Source: Croceicoccus mobilis (GTDB taxonomy: Bacteria > Pseudomonadota > Alphaproteobacteria > Sphingomonadales > Sphingomonadaceae). Taken from it: 64,000 nt of DNA. Shown in pieces: positions 1 through 64,000 of this stretch. Both the position numbers and the translations under genes were made by a program. The notes beneath the pieces are model-generated. The model worked only from the letters and a program-made list of their open reading frames with translations, had not been told where the DNA came from and did no database searches. Position 1 is the stretch's first letter, and each line of letters opens with the position of its first letter. The stretch is from the NCBI RefSeq assembly GCF_001661965.1, contig NZ_LYWZ01000022.1, positions 620,001 through 684,000 of the forward strand, written 5' to 3'.

Positions 1-201
1 GGTATTCCCGAGGAATTCCGCGAGACCATCTTCCGCCGCTTTGGCCGCGGAGCGGAACACGGCAATCACGACAGCCGCGGCGCAGGGCTCGGCCTTGCGC
101 TCGCCCGCGCCATCGCCATCCGGCATGATATGGAACTGCGCCTCGCGCCCTCCACCATGGGCGCCCGTTTCGAGATGCGCCCCGCGCCCGAAGCCGTTTG
201 A
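1..201 (+). CDS. Sensor histidine kinase, C-terminal fragment
   Basis: Only the last 66 residues are inside the window; the gene enters from the left edge in frame 1 and stops with TGA at 199-201. The fragment has the end of a HATPase_c domain: an F-box-like stretch (IFRRFGRG, near residue 15 of the fragment) followed by the G2 box GAGLGLALARAIA that closes over ATP. It ends about ten residues after the last strand, so nothing follows the kinase core. It would autophosphorylate a histidine in a two-component system, but sensor domain, partner regulator and signal cannot be known from here. Confidence 0.85.
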   Translation, partial: GIPEEFRETIFRRFGRGAEHGNHDSRGAGLGLALARAIAIRHDMELRLAPSTMGARFEMRPAPEAV

Positions 202-260
202 TCGGCCCCGTCAGGCTCGGAACTCTCACCGCCTGCATGCGCTTATCCCTTGGAAAAGCC

Positions 261-286
261 GTGAAAACACGGTAATATAATTTCAC
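261..286 (+). promoter_or_regulatory. Candidate promoter/operator upstream of the bkd operon
   Basis: The 159-base gap between the kinase and bkdA1 is clearly AT-richer than its surroundings. It has a perfect TATAAT at 276-281, and a six-base inverted repeat GTGAAA (261-266) / TTTCAC (281-286) brackets it. No good -35 box sits at 16-18 bases; TTGGAA at 250-255 is 20 bases away. The arrangement would suit an activator or repressor site over the -10 region, but this is inference from sequence only. Confidence 0.3.
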
Positions 287-360
287 GATTATAAAATTTC
301 ATTCTTCCGCTTTCGCAGGCACGAAGATGAGAAAACAAGACGCGTGAGAGGAATGTCGAC

Positions 361-1614
361 GTGAAGGGATCAAACCTCCCCAGGCTCGAACTCCATATCC
401 CGGAGCCGCCTTCGCGGCCCGATACGGAGGTCGATTTCAGCCATGTGAACCGGGGCAAGGCAGGCGCCGTGCGCCGCCCCGACATTGCCGCGCCCGAAGC
501 CGAGATGCGCGATCTGCCCTATGAGCTGATCCGCGTGCTGGACGACGAGAATGCCGCGGTCGGCCCGTGGGACCCGAAGCTGTCTGCCGACACGCTGATC
601 AAGGGCCTGCGCGCGATGATGCTGACCCGCGCTTTCGACGACCGCCTGTTCCGCGCGCACCGGCAGGGCAAGACCAGCTTTTACATGAAATCGACCGGCG
701 AAGAGGCGATTGCCGCCGCGCAATCGATGGCGCTGGACAAGGGGGACATGTTCTTCCCCACCTATCGCGCCCTGGCGTGGCTGCATGCGCGCAACTATCC
801 GCTGACGACGCTTTGCAACCAGATCTTCTCCAACGCGGAAGACCCGCTGGCTGGCAAGCAGCTCCCTATCCTGCATTCGGCGCGGGCATATGATTTCTAC
901 TCGATCAGCGGCAATCTGGGCGTGCGTTTCGTCCACGCCGTGGGCTGGGCGATGGCGTCGGCCTATAAGAACGACACCAAGATTTCGCTGGCTTACGTCG
1001 GTGACGGCACCACGGCAGAGGGCGATTTCCACGAGGCGATGACCTTCGCCGCCGCCTATCGCGCGCCGACGATCCTGTGCGTGACGAACAACCAATACGC
1101 AATTTCCAGCTTTGCCGGGTTCGCCGCGCCCGAACGCCTGCCGTTCGCCGCCAAGGCGCTGGCCTACGGCTTCCCCGGCATCAAGGTCGACGGCAACGAC
1201 TTCCTCGCCGTGTGGGGTGCCACGCAGTGGGCCGCCGAGCGCGCGCGCACCAACAACGGGCCGACTTTGATCGAATTCTACACCTACCGCGCCGAGGGGC
1301 ATTCCACCTCCGACGATCCCAGCGCCTATCGCCCCAAGGACGAGGCGAAGCACTGGCCGCTGGGCGATCCTGTCGAGCGGTTGAAGGGCCACCTCATCGC
1401 GCTTGGCGAATGGAGCGAGGAACAGCACGAAGCGCTGGCGGGCGAGCTGAAGGAGAAGGTGAAGGTCGCGGTCAAGGAAGCCGAAGCCATCGGCACATTG
1501 GGCCAGTCGAAACCGCCCATCGACGAGATGTTCGAGGACGTGTTCGAGGAGCTGGACTGGAGGCTCAAGGAACAGAAGGCCGAGCTGCATAGCCGGCGTG
1601 AAGGGAGGGACTGA
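361..1614 (+). CDS. bkdA1: Branched-chain 2-oxoacid dehydrogenase E1 component, alpha subunit
   Basis: This is the thiamine-diphosphate-dependent decarboxylase subunit (417 residues) of the complex that converts the 2-oxo acids of Val, Leu and Ile to branched acyl-CoA. The TPP motif starts at GDGTTAEGDFHEA (about residue 216) and ends at TNNQYAISS. The ligand region SARAYDFYS and the phosphorylation-loop-like YRAEGHSTSDDPSAYR match branched-chain E1 alpha better than pyruvate E1 alpha. The GTG start at 361 is supported by GAGAGGA upstream. Two bases separate it from the beta-subunit gene, so the two should be cotranscribed. Length and motifs are normal for the family. Confidence 0.93.
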   Translation: MKGSNLPRLELHIPEPPSRPDTEVDFSHVNRGKAGAVRRPDIAAPEAEMRDLPYELIRVLDDENAAVGPWDPKLSADTLIKGLRAMMLTRAFDDRLFRAHRQGKTSFYMKSTGEEAIAAAQSMALDKGDMFFPTYRALAWLHARNYPLTTLCNQIFSNAEDPLAGKQLPILHSARAYDFYSISGNLGVRFVHAVGWAMASAYKNDTKISLAYVGDGTTAEGDFHEAMTFAAAYRAPTILCVTNNQYAISSFAGFAAPERLPFAAKALAYGFPGIKVDGNDFLAVWGATQWAAERARTNNGPTLIEFYTYRAEGHSTSDDPSAYRPKDEAKHWPLGDPVERLKGHLIALGEWSEEQHEALAGELKEKVKVAVKEAEAIGTLGQSKPPIDEMFEDVFEELDWRLKEQKAELHSRREGRD

Positions 1615-1616
1615 TC

Positions 1617-2687
1617 ATGGTAGAGAACCAGCCTTCCGTTAACGACGCGGCGACCGAAACCTATTCCAAGAAAATGAACATGATCCAGGCGCTTAACAGC
1701 GGTCTGGACGTGATGCTGGGCAAGGACGAGGATGTCCTGATCTTTGGCGAGGATGTCGGCTATTTCGGCGGCGTCTTCCGCGTGACCGAGGGTCTGCAGA
1801 ACAAGTACGGCCTGAAACGCTGCTTCGACGCGCCGCTGACCGAAGGCGGCATCATCGGCAGCGCCATCGGCATGGGCGCATACGGCCTGCGTCCGGTGCC
1901 CGAGATCCAGTTCGCGGACTATATCCTCCCCGCCTATGATCAGCTGGTGAGCGAGGCGGCGCGCCTGCGCTACCGCTCCAACGGCGAGTTCTGGGCCCCG
2001 ATCACGGTGCGCACCCCCTATGGCGGCGGCATCTTCGGCGGGCAGACGCACAGCCAGAGCCCCGAGGCGATCTTTGCTCATGTCACGGGGCTGAAGACGG
2101 TGATCCCGTCCAACCCCTATGACGCCAAGGGCCTCTTGATCGCCAGTATCGAGAGCAACGACCCGGTCGTCTTCCTCGAACCCAAGCGCCTGTATAACGG
2201 CCCGTTTTATGGCCGCCCCGACGAGGAGCTGAAGACGTGGGCCAATTCGGGCGATGACAGCGCCGAAGTGCCGCTGGGCCATTACGAGGTTCCGCTGGGT
2301 CAGGCCGCGATCCTGCGCCCCGGCCGCGAGGCCACCGTGCTCGCCTATGGCACCATGGTGCATGTGGCAAAGGCCGGGATCGAGGACAGCGGCGTCGATG
2401 CCGAGCTGATCGACCTGCGCTCCATCGTGCCACTCGACATCGACACCATCGTGCGCAGCGTGAAAAAGACCGGCCGCTGCATCATCCTGCACGAAGCATC
2501 GCGCTATGGCGGGTTCGGCGGGGAACTATCGGCGCTGGTGCAGGAGCGTTGCTTCGACCATCTGCGCGCGCCGATCGCACGGGTCTGCGGCTATGACATG
2601 CCCTATCCGCATGCGTTCGAATGGGATTATTTCCCCGGCCCGATCCGTCTCGCCCGCGCCCTGAAAACTGCCGTGGAGTATCGCTGA
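1617..2687 (+). CDS. bkdA2: Branched-chain 2-oxoacid dehydrogenase E1 component, beta subunit
   Basis: A 356-residue partner of E1 alpha in the alpha2-beta2 heterotetramer. It shows the transketolase-like pyrimidine-binding fold: GEDVGYFGGVFRVTEGL near residue 45, the conserved PLTEGGIIGSAIGMG, and RTPYGGGIFGGQTHSQSPE in the middle. The C-terminal transketolase domain has the usual LIDLRSIVPLDIDTI. The ATG follows the alpha stop by two bases, and the stop codon TGA shares its last base with the ATG of the E2 gene. Translational coupling along the three genes is therefore likely. Confidence 0.93.
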   Translation: MVENQPSVNDAATETYSKKMNMIQALNSGLDVMLGKDEDVLIFGEDVGYFGGVFRVTEGLQNKYGLKRCFDAPLTEGGIIGSAIGMGAYGLRPVPEIQFADYILPAYDQLVSEAARLRYRSNGEFWAPITVRTPYGGGIFGGQTHSQSPEAIFAHVTGLKTVIPSNPYDAKGLLIASIESNDPVVFLEPKRLYNGPFYGRPDEELKTWANSGDDSAEVPLGHYEVPLGQAAILRPGREATVLAYGTMVHVAKAGIEDSGVDAELIDLRSIVPLDIDTIVRSVKKTGRCIILHEASRYGGFGGELSALVQERCFDHLRAPIARVCGYDMPYPHAFEWDYFPGPIRLARALKTAVEYR

Positions 2688-3934
2688 TGGGGACCTATCA
2701 TTTCCGCTTGCCCGACATCGGCGAAGGCGTGGCCGAGGCCGAGCTTACCGTCTGGCACGTCTCTGTCGGCGACAGAATCGAGGAAGACGATCCGCTGTGC
2801 GACGTGATGACCGATAAGGCCACCGTCGACATGACCACGCCTGTCGGCGGCACCGTAACCGCGATTCACGGCAAGGTGGGCGAGATGCGTGCCGTCGGCT
2901 CGGTTCTGGTCGAGCTGGAGGTCGAGGGTGAAGGCAATGCCGCCCCCGCGGCCAAGGAGGAAGCGACCGCTCCCGCTCCGGCGCCCGCGCCCGCGCCAGC
3001 ACCGGCCCCGGCCCCGACACCTGCGCCCAAACCGACCCCAGCGCCAAAGCCTGCCCCCAGCCCGTCGAGCAGCGCGCCCGCCAGCTTCCCGCTGGCCGCG
3101 CCTGCAACGCGCCGCCGCGCGGCAAAGCTGGGCATCGATCTCGAACGGATCCGGGGCACGGGCCGAAACGGGCGCATCACGCCCGAGGATATCGACCGCT
3201 ATCTGGCGGGCGGCGACGATCGCTATGCCACGCGCTCTGGCGTGGAAGAGATCGAGATCATGGGCCTTCGCCGCCGCATCGCGCAGAAAATGGAAGATTC
3301 ATGGCGGCGCATCCCGCACATCACCTATGTCGAGGAAATCGACGTCACCGAGCTGGAAAACACCCGCGCGGCCTTGAACGCCAGCCGCGCGAGCGACCAG
3401 CCCAAGCTGACGATCCTGCCCTTCTTCGTGCGCGCATTGGTCAAGGCGCTGCCCGATTTCCCGCATTGCAATGCGCATTACGACGATGAAGCGGGACTGC
3501 TTCGCCAGCATAATCCCATCCATTGCGGCATCGCCACCGCGACCGAAAAGGGGCTGGCCGTTCCGGTGCTGAAAAACGCGGAAACCATGGACCTTTGGAA
3601 ATGCGCCGAGGAAATCGCCCGCATCTCCGCCGCCACGCGTGACGGCAAGGCCAGCCGCGAGGAACTGACCGGATCGACCATCACAATCACCTCGCTGGGG
3701 CCGATCGCGGGCGTTACCACCACGCCGATCATCAATGCGCCGGAAACCGCGATCGTCGGCCCGAACAAGATCACCGAGAAACTGACCCGCGTGAATGGCG
3801 AAATCGTGACGCGGAAGGTGATGAACATGTCATCCAGCTTCGATCACCGCATCGTCGATGGCTATGAAGCCGCGCAATTCGTGCAGGCGATGAAGCGCCT
3901 GCTCGAAACTCCGGCTTTATTGTTTATCGACTAA
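2687..3934 (+). CDS. bkdB: Dihydrolipoamide acyltransferase (E2) of branched-chain 2-oxoacid dehydrogenase
   Basis: A 415-residue core enzyme that moves the acyl group from E1 to CoA. One lipoyl domain occupies residues 1-80, with lipoylation lysine in VMTDKATVDM. A very Ala/Pro-rich linker (about 95-130) precedes the peripheral-subunit-binding domain (about 135-175; RRRAAKLGIDLERIRGTGRNG). The catalytic domain ends with the active-site signature SSFDHRIVDGYEAA. The start chosen is the ATG in TGATG at 2685-2689, which begins directly with the lipoyl domain; an upstream in-frame start would overlap E1 beta by 66 bases. The E3 dehydrogenase gene is not nearby, so E3 must come from another locus. 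Confidence 0.94.
   Translation: MGTYHFRLPDIGEGVAEAELTVWHVSVGDRIEEDDPLCDVMTDKATVDMTTPVGGTVTAIHGKVGEMRAVGSVLVELEVEGEGNAAPAAKEEATAPAPAPAPAPAPAPAPTPAPKPTPAPKPAPSPSSSAPASFPLAAPATRRRAAKLGIDLERIRGTGRNGRITPEDIDRYLAGGDDRYATRSGVEEIEIMGLRRRIAQKMEDSWRRIPHITYVEEIDVTELENTRAALNASRASDQPKLTILPFFVRALVKALPDFPHCNAHYDDEAGLLRQHNPIHCGIATATEKGLAVPVLKNAETMDLWKCAEEIARISAATRDGKASREELTGSTITITSLGPIAGVTTTPIINAPETAIVGPNKITEKLTRVNGEIVTRKVMNMSSSFDHRIVDGYEAAQFVQAMKRLLETPALLFID
2968..3075 (+). repeat. Ala-Pro coding repeat in the E2 linker
   Basis: A run of alternating GCN and CCN codons encodes the swinging-arm linker between the lipoyl and subunit-binding domains. The DNA is low in complexity and could vary in length between strains. 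It is coding repeat DNA, not an array. Confidence 0.7.
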
Positions 3935-3936
3935 GC

Positions 3937-3965
3937 GCCGCGGCCGGTCACGAACCGGCTGCGGC
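3937..3965. terminator. Stem-loop between convergent genes
   Basis: A 12-pair stem including one G-T wobble (arms 3937-3948 and 3954-3965, loop CACGA) lies exactly between the E2 stop and the stop of the convergent DUF305 gene. It lacks a T-run on either strand, so it is at most a weak bidirectional terminator or transcript-end stabiliser. Confidence 0.4.
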
Positions 3966-3973
3966 CAGCCGTG

Positions 3974-4537
3974 TCACGGCAGGTTCGGCTCCCAATCGCC
4001 CTCGTTCAGCTCGCCCTCGAACTTGGGCACCGGGCGCTGCAGCGCCTCTTCGCGGGTGGCGGCGACGCCGTTCGCCTCGATATCGTCGATCAGCCATTTC
4101 ATCTCGGCGATCTCCTTGCGCTGGGCGCGGATGATGCCATTGGCGAGTTCGCGCACCCGCGCATCCTTGATCCCCGCGCGTTCGCTGGTCATGATCGCGA
4201 TGGAATGGTGCGGGATCATGGCGGACATGTATTCGCTGTCATCCACCGTGACCTGGCTGCGCACGAGGAACAGCGACAGCGCGAAAGTCACGACCGCGAC
4301 GCCGATGATCGTCCAGTTCTTGGCCGTGCTGCGATACATGCCCCACATGAACAGCAGCATGACGACCGCCATGACCGCGCCCATGACGAACATCATCCAG
4401 AAACGCGTCTCGCTCCACATCACATGGTCGAGCGCATAGGTGTTGAGATACATCAGCCCGAACATGATGACGGTGGACGTGCCCACCATCGCCATGAATC
4501 TCTTGTAATTTCCCTTCCCGTGTTTGCTGTCGTCCAT
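3974..4537 (-). CDS. DUF305-containing membrane protein
   Basis: 187 residues. Three hydrophobic segments fill residues about 15-105, rich in Met and Trp. A short DUF305 core follows in the C-terminal half: EYMSAMIPHHSIAIMTSE, then ELANGIIRAQRKEIAEMKW. The HH pair and Met residues of DUF305 proteins are often linked to copper or heavy-metal settings, but the function of this family is not settled. The gene points at the bkd operon and has no close partner. The ATG at 4535-4537 fits the first membrane segment; an upstream start was not favoured because it adds only charged, unconserved residues. Confidence 0.82.
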   Translation of the reverse strand: MDDSKHGKGNYKRFMAMVGTSTVIMFGLMYLNTYALDHVMWSETRFWMMFVMGAVMAVVMLLFMWGMYRSTAKNWTIIGVAVVTFALSLFLVRSQVTVDDSEYMSAMIPHHSIAIMTSERAGIKDARVRELANGIIRAQRKEIAEMKWLIDDIEANGVAATREEALQRPVPKFEGELNEGDWEPNLP

Positions 4538-4741
4538 GGGGCGTGTCTCCTGTTGCTGCGTCGCTTATCGACGCCCGCACCCCCGTTTCGGTTCCGCAGC
4601 GGATGGGCTGCCGCTCGCCTGCGGTGGCTGCGAGTGCCTCTTCCAATGGCCGAATAGCAGTTTTGCGACATTTCTGGCCAAAAGCGGACTGTCGGTTAAC
4701 GACCGATTGCGGACGTTCTCAGCACATGTCATTTCAAGCGC

Positions 4742-5242
4742 ATGAAAGGTCTTGGATTTATCGTTACACTTGCAGTTCCGGTGGTTGCTGTGAGTGCTCT
4801 GTGGTGGTCACAAAACCGATCGCTTACAACCGACGAACGCCTGCTGTTTTCAAAGCTAGACGCAGCGGTGACGCATGAACCGCCGCGAGCTAGAGATATT
4901 ATCGCCTCATTCGGCCTGCCTGACGATTGCCAGCACAAATCTTGCTTCTTCGAAGCCATGAAAATTGGCGGACTGCGCATTGATGGCGGCAACCTTAGAC
5001 AACAAGCAGATGGGATAATTTTCGTGTTGGAAGGCTTCAGCGATACCTGCATCAGAGCGGATAGAGTGGCGTCCTATTTCGATGCGAATGAGCCAGAGCA
5101 GTCGTGCCGCGATGCTTTATGCTGGTATGCCGATGCTCAGCATGAGTGGGGCATCATCACATTTGAACTTGAGCACCCGAACTCTCAGTGTGTCTCGTCT
5201 GCTGTCATAAATTCTTTGCCAGAGCATCGCTTAAACAGTTGA
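4742..5242 (+). CDS. Hypothetical single-pass membrane or secreted protein, low GC
   Basis: 166 residues, function not recognised. Residues 5-22 are hydrophobic (FIVTLAVPVVAVSALWW) and would anchor or export it. The rest is soluble-looking, with seven cysteines, several spaced as if to form disulfides. Base composition is near 50% GC and codons such as AGA, TTA and ATA appear, unlike the GC-rich genes on both sides. That suggests recent acquisition or weak expression. It stands alone between DUF305 (divergent) and gpmA. The ATG is the first available and no strong ribosome-binding site precedes it. Confidence 0.55.
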   Translation: MKGLGFIVTLAVPVVAVSALWWSQNRSLTTDERLLFSKLDAAVTHEPPRARDIIASFGLPDDCQHKSCFFEAMKIGGLRIDGGNLRQQADGIIFVLEGFSDTCIRADRVASYFDANEPEQSCRDALCWYADAQHEWGIITFELEHPNSQCVSSAVINSLPEHRLNS

Positions 5243-5541
5243 ACGTCACGTCCGCTACCCACCCCATTTCAGCCATTAGCCCATAAATTTTGCGACACCC
5301 GAAAGCTGCCGCAGCCACGGCAAAGCCGCAGCTGTCACATTGAACGGATCGCTACGGGCTGACCGTCCTTGCGCCAAAGACCGGTTTCTTCAGCCGGGGC
5401 GCTGGCGGCCCCGCTGCGCGGCGGGCCGCGCGGGCGCAACAGGCCCGCTCCCCCTCACGCGCCCTTTTCAAATCAGCGCCCCGCCGTTAGGGGCTGCTGA
5501 AAGAGTGAAATGCCTGCCTTTCGAAGGAGCCGTTCCCGACC
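5243..5541. other. Intergenic region before gpmA
   Basis: About 300 bases without a convincing gene. The first 90 bases share the lower GC of the preceding orphan gene. From about 5396 to 5465 it turns extremely GC-rich, with interleaved GGCC/GCGG inverted repeats that could fold but have no T-run. AAGGAG at about 5526-5530 is the likely ribosome-binding site of gpmA. No clear sigma-70 promoter was seen. Confidence 0.5.
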
Positions 5542-6234
5542 ATGACCGAAGCCACCCTTATCCTCGTTCGCCACGGACAATCGCAGTGGAACCTGGAAAA
5601 CCGCTTCACCGGCTGGTGGGACGTCGATCTCACCGAAAAGGGCGAGGCCGAGGCCGTGGCCGCAGGCAAGTTGATGCTGGAAAAGGGCGTGCTGCCCACC
5701 GTCGCCTTCACCTCGCTGCAGACCCGCGCGATCCGCACGCTGCACATGGCATTGGACAATGCGGGCCGGTCGTGGATCCCCGAGACCAAGAGCTGGCTCT
5801 TGAACGAGCGTCACTATGGCGGGCTCACCGGCCTCGACAAGCAGGAGACGCGCGACAAGCATGGCGACGAGCAGGTTCATATCTGGCGTCGCAGCTTTGA
5901 CACCCCGCCGCCGCCCATCGAAAAGGGCAGCCAGTACGACCCCGGCAACGACCCGCGCTATGCCGGGATCGACGTGCCCCTGACCGAGAGCCTGAAGGAC
6001 ACCATCGCCCGCGTTCTGCCCTATTACGAGGAGCAGGTCGTGCCGCAGCTGAAGAAGGGCGAGACGGTCATCATCTCCGCCCACGGCAATTCGCTGCGCG
6101 CTCTGGTCAAGCACCTTTCGGGCATTTCGGACGAGGACATCACCGGCCTCGAGATTCCGACCGGCCAGCCCATCGTCTACCCGTTCAAGGATGGCGCGCC
6201 TGCGGGCGAGCGGTCCTATCTTTCCGAAGGCTGA
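5542..6234 (+). CDS. gpmA: 2,3-bisphosphoglycerate-dependent phosphoglycerate mutase
   Basis: Glycolytic enzyme interconverting 3- and 2-phosphoglycerate (230 residues, typical for the dPGM family). The phosphohistidine motif [10 protein letters not shown] begins at residue 8. [29 protein letters not shown] (catalytic Glu) and [13 protein letters not shown] (second catalytic His) are all intact. It is the first gene of a forward run continuing through purE and purK; only four bases separate it from purE. Confidence 0.96.
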
Positions 6235-6238
6235 GGGC

Positions 6239-6721
6239 ATGAGCGCACCTGTCGCCATCGTGATGGGCAGCCAGTCGGACTGGCCGACCATGAAATGCGC
6301 CGCCGAAGTGCTCGGCGAGCTGGGCGTCGCGCATGACTGCCGCATTGTTTCGGCCCATCGCACCCCCGACCGCATGGCCGATTTCGCGCATGGGGCGCAC
6401 GGCGAAGGTTTCAAGGTGATTATCGCGGGCGCAGGCGGCGCGGCGCATCTGCCGGGCATGATCGCGGCGATGACGCATCTTCCCGTGCTGGGCGTGCCGG
6501 TAAAATCCAGCATGCTGTCGGGCCACGATTCGCTGCTGTCCATCGTGCAGATGCCGGGCGGCGTTCCGGTCGGCACGCTGGCCATCGGCGAAGCCGGCGC
6601 GAAAAACGCGGGGCTGCTGGCCGCCGCGATCCTTGCCACCAGTGACGAAGCGCTGACCACGCGGCTGAAAGAATGGCGGCAGGGCCAGACCGATGCCGTG
6701 GCCGAACGGCCCGTCGACTGA
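6239..6721 (+). CDS. purE: N5-carboxyaminoimidazole ribonucleotide mutase
   Basis: Catalyses N5-CAIR to CAIR in purine synthesis, acting after PurK. The 160-residue protein has the class I PurE signature: [10 protein letters not shown] at the phosphate-binding loop, SAHRTPDRM, and [17 protein letters not shown]. The ATG at 6239 gives the canonical N-terminus ([14 protein letters not shown]); a longer frame would begin inside gpmA. It lies four bases after gpmA and 12 before purK, so all three are probably one transcript. Confidence 0.96.
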
Positions 6722-6733
6722 GCGCATAGACCC

Positions 6734-7813
6734 ATGACCAGCGTCCCTCTCCCGCCCGGCAGCACTATCGGCATCCTTGGCGGTGGCCAGCTGGGCCGGA
6801 TGCTGGCGATGTCGGCTGCGCAGCTTGGCTATCGCTGCCATGTCTATGCGCCCGAAAAGGACAGTGTCGCCGCAGAGGTGAGCGCCGCCTTTACCTGCGG
6901 CCCCTATGGCGACACCGAAAAGCTGCAGCGTTTCGCCGCGGCCTGCGATGTCATCACCTATGAATTCGAGAACGTGCCGGTCGGCCCGATGTCGCTCCTT
7001 GGCGATACGCCGCTGCGCGCGCCCGTCCGCGCGCTGGAGATCGCGCAGGACCGACTAGCCGAAAAGCGGTTCGTCGCGCATCAGGGCGGCGCCCCCGCCC
7101 CGTTCAAGGCGGTGGCCAGCGAAGCCGAATTCAACGCCGCCATCGAAGAGATCGGCACGCCCGGCATATTGAAAACGCGCCGCGACGGCTATGATGGCAA
7201 GGGCCAGTGGCGCATCATGTCGCCCAAGGACTCGGAAGACCTCGTCCTTCCCGATACCAGGCTGATCTACGAAGGCTTCGTCAATTTCACCGCCGAGTTC
7301 TCGGTGATCCTCGTGCGCGGCATGGATGGTGAGATCCGTTTCTGGGACAGCGCCCATAACGAACACAAGGCAGGCATCCTCTCGCGCTCCACCGTGCCGG
7401 CAGGCGATGCCATCAACGCGCAGGTCCCCGCGGCCCGTGCATTGGCCGCAAAGGTGGCAGAAGCGCTGGGCTATATCGGTGTGCTGACGCTGGAATTCTT
7501 CGCGACCGACAGTGGCCCCGTCTTCAACGAGATGGCCCCGCGCGTACATAATTCCGGGCACTGGACGATAGAGGGCGCGCGCACGAGCCAGTTCGAAAAC
7601 CATATCCGCGCGATCTGCGGATTGCCGCTGGGGCTGACCGATCTGATCGTGCCATCGGCACGGATGGACAATCTGATTGGTGACGAAGCGCGCGAATGGC
7701 TTGCGTTGCTGGCCGATCCGGCCAATCACCTGCATCTATATGGCAAGGACGAGATCCGGGATGGCCGCAAGATGGGCCATGTCACTCGCCTGCTGACGGA
7801 CGGGTCGACCTGA
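6734..7813 (+). CDS. purK: 5-(carboxyamino)imidazole ribonucleotide synthase
   Basis: ATP-grasp enzyme making N5-CAIR from AIR, bicarbonate and ATP, the substrate of the neighbouring PurE. 359 residues. The N-terminal pre-ATP-grasp fold is IGILGGGQLGRMLA. The ATP-grasp domain carries LKTRRDGYDGKGQW and the metal-binding EFFATDSGPVFNEMAPRVHN. Length and order match the family. Confidence 0.95.
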   Translation: MTSVPLPPGSTIGILGGGQLGRMLAMSAAQLGYRCHVYAPEKDSVAAEVSAAFTCGPYGDTEKLQRFAAACDVITYEFENVPVGPMSLLGDTPLRAPVRALEIAQDRLAEKRFVAHQGGAPAPFKAVASEAEFNAAIEEIGTPGILKTRRDGYDGKGQWRIMSPKDSEDLVLPDTRLIYEGFVNFTAEFSVILVRGMDGEIRFWDSAHNEHKAGILSRSTVPAGDAINAQVPAARALAAKVAEALGYIGVLTLEFFATDSGPVFNEMAPRVHNSGHWTIEGARTSQFENHIRAICGLPLGLTDLIVPSARMDNLIGDEAREWLALLADPANHLHLYGKDEIRDGRKMGHVTRLLTDGST

Positions 7814-7848
7814 ACGAGGGGTCATGGAATGATGGGGAGCATGGTGCG

Positions 7849-8340
7849 ATGACGGGGCCTGAACTTTTCCTCGTTTTCGCGCGTGCGCAGAACGGGGTGA
7901 TCGGTGCAAAGGGGCGGCTCCCTTGGCACATCCCGGCAGACCTTGCCCATTTCAAGCGGCTGACCATGGGCACCCCCATGATCATGGGCCGCGCCACTTA
8001 CGATTCCCTGCCCGGCGTATTGCCGGGCCGCCGCCATATCGTGCTGACCCGCGATGCGGAGTGGGAGGGCGAGGATGCCGAGGTCGCGCATGACCTCGAA
8101 TCCGCGATCCACATGGCCAATGCCGCGCGCATCGCGGTGATCGGCGGCGCGGATCTTTTCGCCCAGACCCTTCCCCTTGCCCGGCGGATCGAACTGACCG
8201 AAATCCACCGCGATTACGATGGCGATGTCACCATGCCGCCGCTTGCCGCAGACGAATGGGAAGAGATCGCCCGCACCGACCATCCGGAGGAAGGCACCCG
8301 CCCCGGCTACAGCTTCGTCACGCTGAAGCGCAAAGGCTGA
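7849..8340 (+). CDS. folA: Dihydrofolate reductase
   Basis: NADPH-dependent reduction of dihydrofolate (163 residues). It shows FARAQNGVIGAKGRLPWHIPAD with the active-site acidic residue in PADLAHF, then MIMGRATYDSLPGVLPGRRH and the cofactor loop VIGGADLF. The ATG at 7849 is chosen because the DHFR fold begins eight residues later and GGGAG precedes it; a frame opening earlier overlaps the end of purK. It sits in the forward housekeeping run with no promoter evident. Confidence 0.93.
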   Translation: MTGPELFLVFARAQNGVIGAKGRLPWHIPADLAHFKRLTMGTPMIMGRATYDSLPGVLPGRRHIVLTRDAEWEGEDAEVAHDLESAIHMANAARIAVIGGADLFAQTLPLARRIELTEIHRDYDGDVTMPPLAADEWEEIARTDHPEEGTRPGYSFVTLKRKG

Positions 8341-8393
8341 GCCGTAACCCGCGCTTGAGGGCAGGCGCGGGGGCGACTAGACCGCCGCAATCC

Positions 8394-9341
8394 ATGATTC
8401 GCCTCTCCTCCCTCGATCCGGTTCCCGATGAATTGCGCGGCGCGGTTATCGCGCTTGGCAATTTCGATGGCGTGCATCTGGGGCATCAGCAGGTGATCGG
8501 TGTCGCGCGCGAACTGGCTCAGGCCCAGGGGCGAAAGCTGATCGTCGCCACCTTCGATCCGCATCCCGTCCGCCATTTCAAACCCGACGCCGCGCCCTTT
8601 CGCCTGACCACGCTGGACCAGCGGCAGGAGCTTTACGCAGGGCTGGGCGCCGATGCGATGATGGTCTTCAACTTCGACGACGCGCTGGCATCGACCACGG
8701 CGGAGGATTTCATTTCGAAGATCCTGGCCGACAGGCTGGGCGCGGGCGGCATTGTCACGGGCGGCGATTTCACCTTTGGCAAAGGGCGCGCCGGAAATAT
8801 CGAGATGATGCACGCCCGCGGCGCGGATCTTGGCATTTCCACCCGCACGGTGGAGCCGGTGCTGCTGGATGGCGAAGTCGTCTCCTCCACCCGCGTGCGT
8901 GAGGCGCTGAAGGCGGGCGATCCGCAGGAAGCGATCCGCCTCCTCACCCGCCCCTTCGCCATTCGCGGCACGGTCGAGCATGGCGCGAAACTGGGCCGTT
9001 CCATCGGCTATCCAACCGCGAACCTGACGCTGGAGCGCTATCTGCGTCCGCGTTTCGGCATTTACGCGGTGACGGGCCGGGTCATCACCGGGCCATTGGC
9101 GGGCACCGATCTGAAGGGCGCGGCCAATATCGGCATCCGCCCCAGTTTCGACCCGCCGATCGAGCTTCTGGAGCCGTATTTCTTCGATTTCTCCGGTGAT
9201 CTGTATGGCGAGGAGATCGAGGTCGCCTTCCACCATTTCCTGCGCCCCGAAGCGAAGTTCGATTCGCTGGACGAGCTGGTCGCGCAGATGGAAAAGGACT
9301 GCGCCGAGGCGCGCCGTCTGCTCGGCCAGGTCATTTCGTAA
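8394..9341 (+). CDS. ribF: Bifunctional riboflavin kinase / FAD synthetase
   Basis: Makes FMN and then FAD from riboflavin (315 residues). The N-terminal adenylyltransferase half has ALGNFDGVHLGHQQV and the TGGDFTFGKGRAGN region. The C-terminal kinase half has GRSIGYPTANLTL and FGIYAVTG, with the conserved IGIRPSFD. The ATG at 8394 gives the normal start; the frame is open further upstream into folA but shows no homology there. No FMN riboswitch fits in the 53-base gap. Confidence 0.94.
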   Translation: MIRLSSLDPVPDELRGAVIALGNFDGVHLGHQQVIGVARELAQAQGRKLIVATFDPHPVRHFKPDAAPFRLTTLDQRQELYAGLGADAMMVFNFDDALASTTAEDFISKILADRLGAGGIVTGGDFTFGKGRAGNIEMMHARGADLGISTRTVEPVLLDGEVVSSTRVREALKAGDPQEAIRLLTRPFAIRGTVEHGAKLGRSIGYPTANLTLERYLRPRFGIYAVTGRVITGPLAGTDLKGAANIGIRPSFDPPIELLEPYFFDFSGDLYGEEIEVAFHHFLRPEAKFDSLDELVAQMEKDCAEARRLLGQVIS

Positions 9342-9411
9342 GCGCCAAACGCGCTTTGTTACCACCTACGGGCTTTCCACGGCCCTGCCGACACGCTAAC
9401 GCGCCCCGGTT

Positions 9412-12276
9412 ATGACCGACGAAAAGCGCGACTACAAAGACACGGTCTTCCTGCCGAAGACCTCGTTCCCGATGAAAGCCGGCCTTCCGCAGAAGGAGCC
9501 GGGCATTCTGGCGCGCTGGCAGGACGAGGATATTTACGCGCAGCTGCGCAAGGCCCGCGAAGGGCGCGAGACCTTCATCCTGCACGACGGCCCCCCCTAT
9601 GCCAATGGCGACATGCATATCGGCCATGCGCTGAACCATGTGCTGAAGGACATGGTGGTGCGCACCCAGTCGCTGCTGGGCAAGAACGCGCCATACGTGC
9701 CCGGCTGGGACTGCCACGGCCTTCCGATCGAATGGAAGGTGGAAGAGCAGTACCGGAAGAAGAAGAAGAACAAGGACGAGGTTCCGCAAAAGGAATTCCG
9801 CGCCGAATGCCGCGCCTATGCCGCGCATTGGGTCGACGTCCAGCGTGAACAGCTGAAGCGCCTTGGCATCAATGGCGACTGGGACAAGCCGTACCTGACG
9901 ATGGACCCGGATGCCGAGGCGACCATCGTGGGCGAACTGCTGAAATTCGCGAAAAGCGGCCAGCTTTATCGCGGCGCGAAGCCGGTGATGTGGTCGCCGG
10001 TCGAGAAGACCGCGCTCGCCGATGCCGAGGTGGAGTATGAGGACATCACCTCGACCCAGATCGACGTGGCGTTCGAGATTGTTGAGTCGCCGGTGGAAGA
10101 GCTGGTCGGCGCGCATGCGGTGATCTGGACGACGACGCCTTGGACGATCCCGGTGAACCAGGCTTTGGCTTATGGGCCGGAGGTTGAGTATGTCGCCTAT
10201 AAGGTCAATGGCCGCGTAATTCTGATCGGAAGCGCGCCGGAATTGACCAAGGGCGTCTTCGCTCGCGCTTTCGACAGCACGCCGGACAAGTCGACCGATA
10301 TCGTATGGCGCGGACTCGGCGCAGACCTCGCCGGCACCAAGGTCCGCCACCCGATGCACCATCTCGGCGGGTTCTATGCCGAACTGCGCCCCATGCTGGC
10401 GGGCACCTTCGTCACCACCGACAGCGGCACCGGCCTTGTCCACATGGCGCCCGATCATGGCGAGGACGATTTCGACCTGTGCAAGGCGAACGGCATCAAT
10501 CCGAAATTCGTGGTGGAAGGCGATGGCCGCTACCGCGAGGACTGGCCGTGGCTGGGCCGGGGCGATGAACGCAACATGTCGGTCATCAATCCCAAGTTCA
10601 ACGCGCCCGACGGCCCGGTCTGTTCGGACCTGCGCGATGCGGGCGCTCTCCTCAGCGCGTCCACGGATTATGAACACTCTTATCCACATAGCTGGCGGTC
10701 CAAGGCGAAGGTGATTTTCCGCTGCACGCCGCAATGGTTCGTGCCGATGGACAAGCCCGGCATGGTCGACATCGTCGACAATAATGCCGAGGCCCGCTGG
10801 GAAAACGAAGGCGGCCACCCCGAACCCAAGGGCACGCTGCGCGAAGCCGCGATGCACGCGATCCGCAACACCCGCTTCGTGCCCGAAAAGGGGCGCAACC
10901 GCATCGGCTCGATGGTCGCGGGCCGCCCCGACTGGGTGCTCTCGCGCCAGCGCGCATGGGGCGTGCCGGTCACCCTGTTCGTCGACCGCAAGACCGGCGA
11001 ATATCTTGTCGACGATGCCGTCAATGCGCGCATCGTGGAATCCATCCGCACCCACGGCGTCGACGGGTGGGACGAGGAATATGCAGAAGCCATCCTCGGC
11101 CCCGATTACGACCTCGACGATTTTGAGCGGGTGACCGACATTCTCGACGTCTGGTTCGATTCCGGCTCTACCCATGCCTTCGTGCTGGAATCGGGCAAGT
11201 GGCCCGAACTGAAATGGCCTGCCGACCTTTATCTGGAAGGCAGCGACCAGCATCGCGGCTGGTTCCAGTCTTCGCTCTTGGAAAGCTGCGGCACGCGGGG
11301 CCGTGCGCCCTATGACGCGGTGCTGACCCATGGCTTCACCATGGACGCCAAGGGCATGAAGATGTCGAAGTCGCTGGGCAATACGGTCAGCCCATTGGAC
11401 ATCATGCGCGATTATGGCGCGGACATCATCCGCCTGTGGGCGCTGTCGGTCGACTATACCGAAGACCACCGCATCGGCCCCGAAATCCTGAAGGGCGTGG
11501 GCGACCAGTATCGTCGCCTCAGGAACACGTTCCGCTATCTGCTGGGCGCGCTGGACGGGTTTAGCGAGGAAGAGCGTGTCGGCGTCGAGGAAATGCCCGA
11601 GCTGGAGCGTTACGTCCTCTCGCTGCTGGGCGAGGTCGATAGGACGCTGCGGCAGGCGGTCGATGATTTCGACTACAACAGCTATGTCCGCGCGCTGGTC
11701 GATTTCTGTAACGAAGACCTGTCGGCCTTCTTCTTCGATATCCGCAAGGACCGGCTCTATTGCGATGCGCCGGACGATATGCGCCGCCGCGCCTATCGCA
11801 CCGTGCTTGACGTGCTGTTCCACGCGCTGGTGCGCTATGCCGCGCCGGTGCTGGTGTTCACGGCAGAGGAAGTATGGGGTACGCGCTATCCCGATAGCGG
11901 CAGCGTGCATTTGCTCGAATGGCCCGAAGTGCCCGCGGCAGAGGCGAGCAAGGAACGCTGGGAAGCGCTGCGCAACCTGCGCGAACGCGTGACCGAGGCG
12001 ATCGAGCCTTTCCGCCGCGAAAAAACGATCCGGTCGAGCACCGCCGCCGAAGTCACCGTGCCCGCCGACGCGGTGCCCGAAGGCTTCAGCGACGAGGATC
12101 TGGCCGATCTGTTCATCACTGCGACAGTGTCGCGCGGGCAGGTCGATGCGGTGAGCGTGAAACCGACCGACATGGCCAAGTGCGGCCGCTGCTGGCGCCA
12201 TCTGCCCGAAGTGGCCGAGGATGGCGACGCGTGCGACCGCTGCGCCGAAGTCGTGGCCGAAATGGAGGAGGCGTGA
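9412..12276 (+). CDS. ileS: Isoleucyl-tRNA synthetase
   Basis: Class Ia aminoacyl-tRNA synthetase of 954 residues. HIGH motif: PPYANGDMHIGHALNHVL (about residue 60). The CP1 editing domain carries TTPWTIPVNQALAYG and DSGTGLVHMAPDHGEDD. KMSKS motif: GMKMSKSLGNTVSP. The C-terminal zinc finger is C-x2-C (CGRCW) plus C-x2-C (CDRCA) at the very end, as in bacterial type IleRS. The gene precedes lspA by 11 bases, the common bacterial ileS-lspA pairing. Confidence 0.97.
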   Translation: MTDEKRDYKDTVFLPKTSFPMKAGLPQKEPGILARWQDEDIYAQLRKAREGRETFILHDGPPYANGDMHIGHALNHVLKDMVVRTQSLLGKNAPYVPGWDCHGLPIEWKVEEQYRKKKKNKDEVPQKEFRAECRAYAAHWVDVQREQLKRLGINGDWDKPYLTMDPDAEATIVGELLKFAKSGQLYRGAKPVMWSPVEKTALADAEVEYEDITSTQIDVAFEIVESPVEELVGAHAVIWTTTPWTIPVNQALAYGPEVEYVAYKVNGRVILIGSAPELTKGVFARAFDSTPDKSTDIVWRGLGADLAGTKVRHPMHHLGGFYAELRPMLAGTFVTTDSGTGLVHMAPDHGEDDFDLCKANGINPKFVVEGDGRYREDWPWLGRGDERNMSVINPKFNAPDGPVCSDLRDAGALLSASTDYEHSYPHSWRSKAKVIFRCTPQWFVPMDKPGMVDIVDNNAEARWENEGGHPEPKGTLREAAMHAIRNTRFVPEKGRNRIGSMVAGRPDWVLSRQRAWGVPVTLFVDRKTGEYLVDDAVNARIVESIRTHGVDGWDEEYAEAILGPDYDLDDFERVTDILDVWFDSGSTHAFVLESGKWPELKWPADLYLEGSDQHRGWFQSSLLESCGTRGRAPYDAVLTHGFTMDAKGMKMSKSLGNTVSPLDIMRDYGADIIRLWALSVDYTEDHRIGPEILKGVGDQYRRLRNTFRYLLGALDGFSEEERVGVEEMPELERYVLSLLGEVDRTLRQAVDDFDYNSYVRALVDFCNEDLSAFFFDIRKDRLYCDAPDDMRRRAYRTVLDVLFHALVRYAAPVLVFTAEEVWGTRYPDSGSVHLLEWPEVPAAEASKERWEALRNLRERVTEAIEPFRREKTIRSSTAAEVTVPADAVPEGFSDEDLADLFITATVSRGQVDAVSVKPTDMAKCGRCWRHLPEVAEDGDACDRCAEVVAEMEEA

Positions 12277-12287
12277 GCCTTTAACCC

Positions 12288-12827
12288 ATGAGCCTCAAAG
12301 ACCGCATCACGAAGAACCACATCCTCGGCCTCGCGCTGGCATCGGGAACGGTGGCGGCGGATCAGGCCGTAAAGCTGTTCATGCTTGGCCCCATGCGTCT
12401 GTATGAGCGGCAGGTGATCGAGGTGCTGCCCTTCTTCGACCTGCGCTATGCGACCAATCCGGGCATCAGCTATGGCCTATTCGCGGCCGAAAGCCTGGAA
12501 AGCCGCATCGCCTTGTTCGCCATCACCGGCGTTATCGCGCTGGGCGTGCTGATCTGGATGTTTTTCGAAAAGGCACGGGCTGACATCTTCGCGCTGTCGC
12601 TAGTGCTGGGCGGGGCAATCGGGAACATCATCGATCGCCTGCGGCTCACCCATGTCATCGACTATGCCGATTTCCATATCGGCGACTGGCGGCCATTTGC
12701 CGTATTCAATCTTGCCGATGTGGCAATAACCCTGGGGGTGGTCTTGCTGCTTGCCCGCACGCTCTTCATACGCGACAAGAGCGAGAGCAAGACTGCACAA
12801 GTTTCGGCCGGTTCGGCCACGGAGTAA
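12288..12827 (+). CDS. lspA: Lipoprotein signal peptidase (signal peptidase II)
   Basis: Inner-membrane aspartyl protease that removes signal peptides from diacylglyceryl prolipoproteins. 179 residues with four membrane segments. The catalytic dyad lies in GNIIDRL and VFNLADVAITLG; the NPGISYGLF-like motif before TM2 is present. The gene directly follows ileS, and the next gene is itself a lipoprotein. Length is within the family range. Confidence 0.95.
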   Translation: MSLKDRITKNHILGLALASGTVAADQAVKLFMLGPMRLYERQVIEVLPFFDLRYATNPGISYGLFAAESLESRIALFAITGVIALGVLIWMFFEKARADIFALSLVLGGAIGNIIDRLRLTHVIDYADFHIGDWRPFAVFNLADVAITLGVVLLLARTLFIRDKSESKTAQVSAGSATE

Positions 12828-12834
12828 CGGATCC

Positions 12835-13245
12835 ATGCGTATCAAACCCGCCCTTTGCGTCCTTCCGGCGCTGGCCATGCTGGCCGGCTGCGGTGGCGGC
12901 ATGAACCTGTTCAATCGTTCGGCCCCGGACGAGATGGCCGTTTCGCGCCAGGCGCCGCTGGCCGTGCCGCCCGATTTCGCGCTGACCCCGCCGCAGCCCG
13001 GCGCCCCGCGCCCGCAGACGCCCAGCGCGAGCGAGCAGGCGCTTGAAACGCTGTTCGGCGGTCAGGCCGCGCGCAGCTCGGTCGAGACCAGTGCCTTGAG
13101 CAATGCGGGCACGGCTGATCCGGCGATCCGTTCGGCAGTCGGCGATCCCGATACCAACACGGTCGACAAGGGTCTGGTCACACGCGACATCATCGCCGCT
13201 CCGCAGGGCGATGGCCGCGATTCGCAGGCCGTGATCCCAAGCTGA
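12835..13245 (+). CDS. DUF3035-type lipoprotein
   Basis: 136 residues. The signal peptide ends in a lipobox (MLAGC, Cys near residue 19). The mature part resembles DUF3035 proteins of Alphaproteobacteria: Pro-rich PLAVPPDFALTPPQPGAPRP, then a short helical stretch and a disordered tail. Function unknown; such genes commonly follow lspA. The ATG at 12835 places the signal peptide correctly; seven bases separate it from lspA. Confidence 0.8.
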   Translation: MRIKPALCVLPALAMLAGCGGGMNLFNRSAPDEMAVSRQAPLAVPPDFALTPPQPGAPRPQTPSASEQALETLFGGQAARSSVETSALSNAGTADPAIRSAVGDPDTNTVDKGLVTRDIIAAPQGDGRDSQAVIPS

Positions 13246-13275
13246 TCCGATTGAGGCGCGGGCGTGCCCCGCGCC

Positions 13276-14601
13276 TTATTCTTCCGGCGTTTCGGCAGGG
13301 GCCGGAGCGCCCGCGCTTTCGACCAGCAGCTTGTCGATACGGCGCCCGTCCATATCGACGATCTCGAAGCGCCAGCCCTGTTCGATAAAGCTCTCACCCT
13401 CGATCGGCAGCTTCTTCAGCACCCAGAGCGCATAGCCCGCCACCGTCGCGAAATCGCGCGGGTCGGGCAGGTCAATGCCCAGCCTGTCGGCAAGCCGGTC
13501 CGCCGGGCACCCGCCCGCCACCAGTAGCGAACCATTGTCACGCTCGACCAGCAGCGGATCGTCGCCTTCATCGACATGGGCCACGAACTGGCCGACCAGC
13601 GCCGCCAGCAGGTCGGCAGGCGTCACGATCCCTTCGAAATGGCCGTATTCGTCATGCACCAGCGCCATGGCGACATCGCCGCGCTGCATGATGCGCAGCG
13701 CATCCAGCGCGTCGATCTGGTCGGGAATGATCTCCGCCTTTTTAAGCAGGCGGCCCATCTGCGGCTTTTTGCCGCGGACCAGCGCCGCCAGCAGTTCGCG
13801 CACCTTGACCACGCCGATCACGTCATCGACCGACCCCTGTGCCACCGGCAGCAGCGAATGGGGCGATTTCTCGATGGCCTTGCGAATCTCTTCTTCCGAG
13901 GCGCGGCGTTCCAGCCAGTCGATTTCCGTCCGAGGCGTCATCAATTCGCGCACCGGGCGTTCGGCAAGGCGCATGACTTCAGCCATGATCGACTGCTCGG
14001 CCTTTTCGATTGCGCCCGAACGCGTGGCTTCCGAAATGATCAGATGCAGCTCGTCAGCGGTCACCCCTGCCTCGCGCTGCTTACGCATGCCCAGCAACGA
14101 GAGCATCAGGTCGGTTGATTTATCGAGCAGCCAGACCAGCGGCGCGGCGATCCTAGCCAGCATCGCCATGGGCGGTGCGGCAAGGCTGGCGATGGTTTCC
14201 CGCCCGCGCAAGGCGATCTGCTTGGGCGCGAGTTCACCCACGACCAGCGAGAAATAGGTCGTCAGCACGATGACGAGGATGAAGCCCGCCTGCTGCGCCG
14301 TGTCCGGGTCAAGACCGAATCGTTCGAGACGCTCGCCAACCGGCGAGCCCAGGCTCGCGCCCGAATAGGCACCCGCCACGATGCCGATCAGCGTGATGCC
14401 GATCTGTACGGTGGAGAGGAACTTGCCCGAATCGGCGGCAAGGTTCAGCGCAGCCTTCGCACCTTTGCTTCCATCGTCGGCCATCTTGCGCAGACGCGCC
14501 GAACGCGCCGACACGATGGCCAGCTCCGACATGGAGAACAGACCGTTCAGCACGATCAGCCCCGCTATGATAAGGAGGTCAGTCCAGGGAAAGGGGGACA
14601 A
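13276..14601 (-). CDS. HlyC/CorC-family (CNNM) membrane protein with CBS pair
   Basis: 441 residues. The N-terminal DUF21/CNNM domain (about 1-190) has four hydrophobic segments and NGLFSMSELAIVSARSARL. A tandem CBS pair spans about 210-335, starting at ERPVRELMTPRTEIDWL and including IMQRGDVAMALVHDEYGHFEGIV split over the second CBS. A CorC_HlyC (TerC-like PAS) domain follows at about 350-430. Such proteins are proposed Mg2+/Co2+ efflux transporters or regulators. It is transcribed alone, convergent with the DUF3035 gene and divergent from the OmpA gene. Confidence 0.88.
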   Translation of the reverse strand: MSPFPWTDLLIIAGLIVLNGLFSMSELAIVSARSARLRKMADDGSKGAKAALNLAADSGKFLSTVQIGITLIGIVAGAYSGASLGSPVGERLERFGLDPDTAQQAGFILVIVLTTYFSLVVGELAPKQIALRGRETIASLAAPPMAMLARIAAPLVWLLDKSTDLMLSLLGMRKQREAGVTADELHLIISEATRSGAIEKAEQSIMAEVMRLAERPVRELMTPRTEIDWLERRASEEEIRKAIEKSPHSLLPVAQGSVDDVIGVVKVRELLAALVRGKKPQMGRLLKKAEIIPDQIDALDALRIMQRGDVAMALVHDEYGHFEGIVTPADLLAALVGQFVAHVDEGDDPLLVERDNGSLLVAGGCPADRLADRLGIDLPDPRDFATVAGYALWVLKKLPIEGESFIEQGWRFEIVDMDGRRIDKLLVESAGAPAPAETPEE

Positions 14602-14822
14602 GGCGAGCTCGGCAGGTCGTTGCGATCATCTCGAAACAGCGATTAGCGGCATTTGGTCATTCTGGGCAAGCGATTGCGTTATCCAATTCCGGACAGGCTG
14701 CATAAATGCGGCTTCGGGAACACAGCCGTCATGATGCGCGTTTATACGCAGATCACAGACCCGACCCATGCTTCAATCGGGAAGCAGGTGGAGCGGGCAG
14801 ACAAAAAGAGGACCGCAATCCT

Positions 14823-15506
14823 ATGAAGACCCGTTTTATTGGCATCGCACTCGCCGCCACTTCGCTCGTCAGCCTTTCAGCCTGCGTGACCGACCCGAAC
14901 ACCGGTGACAAGAAAGTTTCGCGCACTGTCCTTGGCGGCGCTGGCGGCGCGGCCGCGGGCTATCTGCTGGGCGGCATCATCGGCGGCAAGACCGCCCGCA
15001 TCGTGGGTGCAGGCATCGGCGGCGTCGCAGGCGGCGTGGTCGGTTACAAGATGGACCAGCAGATCAAGGAGCTGAAGGAACAGACCGCAGGCACCGGCGT
15101 CGACGTCACGCAGGACGGCGACTACATCAAGGTGAACCTGCCCAATGGCGTCACCTTCCCCGTCGACAGCGCGACGATCACGCCGACTTTCAAGACCACG
15201 CTCGATTCCATTGCGCAGTCGCTGATCCAGTATCCCGACAGCCTGATCGACGTGTACGGCTTCACCGACAATACCGGTTCGGAAAGCTATAACCTACAGC
15301 TTTCGGAACGCCGTGCGAAGGCGGTTGCCGATTACCTGATCTACAAGGGCGTGCCCTCGGCCCGTATCGCGACCAAGGGCTTTGGCGAGGATCCGAACTA
15401 TTTCGTCGCCAGCAACGACACCGAGGAAGGCCGCGCGATGAACCGCCGTGTCGAGATCAAGATTCTGCCGATCTCGCAGGAGGACGTATCTGCCGCGCAG
15501 AACTGA
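14823..15506 (+). CDS. OmpA-family outer-membrane lipoprotein
   Basis: 227 residues. Signal peptide with lipobox (SLSAC, Cys about residue 21). A glycine-zipper segment (about 40-75; LGGAGGAAAGYLLGGIIGG) could insert into a membrane. The C-terminal OmpA/MotB domain (about 110-220) binds peptidoglycan, with VYGFTDNTGSESYNLQLSER and GFGEDPNYFVASNDTEEGRA. This is the YiaD/Pal-like layout. The ATG at 14823 has GAGGA nine bases upstream. A strong terminator follows, so it is probably monocistronic and well expressed. Confidence 0.9.
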   Translation: MKTRFIGIALAATSLVSLSACVTDPNTGDKKVSRTVLGGAGGAAAGYLLGGIIGGKTARIVGAGIGGVAGGVVGYKMDQQIKELKEQTAGTGVDVTQDGDYIKVNLPNGVTFPVDSATITPTFKTTLDSIAQSLIQYPDSLIDVYGFTDNTGSESYNLQLSERRAKAVADYLIYKGVPSARIATKGFGEDPNYFVASNDTEEGRAMNRRVEIKILPISQEDVSAAQN

Positions 15507-15530
15507 TCGCCTGATCAGCTAATATTGGAT

Positions 15531-15568
15531 AGCCCGGTGGGAGCGTGATGCTCCTGCCGGGCTTTTTT
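15531..15568 (+). terminator. Rho-independent terminator after the OmpA-family gene
   Basis: AGCCCGG (15531-15537) pairs with CCGGGCT (15557-15563), an inner GGAG/CTCC extends the stem, and TTTTTT follows. It ends at the stop codon of the convergent cysQ-like gene. Confidence 0.85.
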
Positions 15569-16356
15569 CATCCGGCGGTACGGCCACCCAGCTTCTTTCC
15601 GATCTCGGCAAGCCAGTCGGTCGCATCGGCATGAATGGCAGGCGCGGTCGCCAGCACGCCCAAGGCACGCGGATCGCGCTTGTTGAAGGCTAGCGGTGCG
15701 CCCTGCGCGTCGGTGACGCGGGCCCCGGCTTCGCGAGCGATCAGCGCGGCAGCGCCTATGTCCCACTCATAGCCGAGCCGCGTACTGGCCGCGATATCGG
15801 CCTCGCCGCTCGCGACCAACGCGATGCGCAGGGCGATCGAATTGGGCTTCTCGACATTGACGAGCGGCGGTAGCGCCATTTGCGCATCGGCGGGAATCCG
15901 CGCCCCGGTGAAAGTGCTGCGGCTGCTCGCCTGTAGCCTGACGCCATTGCGGCGCGCGCCCTTTCCGGCTTCCGCTGCCCAGACTTCGCTGCGAGCGGGC
16001 GCGACAAGGCGGGCTATCAGCGGCCTGCCATTGCTGATCAGCGCGATCGATATGGCCCAGCCCGGACGTCCGCGCACGAAATCGCGCGTGCCGTCGATTG
16101 GATCGACCAGCCAGATCAGCCCGTCCTTCACCCGCGCGGGATCATCGGCGGTTTCTTCCGAGAGCCATCCCGCAGCCGGAAGAAGGTCCCCCAGCGATTC
16201 GTGCAAAAAGCGATTCACGGCAAGATCGGCCGCCGAAACCGGCGTGTCGTCTTCCTTGCGCCAGCTGATCGTCGAATTGCCGATGCCGGGGAATTCGGAC
16301 ATGGCTATCTTCGCGGCCTCGGCCAGAATCGTGTCGAATCGCGTATAATCAAGCAT
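15568..16356 (-). CDS. CysQ-like 3'(2'),5'-bisphosphate nucleotidase / inositol monophosphatase family
   Basis: 262 residues of the lithium-sensitive phosphatase superfamily. Metal-binding motifs: SEET (about residue 65), WLVDPIDGTRDFVRG (about 82), and YEWDIGAAALIAREAG near the C-terminus. The substrate is probably 3'-phosphoadenosine 5'-phosphate or a related sugar/inositol phosphate; sequence alone does not decide. The start at MLDYTR (16356) is preferred since the fold begins there; two upstream ATGs (16392, 16410) would add an unconserved Pro/Ser-rich extension. Confidence 0.85.
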   Translation of the reverse strand: MLDYTRFDTILAEAAKIAMSEFPGIGNSTISWRKEDDTPVSAADLAVNRFLHESLGDLLPAAGWLSEETADDPARVKDGLIWLVDPIDGTRDFVRGRPGWAISIALISNGRPLIARLVAPARSEVWAAEAGKGARRNGVRLQASSRSTFTGARIPADAQMALPPLVNVEKPNSIALRIALVASGEADIAASTRLGYEWDIGAAALIAREAGARVTDAQGAPLAFNKRDPRALGVLATAPAIHADATDWLAEIGKKLGGRTAG

Positions 16357-16576
16357 TACCGGGGACTTTGGCGGGAGAGAGGGAGCCTGCATACATAGCA
16401 TGGCTGGCATCGCTTGTTGCTATTGATTTGCAACATCTCACAACTTTCGTCGCACCTGTCCTTTTTCGCAGCGAACCGCCCTTTTCAAGCGGGCTTACCT
16501 ATGCTTAGAGGCTTGCCAAGCAGACCTTCCACGACGGCGTCTCGCGCCGCAACAGCCATTGGCGAGGAAAATTCCG

Positions 16577-17776
<1,200 letters not shown>

Positions 17777-17820
17777 TCCTTTCGCACCGCTTCGGCAGTG
17801 CGTGAGCGAGAAACGAGATG

Positions 17821-17852
17821 CCCGGCGCCGCGCATGCGGTTGCCGGGTTTTT
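17821..17852 (+). terminator. Rho-independent terminator after sucC
   Basis: CCCGGC (17821-17826) pairs with GCCGGG (17842-17847), with CCGC/GCGG inside, followed by TTTTT (GGGTTTTTCG). It isolates sucC from the downstream gene. Confidence 0.8.
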
Positions 17853-17962
17853 CGTTTCCAAACAAATATTTGTCAGCCCCGGCGCCCCAAAAACACCTCC
17901 GTGTAGTCATGGATAAACAAGGTTTTTCTTGTTACCCCCGGCATATTCAATCCGGAGGTCGC

Positions 17963-18883
17963 ATGAAAATCCGAAATACGCCGGGGCTTTTTGCCCCTCT
18001 CGCTTTGCTGGCGCAGGCGCCAGCCGCTACTGCGCAGGACGCACCCATCGTGCTGGAGCCAAGCTCCGCGTGGAGCGTCGCCGCAGAGCCGGACCGCTGC
18101 GTGCTGGTGCGGACTTTCGGCGAAGGCGATGACAAGGTCGAGACCAATCTCGGCCGCAGGTTCCCGCGTGACCGCGTAAGCTTCCTGATGATCGGCCAGC
18201 ACGCAAAGGTCCAGCGGATCGGATCGGCTCTCAACGATCCAGGGCCCAGCAACCGGATCGACTTCCGCTTCCCGGAAAACGGCCCCAAGGGCTATTACCG
18301 CGCCGTTTCCGGTGATCGGGACGGCGTGCCGCTGATCTTTTCGGAATATCTCGTCAACACTGCGGCCAGAGACTCTGCCGGCGATCTGACATCGCAGCAG
18401 ATCTGGGAGAAATACGGCTTCACGGTGAAGAACTTCGCCGGGACCAGCGGCCTGCTGATGGAGGGGCTGAAGCGGGACCTGTTTCTATCGACCACGACCT
18501 TCGACAAGGCCTTTGCGGCGATGGAGAAGTGCCAAGACATGCTCCTCACCCATCGCGGGCTCGACCCCGAAAAAGAGAGTACGCGGCAGACCGGCCCCAT
18601 CATGGATCGCGATCTGTTCAAATCCCTCGCGCGGGAAATACAGGCGGATTATCCCGACAGGGCGGAGCGCGATGGCAGGGGGGCTTTCGTCACGCTGATC
18701 CTCAAGGTCGATGCGGACGGGGCGGTGACCAATTGCACGGCCGGTTCGACATTTGACAATCCGGACCTTGAACAGGCGGCATGCGGCATCTGGCAGACCG
18801 GTGCGCGATACGCGCCCGCGCTGTATGCACAAGGGGAGCCGTTTGCTTCCTATGCGATCCAGCGGATCATCTATCGCATGTAA
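17963..18883 (+). CDS. Secreted protein with TonB-C-like C-terminus
   Basis: 306 residues, not recognised as a named family. A signal peptide (APLALLAQAPAATAQ) is followed by a sphingomonad-type periplasmic domain. The last 90 residues have the pattern of TonB C-terminal domains: VDADGAVTNCTAGSTF, DLEQAACGIW, then RYAPALYAQGEPFASYAI. The two cysteines sit where many TonB-C paralogues have them. GGAGG at 17953 supports the ATG at 17963. It lacks the N-terminal membrane anchor and Pro-rich spacer of true TonB, so energy transduction is unlikely. Confidence 0.7.
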   Translation: MKIRNTPGLFAPLALLAQAPAATAQDAPIVLEPSSAWSVAAEPDRCVLVRTFGEGDDKVETNLGRRFPRDRVSFLMIGQHAKVQRIGSALNDPGPSNRIDFRFPENGPKGYYRAVSGDRDGVPLIFSEYLVNTAARDSAGDLTSQQIWEKYGFTVKNFAGTSGLLMEGLKRDLFLSTTTFDKAFAAMEKCQDMLLTHRGLDPEKESTRQTGPIMDRDLFKSLAREIQADYPDRAERDGRGAFVTLILKVDADGAVTNCTAGSTFDNPDLEQAACGIWQTGARYAPALYAQGEPFASYAIQRIIYRM

Positions 18884-18980
18884 GGAGCGGCCATGAAGGC
18901 GGTTGCGGTCAGCCAATGGCAGGGGTGATGGTCAATACCGTCCGCTATGTCATGCCACCGCTTTTCATGGCCTGCACTGA

Positions 18981-20252
18981 TCAGAACACCCAGACATCCA
19001 CCGCGTGGATGATCAGGCCGACAAGGCCGCCGACCAGCGTGCCATTGATGCGGATAAATTGCAGGTCGCGGCCCACTGCGCCTTCGACCCGGGCGGTGAT
19101 CGTGGTCGCGTCCCAGCGCTTTACGGTTTCGGAGACTAGCCGCACGATCTGGTCGCCATAGCGACTGGCGATGCCGACCGCGCTGCGGCGGGCGAAACGA
19201 TTGACCTGCCGCTGCAGCCGCGCATCGCCCTGCAGCGCCGCGCCCAGTTCCGCCACGGCGCCTGCGAACTGACCACCCATCTGCGAGCCGGGATCACGCG
19301 CCGCCGCGATCAGCGATGCGCGCAGACGCTCCCACACGCCCTGCCACCATGTGGCGACGGCGGGATTGGCGATCAGCTCCTGCTTCATACCCTCGACCTT
19401 GGCGCGGGTCGCGGGATCGTGGATCAGATCGTGAGCAAGGCTCTCCAGCCCCTCTTCCACCTTGGCGCGCAGCGGGTGGTCGGGATTGACCAGCACTTCG
19501 GCCAGCAGGCGGTAAAGCCCATCAAGCACCGAATTGGCCAGCCGCTCGTCCAGCCCCGTAAAACGCAGCAGCGCATTGGCACGCTCGTGGATCATCTCGC
19601 GCACCAGCGACTCGTTCGCCTCCAGCGCTTTGCCGGCCCAGCGGATCATCGCCTCCATCAACGGCAGGTGGCGCTTATCGGCGATCGCGGCAGTCAGCAT
19701 CTGTCCCAAGAGCGGCGCAACCTCCAGCCGCGATAGCTGTGCGGCCAGCCCATGGCGCACCTGCTCACCCAGTCTTTGCGGGTCGAGCGATTCGAGCGCC
19801 TCGGCGAAAAGCTCGGCAGCGCCTGCGCGAACGCCTGTCGAACTGCGCGAAGGGGCGGCGAGGTAATCGCCCGCAGCCCGCGCCACGTTCATTGCCTGCA
19901 TCCGGCGCGCGACGACAGCCGGGGTCAGGAAATTGGCTTTCAGGAAGCCCGCCATGGTGTCGGCGATGCGGTCCTTGTTGGTGGGGATGATCGCGGTATG
20001 CGGGATCGGCATGCCCAGCGGATGGCGGAACAGGGCGGTGACGGCGAACCAGTCGGCCAGTGCGCCGACCATCGCCGCCTCGGCAAAGGCGGTCACGAAA
20101 TCGAGGCCGGTGACGCGATCCTGAAACAGGCGCGAGACGACGAAAACCACCGCCATCAGCACCAGCAGGCCGGTCGCGATCATCCGCATGCGGCGCGCCC
20201 GGTCAGCCGGAGGCGCAGATGTGGAAGCCCTGCTGGTATTCGTTAAATCCAA
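18981..20252 (-). CDS. DUF445 family membrane protein (YjiN-like)
   Basis: 423 residues. An N-terminal membrane segment (about 25-43; MIATGLLVLMAVVFVVSRLF) is followed by the diagnostic FAEAAMVGALADWFAVTALF and HTAIIPTNKDRIADTMAGF. A long helical middle precedes a C-terminal hydrophobic segment. The family is widespread and of unknown role. It ends the reverse-strand group containing the RND pump, 21 bases beyond the pump's stop codon, but its promoter context is unclear. Confidence 0.85.
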   Translation of the reverse strand: MDLTNTSRASTSAPPADRARRMRMIATGLLVLMAVVFVVSRLFQDRVTGLDFVTAFAEAAMVGALADWFAVTALFRHPLGMPIPHTAIIPTNKDRIADTMAGFLKANFLTPAVVARRMQAMNVARAAGDYLAAPSRSSTGVRAGAAELFAEALESLDPQRLGEQVRHGLAAQLSRLEVAPLLGQMLTAAIADKRHLPLMEAMIRWAGKALEANESLVREMIHERANALLRFTGLDERLANSVLDGLYRLLAEVLVNPDHPLRAKVEEGLESLAHDLIHDPATRAKVEGMKQELIANPAVATWWQGVWERLRASLIAAARDPGSQMGGQFAGAVAELGAALQGDARLQRQVNRFARRSAVGIASRYGDQIVRLVSETVKRWDATTITARVEGAVGRDLQFIRINGTLVGGLVGLIIHAVDVWVF

Positions 20253-20273
20253 TTGCCCCTAACCGTTCTGCCC

Positions 20274-23200
20274 TTATTCGGCCGGAACCCCATCGCCATC
20301 GATGGTGCCGGGCCGTGACCCCTCTTCTTTGTGAAGCGCGGGGTCATAGGTCAAGAACAGCCTGCGCAGCGCCGGCCCGACACGCTTTTCAAAACCATCG
20401 GCAAGGCTGAAGCCTGCGGGAACGATAAGCAGCGTCAGGATCGTCGAAACGGCGAGCCCGCCGATCACGACGACGCCCATGGGGCCGCGAAACGCGCTGT
20501 CGCCCGATAGCGAGAGCGCAGTGGGCAGCATGCCGGCGGTCATGGCGACGGTCGTCATCACGATGGGCTGCGCGCGTTTGTGGCCCGCATCGATGATCGC
20601 ATCCTTGCGCGCAACGCCGCGTGCCATTTCCTCGATCGCGAAATCGATCAGCAGGATCGAGTTCTTGGCGACAATGCCGAACAGCATGAGGACGCCGATG
20701 AACACCGGCAGGGTCATGGCGAAACCGAAGATCAGCAGCAGGATCACCCCGCCCAGCGGCGCCAGGAACAGCGAGCTCATATTGACGAGCGGCGAGATCA
20801 CGCGGTGATAAAGCAATACCAGCACGGCAAAGACCAGCAGCACGCCGGCAGCCAGCGCGATGAAGAAATTGCCGACCATCTCCTGCTGCCACTGGTCCGA
20901 TCCGAAGGGAGCGTTGGAAACACCTGCGGGCAGGTTCTGCATGATCGGCAGCTCCTGAATCGCGGCATCGACATCCCCCTTGGCCACCCCCATCGCAAGG
21001 TCGGCGCCCACGAACACGCGCCGCTGCTGGTTATAGCGCTGGATCGTGGTCGGACCCGACCCGAAAGAGATCTCGGCCACGCGCTCCAGCGGAACCGACG
21101 TGCCGGTTGTCGTCTGGACCGGAAGATTGCGGATCACGTCGAGATCGCGGCGCGAACTTTCGGACAGGCGCACGCGGATCGGAACCTGCCTGTCGGACAG
21201 CGAGAATTTCGCGGCGTTCTGATCGATATCGCCCAGCGTTGCGATGCGGATCGTCTGGCTGAGCGCCGCCGTCGTCACGCCGAGACTGGCGGCAAGGTCG
21301 GCACGCGGCTTGATGATCAGCTCGGGGCGCTGGAGGTCAGCCTCCACCCGCGGCGCCACGACGCCGGGGACGCCGCGCATCTGGTCGGCGAGGATGCGCG
21401 CGGTCTGGTCCAGAAGCTCCGGATCGGAACCCGAGAGCATGACCGAGATCGGCCGGCCCGTGCCGGTATTCTGCTGCCCCAGGAAAGAGACACGCGCATC
21501 GGCGATATCCTGGAGCTGCGGGGTCATCCGGCGCTCGAATTCCTGCAGCGAGATCGAGCGATCGGGATCGAGGTTGATGAACAGGCGCGCGCTGCCCTCG
21601 CTCACGCTTTCCAGCGCGCTCAACACTTCGGGCTGCTCGTTGATGATATTCGCGACGCGATCCGCGACCGCTTCCGTCTGTTCCAGCGTGGTGCCGGGCA
21701 CCATTTCGATACGGGCGCGGCTGAAATCACTGTTTTCCTCGGGCATGAACTGGTTGGGCAGCGATGCCATGAGCATGCCGGACCAGATCAGCGCGCCGAA
21801 ACCAACGCCCAGCATCCACATGCGATGGTCGCGAAGGCGGGCCGCCACGCGGCCGGCGATCCATGCGTGATAACGCGCGATATGGCCGCCCATCATCGAC
21901 AGCAGCGCGCTCAGTGCCTTGACCGTCACGAATGTCAGCACGATCGGCGGGACCATCACGGCCAGGAAGAACACCGCCTCGATCAGCAGCTTGGCGAGGC
22001 CGATCAGGGGGATCAGGAAGCTGTTGGTGGTCGTCGGCAGAACCGTTGCGAGATTGAGATTTCCATAGATGAACTTGAAACCGACGAAGAGACCCAGCCC
22101 GGCCGCAGCGAATACCAGCAGGAAGAAGACGATTTCGACCAGCACCGAGCGAACGGACCTCGGCTCGCGCGTCAGTGTCCGCTTGTGGGCCAGCGATTTG
22201 CTTTCATCCAGCGACCAGGATAGCACCTTCATATAGCGGTCCATCCACTTCCCCTCGCCATGGGCGGCATGGCCCTTGGATTTCAGGAAGTAAGCCGCTG
22301 CCATCGGCGTGATCAGGCGGGCGACGGCAAGGCTCATCAGCACGGAGGCGACGACGGTCAGCGCGAAATTCTTGAAGAATTCACCCGCGACGCCGCTGAT
22401 CAGGCCGACCGGCAGGAACACCGCGACGATCGAGAATGTCGTCGCCACGACGGCAAGGCCGATTTCATCGGCGGCGTCGATCGAGGCCTGATAGGCGCTT
22501 TTGCCCATGCGCATGTGGCGCACGATATTCTCGATCTCGACGATGGCGTCATCGACCAGCACGCCCGCGACAAGCCCCAGGCCCAGCAGCGACATGGTGT
22601 TGAGCGAGAAGCCGAGCAGGTCCATGAAGAAGAAAGTAGGAATCGCCGAGAGCGGAATGGCGAGCGCCGCGATGATCGTCGCGCGCCAGTCGCGCAGGAA
22701 AAACAGCACGACCAGCACGGCCAGCACCGCACCCTCGATCATCGCATGCATAGAGCTTTCGTATTGCTCACGCGTGTATTCGACCGAGGTGTAGAGCGGG
22801 TCGAAGCTGATGCCGGGATTGCTTTCCTCGATCTTTTCCAGTGCGGCGACGCTGTCGTCATAGACGGCAACATCCGATGCGCCGCGCGCACGGCTGATCG
22901 AGAAGGTCACGACCTGCCGGCCATCCATCTTCGAAAGCGACGTAATCTCGGAATAGCGGTCCTGCACCGTGGCGATGTCGTTAAGGCGGATCGAACGGCC
23001 ATTGCCGATCGGAATCTGCAGCTGCGACAGGTCATAGGCCGTATCGGCATTGCCGAGCACGCGCACCGATTGCCGCGATCCGGCAACCTCTGCCTGCCCG
23101 CCCGCGGCATTGATGTTCAGCTGGCGCAGCTGCGCATTGACCTGGCTGGCGGTGACGCCCAGCGACTGCATGCGCGCAGGGTCGAGCACCACGAGAATCT

Positions 23201-23756
23201 CTCGATCGACGCCGCCATTGCGATTGACCTCGGCCATGCCGTCGATCGAGAGCAGTCGTTTCGCCACGGTATCATCGACGAACCAGCTCAGCTCCTCGAT
23301 CGTCATATCGGGCGCGCTGATCGCGAAATAGCCGATCGGCTGCGATGACGTCTGCGCCCGGAAAATGCGCGGCTCCAGAATGCCGTCGGGCAATTGGCCG
23401 CGGATCTGGTCGACCGAGGCTTTCACCTCGTTCACCGCCTGGCTGATGTCGGTGCCGATCTCGAACTCGACCTGCGTCTGCGAGGAGCCTTCACGCGCGG
23501 TCGAATTGATGGTGACCACGCCTTCGACATTCTGGATCGCGGCTTCGGCGATCTGGGTGATCTGGTTCTCGATCTCCGTCGGGGCGGCGCCCGGCTGCGA
23601 GATGACGACGATCACCAGCGGGAATTCGATATCCGGGTTGTTCTGAATATCCATCCGCATGAAGCTTACGATGCCGGCCAGCATCAGGCCGGCAAACAGG
23701 ACCAGTGGCACGACCGGGTTGCGGATCGACCAGGCCGAGATGTTGCGCAGACTCAT
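20274..23756 (-). CDS. RND multidrug efflux permease with an internal extra membrane segment
   Basis: 1160 residues, HAE1-like inner-membrane proton/drug antiporter. The start ISAWSIRNPVVPLVLFAGL and PDIEFPLVIV are typical. The proton-relay residues are visible: the Asp pair in LVDDAIVEIENIV (TM4) and Lys in FGIVAKNSILLIDFAIE (TM10). Two periplasmic porter loops are full length. It is about 100 residues longer than AcrB because residues about 505-639 hold an insertion with at least two hydrophobic stretches between TM6 and TM7. It overlaps no gene and sits 12 bases after its adaptor gene. Confidence 0.9.
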   Translation of the reverse strand: MSLRNISAWSIRNPVVPLVLFAGLMLAGIVSFMRMDIQNNPDIEFPLVIVVISQPGAAPTEIENQITQIAEAAIQNVEGVVTINSTAREGSSQTQVEFEIGTDISQAVNEVKASVDQIRGQLPDGILEPRIFRAQTSSQPIGYFAISAPDMTIEELSWFVDDTVAKRLLSIDGMAEVNRNGGVDREILVVLDPARMQSLGVTASQVNAQLRQLNINAAGGQAEVAGSRQSVRVLGNADTAYDLSQLQIPIGNGRSIRLNDIATVQDRYSEITSLSKMDGRQVVTFSISRARGASDVAVYDDSVAALEKIEESNPGISFDPLYTSVEYTREQYESSMHAMIEGAVLAVLVVLFFLRDWRATIIAALAIPLSAIPTFFFMDLLGFSLNTMSLLGLGLVAGVLVDDAIVEIENIVRHMRMGKSAYQASIDAADEIGLAVVATTFSIVAVFLPVGLISGVAGEFFKNFALTVVASVLMSLAVARLITPMAAAYFLKSKGHAAHGEGKWMDRYMKVLSWSLDESKSLAHKRTLTREPRSVRSVLVEIVFFLLVFAAAGLGLFVGFKFIYGNLNLATVLPTTTNSFLIPLIGLAKLLIEAVFFLAVMVPPIVLTFVTVKALSALLSMMGGHIARYHAWIAGRVAARLRDHRMWMLGVGFGALIWSGMLMASLPNQFMPEENSDFSRARIEMVPGTTLEQTEAVADRVANIINEQPEVLSALESVSEGSARLFINLDPDRSISLQEFERRMTPQLQDIADARVSFLGQQNTGTGRPISVMLSGSDPELLDQTARILADQMRGVPGVVAPRVEADLQRPELIIKPRADLAASLGVTTAALSQTIRIATLGDIDQNAAKFSLSDRQVPIRVRLSESSRRDLDVIRNLPVQTTTGTSVPLERVAEISFGSGPTTIQRYNQQRRVFVGADLAMGVAKGDVDAAIQELPIMQNLPAGVSNAPFGSDQWQQEMVGNFFIALAAGVLLVFAVLVLLYHRVISPLVNMSSLFLAPLGGVILLLIFGFAMTLPVFIGVLMLFGIVAKNSILLIDFAIEEMARGVARKDAIIDAGHKRAQPIVMTTVAMTAGMLPTALSLSGDSAFRGPMGVVVIGGLAVSTILTLLIVPAGFSLADGFEKRVGPALRRLFLTYDPALHKEEGSRPGTIDGDGVPAE

Positions 23757-23768
23757 CGCCCTCGTCCC

Positions 23769-24974
23769 TCAGTCGATCGTTTTCGTGACGCTGGGATTGA
23801 TCTTGTCGCCCGCGCTCAGGAAGCCGCCAGCGCGCAGCACGACCTTTTCGCTCCCGTCGAGCCCTTCGGCGATGACGATGCCCTTCGCGGTAATGATGCC
23901 AAGTTCGACCGCGCGGCGTTCGACCTGGTCATCGGCGCCCAGGATGAAGACATAGCTGCCATCTGCATCCGACAGTATGGCCGATTCCGGAAGAACGGGA
24001 GCGGTCACGGTACCCGCGGCGATGACTGCGGTGGCAAAGCCGCCCGGCCGCAGCGCTTGGTCATAGGGAAGCGCGATGCGCGCGACGCCCTGGCGCGATG
24101 TCGCGTCGATAGTGGGCGAAAGCTGCCAGATCTGGCCGGTGAAGGTCTTGTCGCTGCCGACCGGCGTGACTTCGGCATTCACGCCGACATTGAGGCGCGA
24201 CAGGTCAGCCTCGCCGACGCGCGCGCTCAGTTCCATTTCGCCGCCGCGGGCCAGCACGAAAAGGGCACCGCTGCCGCCGCCCACGACCTGCCCGCGCTCG
24301 ACATTGCGTTCGAGCACGAGACCGCCGGCGGGCGCGACGATGTTGAGCCGGGCATTGCGGGCACGCAATTCGTTGAGCGTCGCCTCGGCGACCTTTACCC
24401 GGCTGACCGCGGCATCGCGGGTCGAAGTCAGACGATCGACATCGGCGGTGGAGATAAAGCCGCGATCAACGAGCCTTAGAGCACGGTCGAGATTGGCCTG
24501 CGCCAGCTGCGCGTCGGCTCGCGCAACCTCGACCTGCGCGGCCTGTGCGGCGGCCTGCTGCGACTGCACCGAACGATCGATGACCGCGAGTACCTCGCCT
24601 GGCTGGACCCAGTCGCCGGCATCGACGCGAACATCGACCACCGAACCGCCCTCACCGACCGAGCCGACCGGCATGGGGCGGCGCGCGGCAAAGGTGCCGG
24701 TGGCGGTGATTGTGCCGGTTACGGTGGTGCGGCCGGGCGCGGCCACGGTCACCACGGGAAGCTGAGCCTCGCCCGCCTCTGGCGGAGCGGAGCTGAGCCA
24801 GAGGAGCACGCCAACGATCGCGGCGACCAAGACTGCGACAATCGCACCGATGGTGATCAGCCGCTTCTTGCGCGCAGAGTCCGCATACTCGTCCACGGTA
24901 AGCTCGGGATTCATGGTCCGGTCGTGCATCGCCTCTTCGACCCCTTCGGCCGTGATTGTCTTATCATACTTCAT
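23769..24974 (-). CDS. RND periplasmic adaptor (membrane fusion) protein
   Basis: 401 residues, partner of the downstream RND permease. A 40-residue charged N-terminus precedes a membrane anchor (about 38-58). Biotinyl-lipoyl halves (GEVLAVIDRSVQ and LNIVAPAGGLVLERNVERGQVV) flank an Ala-rich coiled-coil hairpin (about 140-195). Beta-barrel and membrane-proximal domains follow. AGAGGTGG precedes the ATG. No outer-membrane TolC-type gene is adjacent, so the pump must borrow one. Confidence 0.9.
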   Translation of the reverse strand: MKYDKTITAEGVEEAMHDRTMNPELTVDEYADSARKKRLITIGAIVAVLVAAIVGVLLWLSSAPPEAGEAQLPVVTVAAPGRTTVTGTITATGTFAARRPMPVGSVGEGGSVVDVRVDAGDWVQPGEVLAVIDRSVQSQQAAAQAAQVEVARADAQLAQANLDRALRLVDRGFISTADVDRLTSTRDAAVSRVKVAEATLNELRARNARLNIVAPAGGLVLERNVERGQVVGGGSGALFVLARGGEMELSARVGEADLSRLNVGVNAEVTPVGSDKTFTGQIWQLSPTIDATSRQGVARIALPYDQALRPGGFATAVIAAGTVTAPVLPESAILSDADGSYVFILGADDQVERRAVELGIITAKGIVIAEGLDGSEKVVLRAGGFLSAGDKINPSVTKTID

Positions 24975-25090
24975 CGAAATTCGCCCACCTCTGCCCTTCT
25001 CTCAAGGACAAGGCCCAAAAGGGATCTTCCTCGCCCCCTGCGGGAAGTCGGCCCGGCGCATAGTCTTGAATTTCGTCCAATTCCATACGC

Positions 25091-25127
25091 AAGAAAAAGG
25101 GCCCGTCGCTTCAGGCGACGAGCCCTT
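25091..25127 (-). terminator. Rho-independent terminator of the GlsB-type gene
   Basis: Read on the reverse strand: GGGC plus CGTCGC pairs with GCGACG plus GCCC, followed by TTTTTCTT. It lies 73 bases beyond the stop of the small gene at 25200 and separates it from the pump operon. Confidence 0.8.
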
Positions 25128-25199
25128 CAACTTGTTACGTCTGTTATCACCGACGCTCCAGCGAAACAAATGCGTTCGTGGAGCGGAATCAGCGGTTCG

Positions 25200-25466
25200 T
25201 CAGCGAACGCGTCCCCGCTGCACCAGGTTGACGATCGCCAGCAGCACGACGGCACCGATAAAGGCGACGATCAGGCCGGAAAGCGAAAACGCCTGTACGG
25301 TGGTGTCGACGCCGATCAGCGGGCCGAGCAGGAAGTTGCCGATCAGCGAACCAACACAGCCGACGATGATGTTCCAGATGATGCCCATTGAGGCATCGCG
25401 GTTCATCACCATGCTGGCAAGCCAGCCTGCGACGCCGCCTACGATAAGTGCAATAATCAAACCCAC
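25200..25466 (-). CDS. GlsB/YeaQ/YmgE family stress-response membrane protein
   Basis: 88 residues, three hydrophobic stretches and glycine-rich turns typical of the transglycosylase-associated (Transgly_assoc) family: LIIALIVGGVAGWLAS, IIWNIIVGCVGSLIGN and LSGLIVAFIGAVVLL. Function is poorly known; relatives are stress-induced. The GTG at 25466 is preferred over the ATG five codons upstream because GAGGAG lies seven bases before the GTG and would overlap the alternative start. Its own terminator lies downstream. Confidence 0.85.
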   Translation of the reverse strand: MGLIIALIVGGVAGWLASMVMNRDASMGIIWNIIVGCVGSLIGNFLLGPLIGVDTTVQAFSLSGLIVAFIGAVVLLAIVNLVQRGRVR

Positions 25467-25569
25467 GGGTTCTCTCCTCATCTTGGGAATGAGGGGTGAA
25501 CGGTTGGCTGGCTGCGATGTTCCGTGAAATCGCAAGTCTGCATTAACTATCGTGAGCGGCGGCCCCTGG

Positions 25570-25869
25570 TCAGTATTTCATCTGACGTTCGTAGAGGTCC
25601 CTGTAATGCTGGATGCGGGTGACGCGCAGGCCCTTCATGCCCGACCTTTCGACCGCGCGCTGCCATGACGCGAATTCTTCCAGCGTCAGGTCATAGCGTT
25701 CGCACGCATCGTCGATCGACAACAGGCCGCCATTGACGGCAGCAACCACTTCGGCCTTGCGGCGCACGACCCACCTCTTGGTGGAAGGAGGGGGCAGATC
25801 CTCGATCGTGAGGGGCTCGCCAAGCGGCCCGATCACCATCGATGGCCTGATGTCCTGATTCTCGATCAT
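25570..25869 (-). CDS. sciP: SciP-type CtrA inhibitor (DUF1153)
   Basis: 99 residues. The DUF1153 signature is complete: VIGPLGEPLTIEDLPPPSTK, RWVVRRKAEVVAAVNGGLLS, then a helix-turn-helix ACERYDLTLEEFASWQ and the ending LRVTRIQHYRDLY. In Caulobacter, SciP is a small protein that binds and restrains the cell-cycle regulator CtrA after division; that role is inferred here by family. Its ATG touches the stop codon of the upstream ORF (TAG-ATG), which suggests translational coupling. Confidence 0.9.
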   Translation of the reverse strand: MIENQDIRPSMVIGPLGEPLTIEDLPPPSTKRWVVRRKAEVVAAVNGGLLSIDDACERYDLTLEEFASWQRAVERSGMKGLRVTRIQHYRDLYERQMKY

Positions 25870-26277
25870 CTAGTCCTCGACACTCGTCCCGGTTGCTTCG
25901 TCGGCCCCGCCTTGGGGGGCGAAGCATCCGAAATCATCATTAGTCCGCGAAGCCTTAGGATCGGGTAAACGCGCAGTCGTTTCCTGCTCGGCCAGCGGTG
26001 CATCGCCCGGAACGACCCGTGCATCTGCTTCGTGACCTTCGCCATGCCGTCCATGCAGCGCCTCTGCCGCGCGCGGATCGAAACTGCCCTCGGCCCGCAT
26101 CCAGCAGGCCATGGCGGCATTGTCCTCGATCAGTGCGCCGCGCAGATCCCTTTCCGCAGCAAGACGGGCCCTCAGGGCCAGCCAGTCGAGCGGCTTGACG
26201 CCATGACCGGCAGCATCTTTCGCATCGGGGGGTCCCTCTTTTCCCGTGTCGGGCAAATTCGGAAACTTTGCGAACAT
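25870..26277 (-). CDS. Hypothetical protein cotranscribed with sciP
   Basis: 135 residues, no recognised domain. The central part is helical and charged (DWLALRARLAAERDLRGALIEDNAAMACWM) spread over about residues 31-60; the rest is Pro/Gly/Asp-rich and probably disordered. Its stop codon abuts the sciP start, so it is very likely the first gene of a two-gene operon. Codon use looks ordinary. The first ATG at 26277 is taken; no strong ribosome-binding site decides. Confidence 0.55.
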   Translation of the reverse strand: MFAKFPNLPDTGKEGPPDAKDAAGHGVKPLDWLALRARLAAERDLRGALIEDNAAMACWMRAEGSFDPRAAEALHGRHGEGHEADARVVPGDAPLAEQETTARLPDPKASRTNDDFGCFAPQGGADEATGTSVED

Positions 26278-26388
26278 GGCGCTGACTATGCTGACAAGTG
26301 GTCAACAAATGGTGAAGCTTGCGGGTGGATGAACCGAAAACGGGGCGGGTTCACTCTGGAGACGCGCGGGTGTAAGGGCGCGTGACAT

Positions 26389-27567
26389 ATGAACATGACT
26401 GCCGAATCTCCTCCTCTCCCTGAAAACGGGGGCGCTCCGGTCGATCCGGGCGCATTGTTCGATCTTCCCGCGCCCATGTCGGCGCGGCGCATCGTCGTGG
26501 CCATGTCGGGCGGCGTCGATTCGTCCGTCGTCGCGGCGCTGGCGGCGCAGAGCGGGGCCGAAGTCATCGGCGTCACGCTGCAGCTCTACGACCATGGCGA
26601 GGCGGTGAAGCGCAAGGGCGCGTGCTGTGCGGGCGACGATATCCGCGATGCGCGCCTTGTCGCCGACCGGCTGGGCATCGCGCATTACGTGTTCGACCAT
26701 GAAAGCAGCTTCCGCGAATCCGTCATCGACGGTTTTGCCGATGAATATATGGCGGGGCGCACTCCCATCCCCTGCATTCGCTGCAACATGGGGCCGAAAT
26801 TCACCGATCTGTTCAAGATGGCGCGCGATCTGGGCGCGGATTGCCTTGCCACCGGCCATTACGTGCGCCGGGTGATGGGCGAAGCCGGCCCGGAACTGCA
26901 CCGCGCCGTCGATCCGGCCCGCGACCAGAGCTATTTCCTGTACGGCACCACCGAAGAGCAGCTCGAATTCCTGCGTTTTCCGCTGGGCGGATTGCCGAAA
27001 TCGGAAACGCGCCGCATCGCGCAGGAAACCGGCCTTGTCGTCGCGGCCAAGCCCGACAGCCAGGACATCTGCTTCGTGCCCGATGGCGATTATGCCTCTC
27101 TGGTGAAAAAGCTGCGGCCAGAGGCGGGGGACGCAGGCGATATCGTCCATGCCGAGACCGGCGAAGTGCTGGGCCGCCATCGCGGCATCGTGCATTACAC
27201 CGTCGGCCAACGCCGCGGGATCGAGATCGGCGGACAGCCCGAACCGCTTTACGTCATCCGCATCGATGCCGAAGCAGGCGCGGTGGTCGTGGGGCCGAAA
27301 CGCCTGCTCGCCGTCGGCGCGATGCGCGTGATCGAGACCAATCGCATCGGCCCGCTTCCCACCACGGGCCTCACCGCCAAGGTGCGTTCGCTGGCAAAGC
27401 CCGTGCCCATAACGCTGGAAGGGCCGCTGGGCGATAATGGCGAGGTGCGCGTGCGCTTTGCGCAGCCCGAATATGGCGTTGCGCCCGGACAGGCGGCAGT
27501 GATCTATGCCGGGGAGCGCGTCATCGGCGGCGGCTGGATCGAGGAAACTTTCCCCGCCGATCAGTAG
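26389..27567 (+). CDS. mnmA: tRNA 2-thiouridylase MnmA
   Basis: Adds sulfur to U34 of Lys, Glu and Gln tRNAs. 392 residues, with about 30 extra residues before the PP-loop. The PP-loop [16 protein letters not shown] is followed by the catalytic cysteines in [13 protein letters not shown] and [27 protein letters not shown] and the C-terminal beta-barrel are present. The gene is divergent from the sciP operon, with 111 bases between, and its last seven bases overlap the end of the convergent phzF-like gene. Confidence 0.95.
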
Positions 27568-28355
27568 CGGAACATCCCCTCCACCACCGTGGTGCAGGGG
27601 CCGCCCAGCCATGCCGTGCCATCTTCCAGAGTGCAGGCCAGCAGCCCGCCCCTTTGCGATGTCTGAAACGCAGTGAACCCAGTGCGCCCCAGACGCTCGG
27701 CCCAGAACGGCGTCAGCGCGGCATGGGCGGAGCCGGTCACGCTATCTTCGGGCACGCCCGCGCCCGGCACGAACACGCGGCTGACGATATCGGTCGCCTC
27801 GCCCGGCGCGGTGCAGATGAACTGGTGATCGCCCATCGCGCCGAGCGCGGTGAAATCGGGCTTTAGCGCGCGGACCTGCGCGTCGCTTTCGTACAGGAAG
27901 ATGTTGTAGCGATCGGGCGAGCGCATCACCGCCACCGGCTCCGCGCCCAAAGCGGCGATCGCCTCGGGCCATTCGCCCGGCTGCGTCGGGATGGCGGGCA
28001 GCGCGAGTTCATAGCCGATCTCCGCCTTGCGCACGGTCAGCACGCCCACTTCCCGGGTCAGGAAACGCACGACATCGCCGCCGCCCTGCTCCAGGATAAC
28101 ATGCCCCGATGCGAGGGTCGCATGGCCGCACATGCGGATCTCGCACTCCGGCGTGAACCAGCGCAGCTGCCAGTCGGCATCCTCTCCGTCGTGGGGCACG
28201 AGGAAGGCGGTCTCGGCGAAATTATTCTCATTGCCGATCTTGCGCATGATCGCATCGGGCGGAAACCCGTCTTCGTAAATCATGACCGCAGCCTGATTGC
28301 CGGCGAATGCCTGCGGTGCGAAGGCATCGACATGCCAATAGGGAATCGCGGGCAT
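27561..28355 (-). CDS. PhzF-family isomerase/epimerase-like protein
   Basis: 264 residues of the diaminopimelate-epimerase fold. The family Glu is in [26 protein letters not shown] and the C-terminal [17 protein letters not shown] are the hallmark repeats. The natural substrate is unknown; no phenazine genes are nearby. Its ATG shares one base with the stop codon of the CDF gene upstream, so they form an operon. It overlaps mnmA tail to tail by seven bases. Confidence 0.88.
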
Positions 28356-29332
28356 CAGCCCTTCTCCTCGCTCATGCCGACGATATCGGGCTCTGGCCCG
28401 GTCTCAAGCAGATCGACCTGCGAATAAGGGCCGTCTTCCTCGATACCCAGCGGATCGGGATGGATCAGGAACTCGGTATCGGGGAAGCCGATATGCAGCT
28501 CGTCCTCGATCCGGTCCATCACGTCATGCGCATCCTTGACCGTCATGTTCGCATCAACCCAGACGTGGAACTGCGCGAAATCCTGATTGCCGCTGGTGCG
28601 GGTGCGCAGGTCGTGCACACCCTCCAGCCCCGGCGTGCCGCGCATCAGTTCCAAAAGCTTCTCGCGCTTTTCAATGGGCCATTCCTTGTCCATCAGATGG
28701 TCGACCGCCTCGCGGCTCGCCTGAAACGCATTCCACGCGAGCCAGCCAGCGATGCCCAGCGCGAATAGCGGGTCCGCTCCTGAAAACCCGATCCAGCGGT
28801 CCAGCGCCAGCGCGGCAATGACACCAAGGTTCAAAAGAATGTCCGACTGGTAATGCACATGATCGGTGCGGATCGCGACGCTGGAGGTATGGGCGATCAC
28901 GTAACGCTGCCACGCCAGCAGGGCGAGAGTCGCGACCAGCGCGATCACCGAAACGGCGATGCCGGTCTCCGCCTCTTCGGGCCGGACATTGCCCAGCCAT
29001 TGCGAAATCGCGCGCGCCGCAATGCCCACGGCGGATATCGAGATCAGGATCACCTGCACCAGCGCGGCCAGCGCCTCTGCCTTGCCATGGCCGAAACGGT
29101 GGTTGGCATCGGCGGGCTGCGATGCGACCCACACGCCGACCAATGTCGACAGGCTGGCGACAAGATCCAGCGCCGTATCGGCAAGGCTGCCCAGCATCGC
29201 CGCCGAATCGGTGACGATGGCTGCATAGATCTTCAGCCCCAGCAGCAGCACCGCGACGGAGATGCTGGCAAAGGCGGCGCTGCGCGTCAGGGCAGAGCGC
29301 CGGTCCGGATTATTGGTGGAGACGCTCGCCAT
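28355..29332 (-). CDS. Cation diffusion facilitator (FieF-like)
   Basis: 325 residues, divalent metal/proton antiporter of the inner membrane. Six membrane segments. Metal site: DSAAMLGSLADTALDLV in TM2 and HVHYQSDILLN in TM5, the D-x3-D / H-x3-D layout of Zn/Fe transporters. A C-terminal cytoplasmic metal-binding domain follows (about 215-300). The ATG at 29332 gives the normal length; the frame is open for 49 more codons upstream without membrane or family features. Confidence 0.9.
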   Translation of the reverse strand: MASVSTNNPDRRSALTRSAAFASISVAVLLLGLKIYAAIVTDSAAMLGSLADTALDLVASLSTLVGVWVASQPADANHRFGHGKAEALAALVQVILISISAVGIAARAISQWLGNVRPEEAETGIAVSVIALVATLALLAWQRYVIAHTSSVAIRTDHVHYQSDILLNLGVIAALALDRWIGFSGADPLFALGIAGWLAWNAFQASREAVDHLMDKEWPIEKREKLLELMRGTPGLEGVHDLRTRTSGNQDFAQFHVWVDANMTVKDAHDVMDRIEDELHIGFPDTEFLIHPDPLGIEEDGPYSQVDLLETGPEPDIVGMSEEKG

Positions 29333-29352
29333 GTTTGCGGTGTCTTTATGCC

Positions 29353-30048
29353 TTATGGATAGAGGAGGGTGCTGGCCCAATTGCTGCCAGCGCGAGTGAA
29401 GCGGCGACGTTCGTGCAGGCGGAACGGGCGGTCGTGCCAGAATTCGATCGCCTGCGGGACAAGGCGATAGCCGCCCCAATGCTGGGGCCGGGGCACATGC
29501 TTGCCCTCGTAACGCTTGCGCACTTCCTCGAACCGGTCGAGGAATTCGCGGCGGTCCGCAAGCGGGGCCGACTGGTCCGATGCATGCGCGCCCAGTTGCG
29601 AATCGCGGGCGCGGCTCGCGAAATACTTGTCGGCCTCTTCGGTGCTCACCGGCTCCAGCTGCCCCTCGATCCGGATCTGGCGGCGCAGCGATTTCCAGTG
29701 AAACAGCAGCGCGGCCTGCGGATTCGCGGCGATCTCGGAAGCCTTGCGGCTGGCCTGATTGGTGTAGAACACGAAACCCCCGCCCGGGCCCAGATCCGAA
29801 CCGTGACCTTTCAGCAGGACCATGCGCACGGACGGCGCGCAGCCGGGGCTGGCCGTCGCCAGCGCCATGGCGGTGGGATCGTTGATCTCATTCGCTTTTG
29901 CCTCGGCCAGCCATTCGTCGAACAGCATGAACGGATCGCTTACGGGGATCGCGTCTTCAGCCAGGAGTTCGGGTTCCAAGTCTTCGTCCTCACGGGGTTT
30001 GCGGCGCGTATGAACCATTCGCACGGGCCAGCTTTCAGATTCGATCAT
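29353..30048 (-). CDS. pdxH: Pyridoxamine 5'-phosphate oxidase
   Basis: FMN-dependent oxidation of pyridoxine/pyridoxamine phosphate to pyridoxal phosphate. Conserved stretches: NDPTAMALATASPGCAPSVR, FYTNQASRKASEI, LLFHWKSLRRQIRIEG, and the C-terminal HDRPFRLHERRRFTR. About 231 residues from the start chosen (30048). ATGs at 30072 and 30018 are alternatives; the core needs only residues after DAIPVSDPF, so the N-terminus is uncertain. It is followed 20 bases later by the CDF gene and may be cotranscribed with it. Confidence 0.93.
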   Translation of the reverse strand: MIESESWPVRMVHTRRKPREDEDLEPELLAEDAIPVSDPFMLFDEWLAEAKANEINDPTAMALATASPGCAPSVRMVLLKGHGSDLGPGGGFVFYTNQASRKASEIAANPQAALLFHWKSLRRQIRIEGQLEPVSTEEADKYFASRARDSQLGAHASDQSAPLADRREFLDRFEEVRKRYEGKHVPRPQHWGGYRLVPQAIEFWHDRPFRLHERRRFTRAGSNWASTLLYP

Positions 30049-30165
30049 AATAGGACAGCGCGCGATGCGCAAAGTGGCTTGGGTAAGCTTTTTTCATGCA
30101 ATCTGGCGTGCACATCATGCAACTGAGCGATTGCGAAGCCGCGCGCGGCACCCTAGCTATCACCC

Positions 30166-31155
30166 ATGGCTGACCCCTATTCCATTCTGGGCGTGGCGCG
30201 CGGCGCGAGCGAGCAGGACATCAAGTCCGCCTATCGCAAGCTGGCCAAGCAGTTCCACCCCGACGCCAACAAGGACAACCCCAAGGCCTCCGAGCGCTTC
30301 AGCGAGGTGACGCAGGCCTATGATCTGCTGTCCGACAAGGACAAGCGCGCCCGGTTCGACCGGGGCGAGATCGACATGGACGGCAATCCCAAGTCGCCCT
30401 TCGGCTATGGCCGGGGCGGGAGCGGCGGCCAGTATCGCGGCGGAGCGGGCGGCCCCTTTGGCGGCGGCATGGGCGGCGGCGGCGGGGGCCCCGACGATGT
30501 CGATCTGTCCGATTTATTCGAAGGCATATTCGGCGGCGGACAGCGCCGCCAGCGGCCCGGCGGCATGGGCGGCGGCGGCGACGACCCGTTCGGCGGTTTC
30601 GCCGGTGGCGGCTTTGGCGGACAGCGACGCCCGACCAAGGGCGCGAATGTCCAGTACCGCCTTGCCGTGCCGCTGACGGCGATTGCGAATCTCGAAAAGC
30701 AGCGCATAACCCTGTCCGATGGCAAGACCATCGACCTCAAGCTTCCGAACGGGGCCGAGGACGGCACGCAGATGCGCCTTGCGGGCAAGGGCGAGGCGGG
30801 GCCTGCGGGCAATGGCGATGCCATCGTCACCATCGTCGAACAGGCTCACCCCTTCTTCAGGCGCGACGGCGACGATGTGCGCCTCGACCTGCCGATCACG
30901 CTGGACGAGGCGGTCAATGGCGCCAAGGTCAAGGTCCCGACCACTTCGGGCGCGGTCATGCTGACCGTCGGTCCGGGCAGTTCATCGGGCAAAGTGCTCC
31001 GGCTGAAGGGCAAGGGCTTTACCCGCAAGGACGGCAGCCGCGGGGACCAGCTGGTCACGCTGGAGATCGATCTGCCCGACGATAGTTCGGAACTGGCCGA
31101 AAGGCTGAAGGGTTGGACCGACACGCGCAATATAAGGTCACGAATGGGCGTCTGA
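30166..31155 (+). CDS. DnaJ-like co-chaperone, type II (CbpA-like)
   Basis: 329 residues. J-domain at 1-65 with the HPD tripeptide in AKQFHPDANKDN, which stimulates DnaK ATPase. A long Gly/Phe-rich linker (about 80-155) follows, then the two-lobed substrate-binding C-terminal domain (VPLTAIANLEKQRITLSDG, ITLDEAVNGAKVKVPT). The CxxCxGxG zinc fingers of DnaJ itself are missing, hence type II. A GC-rich hairpin (31157-31173) without T-run follows the stop. Confidence 0.92.
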   Translation: MADPYSILGVARGASEQDIKSAYRKLAKQFHPDANKDNPKASERFSEVTQAYDLLSDKDKRARFDRGEIDMDGNPKSPFGYGRGGSGGQYRGGAGGPFGGGMGGGGGGPDDVDLSDLFEGIFGGGQRRQRPGGMGGGGDDPFGGFAGGGFGGQRRPTKGANVQYRLAVPLTAIANLEKQRITLSDGKTIDLKLPNGAEDGTQMRLAGKGEAGPAGNGDAIVTIVEQAHPFFRRDGDDVRLDLPITLDEAVNGAKVKVPTTSGAVMLTVGPGSSSGKVLRLKGKGFTRKDGSRGDQLVTLEIDLPDDSSELAERLKGWTDTRNIRSRMGV

Positions 31156-31214
31156 GCCGGTCGCATCGACCGGGCCGGGCGCATGCCGCCAGGAAAGGCT
31201 GAACCTGAACAGTT

Positions 31215-32225
31215 TTGGAAGAGGATGAAAACCTCAAGCCCGTCGGAGAGGCCCGCTCGAACCTGACGCCCGAGGCGCGCCGCCGCGCCGCGATGCAGCG
31301 CAAGCCTATCTCCCTGCATGCGGTGAAGCGGGAAATCGGTCCCGGCACCCGCGTATTCGCCGTGGCGAAACGCATGTGGATCGGCGTCTATCAGGACGGC
31401 TTCATCCACGCGGGCAATCTGGCCTATATGTCGATCCTCTCGCTGTTCCCCTTTTTCATCACGGGCGCAGCGATTTTCCAGCTGTTCGGCGAAGCGGATG
31501 AACGTACCGCCGCAATCAACGCGATTCTTCTGGCCGTGCCGCGCGTCGTCGCCGATGTGATCGAACCGGTCGCCCGCGATGTCGTCAGCGCGCGGACCGG
31601 ATGGCTGCTATGGGTCGGCGCCCTGTTCGGCCTGTGGACCGTGGGCAGCCTGATCGAGACGATCCGCGACATCCTGCACCGCGCCTATGGCACGCGGCCC
31701 ACGGCGAGCTTTGTCAAATATCGGCTGCTGTCGGCAGGGATCATCATCGGGGCGGTGCTGCTCCTGATGACCTCACTTGTGGCGCAATTCGCGATCTCCG
31801 CGGCGCAGGAAGTGATCGAGGCCTGGTTCCCGCAGGCCAATGCATGGGTCGGCCGGCTGGCGCTCTCGCGCTTTATCCCCGCGCTGGGCCTGTTCGGCTC
31901 GCTCTACCTGCTGTTCATCGCCTTGACCCCCAGCGCCTATCGCGCCCGCGAATATCCCAAATGGCCCGGCGCGGCGCTGGTCACGGGATGGTGGGTGCTG
32001 GTCACGGTATTGCTTCCGCCCACGTTGCGGACGCTTTTTTCCTATGATCTTACCTATGGCAGTCTTGCCGGCTTCATGATCGCCCTTTTCTTTTTCTGGC
32101 TTGTCGGGCTAGGGCTCGTCGTCGGAGCAGAGCTGAATGCCGCACTTGCGGAAACGCCCGAAGAGCGCGACATGATCGGCCGCGACGAGTACAACATCAA
32201 ACCAAAGGCGCCGCCCGAAGGGTAA
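31215..32225 (+). CDS. YihY/BrkB-family inner-membrane protein
   Basis: 336 residues with six membrane segments. The family pattern is clear: GVYQDGFIHAGNLAYMSILSL starting the hydrophobic core (split around residues 57-76), VGALFGLWTVGSLIETIRDI, and PKWPGAALVTGWWVLVT. The family was once called ribonuclease BN in error; its function is unknown. The start is uncertain: TTG at 31215 extends the N-terminus; an in-frame ATG at 31293 is the alternative. It lies 25 bases before fabI. Confidence 0.85.
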   Translation: MEEDENLKPVGEARSNLTPEARRRAAMQRKPISLHAVKREIGPGTRVFAVAKRMWIGVYQDGFIHAGNLAYMSILSLFPFFITGAAIFQLFGEADERTAAINAILLAVPRVVADVIEPVARDVVSARTGWLLWVGALFGLWTVGSLIETIRDILHRAYGTRPTASFVKYRLLSAGIIIGAVLLLMTSLVAQFAISAAQEVIEAWFPQANAWVGRLALSRFIPALGLFGSLYLLFIALTPSAYRAREYPKWPGAALVTGWWVLVTVLLPPTLRTLFSYDLTYGSLAGFMIALFFFWLVGLGLVVGAELNAALAETPEERDMIGRDEYNIKPKAPPEG

Positions 32226-32250
32226 GGCCCTCGCAGGAAGTTCGAGACAC

Positions 32251-33093
32251 ATGACCGATTCAGCCGAAACCGCACCAGCCAGCGCGATTCAGGGCAATCT
32301 GATGCAGGGCAAGCGGGGCCTGATCATGGGGCTGGCCAACGACAAGTCGCTGGCGTGGGGCATTTCCAAGGCCCTTGCCGCGCAGGGGGCCAGCCTTGCC
32401 TTCTCCTATCAGGGCGAGGCGCTGGCAAAGCGCGTGCGTCCGCTGGCCGCCAGCCTTGGCAGCGAATTGCTGATCGAATGCGACGTTTCGACCGAAGCGG
32501 GCGTCGATGCCGCGTTCGAAGAGCTGAAGAAGGAATGGGACACGATCGATTTCGTCGTCCACGCCATCGGCTTTTCCGACAAGAGCGAACTGCGCGGCAA
32601 ATATGTCGACACCAGCCTCGACAATTTCCTGATGACGATGAATATCTCGGCCTTCTCGCTGGTCGCGGTAACGAAGCGCGCCCGCGCGATGATGCCGAAT
32701 GGCGGATCGATCCTGACGCTTTCCTATTACGGCGCGGAAAAGGTCGTGCCGCATTACAACGTCATGGGTGTTGCCAAGGCCGCGCTCGAAACCTCGGTGC
32801 GCTATCTTGCCAATGATCTTGGTCCCGAAGCCATTCGCGTCAACGCGATCTCGGCTGGCCCGATCAAGACACTGGCCGCGAGCGGGATCGGTGATTTCCG
32901 CTACATCCTGAAATGGAACGAGCTGAACTCGCCGCTGCGCCGCAATGTCACCATCGACGATGTCGGCGGCTCGGCGCTTTATCTCCTGTCCGATCTCGCC
33001 TCGGGCGTGACGGGTGAGGTGCACCATGTCGACGCCGGCTACCACCTCGTCGGGATGAAGCAGGAAGACGCCCCCGATATCGCCCTCTCCTGA
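32251..33093 (+). CDS. fabI: Enoyl-[acyl-carrier-protein] reductase (NADH)
   Basis: Last step of the fatty-acid elongation cycle; 280 residues, SDR fold. Cofactor motif GLANDKSLAWGISKAL, and the FabI catalytic triad Tyr and Lys in LSYYGAEKVVPHYNVMGVAKA (Y-x6-Y-x6-K type, quoted over two parts: LSYYGAEKVV and NVMGVAKAALE). ISAGPIKTLAASGI is the substrate loop. A family-typical C-terminus ends the protein. It is the last housekeeping gene before the polysaccharide locus. Confidence 0.95.
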   Translation: MTDSAETAPASAIQGNLMQGKRGLIMGLANDKSLAWGISKALAAQGASLAFSYQGEALAKRVRPLAASLGSELLIECDVSTEAGVDAAFEELKKEWDTIDFVVHAIGFSDKSELRGKYVDTSLDNFLMTMNISAFSLVAVTKRARAMMPNGGSILTLSYYGAEKVVPHYNVMGVAKAALETSVRYLANDLGPEAIRVNAISAGPIKTLAASGIGDFRYILKWNELNSPLRRNVTIDDVGGSALYLLSDLASGVTGEVHHVDAGYHLVGMKQEDAPDIALS

Positions 33094-33276
33094 CGCCTCG
33101 CGCGCGGGCCCGCACGGGTTCTGCATCGTCCCCTGCGACGAAACGGTTCATCGCTCTGCGGCCAAGCTTGCTTGACCTCACCATGTCGATGTTTCAATGA
33201 ATTACGCTGCATGCGCGAGAGGGATCGCGCGGCCTATCGGGGAGCGGTCGGACACGACCGAATTTGGAGGATCTTC

Positions 33277-33978
33277 GTGAATCGCAAATGGTTGCCGGCA
33301 GCGGCAGTCCTCTTCGCTCTGGCTGGATGCGCATCCGGTTACGAACCGATTGATTCGGTCCCGTCGCAAGGCGAAGCCTATGCGCTGATGGACCAGGCAG
33401 CTCAGGCCGAGGCCGAGGCCCCCTATCGCATCGGTCCGGACGATACGATCCGCATCGACACTTTCTTCGAACCCGAACTCTCGGTCGAGGCGGTCAAGGT
33501 CGATCGCTCGGGCCAGATCGGCGTTCCGGGCATCGGTTCGATGACCGTCAAGGGACTGACCACAAAGGAGCTGGCCACCCAGATCGAGGACCAGTTCCGC
33601 GGTCGCCTGCTCGAACGCCCTCAAGTTGCGGTTTCGGTCGTGGATTCGGCCGATCGCAAGGTGGTCGTCACCGGACAGGTCAATTACTCGGGCGTTTTCG
33701 AGATCCGCAACAGCACGACGCTGCTGGAAGCCATCGCCCTCGCCCGCGGCGAAAACGAAGTCGCCAAGATGGACGAAGTCATCATCTTCCGCACGATCGA
33801 CGGGCAGCGCATGGCCGCCCGCTTCGACGTCAACGCGATCCGGTCGGGCGCGATGGAAGACCCCAGGATCCTGGGCAATGACCTCGTTGTCGTCGGCTTC
33901 TCCGAAGCCAAGTCGATCTGGCGCGACATTCGCCAGATCGTGCCCGTGTTTGCCGTGTTCCGGCCGCTCTACAGTTGA
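33277..33978 (+). CDS. Polysaccharide export lipoprotein (Wza/OPX family)
   Basis: 233 residues. The GTG at 33277 follows a strong GGAGG (six bases away) and begins a signal peptide with lipobox LAGC (Cys 18). Poly_export domain: YRIGPDDTIRIDTFFEPELS to about residue 130; one SLBB domain: VVVTGQVNYSGVFEIR to about 190. It is shorter than E. coli Wza (about 379), as for OPX proteins lacking the C-terminal helix barrel. It opens the exopolysaccharide locus; a possible -35 TTGACC lies at 33172-33177 with no convincing -10. Confidence 0.92.
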   Translation: MNRKWLPAAAVLFALAGCASGYEPIDSVPSQGEAYALMDQAAQAEAEAPYRIGPDDTIRIDTFFEPELSVEAVKVDRSGQIGVPGIGSMTVKGLTTKELATQIEDQFRGRLLERPQVAVSVVDSADRKVVVTGQVNYSGVFEIRNSTTLLEAIALARGENEVAKMDEVIIFRTIDGQRMAARFDVNAIRSGAMEDPRILGNDLVVVGFSEAKSIWRDIRQIVPVFAVFRPLYS

Positions 33979-34001
33979 TCCGGTCGGAAGGGAACGAACC
34001 G

Positions 34002-36206
34002 ATGAATACCCAGGCACCGATCGCGAACGGCCCCGATCCCCGCGAATTCGCAGAGGATGACCGCTATTCGAGCGCCGACGAACGGCTGAGCGCAATGTCG
34101 CAGGGCGAGCTTGACCTGCGGGACATTCGCGCAGCGGTCTATCGCAATCGCTGGATGATCGGTGGCATCACGGCCCTTGGCATCATCATCGGGCTGCTGA
34201 TCGCGCTGCTCTCCACCTCGGTCTACCGCGCCACCACGACCCTGCAGATCGATCAGCAGGGGCCGGAAGTGCTGGGCTCCGAAGCCGATGACACCACCGG
34301 TCAGAACATCGACAGCGAAGTCTATCTTGCCACCCAGATCGAGGTGATGAAGAGCGAATCCCTGGCCGACAGGGTCGCACGGTCGCTCAATTTCTATCAG
34401 GACCCGAGCTTTTTCGAGGACATGGATGTCGATGTCCCCGATGGCGAGCCGGGTTCGCGCGGGTGGCAGCGCGCCGTGATCGGTCTGTTGCAGGAACGGC
34501 TCACGATCGAGCCGACCCAGGGAACGCGGCTTGTCGATGTCAGCTTCGACAGCCCGTCGCCGCGCCAGGCGGCGAAGATCACCAACGCCTTTGCCGAAGA
34601 ATTCATCGCCAGCACTCTGCAGCGCCGCTTCGACATGTCGGCCTATTCGCGCGATTTCCTGCGCGAGCAGCTGGGCCAGACGCGCGAGCGGCTCGAGGCG
34701 AGCGAGCGTGAGCTGATCGATTATGCCCGCCGTACCGGCATCACCAATCTCGACGAGAACGGCGAGGGCGATGGCAAGGGGCAGACGCTGACCGGTTCGA
34801 ACCTTGCCGCGCTCAACTCCGCCTATGCGACGGCCCAGACCGATCGCATCCTTGCCCAGCAGAAATGGGAACAGGCAAGCAAGATCGCGCTGATGAGCCT
34901 GCCTGAAGTGCTGGCAAATCCGGCCATCCAGTCCCTGCAGGCCCAGCGGGCGCAGGCCGAAGCCGAACTCGAAGGCGAGCGCGACCGGCACAGCCCCGGA
35001 TACCCCACCGTCAGGCAGCTCGAGGCCAAGCTGGCCGCGCTCGACAAGCAGATCCAGTCGCAGGCGCAGCAGATCCGCAATTCGATCCGCGACAATTACC
35101 AGCTTGCCGTCCAGCAGGAAAACGGGCTGCAGGCCAATGTGCGCGAATTGCAGGGTGCCGCGCTGGGCGAACAGAGCCGCGGCGTGCAGCTGACCATCCT
35201 GCAGCGCGAAGCCGACACCAACAGGGCGCTATACGACGCACTGCTGCAGCGTTTCCGCGAGCTGAATGCAGCCGCCGGCATCACCGCGAACAATATCCTC
35301 ATCATCGACCGTGCGCAGGTTCCGGTACGCCCGATCTGGCCGAGCCCGCTGATCAACGCCTTCCTTGGCGCGATCCTCGGTTTCGCGCTTGCGGCCGCGC
35401 TCGCCTTCGCCCGTGAAAAGCTGGACGACTCGATCCGCGCACCCGAGGATATCGAGCGCAAGCTCGGCCTTCCCCTGCTCGGCATCACGCCCAAGCCGGA
35501 CAGTTCGGCCAATATCGACGAGGAGCTGCTCGATCCCCATTCGTCGATGTCGGAATCGATCTATGCGCTTCGCACGGGTCTCGAACTGTCGACACGTGAT
35601 GGCGTGCCGCAGACCCTGCTGGTCACCTCGACCCGGCCCGCGGAAGGCAAGTCGACGACCTCGCAGGCGCTGGCGCGCGAATTCGCGCAATCGGGTCGCC
35701 GCACCGTGCTGGTCGATGCCGATCTTCGCCGCCCGTCGGTCCATCACAATTTCGGCATCGACAACAAGCTCGGCTTCTCGACCCTGCTGACCAGCCCCGC
35801 GCTGGTGCCGGGTGCAATTCACAAGACCGATATCGAGAATCTTTCGATCATCCCCAGCGGACCCATCCCGCCGAGCCCGCCGCGCCTGCTGAACCATGAA
35901 ACCCTGCACCGCATCTTTGGCGAGCTTTCGAAGGACTTCGACCTCATCGTGCTGGACGCTCCACCGGTCCTCGGCCTTGCCGATGCGCCCCAGCTGGCAG
36001 CGGCAGTCGATGGCGCGCTTTACGTTGTCGAAGCGAGCAGCGGATCGCAGGGCCAGACCAAGACGGCCCTTCGCCGCCTGCTGTCCGCGGGTGTCAACGT
36101 GATAGGCGCGGTGCTGACCAAGTATGATTTCCGCCGCGTCGGATACGGCGATTACGGCTATAATGAATATTACAATTACGGCGGGCAGGAGCGCCACGGC
36201 GGTTAA
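34002..36206 (+). CDS. Chain-length regulator fused to bacterial tyrosine kinase (Wzc type)
   Basis: 734 residues. The Wzz domain has a membrane segment at about 50-72, a long periplasmic coiled coil to about 440, and a second membrane segment at about 450-475. The cytoplasmic BY-kinase has Walker A near residue 545 (TRPAEGKSTTSQAL), Walker A' (VLVDADLRRPSVH) and Walker B (DLIVLDAPPVLGL, about 647). The last 27 residues hold seven tyrosines, the autophosphorylation cluster. It controls polymer length and export together with the Wza-like protein 23 bases upstream. Confidence 0.94.
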   Translation: MNTQAPIANGPDPREFAEDDRYSSADERLSAMSQGELDLRDIRAAVYRNRWMIGGITALGIIIGLLIALLSTSVYRATTTLQIDQQGPEVLGSEADDTTGQNIDSEVYLATQIEVMKSESLADRVARSLNFYQDPSFFEDMDVDVPDGEPGSRGWQRAVIGLLQERLTIEPTQGTRLVDVSFDSPSPRQAAKITNAFAEEFIASTLQRRFDMSAYSRDFLREQLGQTRERLEASERELIDYARRTGITNLDENGEGDGKGQTLTGSNLAALNSAYATAQTDRILAQQKWEQASKIALMSLPEVLANPAIQSLQAQRAQAEAELEGERDRHSPGYPTVRQLEAKLAALDKQIQSQAQQIRNSIRDNYQLAVQQENGLQANVRELQGAALGEQSRGVQLTILQREADTNRALYDALLQRFRELNAAAGITANNILIIDRAQVPVRPIWPSPLINAFLGAILGFALAAALAFAREKLDDSIRAPEDIERKLGLPLLGITPKPDSSANIDEELLDPHSSMSESIYALRTGLELSTRDGVPQTLLVTSTRPAEGKSTTSQALAREFAQSGRRTVLVDADLRRPSVHHNFGIDNKLGFSTLLTSPALVPGAIHKTDIENLSIIPSGPIPPSPPRLLNHETLHRIFGELSKDFDLIVLDAPPVLGLADAPQLAAAVDGALYVVEASSGSQGQTKTALRRLLSAGVNVIGAVLTKYDFRRVGYGDYGYNEYYNYGGQERHGG

Positions 36207-36211
36207 GGCCA

Positions 36212-37528
36212 ATGGCTCAGAGCGCTAACCCTGCCTTTGCCCAACGCCGCGCCCTGCCGGCCCGAAAGGCCGGAGCCGAGCGCAGCAGTGCATTGGCCGT
36301 CAATGGCATCGTCTGGGTTTTCTTCCTCGCGCTGATACTCACCAATCTGGTGTTCCCCAAGGGTGGTACGTTCATCTACGGCCTGCCCATCACCTGGGGC
36401 TATCTCGCCATCTGCGCGGCCGCTCCACTGGGGCTCATCGGCCTCGTGCGGCGTTCCGACATATCGCTGGCACCGCTGGTCCAGGCACTATGCTTCTTTC
36501 TGCCGATCGCGCTGCTGATCTTCTACAAGGCCAAGATGTATTCGCTGCCGGGCAGCGAGTGGCTGCCGCTTGCCGTGCTGTTCGGCGTTTTCCCGGTCGC
36601 GATCCTGGGCATCATGACGCCCTATCTCGAACAGATAAGGGCGCAGGATATCGCCCGGGCCGTCAGGCTTGGCATTCGCTTTCTGCTGATCTGGGGGCTG
36701 ATGAATTTCGTCCTCTTCATCATCGCGCGCAAATTCATCGAGATCCCCTATATCACGGTGAACGGCCAGGAAGTCGGGATGACGCTGGGCAAGAACAATC
36801 TGCGCGGCTCTCTCATGAAATTCGTGTCGACGTATAATAACGGCAATATCTTCGGGACCTGCATGGTGATGCTTGCCCCGATCTATTTTCACTTCGAAAA
36901 AAAGAAGCTCTGGCTGGGCCTCTTCATCGTTGCCGTGCTCTGCACTCTCAGCCGCTCGGCTTGGTTCGGGCTGGCCGCGACCCTGATGCTGATGGGCATC
37001 ATGGGGCAGATCCGGATCAACCGGCTCAGGGTCTGGCTGCTCGCCGGCTTTGCCTTCTGCATCCTCATTGCCGTGCTGCCCCTGCTGGGCTGGTCGGGGC
37101 TGGACGATGTGTTCGACACCCAGCTTGGCGGACGGATCCGTTACCTGGTCAAACTCGAATTGAACTTTACCGGTGCCGAGCAGATCGCGATTCCCGAAAT
37201 CCTGTATTTCGGCCTGCTTTACAGCTTCGGCATGATCGGCTTTCTCATCGCCATGGGCGGATTCCTCTATGGCATCTTCTATGGTGCGATGCGCTGGACC
37301 ATCCTTTCGCCGATGCGGCGTGCGGCGGTCCTTGGTGCGGTCGGCTATCTCATCATGGCGGCCATGGATGGCGCATTCCTGTTTCCGCCGGTTTTCCCGC
37401 TATTCCTCTTCGTGAACGCGCTCATCTATCGCCGCGGCCTCAGGGAAACGACCGCTGGCCTCGCGCGAAATGCGTCCTCGGTGGCTCGGATGCGCCGTCG
37501 CCCGCCATCCCCGGCATATCCGGCATGA
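36212..37528 (+). CDS. O-antigen polymerase/ligase-like membrane protein
   Basis: 438 residues with about ten to twelve hydrophobic segments and one larger periplasmic loop in the second half, the general shape of Wzy/WaaL proteins. No strict motif exists for the family. Position next to the Wzc-like gene (five bases) and before a glycosyltransferase points to Wzy polymerase. Its stop overlaps the next gene (ATGA). A second protein of this class lies at 44009. Confidence 0.8.
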   Translation: MAQSANPAFAQRRALPARKAGAERSSALAVNGIVWVFFLALILTNLVFPKGGTFIYGLPITWGYLAICAAAPLGLIGLVRRSDISLAPLVQALCFFLPIALLIFYKAKMYSLPGSEWLPLAVLFGVFPVAILGIMTPYLEQIRAQDIARAVRLGIRFLLIWGLMNFVLFIIARKFIEIPYITVNGQEVGMTLGKNNLRGSLMKFVSTYNNGNIFGTCMVMLAPIYFHFEKKKLWLGLFIVAVLCTLSRSAWFGLAATLMLMGIMGQIRINRLRVWLLAGFAFCILIAVLPLLGWSGLDDVFDTQLGGRIRYLVKLELNFTGAEQIAIPEILYFGLLYSFGMIGFLIAMGGFLYGIFYGAMRWTILSPMRRAAVLGAVGYLIMAAMDGAFLFPPVFPLFLFVNALIYRRGLRETTAGLARNASSVARMRRRPPSPAYPA

Positions 37529-38664
37529 GCGAGGCCGGCCCCGAAAACTACCGCGTGCTGCATGTCGCGCAGAAGCTGCCGGGCGGGGTCGGCGCCTATC
37601 TGTCCGAAGTGCTCGCCTTTCAGCGCGAGGTGCTGGGCCCGCGCCGCGTTTCGGCGGTCATCCCGGCAGAGGAGCGCTACGTCCTTCCCTATCTTCCCGA
37701 TGCCTCGCTCCACCTGTTCGAAAATGCCAATCGCTCGCCCCGCGCGCTGCTGCGCTTTGCAGCCCATGCGCGTCAGGCGATCCTGACCGACCGGCCCGAT
37801 ATCGTGCACCTTCATTCCAGCTTTGCCGGCATGCTGCGCCCCGTGATCTCCCGCCTGCCGGAAGAGGTGCGGCCCGCGGTCGTCTATTGCGCGCATGGGT
37901 GGGCCTTCAACATTCGCTGGTCGAACCGCAGGCGCGACATGATCGCGGCGGTCGAACGCCATTTGTCGACCATGACCGACCGGGTCGTGTGCATTTCGCA
38001 ATATGAACATGACAGCGCGATCGAACGCGGCATGCCGGCCCATAACATGACCGTGCTGCACAATGGCGTGACAGAGCGGGTCTTCCCCGGCTCCAGCGCG
38101 CCGGTGCCGATGCCGCGCGACCGGATCAACCTGCTCTTCATCGGGCGCAAGGACCGGCAGAAGGGGCTGGATATCGCGGAAAAAGCGATGTCGATGCTGA
38201 CGGGCCTGCCGATCCACCTGCATGTCATCGGCGCCAGCGTGATCGGCGAAGGGCACCGTGAAACCCGTCTGCCCAATATCACCCATTACGGCTGGCAAAA
38301 GCGCGAGGCGATCTGGGGCTTTGTCGAGGCGTGCGATGCCGTGCTCATCCCCTCGCGCTGGGAAGGTTTCGGCCTTGCCGCGATCGAGGCGTTGCGGCAG
38401 GCGAAGCCCGTCATCGCTTCGGCTGTCGACGCGCTGCCCGAAGTCGTGCTGGATCGCCAGACCGGCATGCTGTTCCCGCCCGAAAATCCGCAGGCGCTTG
38501 CCGACATGCTGCGACAGCTGGACCGGCAGAGGCTTGCCGAGATGGGGCAGGCAGGGCGCAATGATTTCCTCGCCCGCTTTACCGGCGAACGCATGAATCG
38601 CGCGATTCTCGATTGCTATCGCGAAGTGCTCTACGAACGGGCGCTGGCATCGCGCGCGGCCTGA
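37525..38664 (+). CDS. GT4-family glycosyltransferase
   Basis: 379 residues, GT-B fold. N-terminal LHVAQKLPGGVGAYLSEVL, the mid-region VCISQYEHDSAIERGM and HNGVTERVF, and the C-terminal donor motif CDAVLIPSRWEGFGLAAIEAL, whose E-x7-E binds a nucleotide sugar. The cytoplasmic enzyme would add one sugar to the lipid-linked repeat unit. Donor and acceptor cannot be read from sequence. The ATG overlaps the polymerase stop codon by four bases. Confidence 0.93.
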   Translation: MSEAGPENYRVLHVAQKLPGGVGAYLSEVLAFQREVLGPRRVSAVIPAEERYVLPYLPDASLHLFENANRSPRALLRFAAHARQAILTDRPDIVHLHSSFAGMLRPVISRLPEEVRPAVVYCAHGWAFNIRWSNRRRDMIAAVERHLSTMTDRVVCISQYEHDSAIERGMPAHNMTVLHNGVTERVFPGSSAPVPMPRDRINLLFIGRKDRQKGLDIAEKAMSMLTGLPIHLHVIGASVIGEGHRETRLPNITHYGWQKREAIWGFVEACDAVLIPSRWEGFGLAAIEALRQAKPVIASAVDALPEVVLDRQTGMLFPPENPQALADMLRQLDRQRLAEMGQAGRNDFLARFTGERMNRAILDCYREVLYERALASRAA

Positions 38665-38674
38665 AGGACGATTG

Positions 38675-39859
38675 ATGGAAGTACTCGCGATCATCCCCGC
38701 ACGCGGCGGATCGAAGGGCATCCCGCGCAAGAACGTGAAGGCGCTGGGCGGAAAGCCCCTGATTGCGCACACGATCCTGGCGGCGCTGGCGGCACGGCGC
38801 GTCGGGCGTGTGGTGGTATCGACCGACGATGCCGAAATCGCCCATGTCGCGCGCGAAGCCGGGGCAGAGGTGGTAATGCGTCCCGATGATCTGGCGGGCG
38901 ATGTCGCCCGGTCGGAAGACGCGCTGCTGCATGTGATGGATGTGCTGGCAGAAGATGGCTACCGGCCCGATGCGATCGCGTTCCTCCAATGCACCTCGCC
39001 GCTGACCGCGCCTGAAGATATCGACGGCACGCTGGCCGCGCTGGACGAACAGGGCGCGGACACGGCGCTGGCCGTGGTGCCTTTCCACTATTTCCTGTGG
39101 CACGCCGATGCCGATGGCGCGGCAAACGGCATCAACCATGACAAGAGCTTTCGCCTGATGCGCCAGCAGAGGGAGCCGGAATTCGTCGAAACCGGCGCGG
39201 TCTATGCGATGCGCGCCGAGGGTTTTCGCGAGGCGAAGTTTCGCTTTTTCGGCAAGACCGTCATGCACGAGATCCCCGTCGAGCACTGGCACGAGATCGA
39301 CGACCCCGCCGATTTCCGCATCGCCGAGGAGCGCATGGCCCGGCTCGCCCGGTCGCAGCCCGCCCATGCCGCCCTGCCCGAAACCGTCGCCGCGCTGGTG
39401 ATGGATTTCGACGGGGTACTGACCGACGACCGCGTCTTCGTGTCGGCCGAAGGAGTCGAGAGCGTCGCCTGTTCGCGCGGCGATGGCATGGGGATCGAAC
39501 TGCTGAGGAAGGCAGGGCTGGCCATGTGCGTCATTTCCAAGGAGCAGAACAAGGTCGTCGCCACGCGCTGCGAAAAGCTGAAGCTGGAATGCGCGCATGG
39601 CATCGACGACAAGCTGCCATTGTTCCTCAAATGGCTGGAGGAGCGCGGCATTGATCCCGCACACGCGCTCTATATCGGGAACGACATCAACGACCTGCCC
39701 TGCATGGAAGCGGCGGGCTGCGCCGTGGCCCCTGCCGATGCGCATCCAGCCGCACGCTCCGCCGCCGATCTCGTGCTCGAAGCCGAAGGCGGGCGCGGCG
39801 CGATCCGTGAACTGGCGGACCTGCTGATCGCATCGGGCCGCATCGCGCCGCTCGGCTGA
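38675..39859 (+). CDS. CMP-nonulosonate (sialate-type) synthetase fused to KdsC-like HAD phosphatase
   Basis: 394 residues in two domains. Residues 1-228 are a NeuA-type cytidylyltransferase: IIPARGGSKGIPRKNVK binds CTP, AIAFLQCTSPLTAPEDI and FVETGAVYAM follow. Residues 240-394 are a HAD phosphatase of the KdsC/YrbI group with every motif intact: DFDGVLTD (244-251), CVISKEQ, GIDDKLPLF and YIGNDINDLP. A working phosphatase domain suggests the pathway passes through a 9-phosphate (or Kdo-8-phosphate-like) intermediate. TTG at 38672 is an alternative start. Clustered with a GT-B transferase and, 6 kb on, a NeuB-like synthase. Confidence 0.88.
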   Translation: MEVLAIIPARGGSKGIPRKNVKALGGKPLIAHTILAALAARRVGRVVVSTDDAEIAHVAREAGAEVVMRPDDLAGDVARSEDALLHVMDVLAEDGYRPDAIAFLQCTSPLTAPEDIDGTLAALDEQGADTALAVVPFHYFLWHADADGAANGINHDKSFRLMRQQREPEFVETGAVYAMRAEGFREAKFRFFGKTVMHEIPVEHWHEIDDPADFRIAEERMARLARSQPAHAALPETVAALVMDFDGVLTDDRVFVSAEGVESVACSRGDGMGIELLRKAGLAMCVISKEQNKVVATRCEKLKLECAHGIDDKLPLFLKWLEERGIDPAHALYIGNDINDLPCMEAAGCAVAPADAHPAARSAADLVLEAEGGRGAIRELADLLIASGRIAPLG

Positions 39860-39869
39860 TCCGGCGCCC

Positions 39870-40820
39870 ATGACGATCATCGCCGCCCTTCCCCGCTCTA
39901 GCCTGCACCTCCAGCTACTGGCCGCGAATGATCCGGGCGTCACCCATGTCCTTTATCGCGACGATCATATCGCAGGGCAGGTTGAGCGGCTGTTTCCGGG
40001 CAAGGGCGTGCCGCTGGGCCGCGAACAGCGCCCGCCGCGCAATCCGCTGGCGCTGCCTGCGCGCTTTGCCGCCAATAGCCGCTATTACGCATCGGTGCGC
40101 GGCATGCTCACCCCGCTGGGGATCGAACGGCTGATCCTGTTCCTCGAAGGCGAACCCCTGGAACGCATGCTGGTGCGCTGGTTCGCAGGGCCGGTGGAGC
40201 TTTGGGAAGACGGGCTTTCGCATTACGTCGATCTCACCAGCCCGCTCTGGTATGCGGCGCGCGGGGCTGTGCAGATCGCCAGCGGCTTTTATCCGCATGG
40301 CGCGATGCGCCGCCGCGCCGACCGGTCCGCGATGATCGTGCGTGACCGGTTCGAAGCCCGCGACCTCTCGCTGCCGAAACCGAACCCCGCCCCGCCCGAG
40401 GATCGCATCCTGATCATCGGCTCTCCACTGGCGGAGGACGGCATCGTGCCGCGCGCGCGCGTAGCCGAAGGGCTGGCGAAAATCGCTGCCGCCTCGCCGG
40501 TGCCTGCCTGCTATCTACCCCACCCGCGGGAGGATGCGTCGGCACTTACCGCGATGATCGGCCCCATCGACGGGCTGGAGATCGCCGCTCAGCCGCATGG
40601 CATCGCCCCGCATGTCGAAGCGCATGGCTATGCCGGTTTTCTCGCCGCCGCCTCGACCGCGCTCCTCGACCTTGGCCAGTTCGACCGCAGCCTGTTCGTG
40701 CCGCGCCTGTTCGGGCTGGAGCGCATGCATCGCGCGCTATCGGGCTGGCAGGCGAACCCGGTGCCGGTCGTTCACGGCATGTCCGGACTTGAACAAAGGC
40801 TCGCCGCGATAAAACCTTAG
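39870..40820 (+). CDS. Putative sialyltransferase-like GT-B glycosyltransferase (A)
   Basis: 316 residues, starting ten bases after the CMP-sugar synthetase. Weak overall similarity to bacterial polysialyl/sialyltransferase families (GT38/GT52-like). Three motifs shared by those families can be read in order: EDG at 113-115 (LWEDGLSHYVDL, general base), HP at 218-219 (CYLPHPRED, CMP binding) and S-T at 262-263 (FLAAASTALLDL). It likely uses the CMP-sugar made by its neighbour; linkage and acceptor unknown. Its last four bases overlap a convergent gene. Confidence 0.68.
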   Translation: MTIIAALPRSSLHLQLLAANDPGVTHVLYRDDHIAGQVERLFPGKGVPLGREQRPPRNPLALPARFAANSRYYASVRGMLTPLGIERLILFLEGEPLERMLVRWFAGPVELWEDGLSHYVDLTSPLWYAARGAVQIASGFYPHGAMRRRADRSAMIVRDRFEARDLSLPKPNPAPPEDRILIIGSPLAEDGIVPRARVAEGLAKIAAASPVPACYLPHPREDASALTAMIGPIDGLEIAAQPHGIAPHVEAHGYAGFLAAASTALLDLGQFDRSLFVPRLFGLERMHRALSGWQANPVPVVHGMSGLEQRLAAIKP

Positions 40821-42079
40821 GGTAACGCCGCGATAAGCCGCTGTGCCACTTGCGAGGAACCGTCAGAGGCGATCATCCCGATCTCGTCGTGCAACAGGCC
40901 TTCAGGCGCGGGGACGACGCCGATCTCCAGCCCCTGTTCCAGATAGCGGGCCAATATCGCCGCATCGTCCGATGCCGGTATGCCAAGCGCGACCAGCTGC
41001 TCGACCTTCTCCGCTTCCGCCGCCTCGCGAAAGCTGTCGCGCCCGATAAGGCTTGCCGCAACCGGGATCGAACAGACCATCGCTTCAAGCAGGGCGGACG
41101 AATAGAAACCCACGGCGGCATCGCAGGCGAGCAAATCGTCGTACAGGGGGCCAAGGCCATCCGCCACTGTCAGCCCATGATCGGCAAGCAATTGCGCCAG
41201 CCGCATACGCTCCTGCGGCGAGGCGCGCGGATGGATACGCGGCACGACCGCGATTTCATGCCGCGTGGCACAGATCGAGAGTGCTTGCGCCAGAACCCGT
41301 TCGGATTGCTCGACCGCATCCTTCTCGACCTTGCCGTCCAGTCCGAAAGGCTGGTGCAGCCAGAGGATGCGCCTTGGCCCCTGTCGATGTTCGCGCTCCC
41401 GCCATTGTTGCGCGGTCACCGCCAGCGCGTCGAAACGCGGCGGCGGAACCGGTATAAGCTTGTCTTTCGGAATGCCGAGCGCGGCCAGCCGTTCCACCCG
41501 GCCCGGCGCGGTGCACAGGACGAAATCGACCGATTTGCCGCCAAGATCGCGCCTTGGCAGCAGTTTGAGCGCCCGCAATCCGGCAAATAATATGCGATTG
41601 GCGAGGCGTGAGCTTTCCAGCGCCTTTTCCCCCGGCAGCGGCAGGCTGAACGGTCCCTCGTCGATAAGGAAAACGGGAATGCCCCGGCTGTGAGCGGCAT
41701 TGGCCAGTGCCTGCTCGGGATAGCCCCAGAGATGACAGAGCATGAGGACGCCGATATTCTTGTCATCGAGTATCTTGCCGAAATGCCGCTGCATCCGGGC
41801 GAACGCGCGCATGCCCCCCGATATGACGATATTGGGCGCTGCCGTCGTGAACCTCGATCTCAACCCGACATCGTCCGGTTCGACATGCTCGACAGGTGAC
41901 AGCTTCGCGTAATCGGCACTGCCGCGCCGATCGAATGCGGACAGGTCGAAAATGAAGCGCATCACTTCCAATTCCCCGAGCGCGCGATCGATGGCGGTGA
42001 TGAGCGCCGGATGCGACCCGCTCGCCCCGGCCAGGGCAATTACGCCCCTTCCATCCGCATTATCCAAGAGGTTCTGCAT
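40817..42079 (-). CDS. Putative sialyltransferase-like GT-B glycosyltransferase (B)
   Basis: 420 residues from the ATG at 42079; the frame stays open to 42160 but the added part is basic and unconserved. Not obviously homologous to protein A over its length, yet the same motif set appears: DEG at 140-142 (FLIDEGPFSL), HP at 283-284 (VVPRIHPRAS) and SS at 327-328 (VGFYSSALLEAM). A second CMP-nonulosonate transferase, or a capsule-type transferase of the same fold, is the best guess. It is transcribed opposite to the first and alone on its strand. Confidence 0.6.
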   Translation of the reverse strand: MQNLLDNADGRGVIALAGASGSHPALITAIDRALGELEVMRFIFDLSAFDRRGSADYAKLSPVEHVEPDDVGLRSRFTTAAPNIVISGGMRAFARMQRHFGKILDDKNIGVLMLCHLWGYPEQALANAAHSRGIPVFLIDEGPFSLPLPGEKALESSRLANRILFAGLRALKLLPRRDLGGKSVDFVLCTAPGRVERLAALGIPKDKLIPVPPPRFDALAVTAQQWREREHRQGPRRILWLHQPFGLDGKVEKDAVEQSERVLAQALSICATRHEIAVVPRIHPRASPQERMRLAQLLADHGLTVADGLGPLYDDLLACDAAVGFYSSALLEAMVCSIPVAASLIGRDSFREAAEAEKVEQLVALGIPASDDAAILARYLEQGLEIGVVPAPEGLLHDEIGMIASDGSSQVAQRLIAALP

Positions 42080-42119
42080 CAAATTTCCAACTCGTGTCGC
42101 CGCACGATGGGCGTTTTTC

Positions 42120-42160
42120 GGCTTACGGGGGTTGCGCCGTTCGTAAAGGTCCGTAAGCAA
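42120..42160. repeat. Inverted repeat in a divergent intergenic region
   Basis: GCTTACGG (42120-42127) and CCGTAAGC (42153-42160) form an 8-base perfect inverted repeat with 25 bases between. TTACG-like cores recur at about 42143 (CGTAAAGG) and 42171 (TTTACGCG). The region separates transferase B (reverse) from a small membrane ORF (forward), so an operator is possible. Confidence 0.35.
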
Positions 42161-42206
42161 AGCCGTGATTTACGCGAAACGTGAATAGCACGAGGCAAAG
42201 ACATAA

Positions 42207-42356
42207 ATGTCGCAAGAATTTCTGATCGGAGGCGCCCTGCTGCTGGTCCCGATCGTGATCCTGGCTGTTTTCGAGCTCCATGTCGCAAGGAAACGCAGGA
42301 TCGCGCGTGACACGGCGCGGCGCAGTAAAGCCCGTTCGCCAAGCGACGCCGCCTGA
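42207..42356 (+). CDS. Small single-pass membrane protein
   Basis: 49 residues: MSQEFLIGG, a hydrophobic segment (ALLLVPIVILAVFELHV, about residues 10-26) and a strongly basic cytoplasmic tail (ARKRRIARDTARRSKARS). GAGG lies about 11 bases before the ATG. Positive-inside orientation is clean, which supports a real product. Function unknown; it precedes another small membrane protein in the polysaccharide locus. Confidence 0.45.
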   Translation: MSQEFLIGGALLLVPIVILAVFELHVARKRRIARDTARRSKARSPSDAA

Positions 42357-42420
42357 TCGCGCGCGATGGCCAGAGCTGGCCGATTGATGGCATCGTGCTG
42401 AAAGCCGGGCGCGGCCCGCT

Positions 42421-42786
42421 ATGATCGAAACGGCTGTCGCTTTCTGGGAAAACCTCAAACAGGAATATATCCCGCCGGGCGAAGACCTGCGCGCGCTTAT
42501 TCACATCCATGTCGGACTGGCCCTGTGGCTCTTGGCAACATTGCTATTTCGCCGGGGCCCGGCATCCGTGCTGCCGCTCGCGATCGTATGGGCCGCGACC
42601 TTGCTGACAGAGGCTGCCGATCTCTATCACTTCTGGCCGATCCAATATGACTGGGTCTGGTACGATACCGCCGGGGACCTTTTCAACACGCTGTTCTGGC
42701 CGACCATGCTCTGGCTGTATTTCAGCTTTCGCAAAGCCCGCCGGGACAGGGAAAACGATCACGCTTCAGCCGGTTCGGAGAGTTAA
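42421..42786 (+). CDS. Hypothetical three-segment membrane protein
   Basis: 121 residues, family not recognised. Hydrophobic stretches at about 29-43, 50-68 and 84-103, with an aromatic loop between the last two (DLYHFWPIQYDWVWYDTAGD) and a charged tail. The layout resembles small VanZ-like or DUF membrane proteins but no signature confirms this. It ends four bases into the end of the convergent TPR gene. Confidence 0.6.
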   Translation: MIETAVAFWENLKQEYIPPGEDLRALIHIHVGLALWLLATLLFRRGPASVLPLAIVWAATLLTEAADLYHFWPIQYDWVWYDTAGDLFNTLFWPTMLWLYFSFRKARRDRENDHASAGSES

Positions 42787-44012
42787 CGCGGCGTGATCGC
42801 GATGTCATCGGCATAGCCGCGGCTATCGGTCACGAAGACGGATGAGCCGAAGCGCACGTCGAGAAACTGGACATCGCAATCTGCAGGTATCGTGAATTCG
42901 CCCGCAGCGATTTCGCGTTCGCTGTCACGTTTCAGCTCAGCGATCGCATTATCCGTCCCAGCGCAGGTGAGCCTGATCTGCGGCATGGCCTTGTCGGCCT
43001 GCTTGTTGGCCCAAAGCCTTGCCGACAGGGCATATTGCCCCTCACCCAGCGCCATGACCTGCCGCGCGACCTGACCGAGATGGCCGCTCCCCGCACGCAT
43101 TTCGAGAACGCGTCCCTTGCCGTCTTCCGCCGGCATCGGCATCGCCGATAAGGACGCACCCGATTGATAGCTCCAGCCAAGGGCCGCCACGTTCTTGTCC
43201 TCGAAATCGCCATTGCGAACGAGGGTACGCCCCGCGCCCTTGTCACCCCCGGCATCGAGCGCGTGAATAAGCTGCGCCGCTTCGGCGTTGGCCCCCAGCT
43301 TCAGGAGCTGGTTGACGACAGTGCCCGCGCTGGCGCGATCCTTAGTGGGTACGCCTTTGCCCCACAGGCCCTCGGCCCATGCCGAAAGACTGGCCTTATC
43401 CTCGTTGCGCACTACGAACAGCGGCATGAGCCGGGTTCGCCACTCCGGCCCCCTGGCCATGGCCTGCCCCAATTCGCGCGCAACTTCGGGGTCTGCCGCA
43501 GCATCGATGAGCTGGCTTACCACAAGGTCATAGCTGCGGCCGGTGGTGGCAAGGGCATGGCCGTAATGCCGGATCATCTCCTCGCCATTGCCGATGCGCT
43601 TCGCCTCCATGGCAAGGGCGAGTTCGGTCATCAGATCGCGGCGCGACAGGTTCTCACCATAGCGCAGCAGCCGCATGGCGCCTTCCCCGTCGCCGCGATA
43701 CGCCTTTACAAAGGAAAGCGAGCGGATCGCGCTCACTTCCAGCGGATCGTCCAAAATCGCTTCTCTGGCGAGCGTTTCGACCCTGTCGAGGGTCTGGGGC
43801 GACTGATCGGCCTGAAAAGCCAGCGCTGCCGCGGAAGATCGGGCCGGCGGGCTTGATGCGATCGGCGTGTCGGCAAGCTTCGCCCGCATCTTGGCTGGCA
43901 GCACATTGGGCAAGGTCAGCAGGGTGACCGGCACGCTCAGCCCGATTGCGGCGATGACAAGCACGCCGCCGGCAATCCAGCGCGTGCGATTGGGAATCGT
44001 CCTCTTCGTCAT
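42783..44012 (-). CDS. Membrane-anchored helical-repeat protein with CBM-like C-terminal domain
   Basis: 409 residues. One N-terminal membrane segment (about 12-36). Residues about 65-250 are helical and read like degenerate TPR units (Ala/Leu-rich with periodic Tyr and Gly). Residues about 265-409 look like a jelly-roll carbohydrate-binding module: it opens with RNGDFEDKNVAALGWSYQSG and ends SRGYADDIAITPR, the pattern of CBM4/9-like domains. A periplasmic scaffold or polymer-binding role in EPS assembly is inferred. Its start overlaps the stop of the ligase-like gene upstream (ATGA). Confidence 0.65.
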   Translation of the reverse strand: MTKRTIPNRTRWIAGGVLVIAAIGLSVPVTLLTLPNVLPAKMRAKLADTPIASSPPARSSAAALAFQADQSPQTLDRVETLAREAILDDPLEVSAIRSLSFVKAYRGDGEGAMRLLRYGENLSRRDLMTELALAMEAKRIGNGEEMIRHYGHALATTGRSYDLVVSQLIDAAADPEVARELGQAMARGPEWRTRLMPLFVVRNEDKASLSAWAEGLWGKGVPTKDRASAGTVVNQLLKLGANAEAAQLIHALDAGGDKGAGRTLVRNGDFEDKNVAALGWSYQSGASLSAMPMPAEDGKGRVLEMRAGSGHLGQVARQVMALGEGQYALSARLWANKQADKAMPQIRLTCAGTDNAIAELKRDSEREIAAGEFTIPADCDVQFLDVRFGSSVFVTDSRGYADDIAITPR

Positions 44013-45523
44013 CGACTCTTCTCCGTCGATGATCGGTGGGATGGCATCGGGCGCGACATCAGATAGGTCGCGAACACCAGAACCGCACCGGCAAGCGGCG
44101 TGCGCAGCGGATAATCGGTCAGGCTGGCAAGCATCAGCGATCCGGCCATGATCGCACCCGCACGGGTCGAGATCGTCTCACCGCTGGGCACGTTCTTCCA
44201 GCTGCGCCAGATGCGCCATCCAATCCATCCGACAAAACCCAGCAGGACCAGCAGCGCCGGGATGCCTCCCGTGAGGACCAGCTCGATGAGGTCGTTATGG
44301 GCATTGTTGAAATATTTCCGCGAAAGGCCCCAATCGGGCTCATAGCTGCGGAAGACCGGATCGAACGATCCGAAGCCCGATCCGAAAGGCAGGAAATCGC
44401 GAATGATGTCGAGCAGGACCGGCAGGAAAGTCAGGCGCTTTTCCGCAAGCAGGTCGTCACCGACAAAGCGATCGATCGACAGCGCCTTGCCGAACAGAAC
44501 GAGGAGAGCGACAACCAGCGTCGGCACCGCGATCACCAGGATGCGCAGCCATTTGGCGTGGGATTTGCGCATGCCTGCGCCCAGTTCCTCAAGCGGGGAC
44601 ATGGCAAGCGATGCCGCCAGCGAAGCGAAGCCGACCACGATCCCCGTTCGCGATCCGGTCACCACGATCATCACCAGCAGCACCAGCGCGCTGACCATGG
44701 CGATCAGGCGGCGACGCGAGGAAGGCAGCTTGCTCTTGCCATGCGCCAGCGACCACATCCGCAACACCGGAAAGCCCGTGGCCAGCACGGCTGCGGCATG
44801 GTTGCGATTGGCGAAAAAGCCCACCACCGAATCCTCGGCAAAGAAACGATAGGGGAGCGGGGGGCCGTCGATGACCCCTCCCACCTGAAACACGCCAAGC
44901 ACCAGCGAGATCGCGAGGAAGGCGAGAAAACCGTATATGACCCGCGGTTCCTGCCGATACGAAATTCCGCGCAGGGACATGAGCAGGGCAATGGCGGGAA
45001 GCAGTGTCAAAAGACTGTTCCACGTCCGCCAGGGGGTCAGCGAAATGGGACGCCATGGCTGATCGAGCCCGGCGGCAAGCGCCGCTTCGGCATAGCGTTC
45101 ATGTCCGGGCAGCGACGTCCAGATCGATGGCGGAAGCGGCACGAGCTGGACCGCGATGGCAAGCGCCAGCAAGGCCAGCAACAATGTCGGCGCCCGCATC
45201 TGGCGAGCAGGTGCGGTGATCGGCAGGACCAGAAGGACCCCAATCGCGATCATGCACAGCGGGCGCAGGAAGAGAAGAAGATTGACGTCGAGCCGCGCCG
45301 AGCCTCCGAACAGGGCTATTGCGGCAAAGACAAGGCCCAGCATGACGAGGCGCGCATTATCCGCCGTCGGCATCCATCTGCGCGGCCCGCCGCGCCGGCC
45401 ACCGCTCTTTGACGGACCGCGCCGCCTTGAACCGCCGTGTCGTCCGGACATTGCGTCGGACTGCGACCGGCCGGTCGGATCGTAAACTCTACCCGATGAT
45501 GACATGACTGGTCGCGGTCTCAT
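44009..45523 (-). CDS. O-antigen ligase-family (Wzy/WaaL-like) membrane protein
   Basis: About 504 residues, twelve or so hydrophobic segments after a basic, Gly/Arg/Ser-rich N-terminus of about 50 residues. The Wzy_C-type region has FFANRNHAAAVLATGFPVL, VVTGSRTGIVVGFASL and, in the periplasmic loop, NNAHNDLIELVLTGGIPALL; the N-H-x-D / A-H-N motif is typical of O-antigen ligase domain proteins. The start is uncertain: TTG 45565, ATG 45523, 45505 or 45451. Coupled to the TPR/CBM gene by a four-base overlap. Confidence 0.82.
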   Translation of the reverse strand: MRPRPVMSSSGRVYDPTGRSQSDAMSGRHGGSRRRGPSKSGGRRGGPRRWMPTADNARLVMLGLVFAAIALFGGSARLDVNLLLFLRPLCMIAIGVLLVLPITAPARQMRAPTLLLALLALAIAVQLVPLPPSIWTSLPGHERYAEAALAAGLDQPWRPISLTPWRTWNSLLTLLPAIALLMSLRGISYRQEPRVIYGFLAFLAISLVLGVFQVGGVIDGPPLPYRFFAEDSVVGFFANRNHAAAVLATGFPVLRMWSLAHGKSKLPSSRRRLIAMVSALVLLVMIVVTGSRTGIVVGFASLAASLAMSPLEELGAGMRKSHAKWLRILVIAVPTLVVALLVLFGKALSIDRFVGDDLLAEKRLTFLPVLLDIIRDFLPFGSGFGSFDPVFRSYEPDWGLSRKYFNNAHNDLIELVLTGGIPALLVLLGFVGWIGWRIWRSWKNVPSGETISTRAGAIMAGSLMLASLTDYPLRTPLAGAVLVFATYLMSRPMPSHRSSTEKSR

Positions 45524-45784
45524 CCCAATGGCTGCTGCAGTCGCCGGATCAAGCCGGGCGATCAAGGCCTTTCAACAGCCTGAGGCGGATGGCTAAGATG
45601 CATGGAACCTGTTTGCAAGGGGTGCGGTCCGCCGTTCACAGGGTGCCCCTGCTCGGACCGTCGCATTGAAGCCATAGTCCCCCGCAAGCTTTCCACGCGA
45701 GGGACAGTGGCGGTTGTGCAGAGGGCCCAAGCGGTGATATCCACGCGGCTAATTTATCAAATCCGCTTTTTTCGGAGCATTTTC
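45524..45784. promoter_or_regulatory. Divergent intergenic region before the NeuB-like gene
   Basis: About 260 bases between the reverse-strand ligase operon and the forward NeuB-like operon; both promoters must lie here. The 45 bases before the NeuB-like ATG are AT-rich (GCTAATTTATC at about 45748) in contrast to the neighbourhood. GGAG at about 45774 is a good ribosome-binding site. No exact -35/-10 pair was found. Confidence 0.4.
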
Positions 45785-46669
45785 ATGGGTGTAAAGATAA
45801 TCGCCGAGGTTGGCTGCAACCACAAGGGCGATATGGAGATTGCGAAGGAACATATTCGCGTGGCCGCCGTCTATGCGAAGGCCGACGTGGTGAAGTTCCA
45901 GAAGCGCAACAACCGCGAGCTGCTGACCGAAGAGCAGTATAACGCGCCCCATCCCAATCCGCGCAACTCCTATGGCGAAACCTATGGCGAGCATCGCGAA
46001 TTCCTCGAATTTTCGCTCGAGCAGCACCGCGAGCTGATGGCCGAATGCGAAAAGAACGGGATCGAATATTCGACGTCGGTATGGGACACGAGCTCGGCGC
46101 GCGACATGGCGACGCTGAAGCCAAAGCTGCTCAAGGTTCCCTCGGCATGCAATCTGCATTTCGACATGCTGGAAGTGCTGGCCAAGGACTATGACGGCGA
46201 GATCCATCTTTCGCTCGGCATGACCACGCATGAAGAGGAAGAGAAGATCGTCTCCTTCTTCGAAGAGCATGGCCGGGCCAAGGATCTCGTCATCTATTCG
46301 TGCACCTCGGGCTATCCGGTCGAATTCCAGGATATCTGCCTTGGCGAAATCACCCGGCTCAAGAACGCGTTCGAGGGTCGGGTCAAGGCGATCGCCTTTT
46401 CCGGCCATCACCTTGGCATCGCGGCCGATGTCGCGGCGCTGACGCTGGGCGCGACCTGGGTCGAGCGTCACTTCACGCTGGACCGCACCTGGAAGGGCAC
46501 CGACCATGCCGCCTCGCTCGAACCCGATGGGCTTCGCCGCCTGTGCCGCGACCTGCGCAATGTCGAAAAGGCACTGGGCTGCAAGGGCGAGGAAATCCTG
46601 CCCGTCGAGAAGGTCCAGCGCGAAAAGCTGAAATGGCGACCCCGCCCCAAGCCCGCCGCTGCCGCCTGA
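45785..46669 (+). CDS. NeuB-family nonulosonate synthase lacking the SAF domain
   Basis: 294 residues, TIM-barrel enzyme condensing a hexose(-phosphate) or N-acylated sugar with phosphoenolpyruvate. It starts KIIAEVGCNHKGDMEIAKEH, has VVKFQKRNN, LKVPSACNLHFDML and HLSLGMTT. The metal ligands of NeuB are present with the same 21-residue spacing as in the meningococcal enzyme: His208 (FSGHHLGIAADV) and His229 (WVERHFTLDRTWKGTDHAAS). The C-terminal SAF/antifreeze-like domain of Neu5Ac synthases is missing; the chain ends in a Pro/Ala tail. The ATG at 45785 follows GGAG by eight bases. Confidence 0.85.
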   Translation: MGVKIIAEVGCNHKGDMEIAKEHIRVAAVYAKADVVKFQKRNNRELLTEEQYNAPHPNPRNSYGETYGEHREFLEFSLEQHRELMAECEKNGIEYSTSVWDTSSARDMATLKPKLLKVPSACNLHFDMLEVLAKDYDGEIHLSLGMTTHEEEEKIVSFFEEHGRAKDLVIYSCTSGYPVEFQDICLGEITRLKNAFEGRVKAIAFSGHHLGIAADVAALTLGATWVERHFTLDRTWKGTDHAASLEPDGLRRLCRDLRNVEKALGCKGEEILPVEKVQREKLKWRPRPKPAAAA

Positions 46670-46705
46670 GGTAGCGGACAAGGGGGAATTGCCAGCAGTC
46701 CCTTG

Positions 46706-47563
46706 ATGGATCGTGCGCAAATCAGACAGGACATCGTCGAGCAGGGCTTTTGCGTCCTGCCGCGATTCCTGACGACCGACGAAGTCGAACGGCTACGCCT
46801 GACACTCGCCCGCTTCTTTGAGAGAAACGGGCGGATCTATAATCTTGGCAAATCGCAGCCCAATGCAGCAATGGTCTGCCCCGATATCGGTTTCCTGATC
46901 TCTTCGCCAAAGGTGGTGGAGGCTTTTCGCGCCGCGACCGGCGACGACAATCCCGTCTTCACCGGGCACTGCGACATCCATCAGGACATGATCAGCGACT
47001 GGCACAAGGATACCGGCCACGGTCATGGCTATTTCGCCGAAGACTGTTTCACCGATGGCTGCAACGTGATCAAGATGGGGGTCTATCTGCAGGATCATGT
47101 CGACGGTAACGGACTATCCGTCGTGCCCGGCTCGCACCTCGCAGACGATCTCGGCAATGACAATGCAGTCGCGATCCCCTCGCAGGCCGGCGATGTCATC
47201 CTGTTCGACGTGCGCATCACCCACCGCGGCAGGCCCGGCGACGGGGTGGAGAAATCGCTGCAGAAGGCCAGCCGCATCGGCGCGCGCATCGGCAAGTCGC
47301 TTCCCGCTGCATTACGGCCCTCGGGCGAGCCCGCCTCGATCCTTGCGCTGAAGACCGGCTATGACCGGCTGCGCGGGATCGCCTCGCGCCATTCGGTGTT
47401 TTTCACCTTTGGCGCGGATAACCGCTTTACCGCGCAATTTGCCGAGCGGAATATGGCGCGCCAGCAGCGGCAGTGGGCAGACCGTTCCAACGCCTATCCC
47501 GGCACGCTGCGCCCCGATCTGGAAGGACAGGGCGTGCATGTCTATCCAAGACAGATCGACTGA
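46706..47563 (+). CDS. Phytanoyl-CoA dioxygenase (PhyH) family protein
   Basis: 285 residues of the Fe(II)/2-oxoglutarate oxygenase class. Iron ligands can be placed: His100 and Asp102 in DWHKDTGHGHG and His173 in RITHRGRPGD, with an Arg shortly after for 2-oxoglutarate. The mid-region GVYLQDHVDGNGLSVVPGSH is typical of PhyH. In this locus a hydroxylation of a sugar or lipid precursor is inferred. TTG at 46703 is an alternative start. It lies 36 bases after the NeuB-like gene. Confidence 0.85.
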   Translation: MDRAQIRQDIVEQGFCVLPRFLTTDEVERLRLTLARFFERNGRIYNLGKSQPNAAMVCPDIGFLISSPKVVEAFRAATGDDNPVFTGHCDIHQDMISDWHKDTGHGHGYFAEDCFTDGCNVIKMGVYLQDHVDGNGLSVVPGSHLADDLGNDNAVAIPSQAGDVILFDVRITHRGRPGDGVEKSLQKASRIGARIGKSLPAALRPSGEPASILALKTGYDRLRGIASRHSVFFTFGADNRFTAQFAERNMARQQRQWADRSNAYPGTLRPDLEGQGVHVYPRQID

Positions 47564-49490
47564 CCGAACGCTCTTGAAGATGCGCCAGATGGACATGAGC
47601 CCAGACATTCCAATGAATCCCGAAAATGCCAATCCACGACCGAGTCCCGTTGCGTTCTCTGCCAAGCCCCTGGGCGGGCAGGGTCAGAACGGGCAGGCTC
47701 ATAGCCCTCAGACGGTCAAGCGCGCGCAACTCTCGGCCGTCTGGCGGTTCGAAGCGCTGAGCGAGCTTTTGGGTGAGCGGGCCTTCAAACCGGGCAAGGC
47801 AATCGAGTTCGACCCCGTGCTCGCGACACCGCTCCCATTGCTGAGCGGTCTGGGCTGGGATGTCGGGTTTTCAGGCGGCATGGCGGATGTGAATGCCGCC
47901 ATCGCCGAAACCTATCGGACAGGCGGCGCGCAAGGCGACGCAGCGGCAAAGCCCGACCTGCTGCTGTCGCAGGACCTGCCGCCGGTCGTTCCCAGCGAAG
48001 AGGAACTGGCGCGCCTGTCGGACATGCTCGCTTCCGATGGCATGCTGGTGCTGACGGTCCGTCCGGGTACCTCGGGCATGGCGATGTCGCAAATGGCGCG
48101 ATATGTTAAGGTCACCTCCCGGCGGCTGAAAGCGGCAGGCTTTGCCGCCGTGAAACAGCATCTGTTCGCCAAGGAATGCTGGATCGCGGCCTATAAGGTC
48201 GCGCCCGGTTCCATGCGCGGTCGGAGCATCGGGCGTGGCGAACTCGCCCTGTGGTCAGGCGCAGGCGCACTGCGCTCCATGCCGGAAAGGTTGCTGTCGG
48301 GCGCATGGCAGACCCGCAGCACACGACATGGAACGCCGCTGGCCGGGCACCGTCTCGCCAATGCGCGCAAGGCTGCACGCCTGCGCCGCAAGGCGGTGAT
48401 TGCGAAACATTCGCTGGTTCATTTCGGCGTGCATGCGCCCGATAACGCGGGCGATCTCGTCCTGTTCGAAACCGTGCGCCAGTGCATCGACGGTTCGCCT
48501 TCGAGCGACTGGGTGCTGCGCGACGTTCGCGCGCCGGTGACCTCCGATACGATAGAAGAGATCAACCGATCGCGCGGCATGGTCATCGGCGGCGGCGGGC
48601 TGTTTCTCGTGGATCTCGATTCCAGTTCGAAATCGGGCTGGCAGTGGCCTTGCCCGATTGAATCGCTAAGAGAGATCGAAGTCCCCATCATCGTCTTCGC
48701 GGTGGGCTATAACCGGTTTCGCGGGCAGGGCGAATTTCCGCAGGCCTTTGTCGATAGCCTGAAGCTGCTGGTGGAAAAGGCGGCATTTGTCGGCATCCGC
48801 AATCATGGCAGTATCGCGGCACTCCGCTCCTATCTTCCCGAAAAGCTTGGCGCCAAGCTCCATTTCCAGCCATGCCCCACGACCGTGCTGACCGAACTGG
48901 GCGCGGCGCCTGCGCGGCGCGAAACCGGCGATGGCCGCAAACGGCTTGTAATCAATGCAGCCTTCGACCGCTTTGGCAACCGGCTGCAGGGGCAATATGA
49001 AAATGCGCTGGGCGGGATCGCCTCGCTTGCGGCCCACGCCAAGGCGAATGGATGGGAAATCATTGCCTCGTGCCATTCCTATGACGACGAGGCGATCGTG
49101 CCGTTTCTGAAGCGCGCAGGCGTCGAGGCGAGCGTCAGGCATTTTGCATCCTCGCCCACCAGCGAAATCCTCGATTTCTATGCTGGCGTCGATCTGGTCG
49201 CGGGCATGCGTGGGCACGCGCAAATGATCCCCTTCGGTCTCGGAACGCCGATCCTCTCGCTTATCGCGCATGACAAGCTGGGCTGGTTTCTTGACGATAT
49301 CGGACACCGCGAATGGGGCGTTGAATTGACAGATCACGATACCGGCGAACGCCTGCGTTCGGCATTCGATGCCATTGCGGGCGACCTGACCGCAACGCGC
49401 GCAGCGATTGCAGCGGCGCGGCAGGTCCTGTGGGACCAGACATGCCTTAACCGGACCATCGTGCAATCCGCATTGTCGCTAGAGGGATGA
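47538..49490 (+). CDS. Polysaccharide pyruvyltransferase family protein with N-terminal extension
   Basis: 650 residues from the ATG at 47538, which has AAGGA ten bases upstream and overlaps the PhyH gene by 26 bases; ATGs at 47580 and 47613 are alternatives. The C-terminal 340 residues are a WcaK/CsaB-type ketal pyruvyltransferase: HFGVHAPDNAGDLVLFETVR, MVIGGGGLFLVD, and GMRGHAQMIPFGLGTPIL near the end. It would add pyruvate from PEP to a sugar. The N-terminal 200 residues resemble the end of a class I methyltransferase (LSDMLASDGMLVLTVRPG, SRRLKAAGF) without a SAM-binding glycine motif. Confidence 0.8.
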   Translation: MSIQDRSTDRTLLKMRQMDMSPDIPMNPENANPRPSPVAFSAKPLGGQGQNGQAHSPQTVKRAQLSAVWRFEALSELLGERAFKPGKAIEFDPVLATPLPLLSGLGWDVGFSGGMADVNAAIAETYRTGGAQGDAAAKPDLLLSQDLPPVVPSEEELARLSDMLASDGMLVLTVRPGTSGMAMSQMARYVKVTSRRLKAAGFAAVKQHLFAKECWIAAYKVAPGSMRGRSIGRGELALWSGAGALRSMPERLLSGAWQTRSTRHGTPLAGHRLANARKAARLRRKAVIAKHSLVHFGVHAPDNAGDLVLFETVRQCIDGSPSSDWVLRDVRAPVTSDTIEEINRSRGMVIGGGGLFLVDLDSSSKSGWQWPCPIESLREIEVPIIVFAVGYNRFRGQGEFPQAFVDSLKLLVEKAAFVGIRNHGSIAALRSYLPEKLGAKLHFQPCPTTVLTELGAAPARRETGDGRKRLVINAAFDRFGNRLQGQYENALGGIASLAAHAKANGWEIIASCHSYDDEAIVPFLKRAGVEASVRHFASSPTSEILDFYAGVDLVAGMRGHAQMIPFGLGTPILSLIAHDKLGWFLDDIGHREWGVELTDHDTGERLRSAFDAIAGDLTATRAAIAAARQVLWDQTCLNRTIVQSALSLEG

Positions 49491-49529
49491 TATTGGTTGC
49501 GGGGCGCGAAGCCGGATAGGATTGCCGTC

Positions 49530-50555
49530 ATGACTGAAGGACAAAGCGCCATGCTCACGCCGCGGCTCGACATCGCCCGATCCAACCGATCTGTCGTCAC
49601 GCTCGGCAAGGTCCAGCGCGAGGCTCTCGACGAGCTGAAGGACCGGATCGCGACCGGCGAGATGCGCTTTGTCCATCTCGACTGTCCGGTATGCGGCGGC
49701 GGTTCGCTGTCGCCAGTGGCGACCCGCGACCGATATGGCGTCGCCTGCACCACGGGCGTGTGCACCGATTGCGGATTGATGCAGACCAATCCCTATCCCG
49801 ACGCATCATCGCTCGACTGGTTTTACGCCAATATCTTCGCGCGCCTCCACCGGGGCACGACATCGCCATCCACCGCCCGGTTCGAGGGGCGCCGCGGCCT
49901 TGCGCATGAGGTGGTGGGCTGGCTGCGGCAAAACGGGGTTCCGGCATCGGGCCTTGCCGTCGATGTCGGCTGTGCCTCCGGCGGGTTCCTGCAGGGGCTG
50001 GTCGATAACGGGTACACTGGGATCGGCCTGGAAATTGACGCGGATTATGCCGCCGATGCACGCTCGCGCGGTCTCGACGTCCGGCTCTCGACCATTGCGG
50101 GCCTTGCCGAGGCGGGCGAAGCCGTGCTTGTCAGCTATGTCCAGGTGCTTGAGCACATCGTGGGCGTTAACGATGAGCTTGCCGCCCTGCGCGCGCGCCT
50201 ATCGCCCGGAGCGCTGGTGTTTATCGAAGTCCCCGGACTGACCAGCGTGCCGACGATGTATAATAAAGACGTTCTGCGGCTGCTGCAGCTTGCCCATGTC
50301 TGGCACTTCACGCCCGAAAGCCTCGGCAATCTCATGGCGAAACATGGGTTCGAGACGGTGGCGATCACACCCTATGTGCGCGGGCTTTTCCGCGTGCCGC
50401 TCGAAACGCCTGCAACTCCGCCGATGCGGATCGAGACGATTGCGCAGGTCCGGGAAAGGATCGCCCGGCTGGAACGGGCAAGACTGCTTTATTGGCGGAC
50501 CTGGGCCATTAAGGCGAAGGCGGTGTTGAAACGGGTGCTAGGCCGCAGCCACTGA
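49530..50555 (+). CDS. Class I SAM-dependent methyltransferase with N-terminal zinc-ribbon
   Basis: 341 residues. A zinc-ribbon-like motif lies at Cys52-x2-Cys55 and Cys78-x2-Cys81, as in sugar C-methyltransferases and related enzymes. The SAM domain has motif I AVDVGCASGGFLQGLVDNGY, then the acidic GIGLEIDADYAADA and VSYVQVLEHIVGVNDELA. The C-terminus is basic and helical. AGGA eight bases before the ATG at 49530 decides the start over an upstream TTG. A methyl group on a sugar of the repeat unit is the likely product. Confidence 0.87.
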   Translation: MTEGQSAMLTPRLDIARSNRSVVTLGKVQREALDELKDRIATGEMRFVHLDCPVCGGGSLSPVATRDRYGVACTTGVCTDCGLMQTNPYPDASSLDWFYANIFARLHRGTTSPSTARFEGRRGLAHEVVGWLRQNGVPASGLAVDVGCASGGFLQGLVDNGYTGIGLEIDADYAADARSRGLDVRLSTIAGLAEAGEAVLVSYVQVLEHIVGVNDELAALRARLSPGALVFIEVPGLTSVPTMYNKDVLRLLQLAHVWHFTPESLGNLMAKHGFETVAITPYVRGLFRVPLETPATPPMRIETIAQVRERIARLERARLLYWRTWAIKAKAVLKRVLGRSH

Positions 50556-50559
50556 CGGG

Positions 50560-51939
50560 TCACGGCTTCAGCCGCGCCCAGAAGCCCGTGTCGATCCCCG
50601 TGGCGCGCCGCGCGCACCACCACAGCAGCAGGTTGCGCAAGGTCACGCTCATCGCCGCGGCCAGCGCCGCACCCACGACACCCATGGCGGGGATCAAGAT
50701 CAGCGCGGCCACCACGTTGAAACCCAGCGCCACGGCAAAGGCGATGGTGTTGTAGCGTTCGTGCCCGGTCATGATCAGCAGCGCGGTTGCGCCGCCAAAG
50801 GCGCAATTGACCAGCTGTCCCATGGTCAGAATGATCAGCGGCATGACCGCATCGTCGAAGTCTGCCCCGAAAACCAGGTGGACCAGCGGCCGCCCCGCCA
50901 AAAGAAAGGCAATGGCGATGGGCAAGGCAAACAGGACGGCAAAGCTTGAGCCGCGCTTGACGAGCCGCCTCACCTTCTCACGATTGCCTTCGGCCCATGC
51001 GCGCGCGATCTGGGGCGTTAGCGGGGTATTGGTCGCGGTATAGCCAAGCGCGACAAGTGCGGCGCCCTGCATCGCGACCTTGTAGGGGCCGACCGCCGCG
51101 CCATCGAGGAACACCCCCAGAAGCAGAATGCCCATCTGGCTGTCGAACACATACATGCCGTTGGCAAGGCCAAAGGACAGCATGCTCGATCGCCAGCCAG
51201 ATATGTCGAGCTTTTGCGGCGATTCAGGCCGGGTCCAGCCGCGTAGCACCCGGGCGAGCAAGGCTGCACCCACAGCCCATGCCAGGATCGCCGCGACGAC
51301 ATTGAGCGCCATGGCGGCAACGCCTGCTTCGACGCCCGGACGAAAGCCATAGGCCCATCCCGCAATCAGCACGCCGACAAGCGGCAACATTACGCCGGGA
51401 CGCACGATGGAACTGGCAAGCTGGCTCTTGGCGATATGGTTCATGCCCCGCAGCAGCGCGGAGCGTATTTCGGCAAAGGGCTGGACCACGATCAGGGCAA
51501 GGCCTGCAAGCAGGATCGATCGTTCGAACGGATCCGTCAGCGACGGTACGAAAAGAATGACGATCGCGGCCGTGATCGCGATCGGCAGGCTGATCGCCAT
51601 GACCCTTGTATAAGCCCAGCGTTTCAATGCGAAAATCCGGTCGGGTTCGCCATCGGCCATGGCGCTCCCGGTTTCGCGCACGATCAGGGGCTGGACCCCG
51701 AAATTGACCGGCAAGGCGAGAAGGCCGACCACGGAGAGCGCAAAACTGTAGAGGCCGAACTGCTCGACACCAAGGAACCGGGCCAGCATCACCGAAAGGA
51801 CCCAGGCAAGGCCCACGTCGATAAGGCGCAGGGCGAACGACCAGCTTATGCCATGCAGCAGCCCACCGGCTTCGAACCGGCGTGCGAACGCGGTTGTCAA
51901 TGACTTCACTTCTGGACGAACACGGTTGCCATCACCCAT
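50560..51939 (-). CDS. Polysaccharide flippase (Wzx-like, MOP superfamily)
   Basis: 459 residues, about twelve to fourteen membrane helices in two pseudo-repeats. Start of the core: ISWSFALRLIDVGLAWVLSV and ARFLGVEQFGLYSFALSVVG, typical for Wzx/PST proteins. It moves the lipid-linked repeat unit to the periplasm for polymerisation. It converges on the methyltransferase gene with four bases between stops. The small gap upstream (56 bases) leaves it likely cotranscribed with the beta-helix gene. Confidence 0.9.
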   Translation of the reverse strand: MGDGNRVRPEVKSLTTAFARRFEAGGLLHGISWSFALRLIDVGLAWVLSVMLARFLGVEQFGLYSFALSVVGLLALPVNFGVQPLIVRETGSAMADGEPDRIFALKRWAYTRVMAISLPIAITAAIVILFVPSLTDPFERSILLAGLALIVVQPFAEIRSALLRGMNHIAKSQLASSIVRPGVMLPLVGVLIAGWAYGFRPGVEAGVAAMALNVVAAILAWAVGAALLARVLRGWTRPESPQKLDISGWRSSMLSFGLANGMYVFDSQMGILLLGVFLDGAAVGPYKVAMQGAALVALGYTATNTPLTPQIARAWAEGNREKVRRLVKRGSSFAVLFALPIAIAFLLAGRPLVHLVFGADFDDAVMPLIILTMGQLVNCAFGGATALLIMTGHERYNTIAFAVALGFNVVAALILIPAMGVVGAALAAAMSVTLRNLLLWWCARRATGIDTGFWARLKP

Positions 51940-51995
51940 GCGCTTTGCACCTGCCAGCCTTTGCTGAAAAGATGCGTAGACGAATTTTGCGCGAT

Positions 51996-53840
51996 TCAGG
52001 GCTTTGTCGGATAGCGCGGCATGGCAGCGCCCTGCCCCATATGCAGGCCGCGCCCATTGGGACCGCGATTGCCCGATTGGCGCAAAAGCGACTGTCCGAC
52101 GCCGTCGTTACCAATGGCATCGACGGTGTTGTTCGTGATCTGCGCTTTGGCCAGCGATGCCTTTCCTGTCTGAACCGTCAGCGGCAGCGGCGCATGGCCG
52201 CGATTATCGACACGGTTCCCTTCGATCCGGCACTGGCCAGTGCGTGAGGTGAGATCATATCCGATTGCAACCGAACCCGCCGGCAGATCGGTCGATACGG
52301 TGATCCGGTTGTCGGTCATTGTTCCTTCTACCGCGCTGGCGGCCATAAGCGTCACCGCTTCGTTGCCGGGCTGGTCGAAAAGCAGTCTGTTGCCGGAGAT
52401 CAGGATCGTCTTTGTTGCGCGATAGCGCCAATCGCAGCAGACATTGATCAATTCGTTATCGGTGAATTCAAGGCTGGTGAAATAGCTCGGCACACATGCG
52501 CCCAGCCGGTCCTTGCCGGAGAAGATGAAGCGATTGCGGGTGAATACGACCTCGACCGAGCCATCGGCGCGCGTGAAGCCCGAACTGCGCAAGGCGGCAA
52601 AATAGATCCCGCGCATCGCGCCATATTTGCCGGTCCCGTAACGCAGGTTCAGCGTGGAGGCAGACCCATCCTGTTCGGCGTAATTGTCGCGGAACACGAT
52701 GTTCTTCGCTGCATAGAATGTGACATAAGCGAAATTGCCGACATTGCGGACGTCATTGCCATAGGCGATGCAGTCGCGGCAGCCTTCGAAGTCGACGCCG
52801 ACATCCAGCATGTCGCGAACCCGGTTGCGGGCGACGACGCAGTTCTGCCCATTATTGCCGTAAACGCCGCCATTGGCGCCGCTCATCTCGCACTCGGCGA
52901 CATAGACATCGCGGACGCGCCGCAGATGGCGAATGTCGCCACCTTCTGCAGCGCGCGCCCCGCCTCCCCACCAGCTTACCTTGGCAAATCGCCCGGTGCA
53001 GCGATAAACGGCAACGCGCTTGGCAAAATCAAAGCGGATGATCGCGCCCTGGTAAGCCGTGTAATCGACCGCGCAGCCGATGATCGAGATATCTTCGTTG
53101 AGATCGTCGGTATGATCCGCCGCGAAACCGGCCAGCACGGCGGGATCGCGCTCGATCGAGCCGCCGCGCCTGTCATAGAGCTTCATCCGCTGGCGCATGT
53201 GTTCGACATGCACCAGGCTCATGCGGACCGATTTGCAGCGGGTCACGGTAAGCCCGCGAATATTGACCGCGTGAATCAGAAAGCCATCCGGCGCTTCCCC
53301 GGCTGGCCGGGAAATCGCGATACGATCGAACACGACATTGCTGACGAAGAGGTCGGGGTCCTGACGCGGCGGCTCTATGCGGAAGGCGCTGTGCTCGCTG
53401 CCGCGCCAATCGATGTCCGACCCGGACGCCGCGCCCAGAATGGCGATGGAATTCGCGATGGCGACCTGGCGGTGCAAGCGGATCGGCCTTCCGGATGGCA
53501 AGGCGATTGCCTTCGCCCCGCTGCCGATGGCTGCATCGAACGCCGCCGCCCAGTCGTCGCCTCCGCCCAAAAAGTCGGCCAACTGCACGGCCTCGCCGCT
53601 CAGCCGGTCAATGACACGATATGATTGCGCGGGTTCCGGAGCCCAGTTGGGCCAATCGGACGGAGTGGATGGCGGATCGCCCGCACTATTGCCCGACTGC
53701 GCACACGCGGCGGAAACCCCGGCAAGGGTTCCCACCGCGCATCCGATCAGAAGGGACCGCCGATTGGCGGAAATGGTCAGAAAGCGTTCTTGCCCACCAC
53801 GGCGGTGGCCGTGCGCATCACCAGGTAGAAATCCATCCAT
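51996..53840 (-). CDS. Secreted right-handed beta-helix (pectate-lyase-like) protein
   Basis: About 614 residues. A twin-arginine signal peptide appears soon after the start (ANRRSLLIGCAVGTLAGVSA), so Tat export is likely. The bulk (about 140-590) consists of short repeats with N-x-V/I patterns (NVVFDRIAIS, ISIIGCAVDYTAYQGA, CVVARNRVRDMLDVGVD, TKTILISGNRLLF), as in polysaccharide lyases, hydrolases and epimerases of this fold. The start is uncertain: ATG at 53840 overlaps the sugar-transferase gene by 64 bases, while a CTG in CTGA at that gene's stop is possible. Polymer trimming or release is inferred. Confidence 0.72.
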   Translation of the reverse strand: MDGFLPGDAHGHRRGGQERFLTISANRRSLLIGCAVGTLAGVSAACAQSGNSAGDPPSTPSDWPNWAPEPAQSYRVIDRLSGEAVQLADFLGGGDDWAAAFDAAIGSGAKAIALPSGRPIRLHRQVAIANSIAILGAASGSDIDWRGSEHSAFRIEPPRQDPDLFVSNVVFDRIAISRPAGEAPDGFLIHAVNIRGLTVTRCKSVRMSLVHVEHMRQRMKLYDRRGGSIERDPAVLAGFAADHTDDLNEDISIIGCAVDYTAYQGAIIRFDFAKRVAVYRCTGRFAKVSWWGGGARAAEGGDIRHLRRVRDVYVAECEMSGANGGVYGNNGQNCVVARNRVRDMLDVGVDFEGCRDCIAYGNDVRNVGNFAYVTFYAAKNIVFRDNYAEQDGSASTLNLRYGTGKYGAMRGIYFAALRSSGFTRADGSVEVVFTRNRFIFSGKDRLGACVPSYFTSLEFTDNELINVCCDWRYRATKTILISGNRLLFDQPGNEAVTLMAASAVEGTMTDNRITVSTDLPAGSVAIGYDLTSRTGQCRIEGNRVDNRGHAPLPLTVQTGKASLAKAQITNNTVDAIGNDGVGQSLLRQSGNRGPNGRGLHMGQGAAMPRYPTKP

Positions 53841-55174
53841 AGCGACCAACGATCGACATATTCGAGATCGGCCGCAAGGCGGTTCGTCAGATCCTCGGTG
53901 CGATCCGTCGGACCGCGGAAGCCGCGCACCTGCGCAAGCCCGGTCAGGCCCGGCTTCATCGAGTGGCGATGGCGATAGCGGGTATCGACATCCCAATAGA
54001 GCTGATCTGCCGCCTTGGCGCTCATCGCATGGGGGCGGGGCCCGACAATGCTCATCTCGCCGCGCAGCACATTGATCAGCTGCGGCAGTTCGTCGATGCT
54101 GGTCCGGCGGATGAAATCGCCGACCTTGGTCACGCGCGGATCGTTCTTCGTCGTCAGCTGCGATGCATTGGCGTCGCAGCGGTCGGTGTACATGCTGCGG
54201 AACTTGCGCATTTCAAAGATCTTGTTGTCGCGCCCGATCCGCTTTTGCATGAACAATACGGGTCCCTTTGACTCCAGCTTGATCGCGATGGCGGTGGCGA
54301 TCAGGATGGGCGAAGCGCAGACAAGCCCGATGCTGGCGACGACAAGGTCGAACACGCGCTTTATCAGGCGGTCGCGCAGCGTCAGCGGACCCTGGCTGAT
54401 GATCATGGTCGGGTGGTTCTGGTGGCGACCGACGCCGACCACGCCAAGACGATCATCGCCCGGCGACAGGATCTCACCCTTGACCGCAATGCCCTTCAAC
54501 GCGGTGGACCAGCCGGCATAGCGCACCGGTTCGGTGGCAATGACGATGCGGTCGGCATTGGTGACGGCAGCGGCCAGCGCATGGAACCCGTGCGGATCGG
54601 TCGAGGTCGGATCGAAGCCGATGTGGTTGACCGGAATCACGATCTCACCGGGGCCTTCGTGGTAATCGACGCCATCGACGATCACGACCTTGGAATAGGG
54701 CGTGCCGCCCATGCGGGCGAGCAGCGGGCGGGCGATCGCCAGCCGCATCAGCGGCAGCAGCACGAAGGACAGGACCCAGCCAATCAGGAAGACCGCGCGC
54801 GAAACATCATTCCCCGCCTTCATCAGATAGATGATCAGCGCCACGGCAGCCCCGGCAAAGCCGACCGCCTGCATCGAGCGGGTGAAGCTCTTTTCAGAGC
54901 GCAGCAGCGCATCGCCGCCATAAGAGGTGTTGATGGCCGCAAAGCAGAAATAGATCGGCACCATCACGCCCAGAAGGGTCACGCCATGCGAATGGGCCGG
55001 GACCTGCAGATAGATGGTGTTGGCCGCGATAAAGGCGACCACCAACGAGACGAGGTCCGACAGGGCCAGGGTGAAATAACAGCGCAGGCGCTGCATGCGC
55101 CTGTCGTCGACGCGCGGCAGCGCATCGGTCGTTCCCGCTTCGGTTGCCAGACCGCTGTTGGCGTTGAGATACAT
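53777..55174 (-). CDS. Initiating sugar-phosphate transferase (polyprenyl glycosylphosphotransferase, WcaJ/GumD-like)
   Basis: 465 residues. Four N-terminal membrane segments (about 25-155), a CoA-binding-like middle, one more membrane segment, and the C-terminal bacterial sugar transferase domain: KRVFDLVVASIGLVCASP, KRIGRDNKIFEMRKFRSMY, RVTKVGDFIRRTSIDELPQ, GEMSIVGPRPHA and KPGLTGLAQVRG. It transfers a sugar-1-phosphate to undecaprenyl phosphate and so starts each repeat unit. The ATG at 55174 is chosen because GAGGG lies eight bases upstream; ATG 55189 overlaps that site. Confidence 0.94.
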   Translation of the reverse strand: MYLNANSGLATEAGTTDALPRVDDRRMQRLRCYFTLALSDLVSLVVAFIAANTIYLQVPAHSHGVTLLGVMVPIYFCFAAINTSYGGDALLRSEKSFTRSMQAVGFAGAAVALIIYLMKAGNDVSRAVFLIGWVLSFVLLPLMRLAIARPLLARMGGTPYSKVVIVDGVDYHEGPGEIVIPVNHIGFDPTSTDPHGFHALAAAVTNADRIVIATEPVRYAGWSTALKGIAVKGEILSPGDDRLGVVGVGRHQNHPTMIISQGPLTLRDRLIKRVFDLVVASIGLVCASPILIATAIAIKLESKGPVLFMQKRIGRDNKIFEMRKFRSMYTDRCDANASQLTTKNDPRVTKVGDFIRRTSIDELPQLINVLRGEMSIVGPRPHAMSAKAADQLYWDVDTRYRHRHSMKPGLTGLAQVRGFRGPTDRTEDLTNRLAADLEYVDRWSLWMDFYLVMRTATAVVGKNAF

Positions 55175-55234
55175 TGCGTGCGCCCTCATGTTGCAGTGCG
55201 AAGAATGACCCTGCAGGCGATGCAGTTCAAGATT

Positions 55235-55248
55235 GATAACGCCTTATC
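55235..55248. promoter_or_regulatory. Palindrome upstream of the sugar transferase gene
   Basis: GATAA-CGCC-TTATC, a perfect 5-base inverted repeat 60 bases before the initiating transferase ATG (reverse strand). The region 55175-55429 has no gene. It also contains TTAACC and CCCTAACCGTAAAGGG near 55255-55270. It should hold the promoter of this reverse-strand operon. Confidence 0.3.
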
Positions 55249-55429
55249 GCCTCGCCCTAACCGTAAAGGGTATGCTTTTGCGACGTTCGGACAGCCATAT
55301 CTTGCCGCGTCTTTTCAACGACTTGTCTTTTCTTTGAGCAAATCGAAAAGGTTAACGCAACAAGCCGAAAGGTGCCCCGCCAGCGACAAGCCCCCGCCGG
55401 TTTCACCCCCGGCGCCCGACTCCCCATGG

Positions 55430-55463
55430 AAAAGCGCCGCCGGACCCATGGTCCCGCGGCGCC
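55430..55463 (-). terminator. Rho-independent terminator of the secreted hypothetical gene
   Basis: On the reverse strand GCGCCGC (55456-55462) pairs with GCGGCGC (55434-55440), with GGACC/GGTCC inside, followed by TTTTCC. It lies 45 bases beyond the stop at 55507 and insulates the EPS operon. Confidence 0.75.
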
Positions 55464-55506
55464 GTATTCATGCAATCAGGCCGTTCGCGTCAGCCGGTAA
55501 AGGCGG

Positions 55507-56094
55507 TCACTCCCCCTCGCCCGCGACCACTTCGGCATCGCCTGCCGGTGCCGCTGTAGTTGCCGTTGCCGGGGCAGGAGCCGCGCCCGCTTCCTGCTGG
55601 CGCGCGCGATACTCGTCTTCATACGCCTCGACCCGCTGCTGTTCGGCGTCGGCATCGGCGTCGATGGTCTCAAGCCTGCGGGCGCGTTCCTCGGCGATGA
55701 GCTGGCCCATGCGGACCGTGTCGGAATTGCGCTTTTCTGCATAGGCCCGGTCGATCTCGTTCAGCGAACAGCCCGACTGTCCGGCCGCGCCCACATTATT
55801 GCAGCTGCCGACGCCCGTCTTGCCGACATCGGCATTGGCCTCGACCCGTCTGGCCCATGATTCGTTCGCCTTGTCCTCGGACTGACGCAGGTCGGTTGGG
55901 ATGCGATAGGGATCTTCCTGCCGAACGCAGACGATGATTTCCTTGTCGTCGGTGGCTTCGGGGCAAGGCTGGTCGCCATAGACGATGACCTGGTTCACCC
56001 GCTCACCATCCGCATCCTGCGCATGGGCGGGCGTCACGGCGGCGGCAATCCCGAGGACCGGGGCGACTGCGGCGAAAAGGGCGATCTTCATCAT
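55507..56094 (-). CDS. Secreted hypothetical protein
   Basis: 195 residues. A clear Sec signal peptide ends at AHA near residue 25. The mature part has a short conserved-looking stretch with three cysteines (GDQPCPEATDDKEIIVCVRQ and SCNNVGAAGQSGCSL) and then a charged helix (about 120-165) and an Ala/Pro tail. Similar alphaproteobacterial proteins are annotated hypothetical; function is unknown. It has its own terminator and a tandem repeat in its upstream region. Confidence 0.65.
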   Translation of the reverse strand: MMKIALFAAVAPVLGIAAAVTPAHAQDADGERVNQVIVYGDQPCPEATDDKEIIVCVRQEDPYRIPTDLRQSEDKANESWARRVEANADVGKTGVGSCNNVGAAGQSGCSLNEIDRAYAEKRNSDTVRMGQLIAEERARRLETIDADADAEQQRVEAYEDEYRARQQEAGAAPAPATATTAAPAGDAEVVAGEGE

Positions 56095-56136
56095 AATGGC
56101 AGCGCCTCCCAGCGCTTTCGGGTCTGTCAGGACCAG

Positions 56137-56163
56137 TATTTCAGGGCCAATATTTCAGGGCCA
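56137..56163. repeat. Tandem 14-base direct repeat
   Basis: TATTTCAGGGCCAA at 56137-56150 is followed directly by a second copy at 56151-56163, short of its last base. It lies 43 to 70 bases upstream of the reverse-strand ATG at 56094, within a 228-base gap that has no gene. Spacing of 14 bases is not a full helical turn multiple, so binding by a dimer is not assured. Confidence 0.6.
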
Positions 56164-56322
56164 GCCTACTCTCTGGCTACGGGCTATCCTAGGCCCGATT
56201 GCAGGTGAACGCTTGCTGAGCATCATCGGGTATCAACACTCGGTAACACGCGCTGCGCTTTTCCTGCTTGCGCCAGATCAACGCGGGAGAGGCGGATTTT
56301 GTTTCTGAGCGGCTGTCCGCGA

Positions 56323-56838
56323 TCAGATCCGCTTGGACAGAGCAATCGCGGCGCGGCAGCCCAGCCGGATCGCGCCATACATCAGCCCATAAACGGGCGC
56401 GCGCTCGGCCCCATGCTCGATCGCGGTGTCGTGGTGCTCACGCTCTTCATCGCGGAATTTTTCGACCACGGCGGAAAGTTCGGGATCGCTATCGCCGATC
56501 TCGTCCAGCTGCTGGGTGTAATGCAGGTCGATCTCGGTCTCGATCGCAGCGGTGCAGGCCATCGCGGCCTCCGGCCCGATCAGCGCGGTCACGGCGCCAA
56601 GCGCAAAACCGGCGCGGTCCCAGATCGGCTGCAGCACGGTGGGGCGCACCCCGCGTTCAGCGATCAGCTGGTCGAATTTGGAGCGGTGCTCGGCTTCTTG
56701 CAGCGCCATGGCGGCGATCTCGCCCGAACCGGGGGCGCGGTCGCCCATCACGGCCAGTTGCCCGGCATAGATCCGGGTCGCGCCATATTCGCCCGCGTGG
56801 TCGACGCGGATCATCGATTCGATGGTTTCCTTGGCCAT
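56323..56838 (-). CDS. coq7: Demethoxyubiquinone hydroxylase (Coq7)
   Basis: 171 residues, diiron ferritin-like monooxygenase acting late in ubiquinone synthesis. The Glu/His ligands of the four-helix bundle are visible: VDHAGEYGATRIY, ALQEAEHRSKFD, AIETEIDLHYTQQLDE and FRDEEREHHDTAIEHGAE. Length equals the short bacterial form. It is the last gene of the reverse-strand run from proA side, 17 bases after dsbB, so probably cotranscribed. Confidence 0.94.
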   Translation of the reverse strand: MAKETIESMIRVDHAGEYGATRIYAGQLAVMGDRAPGSGEIAAMALQEAEHRSKFDQLIAERGVRPTVLQPIWDRAGFALGAVTALIGPEAAMACTAAIETEIDLHYTQQLDEIGDSDPELSAVVEKFRDEEREHHDTAIEHGAERAPVYGLMYGAIRLGCRAAIALSKRI

Positions 56839-56855
56839 GATGGCTTCCTAACGCT

Positions 56856-57338
56856 TTAGCGTGATTTGCGTGCCGACAGCACGAGGACGGCGATAGCAGC
56901 CACGCCGGAAATGAGGAAATTATAGCCCGCCAGCGATATGCCGAAAAGGCTCCACGGCGTGACGTCGCAGCGGATTACGGGCGCGTTCAGCACCGCCTCC
57001 AGCGGGTCGCCGCCGGCCTGCACCGTGGTGGCGCAGGTCGTGATCCCTTCCCACCAGCCATATTCGACACCTGCGTGAAAGCCGCCGATCAGCGCGGCGA
57101 CAAGGATCGCGGCGCCCGCCAGCCGCACCAGCCACAGGCGAAGCGCGCCCGGCGCAAGAAAGGCCAGCACCGCAGGCACCAGTGCGGCAAAATGGGCATA
57201 GCGTTGCCACCAGCACATCTCACACGGGTAGAGCCCGCCGACATATTGCGAGAAATAGGCGCCCGCCAGCAGTGCCGCCGGAACAAGCAAGGCCAGCGCC
57301 CGCGCAAGCGCGAGATTACGGGTGTTCGGTGTCGTCAT
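56856..57338 (-). CDS. dsbB: Disulfide bond formation protein DsbB
   Basis: 160 residues, inner-membrane quinone reductase that reoxidises DsbA. Four membrane segments. The first redox pair is C-x2-C in GLYPCEMCWWQRYAH; the second is the separated pair TTCATT and VIRCDVTPW in the second periplasmic loop. The ATG at 57338 gives the normal N-terminus. It lies 13 bases after ctpA. Neighbouring Coq7 makes the quinone it uses. Confidence 0.92.
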   Translation of the reverse strand: MTTPNTRNLALARALALLVPAALLAGAYFSQYVGGLYPCEMCWWQRYAHFAALVPAVLAFLAPGALRLWLVRLAGAAILVAALIGGFHAGVEYGWWEGITTCATTVQAGGDPLEAVLNAPVIRCDVTPWSLFGISLAGYNFLISGVAAIAVLVLSARKSR

Positions 57339-57351
57339 CGCTCGCTGATTG

Positions 57352-58692
57352 TCAGTCGGCGCTGCCACCCGTCAAGCGCGCCAGCCGCGTATTGCGCAGC
57401 GTCTGCAGCGCGTAATGCAGCTGGAAATCCTCGATGCCCTCTTTTTCCAGCTCCTCGGCGGTAACGTCGAAGCGCGGGTCCTTGGCGTTGTCTTCCTCAA
57501 GCTCTTCGTCGTCGAGGTCGATCTCGTTGATGAGATGGCCGCGCAGGTCCGATTCGCGGATCGCGCTTTTCGCACGCGCGCGCGCATCGGGGTCGGACAT
57601 CTGCGGCACCTTGATATCGGGCTCGATCCCGCCTTCCTGCACCGAACGGCCCGAAGGCGTGTAATAGCGCGCGGTCGTCAGCTTCAGCGCGCTATCGGCG
57701 CTGATCTGGATGACGGTCTGCACGCTGCCCTTGCCGAAGCTCCGTTCGCCCATGACGAGAGCGCGGTGATGATCCTGCAGCGCGCCCGCCACGATTTCCG
57801 AAGCCGAAGCGGTGCCCGCGTCGATCAGCACGATGATCGGCACACCCTTGGCAATATCGCCGGGACGCGCGGAATAGCTTTCATTGTCGCGCGCGAAACG
57901 CCCGCGCTGCGACACGATCTGCCCCTTTTCAAGGAAGAGGTCGGACAATGCCACCGCCTCATCCAGCAGGCCGCCGGGGTTCGACCGGAAATCGAGCACG
58001 ATGCCTTCGGGCATCTGTCCGCCAAGGTCGGTGCGGATGCCCGCCATCGCCTTCTGCACCTCACGCCCGACATGGGCGGAGAAGCTGGAGACCGAGATGA
58101 TGCCGATCTTGCCATCGATCTTGTATTCGACCGGGGTCAGCTCGACGATGGCGCGTTCGACATTGACGTCGAAAGGTTCGTCACGGCCCGGACGGAAGAT
58201 GGTGATGTCGATGGCCGTGCCCGGACGTCCGCGCATCAGGTCGACGGCATCATCGAGCGTGCCGCCATAAAGCAGCTTGCCATTGAGATGGGTGATATAG
58301 TCGCCCGCCTTGATCCCGGCGCGATCAGCAGGGGTGTTCTTGGTCGGCGCGATCACCTTGACCACGCCGTCTTCCATCGTGACCGACAGGCCAAGCCCGC
58401 CATAAGACCCCTCGGTCTGGGTGCGCAGGCTTTCGGCCGCAGTACCGTCGAGATAGGCCGAATGCGGGTCGAGACTGGCGAGCATGCCGTCGATCGCGCC
58501 GCGGATCAGCTTGTCGCCATCCACATCGTCTACATAATAGGCCTGCACCCGCTGATAGACGAGCATGAGCTTACCGAATTCGGGTGCCGATCGGCCATCG
58601 ACCGCGGCCAGCCCTGCGGTGGTCGCAGGCAGCAGCGCCAGTGCAGTGACAAGCGCGGCGGAGCGCATGAGGGGTGCGAAACGGATCGCCAT
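57352..58692 (-). CDS. ctpA: Carboxy-terminal processing protease (S41)
   Basis: 446 residues, periplasmic serine protease. Signal peptide (about 10-35), a PDZ domain (about 85-175; YGGLGLSVTMEDG, AGIKAGDYITHLNGK), and the S41 catalytic core with Ser in DAGTASASEIVAGAL and Lys in ERSFGKGSVQTVI. An acidic region (about 385-420, DLDDEELEEDNAKD) precedes the end. The start at 58692 matches the signal peptide. It trims outer-membrane or division-related proteins; envC just upstream fits the usual pairing. Confidence 0.94.
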   Translation of the reverse strand: MAIRFAPLMRSAALVTALALLPATTAGLAAVDGRSAPEFGKLMLVYQRVQAYYVDDVDGDKLIRGAIDGMLASLDPHSAYLDGTAAESLRTQTEGSYGGLGLSVTMEDGVVKVIAPTKNTPADRAGIKAGDYITHLNGKLLYGGTLDDAVDLMRGRPGTAIDITIFRPGRDEPFDVNVERAIVELTPVEYKIDGKIGIISVSSFSAHVGREVQKAMAGIRTDLGGQMPEGIVLDFRSNPGGLLDEAVALSDLFLEKGQIVSQRGRFARDNESYSARPGDIAKGVPIIVLIDAGTASASEIVAGALQDHHRALVMGERSFGKGSVQTVIQISADSALKLTTARYYTPSGRSVQEGGIEPDIKVPQMSDPDARARAKSAIRESDLRGHLINEIDLDDEELEEDNAKDPRFDVTAEELEKEGIEDFQLHYALQTLRNTRLARLTGGSAD

Positions 58693-58817
58693 TTTCGGGT
58701 TCGGACCTTTCCTGGCAGGCGGGATTCGGTGCCTGCCATGCATTCATTTGCGGCTCATACTATCGCGCAGCACGGCTTAACGCCAGATTGCGGCGATTTT
58801 TTCAAATTTTTCAGTCC

Positions 58818-59966
58818 CTAGTTCGCCAGCAGCGGGTGCACGGGTCGGCCATTGCGGCGCAGCTCGTACAAAAGGCGCGGATTGGCCTGTCCGGTGCGGC
58901 CCAGCATTTCGCCCTTGGCCACCTTTTGCCCCGGTTTCACCTGCGCGCCATCCAGGCCCGCGACCAGCGAGAGATAGCCGTCCGCATGGCGAAGGATGAC
59001 CACCGTGCCATAGCCGCGCCATTGGCGCGCGAATTCCACCGTTCCGGCCAGAGGCGCTGCGACAGGCGCGGCAGGAGCGGTCGCAATGGTAAGCCCCCTC
59101 GCCCGTCCCCCGGCGGCATCTCGTTCGCCGAAACCGGCGACGATCCGGCCGGTGCTGGGCAATTGTGGCCGCACCCGGGCAGAGGCAAGGGGGCGATTTT
59201 CAGGAAGCAGCGGTCCGGTGAATTCCGCCAGCCGCGCCCCTGTCCGGCGGTTCTCGTCCTGCTTTGTGACGAGCGCGGCAATGCTTTGCGCCTCGACTCC
59301 GCGGATGGTGGCTTCGCGGCGCGCTTCTCCGGCCGCAGTCTGCATCTCGCGCGCGGCAAGACGGCTTTCCGCACCGCTAGCGCGATATTCGGCGCGGCGG
59401 CGTTCCAGCTCCTCGCTCGCCCGTTCGCGCTGCGCACGCGATTGCGCGCTGCTGGCGACAAGCTGCTTAACCTCGCCCAGATCGGAGCGCAGGCTGCCCG
59501 TTTCCCGCGCGATCTGCGGGGTGAGCGCGGAGATCATGGCGCGGGTGCGCACGTAATCCTTGATCGAGGCGGGGCGCAGCACCAGCAGGATCATCGGCCT
59601 GCGCGCCAGTCGCTGCAAAGCCGCCAGCATGCGCGAGAGTGGTGCCCTCTGCCGCGCAAGCCGCTCACGCAACAGGCCCAGCCGGTCGGCGGCCAGCGTC
59701 TCGCGCTGGCGGGCCTCCTCGATACGGGCCTCGGTCTCGGTGATTTCGGCAGACAGGGCTTCGGCTTCGGCTTCGGCCTTCAGCGCGTCATCCTCGATCC
59801 GTTTCGCCCGCTCGGCGAGTTCCCTTGCCCGCTTTTGCGCGGCGATACGCGCCGCTTCGGCTTCAGCAAGGCTGTCGGCGCTGATGGCCTCGCCCATTTG
59901 GGCCGCCGCCGGCACCAGCAGACCCAGCGTCGCCAATGGCAAGACGATATAAAGCGCGCGGCGCAT
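58818..59966 (-). CDS. EnvC-like murein hydrolase activator with degenerate LytM domain
   Basis: 382 residues. Signal peptide (about 1-24), long Arg/Glu/Ala coiled coils (about 30-240), and a C-terminal peptidase-M23-like domain (about 265-382). The M23 zinc ligands are absent: the usual G-x3-H-x-D place reads RGLTIATA, and the H-x-H place reads GYLSLVAGL. LytM factors such as EnvC are likewise inactive and activate amidases at the septum. The gene overlaps nothing and follows rlmH by four bases. Confidence 0.88.
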   Translation of the reverse strand: MRRALYIVLPLATLGLLVPAAAQMGEAISADSLAEAEAARIAAQKRARELAERAKRIEDDALKAEAEAEALSAEITETEARIEEARQRETLAADRLGLLRERLARQRAPLSRMLAALQRLARRPMILLVLRPASIKDYVRTRAMISALTPQIARETGSLRSDLGEVKQLVASSAQSRAQRERASEELERRRAEYRASGAESRLAAREMQTAAGEARREATIRGVEAQSIAALVTKQDENRRTGARLAEFTGPLLPENRPLASARVRPQLPSTGRIVAGFGERDAAGGRARGLTIATAPAAPVAAPLAGTVEFARQWRGYGTVVILRHADGYLSLVAGLDGAQVKPGQKVAKGEMLGRTGQANPRLLYELRRNGRPVHPLLAN

Positions 59967-59970
59967 GGCT

Positions 59971-60393
59971 CTATCCCGACCGATGATAGGGATGACCGGC
60001 AACGATGGTCGTCGCGCGGTAAAGCTGTTCGGCCAGCATCGCGCGCACCATCAGATGCGGCCAGGTCATCTTGCCAAAGCCAAGGAGCAGGTCGGCATTC
60101 GCCCTCGCCTCCTCCTCATGCCCGTCAGCCGCGCCGATCAGAAAACGCGCCTCACGCACGCCATCATCGCGCCAGCGTTCCAGCAGCGCGGCGAAATCCT
60201 CGGAAGACATGAGCTTGCCTCGTTCGTCCAGCAGCACCTCTTTCGCAGGGGTCTGCGGCGCGGGGACATTGCCGCCGGTGTCGGGCAGTTCGGTCAGCTT
60301 GAACGGCCACTGGATGCGCTTTTCATAGCGCTGCACCAGTTCCGCTTCGGGCGAACGGCCGATCTTGCCGCGGGCGATGACATGTAACCGCAT
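59971..60393 (-). CDS. rlmH: 23S rRNA pseudouridine-1915 N3-methyltransferase RlmH
   Basis: 140 residues, SPOUT-class enzyme modifying helix 69 of 23S rRNA. It has RLHVIARGKIGRSPEAELVQ, the SAM-binding knot FLIGAADGHEEEARANADLL and the ending MLAEQLYRATTIVAGHPYH. Size is typical. It sits between rsfS and the envC-like gene, a common alphaproteobacterial order. Confidence 0.95.
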   Translation of the reverse strand: MRLHVIARGKIGRSPEAELVQRYEKRIQWPFKLTELPDTGGNVPAPQTPAKEVLLDERGKLMSSEDFAALLERWRDDGVREARFLIGAADGHEEEARANADLLLGFGKMTWPHLMVRAMLAEQLYRATTIVAGHPYHRSG

Positions 60394-60465
60394 GGCCCGC
60401 GTTTCTATTGTGCCTGCAGGGGCAGGTCCAGAGGTCCCGCCCCGTGCCGGGAAAAGCCCTCAGGC

Positions 60466-60873
60466 TTAAGCGTTACCGCCTTCGCCGAAACCCCACATGC
60501 GTTCGAGGTTGTAGAAGCTGCGCACTTCCGGGCGGAAGAGATGGACGACGACGTCGCCCGCATCGATCAGCACCCAGTCTGCGGCAGGCAGACCCTCGAT
60601 CCGCGCAGGTCCGAAACCGGCTTCCTTCACACGCTCGCCCAGTTTCTGCGCCATCGCGGCGACCTGACGCGACGAACGACCCGATGCGATCACCATGTGA
60701 TCCGCGATCGAGCTTTTGCCCGCAAGCGGGATCGATACGATGTCCTGGCCCTGGTCATCGTCGATCGATTTCAGAACCAATTCGTGCAGGCTGCCGGGCT
60801 CCGCATCAAAGGAAGCGAGATCACCTGCCGGTACGAAGCCGGACTTTTCCGTTGCTGTTTGCGCCTGATTCAT
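60466..60873 (-). CDS. rsfS: Ribosome silencing factor RsfS
   Basis: 135 residues. Binds ribosomal protein uL14 and blocks subunit joining in starvation. Conserved stretches: LVLKSIDDDQGQDIVSIPL, IADHMVIASGRSSRQVAAMA and the end DWVLIDAGDVVVHLFRPEVR. The ATG at 60873 gives a short leader; a longer frame exists to 60954 (ATG 60924 among others) without family support. Followed by rlmH 72 bases later. Confidence 0.92.
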   Translation of the reverse strand: MNQAQTATEKSGFVPAGDLASFDAEPGSLHELVLKSIDDDQGQDIVSIPLAGKSSIADHMVIASGRSSRQVAAMAQKLGERVKEAGFGPARIEGLPAADWVLIDAGDVVVHLFRPEVRSFYNLERMWGFGEGGNA

Positions 60874-61024
60874 GAGTATTTCATAGACTCCTTTGGCTGC
60901 ATGCCCACTGAACATGACGCCCATGGAACATGCGAAAACGGCCCGCACGTGCAAACCGTCCGCCAGGCGCGGACGACGTGCAGAGGTACAGGCGATGTGC
61001 GGCAGTTGGGATGAAGACCGGGCC

Positions 61025-61690
61025 TCAAGCCCTCATTCCTTCATCAGCCCCATTGGGGCCGTCAGGTTCGATGATCCGGTGGGTTACGCCGTCACGCAGC
61101 ATCACACCATCGTATGCATCGGCCCATTCAGGCCTTGCCAGGCGCCGGGCCGTAGCCGAGCGCGGATCAGGATCGAAGCGTAAAAACACCAGTGCCGGTG
61201 CGCTCCACTCTCCCCGTCTTCGCAATCTGGCTGGCGGCACACGGTAGCGCCGTAGCCAGGCCATGGCGGGGCTCGCCATAGCGTCCGCATCATAACCCGG
61301 TCGGGCGATTACCGCAATCGGCATCATTCGGGCGATGTTCCGCCAGTCGCGCCACAGGTGAAACTGGGCGAGATTATCGCTTCCCATCAACCAGATGAAC
61401 TGGCGGCGCGGATAGCGGCGTTTCAGCTTCCTGAGCGTTTGCGCTGTATATCTGGTGCCTAGCTCCGCCTCTATCCCCGTTACGCGAATGGGTGCGCGCC
61501 GGGCCTTTTTCCGGGCCGAGGCCATGCGCGCAGGAAGCGGGGCCATGCCCTTTCGCGGTTTCAGCGGATTGCCGGGCGAGACCATCCACCACGCTTCCTC
61601 AAGCCCCAGCGCGCGAATTGCGAACAGGGTGATTCGGCGGTGGCCGCCATGGGCCGGATTGAAACTGCCGCCCAGTAATCCCGTTCGCAT
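61025..61690 (-). CDS. nadD: Nicotinate-nucleotide adenylyltransferase
   Basis: 221 residues, NAD synthesis enzyme. Nucleotidyltransferase motif GLLGGSFNPAHGGHRRIT at the start, then WWMVSPGNPLKP and the C-terminal-half FIWLMGSDNLAQFHLWRDW. The ISSTxIR motif usually near the end is not readable; the C-terminus diverges (HRIIEPDGPNGADEGM). The ATG at 61690 begins the fold directly. rsfS follows 151 bases later, the normal pairing. Confidence 0.9.
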   Translation of the reverse strand: MRTGLLGGSFNPAHGGHRRITLFAIRALGLEEAWWMVSPGNPLKPRKGMAPLPARMASARKKARRAPIRVTGIEAELGTRYTAQTLRKLKRRYPRRQFIWLMGSDNLAQFHLWRDWRNIARMMPIAVIARPGYDADAMASPAMAWLRRYRVPPARLRRRGEWSAPALVFLRFDPDPRSATARRLARPEWADAYDGVMLRDGVTHRIIEPDGPNGADEGMRA

Positions 61691-61709
61691 CTGCCCCCTC
61701 GTCCTTCGA

Positions 61710-62753
61710 TCAGCTGGTCGGCGCTTCGCCGGCCTTTCCGCCGCTGCGATAGCCGCCCTGACGGGCAATCATCCAGCCCGGATATTGCGGCTTTGGCGCA
61801 CAGGCCCCGTCCAGCTTTGCCATGTCGTCATCGTCCAGCGCGACATCGACCGATTTGAGGTTATCCTCAAGCTGCTCGATCTTGCGCGCGCCGATCAGCA
61901 CGCTGGTCACGACCGGCTTGGCCAGCAGCCACGCGAGCGCCACCTGCGGGATGGAGCAGCCATGCTTCTGCGCGATGGTGCTCATCACTTCGACCGCGTC
62001 ATATCCCTGTTCCTTGTCCACCGGCGGGAAATCGAAACTGGCGCGGCGGCCCTCGCTTTCCTGTCCTCGGCGATATTTGCCCGACAGGAAACCGCCCGCC
62101 AGCGGCGACCAGACCATCAGGCCCAGCCCTTCGGCCTCCAGCATCGGGACGACATCATGTTCAAGGTCGCGGCCCGCCAGCGAGTAATAAGCCTGAAGCG
62201 AAGCCAGCGGGGCGAGACCGTGCTGCTCGGTCTTGCCGATGGCGCGGGCGATTTGCCACGCAGCCCAGTTCGACACGCCGACATAGCGTGCCCGGCCCGA
62301 GGTCACGATCGTGTCGAGCGCTTTCAGTTGCTCGTCCAGAGGGGTCAGCGGGTCCCAGCCATGGATCTGGTAAAGATCGACGTGATCCATGCCGAGACGT
62401 TCCAGGCTGGCGTCGATCTGGTGCAAAAGGTGAAAGCGCGATGCGCCGCGATCATTGGGGCCATCGCCCATCGGCCCCAGCGCCTTGGTCGCGATCACGA
62501 CATCATGGCGATTGATGCCCAGATCGCGCATCGCCTGCCCCACCGTCTCCTCCGACTTGCCATCGGAATAGACATTGGCGGTGTCGATGAAATTGACGCC
62601 CGCATCCAGCGCGGTCTTCGTGATGGTGTTGACCGCGTCCTGCGCAAGCCCGCCCATCTGCGCAAACATCCCCTCACCCTCACCAAAGGTCATTGTGCCA
62701 AGGCAAAGTTCCGAGACGAGAAGGCCGGTCTGGCCGAGGCGATTATATTTCAT
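61710..62753 (-). CDS. Aldo/keto reductase
   Basis: 347 residues, NADPH-dependent TIM barrel. Catalytic tetrad: Asp and Tyr in FIDTANVYSDGKSEE, Lys in VVIATKALGPMG, His in DLYQIHGWDPLTP. C-terminal cofactor stretch TSVLIGARKIEQLEDNL. It resembles the YajO/YghZ-like AKR subgroup; physiological substrate unknown. The ATG at 62753 starts with the standard MKYNRLGQTGLLVSELCLG. It sits 19 bases upstream of nadD. Confidence 0.92.
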   Translation of the reverse strand: MKYNRLGQTGLLVSELCLGTMTFGEGEGMFAQMGGLAQDAVNTITKTALDAGVNFIDTANVYSDGKSEETVGQAMRDLGINRHDVVIATKALGPMGDGPNDRGASRFHLLHQIDASLERLGMDHVDLYQIHGWDPLTPLDEQLKALDTIVTSGRARYVGVSNWAAWQIARAIGKTEQHGLAPLASLQAYYSLAGRDLEHDVVPMLEAEGLGLMVWSPLAGGFLSGKYRRGQESEGRRASFDFPPVDKEQGYDAVEVMSTIAQKHGCSIPQVALAWLLAKPVVTSVLIGARKIEQLEDNLKSVDVALDDDDMAKLDGACAPKPQYPGWMIARQGGYRSGGKAGEAPTS

Positions 62754-62860
62754 GGAGAGTGCTCCGTGGGGAGAATGAGAACGGGGAGGTCGCGAAGGCC
62801 AGATGGCCCTCACCCTCCCCGTCTTCAATTGCATGGAAATGGCAGGTTCGGCGGGCCGCC

Positions 62861-64000
62861 TTACGGGCGCGTCTGGCCGCTGCCGCGCACCTGCCACTTG
62901 TAGGTGGTAAGCCCTTCCAGAGCGACCGGACCGCGCGCATGCAGCCTGCCGGTGGCAATGCCGATTTCCGCGCCCAGACCGAATTCGCCGCCATCGGCGA
63001 ACTGGCTGGAGGAATTGGCCATGACGATGGCGCTGTCGACTTCGTTGAGATAACGCTCCAGCGCTGCGGGATCGCTGGCGACGATGGCATCGGTATGACC
63101 CGAGCTATGCGCCGCGACATGATCAAGCGCCGCGTCGATATCGTCGACAATCGCGACAGAGGCGATGGAATCGAGATATTCGGTATCCCAGTCCTCATCG
63201 GTGGCAGGCACGACGCGGTCGTCGAGCTTCTGCACCTTGGCGTCGCCGCGAATTTCGCAATCTGCGTCGAGCAGCGTCTTCACCAGCGAAGCCGGTTCGG
63301 GATAGGCAGCGTCGATCAGCAGCGTCTCCATCGCGCCGCAAACGCCGGTACGGCGCAGCTTGGCGTTGAGGGCAATGGCCTCGGCCATGTCCTTGTCCGC
63401 GCTGGCGTGAACATAGGTGTGGTTGATGCCATCGAGATGGGCGAGCACGGGAACGCGTGCCTCGTTCTGGACGCGGGCGACCAGCGACTTGCCGCCGCGC
63501 GGGACGATCATGTCGATCTGGCCTGCCGCTTTCAGCAACGCGCCCACCGCGCCGCGATCCTGCGTCGGGATCAGCTGGACTGCGCCTTCGGGCACGCCCT
63601 TTTTGGCGAGGCCTTCGGAAATCGCCTTGTTGATGGCGCGATTGGAATGCACCGCTTCCGAACCGCCGCGCAGGATCGCGGCATTGCCGGAACGCACGCA
63701 AAGCGTCGCGGCATCGGCGGTCACATTGGGGCGGCTTTCATAAATGATGCCGATCACGCCCACGGGCACGCGCACACGAGAGAGGTGCAGGCCGTTGGGG
63801 CGCTCCATCTCGTCCATGCGCTGGCCGACGGGGTCGGGCAGGCTGGCCACGTTTTCAACCGCGGCTGCGATGCCTTCAAGGCGGTCCTCGTCCAGCTTCA
63901 GGCGGTCGAGCATGGCGCCCGAAAGGCCGCGCTGTTCACCAGCTTCGATATCCTTGGCATTCGCGGCCAGGATCTCGCTCGCATGGTCGCGCAGCGATGC
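62861..64000 (-). CDS. proA: Gamma-glutamyl phosphate reductase, N-terminus outside the window
   Basis: 379 residues are inside the window; the start lies beyond the right edge (the frame is open through 64000, reading ASLRDHASEILAANAKDIEAG). Proline synthesis: reduces glutamyl-5-phosphate to the semialdehyde. ALDH-fold features: VPVGVIGIIYESRPNVTADA, the active-site Cys in RRTGVCGAMETLLID, FADGGEFGLGAEIGIAT and the closing RGPVALEGLTTYKW. The family is about 420 residues long, so about 40 residues are missing. An in-frame ATG at 63913 is not the start. Confidence 0.95.
   Translation of the reverse strand, partial: ASLRDHASEILAANAKDIEAGEQRGLSGAMLDRLKLDEDRLEGIAAAVENVASLPDPVGQRMDEMERPNGLHLSRVRVPVGVIGIIYESRPNVTADAATLCVRSGNAAILRGGSEAVHSNRAINKAISEGLAKKGVPEGAVQLIPTQDRGAVGALLKAAGQIDMIVPRGGKSLVARVQNEARVPVLAHLDGINHTYVHASADKDMAEAIALNAKLRRTGVCGAMETLLIDAAYPEPASLVKTLLDADCEIRGDAKVQKLDDRVVPATDEDWDTEYLDSIASVAIVDDIDAALDHVAAHSSGHTDAIVASDPAALERYLNEVDSAIVMANSSSQFADGGEFGLGAEIGIATGRLHARGPVALEGLTTYKWQVRGSGQTRP

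Follow-up and report, generated by a model that had tools for sequence, protein, structure and literature searches.

A putative CMP-KDN module with a SAF-less NeuB-family synthase in a polysaccharide locus of Croceicoccus mobilis

Gene organization of the locus

The window, a stretch of 64,000 nucleotides of the Croceicoccus mobilis genome, contains at positions 38675-46669 a nonulosonic acid module located inside a polysaccharide locus. Pfam matches to a Wzy_C protein, a Polysacc_synt flippase and a Bac_transf initiating transferase nearby are in agreement with the Wzx/Wzy-type locus proposed in a preliminary description of this DNA. The features are as follows.

36961..38664, + strand: open frame immediately 5' of NeuA-HAD, GT4-type glycosyltransferase in its second half (PF00534, 89.1 bits, residues 385-533)
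38675..39859, + strand: NeuA-HAD, fusion of a NeuA/PseF-like CMP-nonulosonate cytidylyltransferase with a HAD phosphatase of KdsC type (Pfam/NCBIfam, motifs, PDB sequence matches)
39870..40820, + strand: GTa, GT-B protein, probable CMP-nonulosonate transferase (gene context, VIA-align fold match)
40817..42079, - strand: GTb, second GT-B protein, start inferred (predicted GT-B fold)
42783..44012, - strand: protein without Pfam match, adjoining the Wzy_C gene in locus L002 too
44009..45565, - strand: membrane protein of uncertain start, Wzy_C / O-antigen ligase-like (PF04932, 53.3 bits)
45785..46669, + strand: SAF-less NeuB-family synthase, probable KDN-9-phosphate synthase (PF03102 alone; relatives, motifs, tree)
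46706..47563, + strand: PhyH-type oxygenase, accessory (PF05721, 42.3 bits)
47580..49490, + strand: polysaccharide pyruvyl transferase with inferred start, a candidate for tailoring (PF04230, 54.4 bits)
49530..50555, + strand: methyltransferase, candidate tailoring enzyme, start inferred (PF13489, 55.3 bits)
50560..51939, - strand: Wzx-type flippase (PF13440/PF01943)
53777..55189, - strand: initiating sugar transferase (PF02397, 224.8 bits)

The NeuA-HAD open frame spans 38672-39859 with its first ATG at 38675, and that of NeuB spans 45602-46669, its protein start being set by choice at the ATG at 45785. Some of the accessory genes recur next to related synthases: a PhyH homologue (41%) lies 2 bp after the SAF-less neuB of the Mycolicibacterium locus L008, and pyruvyl transferase homologues are found at most 2.5 kb from neuB in 10 of 80 other loci.

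A clade of SAF-less synthases

The protein already read as a NeuB-type synthase matches PF03102 at 232-233 bits, and a Pfam search for the SAF (antifreeze) domain gave no match. In NCBIfam it stays below the NeuB_NnaB model TIGR03569 (196.9 bits for a cut-off of 399.65) and far under the PseI model TIGR03586 (136.9 for 340.25). Its SAF-less relatives in 80 kept loci share 65-87% identity and form a tight clade spanning phyla, with members, by record title, in Verrucomicrobia, Bacteroidota genera, Clostridia and bacilli, Spirochaetes, one Mycolicibacterium and Proteobacteria. Plasmids of S. fredii and S. meliloti also have clade members, for which no tie was established to a strain with an analysed KDN polymer. 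In annotated plasmid records the clade genes are labelled merely 'N-acetylneuraminate synthase family' or 'sialic acid synthase'. Among the titles and abstract openings listed from the open-licence PMC literature, the SAF-less clade was not found as a topic, and nothing was found in that literature pairing nonulosonic acid with Novosphingobium.

In the tree the SAF-less clade is long-stemmed and separate from the Bacteroides-type KDN synthases, both branches having 100/100 support. The latter, which retain SAF and are 33-38% identical to the window synthase, are synthases neighbouring NF058599-positive phosphatases; they stand in for BT1714. Two motifs, YG.H[RK]..LE and KG[TS]D, are present in all 81 SAF-less and all 10 Bacteroides-type synthases. 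None of 10 plasmid control synthases, 4 of which adjoin an annotated neuC/hydrolysing epimerase, has them; the L118 synthase, with a HAD gene adjacent, lacks them. We take the two motifs to be a putative phosphate site of the synthase. With both motifs of the Bacteroides-type KDN enzymes and a phosphatase partner, the window synthase groups by motif as a nonulosonate-9-phosphate synthase. In Neisseria NeuB, an arginine of the SAF domain is described as positioning the N-acetyl group (PMC6795526). This arginine is missing in the SAF-less NeuB because the whole SAF domain is gone. As the Bacteroides-type KDN synthases retain SAF, however, its loss is by itself no proof of KDN.

The NeuA-HAD fusion and the GT-B proteins

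The fusion of NeuA to a HAD phosphatase with its catalytic motifs, as first read from the letters, is confirmed at the level of domains and residues. CTP_transf_3 (94.0 bits) is followed by a KdsC-like half (Pfam, NCBIfam), and a cytidylyltransferase motif, DFDGVLTD (residue 244), GIDDKL (309) and GNDIND (335) can be read; D244, D246, K313, G335 and D337 are unchanged in 62 of 62 aligned fusion proteins. The nearest PDB sequences include the HAD hydrolase 3mmz, the NeuA 9t4z and 1qwj. In NCBIfam the cytidylyltransferase half matches PseF best, at 135.7 bits and under the cut-off of 205.7, while the KdsB models reach 67.1 at most. The HAD half scores higher with KdsC (116.4 bits) than with the KDN-9-phosphatase model (83.0), whose cut-off of 180 it fails.

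A NeuA-HAD homologue lies in the stretch in 66 of the 80 SAF-less loci, 61 of them being at least 350 residues long and 50 within 200 bp; none was found in the stretches of the other 14, 13 of which exceed 11 kb. This recurrent phosphatase partner points to a phosphorylated synthase product. The KDN-9-phosphatase model fits 46 of 62 scanned fusions at E <= 1e-35, and no other family reaches as many. One fused partner exceeds its cut-off (183.9 for 180), next to a SAF-less NeuB 67% identical to that of the window. The model also passes, at 234.0 bits, in the NeuC-like locus L093/L111, beside a true NeuB_NnaB synthase (483.6 for a cut-off of 399.65) that lacks the two motifs, and is therefore not KDN-specific; it reaches 179.6 bits in L101, beside a third synthase type. 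We thus dropped a match to this model as decisive proof of KDN.

GTa and GTb match no Pfam family at E <= 0.001. The predicted models of both match GT-B structures, and D/E-D/E-G, HP and SS/ST sites, which we take to be the sialyltransferase-like motifs noted previously, can be read in their alignments. GTa adjoins NeuA-HAD in L002-L005 as well. Its best VIA-align row is the bacterial polysialyltransferase 5wcn (Z 17.3, rmsd 5.3, 283 aligned), 3 units above the next family (Z 14.2), and in Foldseek 5wc6/5wcn take ranks 2 and 3 after SpnG. Of five predicted models one was good, and the fold searches list part of the families, so that an unlisted family is not thereby excluded. With this predicted GT-B fold nearest a CMP-sialic acid enzyme, GTa is a probable CMP-nonulosonate transferase. 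The sialyltransferase likeness proposed for both proteins is less clear for GTb: UDP-GlcNAc 2-epimerases lead its matches, followed by many GT-B proteins (Z 15.3-19.8), without a clear nearest family, and its L005 homologue matches PF02350 at 23.2 bits, under the cut-off of 30.6. We nevertheless rejected GTb as a diverged NeuC/WecB, since a distant alignment with the WecB of the genome showed neither HRRE nor SGG, the signature sites of UDP-GlcNAc 2-epimerases, and its LHQPF site has a histidine that L005 does not conserve.

Precursor supply and proposed product

The lack of NeuC reported for the window extends to the genome, which has a single NeuB and whose sole PF02350 protein is the non-hydrolysing WecB (329.1 bits, cut-off 210.15); this best PF02350 protein reaches 60.3 bits with the NeuC model, for a cut-off of 235.9. 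Profile searches found no PseG, and NanE stays under its cut-off (21.6 for 27 bits). The genome contains neither a hydrolysing NeuC with a TIGR03569-level synthase, nor PseG with PseI, nor a LegG/NeuC-type hydrolysing epimerase. Among carriers of the 80 loci, NeuC was over cut-off in none of 39 searched genomes and NanE in 1 of 40. The genome-wide test relied on the signature enzymes PF02350/NeuC, PseG and NanE, and for these signatures it revealed no Neu5Ac, legionaminate or pseudaminate precursor set. With one NeuB and no NeuC, PseG or NanE over cut-off, these three routes are thus unsupported.

The preliminary description took the supply of mannose-6-phosphate as given. Here the genome proved to have no protein of PF01050, PF01238 or PF20511 (phosphomannose isomerases), nor of PF07221 (AGE family); since these families are absent, the set searched does not account for the source of mannose-6-phosphate. 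PF20511 and PF01050 are both absent from the genome of the window and from four sphingomonad carriers, and from 7 of 40 carriers in all; the other 33 have one or both over cut-off, two of them via weak PF01050 matches alone. In L042, L046 and L073 a CBS plus phosphomannose-isomerase-like gene (Pfam assignment made on the L073 copy) lies 6, 61 and 73 bp after neuB and before neuA-HAD. We also surveyed neighbours through 79 cluster representatives of 123 ORFs on the + strand, at most 250 bp from neuB/neuA-HAD and 3.5 kb from neuB. Methyltransferases, flippases, glycosyltransferases and pyruvyl transferases were obtained, and no kinase or NeuC family is among the 25 families listed of 94.

The best reading of these data, which we consider probable, is that the module makes CMP-KDN from mannose-6-phosphate and PEP for a Wzx/Wzy polysaccharide. 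It builds on the genes and their domains, the synthase clade, the phosphatase partner and the lack of NeuC, PseG and NanE over cut-off; from these we infer the 9-phosphate route, mannose-6-phosphate as substrate, the donor of the transferases and the tailoring. The SAF-less NeuB would condense PEP and mannose-6-phosphate into KDN-9-phosphate, the HAD half of NeuA-HAD would release KDN and the cytidylyltransferase half would activate it to CMP-KDN. GTa, and perhaps GTb, would then transfer KDN into the exopolysaccharide, where it may be tailored by the pyruvyl and methyl transferases encoded nearby. A mannose-6-phosphate-specific KDN-9-phosphate synthase has been documented (PMC6200933), and polymers containing 7,9-pyruvylated KDN as a unit are known (PMC6801904). 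The motifs shared with Bacteroides-type synthases, the isomerase gene inside three of the loci and the missing SAF arginine also speak for this reading. Against it weigh the missing isomerase families, the KDN-9-phosphatase model, which is not KDN-specific and fits the HAD half of the window less well than KdsC does, the 14 loci whose stretches contain no NeuA-HAD, the L118 synthase without the motifs and the SAF domain retained by Bacteroides-type KDN synthases.

Other products have to be weighed. The clade could instead be a second, separately specialised nonulosonate-9-phosphate synthase with its own fusion, the sphingomonad product being an undescribed nonulosonic acid; we regard this as doubtful. 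Sphingomonads would then use an unrecognised isomerase or another hexose-6-phosphate, and the PhyH oxygenase would perhaps oxidise the product, as Kdo hydroxylase oxidises Kdo. More broadly, the module might turn a different sugar phosphate into some undescribed nonulosonic, or other ulosonic, acid, which appears unlikely: the separate, long-stemmed clade and the lack of both isomerase families in the genome of the window and four sphingomonad carriers speak for it, whereas the 33 carriers with at least one isomerase model over cut-off, the isomerase gene within the operon in three loci and the motifs common to Bacteroides-type KDN synthases speak against it. Still less likely is Neu5Ac by the animal-like route, from ManNAc-6-phosphate and PEP through Neu5Ac-9-phosphate, dephosphorylation and CMP activation. 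The motifs and the phosphatase partner are compatible with either hexose-6-phosphate, and the human synthase is reported to accept both mannose-6-phosphate and ManNAc-6-phosphate (PMC7845648); however, the scarcity of NanE (a known ManNAc-6-phosphate enzyme), the absence of NeuC over cut-off and the loss of the SAF arginine all argue against this route.

Between the C9 and C8 sugars initially proposed, KDN is the best supported. KdsC, as top family of the HAD half, would suit a C8 (Kdo-type) module, but the synthase belongs to the NeuB family and the cytidylyltransferase half is PseF/NeuA-like, not KdsB-like, which makes such a product very improbable. Least credible of all is a route to legionaminate or pseudaminate whose precursor genes would lie at other places in the genome: PseF is the best match of the cytidylyltransferase half, though under cut-off, yet hydrolysing epimerase and PseG are both absent from the genome and the synthase is far from the PseI cut-off.

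If the CMP-KDN reading is true, KDN has a dedicated, highly conserved bacterial module across many phyla. The SAF-less clade would provide a sequence signature to predict KDN-type polymers behind generic sialic acid synthase labels and a natural test of the role of the SAF domain, and the phosphomannose isomerase gap of sphingomonad carriers would be a concrete problem to solve.

Among known systems, the Bacteroides thetaiotaomicron KDN pathway (BT1713/1714/1715 type), to which the locus had been likened, uses the three activities that are expected here too; it shares a HAD phosphatase and the two synthase motifs with the window. The likeness holds for pathway logic and fails for the enzyme types: the window has neither a SAF-bearing synthase of the BT1714 clade (33-38% identity) nor a KDN-9-phosphatase over cut-off (83.0 for 180), and the Bacteroides-type phosphatase is a separate protein in 10 fetched loci while that of the window is fused to NeuA. 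Animal NANS/CMAS also follow a 9-phosphate route, and the named CMP-sialate enzymes 1qwj and 3ewi, which we take to be two halves of one mouse protein, match the two halves of NeuA-HAD; animal NANS retains its SAF domain, in contrast to the window NeuB. The bacterial NeuB/PseI/LegI synthases share the PF03102 barrel, but the window NeuB is under the TIGR03569/TIGR03586 cut-offs, SAF-less and in a genome without NeuC or PseG. The polysialyltransferase 5wcn/5wc6 is the nearest fold of GTa in VIA-align, yet at 13% identity and without Pfam membership of GTa. The Prymnesium parvum KDN-9-phosphate synthetase is described as using mannose-6-phosphate only (PMC6200933), a likeness in the activity proposed for the window synthase. 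Finally, Serratia marcescens KL1/KL2 have neuA/neuB in a capsule locus where KDN was measured, with an additional sugar-phosphate isomerase/epimerase domain on NeuB (PMC9000132).

A probable nonulosonate module in a polysaccharide locus

The module lies in a Wzx/Wzy-type polysaccharide locus, as the preliminary description had stated, with Wza- and Wzc-like genes assigned by eye at 33-36 kb. The genes of GTa and GTb sit between those of a cytidylyltransferase fused to a KdsC-type HAD phosphatase (NeuA-HAD) and of a NeuB-type synthase, both of which were recovered where they had been described:

38675-39859, + strand, NeuA-HAD, 394 residues; CTP_transf_3 94.0 bits, then a KdsC-type HAD domain
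39870-40820, + strand, GTa; no Pfam family at E <= 0.001
40817-42079, - strand, GTb; no Pfam family at E <= 0.001
45785-46669, + strand, NeuB, 294 residues; PF03102 233.1 bits, no SAF match

The motifs of NeuA-HAD are all intact, and all 62 aligned fusions, the window protein among them, share its catalytic aspartates and lysine. Between GTb and the gene at 42783-44012, a membrane-like open frame of 121 residues (42421-42786) was seen; it has no Pfam match. Directly 3' of neuB lies a PhyH-type oxygenase gene (46706-47563), whose putative product is possibly a nonulosonate-modifying oxygenase; a Mycolicibacterium homologue (L008, 10875-11762; 41% identity) starts 2 bp after neuB, in a stretch without NeuA-HAD.

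GTa adjoins NeuA-HAD in the comparison loci L002-L005 too.

TRANSFERASES

Of the five GTa models, the best has a mean pLDDT of 78.1, with low values at 116-149, and the rest 56-60 (5 sequences). In predicted fold the best model resembles the bacterial polysialyltransferase 5wcn, its nearest match by VIA-align (Z 17.3, rmsd 5.3, 283 residues), followed by the NeuC family (5zlr, Z 14.2). Foldseek ranks the rhamnosyltransferase SpnG above the polysialyltransferase, at a similar E-value. The GTb model (mean pLDDT 73.5, 3 sequences) has a predicted GT-B fold with no clear nearest family. Of the two, GTa is the better candidate for a CMP-KDN transferase.

The SAF-less synthases and their gene partners

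Window NeuB belongs to a clade of synthases without the SAF (antifreeze) domain. A scan of genome contigs revealed 183 stretches encoding its relatives. The best 80 are 65-87% identical to it and come, by record name, from Alphaproteobacteria, Verrucomicrobia, Bacteroidota genera, Clostridia, bacilli, Spirochaetes, Mycolicibacterium and others. The closest carry the record names Croceicoccus, Novosphingobium and Croceibacterium, which makes a sphingomonad-type alphaproteobacterium the probable host. Identities of plasmid proteins are bimodal: 10 records reach 64-68% and 81 stay below 60%, the best of the latter being 37.5% among the matches listed (40 of 91 records). The clade is not mentioned in the titles and abstract starts searched in the open-licence PMC literature. 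Two SAF-less neuB copies (L061, L058) stand about 13 kb apart on the Spirochaetales contig CALXRC010000008.

A 45-row tree was built from 25 hand-chosen SAF-less proteins, 10 Bacteroides-type synthases (SAF-containing, beside phosphatases matching NF058599, the NCBI KDN-9-phosphatase model), 7 other synthases and 3 proteins of a further SAF-less group. Each group occupies a supported branch (100/100, 100/100, 100/99, 100/100). The stem of the SAF-less clade is long (1.92), and the tree program warned of long branches meeting between it and the further, third group. Of the ten proteins scanned for SAF, all three Bacteroides-type synthases and the one NeuC-linked control gave a match, the four clade and two third-group proteins none; for the remaining clade members absence of the domain was judged from their length (a median of 290 residues over 80 loci). 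The third group (L118 247-1152, L119 244-1125, L101 1984-2868) carries the motif WGRMTYIDY / WG[TS]D, and its L118 and L101 members adjoin a HAD phosphatase gene.

A NeuA-HAD homologue was found within the fetched stretch in 66 of the 80 loci (at least 350 residues in 61; truncated by the end of the stretch in L002), and at most 200 bp from neuB in 50. None was found in the 14 other stretches, 13 of them longer than 11 kb; the partner is thus usual, not universal. In a scan of 62 fusions, NF058599 had 46 matches at E <= 1e-35, compared with 38 for the YrbI/KdsC subfamily and 24 for KdsC; window NeuA-HAD falls outside the 46, scoring 83.0 bits for NF058599 versus 116.4 for KdsC. In 10 of the 80 other loci, a homologue of the window pyruvyl transferase is encoded no more than 2.5 kb from neuB. 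7,9-pyruvylated KDN is described for Promicromonospora citrea (PMC6801904), and reference titles cite a 5-O-methyl-KDN polymer for Sinorhizobium fredii. The capsule region of S. meliloti ml28 pSymB (L116, 7851-14081) encodes NeuB and a cytidylyltransferase, together with a DUF6716 transferase and an enzyme annotated as alpha-2,3-sialyltransferase.

Precursor supply and substrate

The host genome (4.2 Mb, 32 contigs, completeness 100, contamination 1.31) contains a single PF03102 protein. The lack of Neu5Ac, legionaminate or pseudaminate precursor genes, first noted for the window, extends to the whole genome for the signature enzymes searched. No hydrolysing NeuC was found: the sole PF02350 protein is WecB (329.1 bits, cut-off 210.15), which gives the NeuC model 60.3 bits against a cut-off of 235.9. 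PseG was not found either, and NanE stayed below cut-off (21.6 bits versus 27). Among 39 genomes hand-chosen from the 80 loci as carriers of a SAF-less neuB, none exceeds the NeuC cut-off, with weaker matches in 15 (20.8-106.8 bits at the best places); with the host genome added (n=40), NanE passes in one, and only with its neighbours in frame counted. Absences in carriers are soft because several are metagenome bins.

Type I phosphomannose isomerase (PF20511) is matched in 23 of these 40 genomes and PF01050 exceeds its cut-off in 16. At least one occurs in 33, G010 and G018 qualifying solely through weak PF01050 matches; both are missing in seven (the host, the four sphingomonads G001-G004, then G007 and the small G035). 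ManA is present in other sphingomonads (PMC5399355). The host genome has no PF01050, PF01238, PF20511 or PF07221 protein. Its mannose-6-phosphate could come from another type of isomerase, a side activity of phosphoglucose isomerase or phosphorylation of imported mannose, or the enzyme may take another substrate. The absence of these families is the strongest argument that window NeuB uses something other than mannose-6-phosphate; against this, the 65-87% identity of the 80 kept enzymes (best 80 of 183) leads us to expect one common substrate. In three loci neuB is followed on its 3' side by a CBS + MannoseP_isomer-type gene (domains checked in the L073 copy), with neuA-HAD next and, in L046, a pyruvyl transferase intervening:

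L042, 10858-11616, 6 bp from neuB
L046, 5753-6508, 61 bp from neuB
L073, 8160-8936, 73 bp from neuB

Two further loci have such a gene 3.1 and 3.7 kb away. The predicted phosphomannose isomerase would make mannose-6-phosphate, and its CBS part suggests regulation of this supply.

Comparison with Bacteroides-type KDN synthases

The alignment of 82 SAF-less synthases has 98 columns with a conservation of 97% or more. Two conserved segments, YG.H[RK]..LE and KG[TS]D, are common to SAF-less (81/81) and Bacteroides-type (10/10) proteins. Both are missing in the L101 and L111 synthases and in all ten controls, hand-picked non-clade plasmid matches of which four adjoin an annotated neuC or hydrolysing epimerase. 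The L118 control adjoins a HAD gene yet lacks the exact motifs, which therefore do not cover every phosphatase-linked synthase. An Enterobacter plasmid NeuB (L124) is extended at the N-terminus and shows a third variant of the motif (REYR). From the sequences, the motif arginine and lysine may bind the sugar's 6-phosphate; comparable motifs exist in human NANS. Neisseria NeuB places the N-acetyl group of ManNAc by means of Arg314 in its SAF domain, and its R314A mutant is inactive (PMC6795526); an enzyme without SAF cannot use such a contact. Loss of SAF would suit a substrate without N-acetyl, but it is no proof of one because Bacteroides-type enzymes keep the domain.

NF058599 exceeded its cut-off in 18 of 247 Bacteroidales genomes. 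Ten loci around the matching phosphatases encode synthases of 345-350 residues, 33-36% identical to window NeuB, and an eleventh (L092) one at 37.5%. One of the 18 matches (L100/L114, 183.9 of 180 bits) falls in the HAD part of a fused NeuA-HAD, which adjoins a SAF-less synthase 67% identical to window NeuB. Another of the phosphatases (L093/L111) scores 234.0 bits and is encoded about 3 kb downstream of a synthase that exceeds the NeuB_NnaB cut-off (483.6 of 399.65); this synthase carries neither of the two motifs and precedes a NeuC-like frame, read by eye. In L101, a phosphatase just under cut-off (179.6 bits) adjoins a third-group synthase. Because of L093/L111 and L101, the model alone does not mean KDN; judging by the L111 phosphatase, it looks too broad. 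The stretch L111 1087-5501 holds a true NeuB_NnaB and, by eye, the NeuC-like frame and a CBS-containing frame.

The module very probably makes a CMP-nonulosonate through a 9-phosphate route. Of the earlier proposal, KDN or another keto-sugar, KDN is retained as the most likely sugar and a probable one, with a confidence lowered because the phosphatase model proved unspecific; the lack of the phosphomannose isomerase families searched for in the genome speaks against it. The SAF-less clade module is a variant of a known pathway: KDN synthases of the B. thetaiotaomicron type, represented here by stand-ins from Bacteroidales loci, keep SAF, whereas window NeuB lacks it and is 33-37.5% identical to them.
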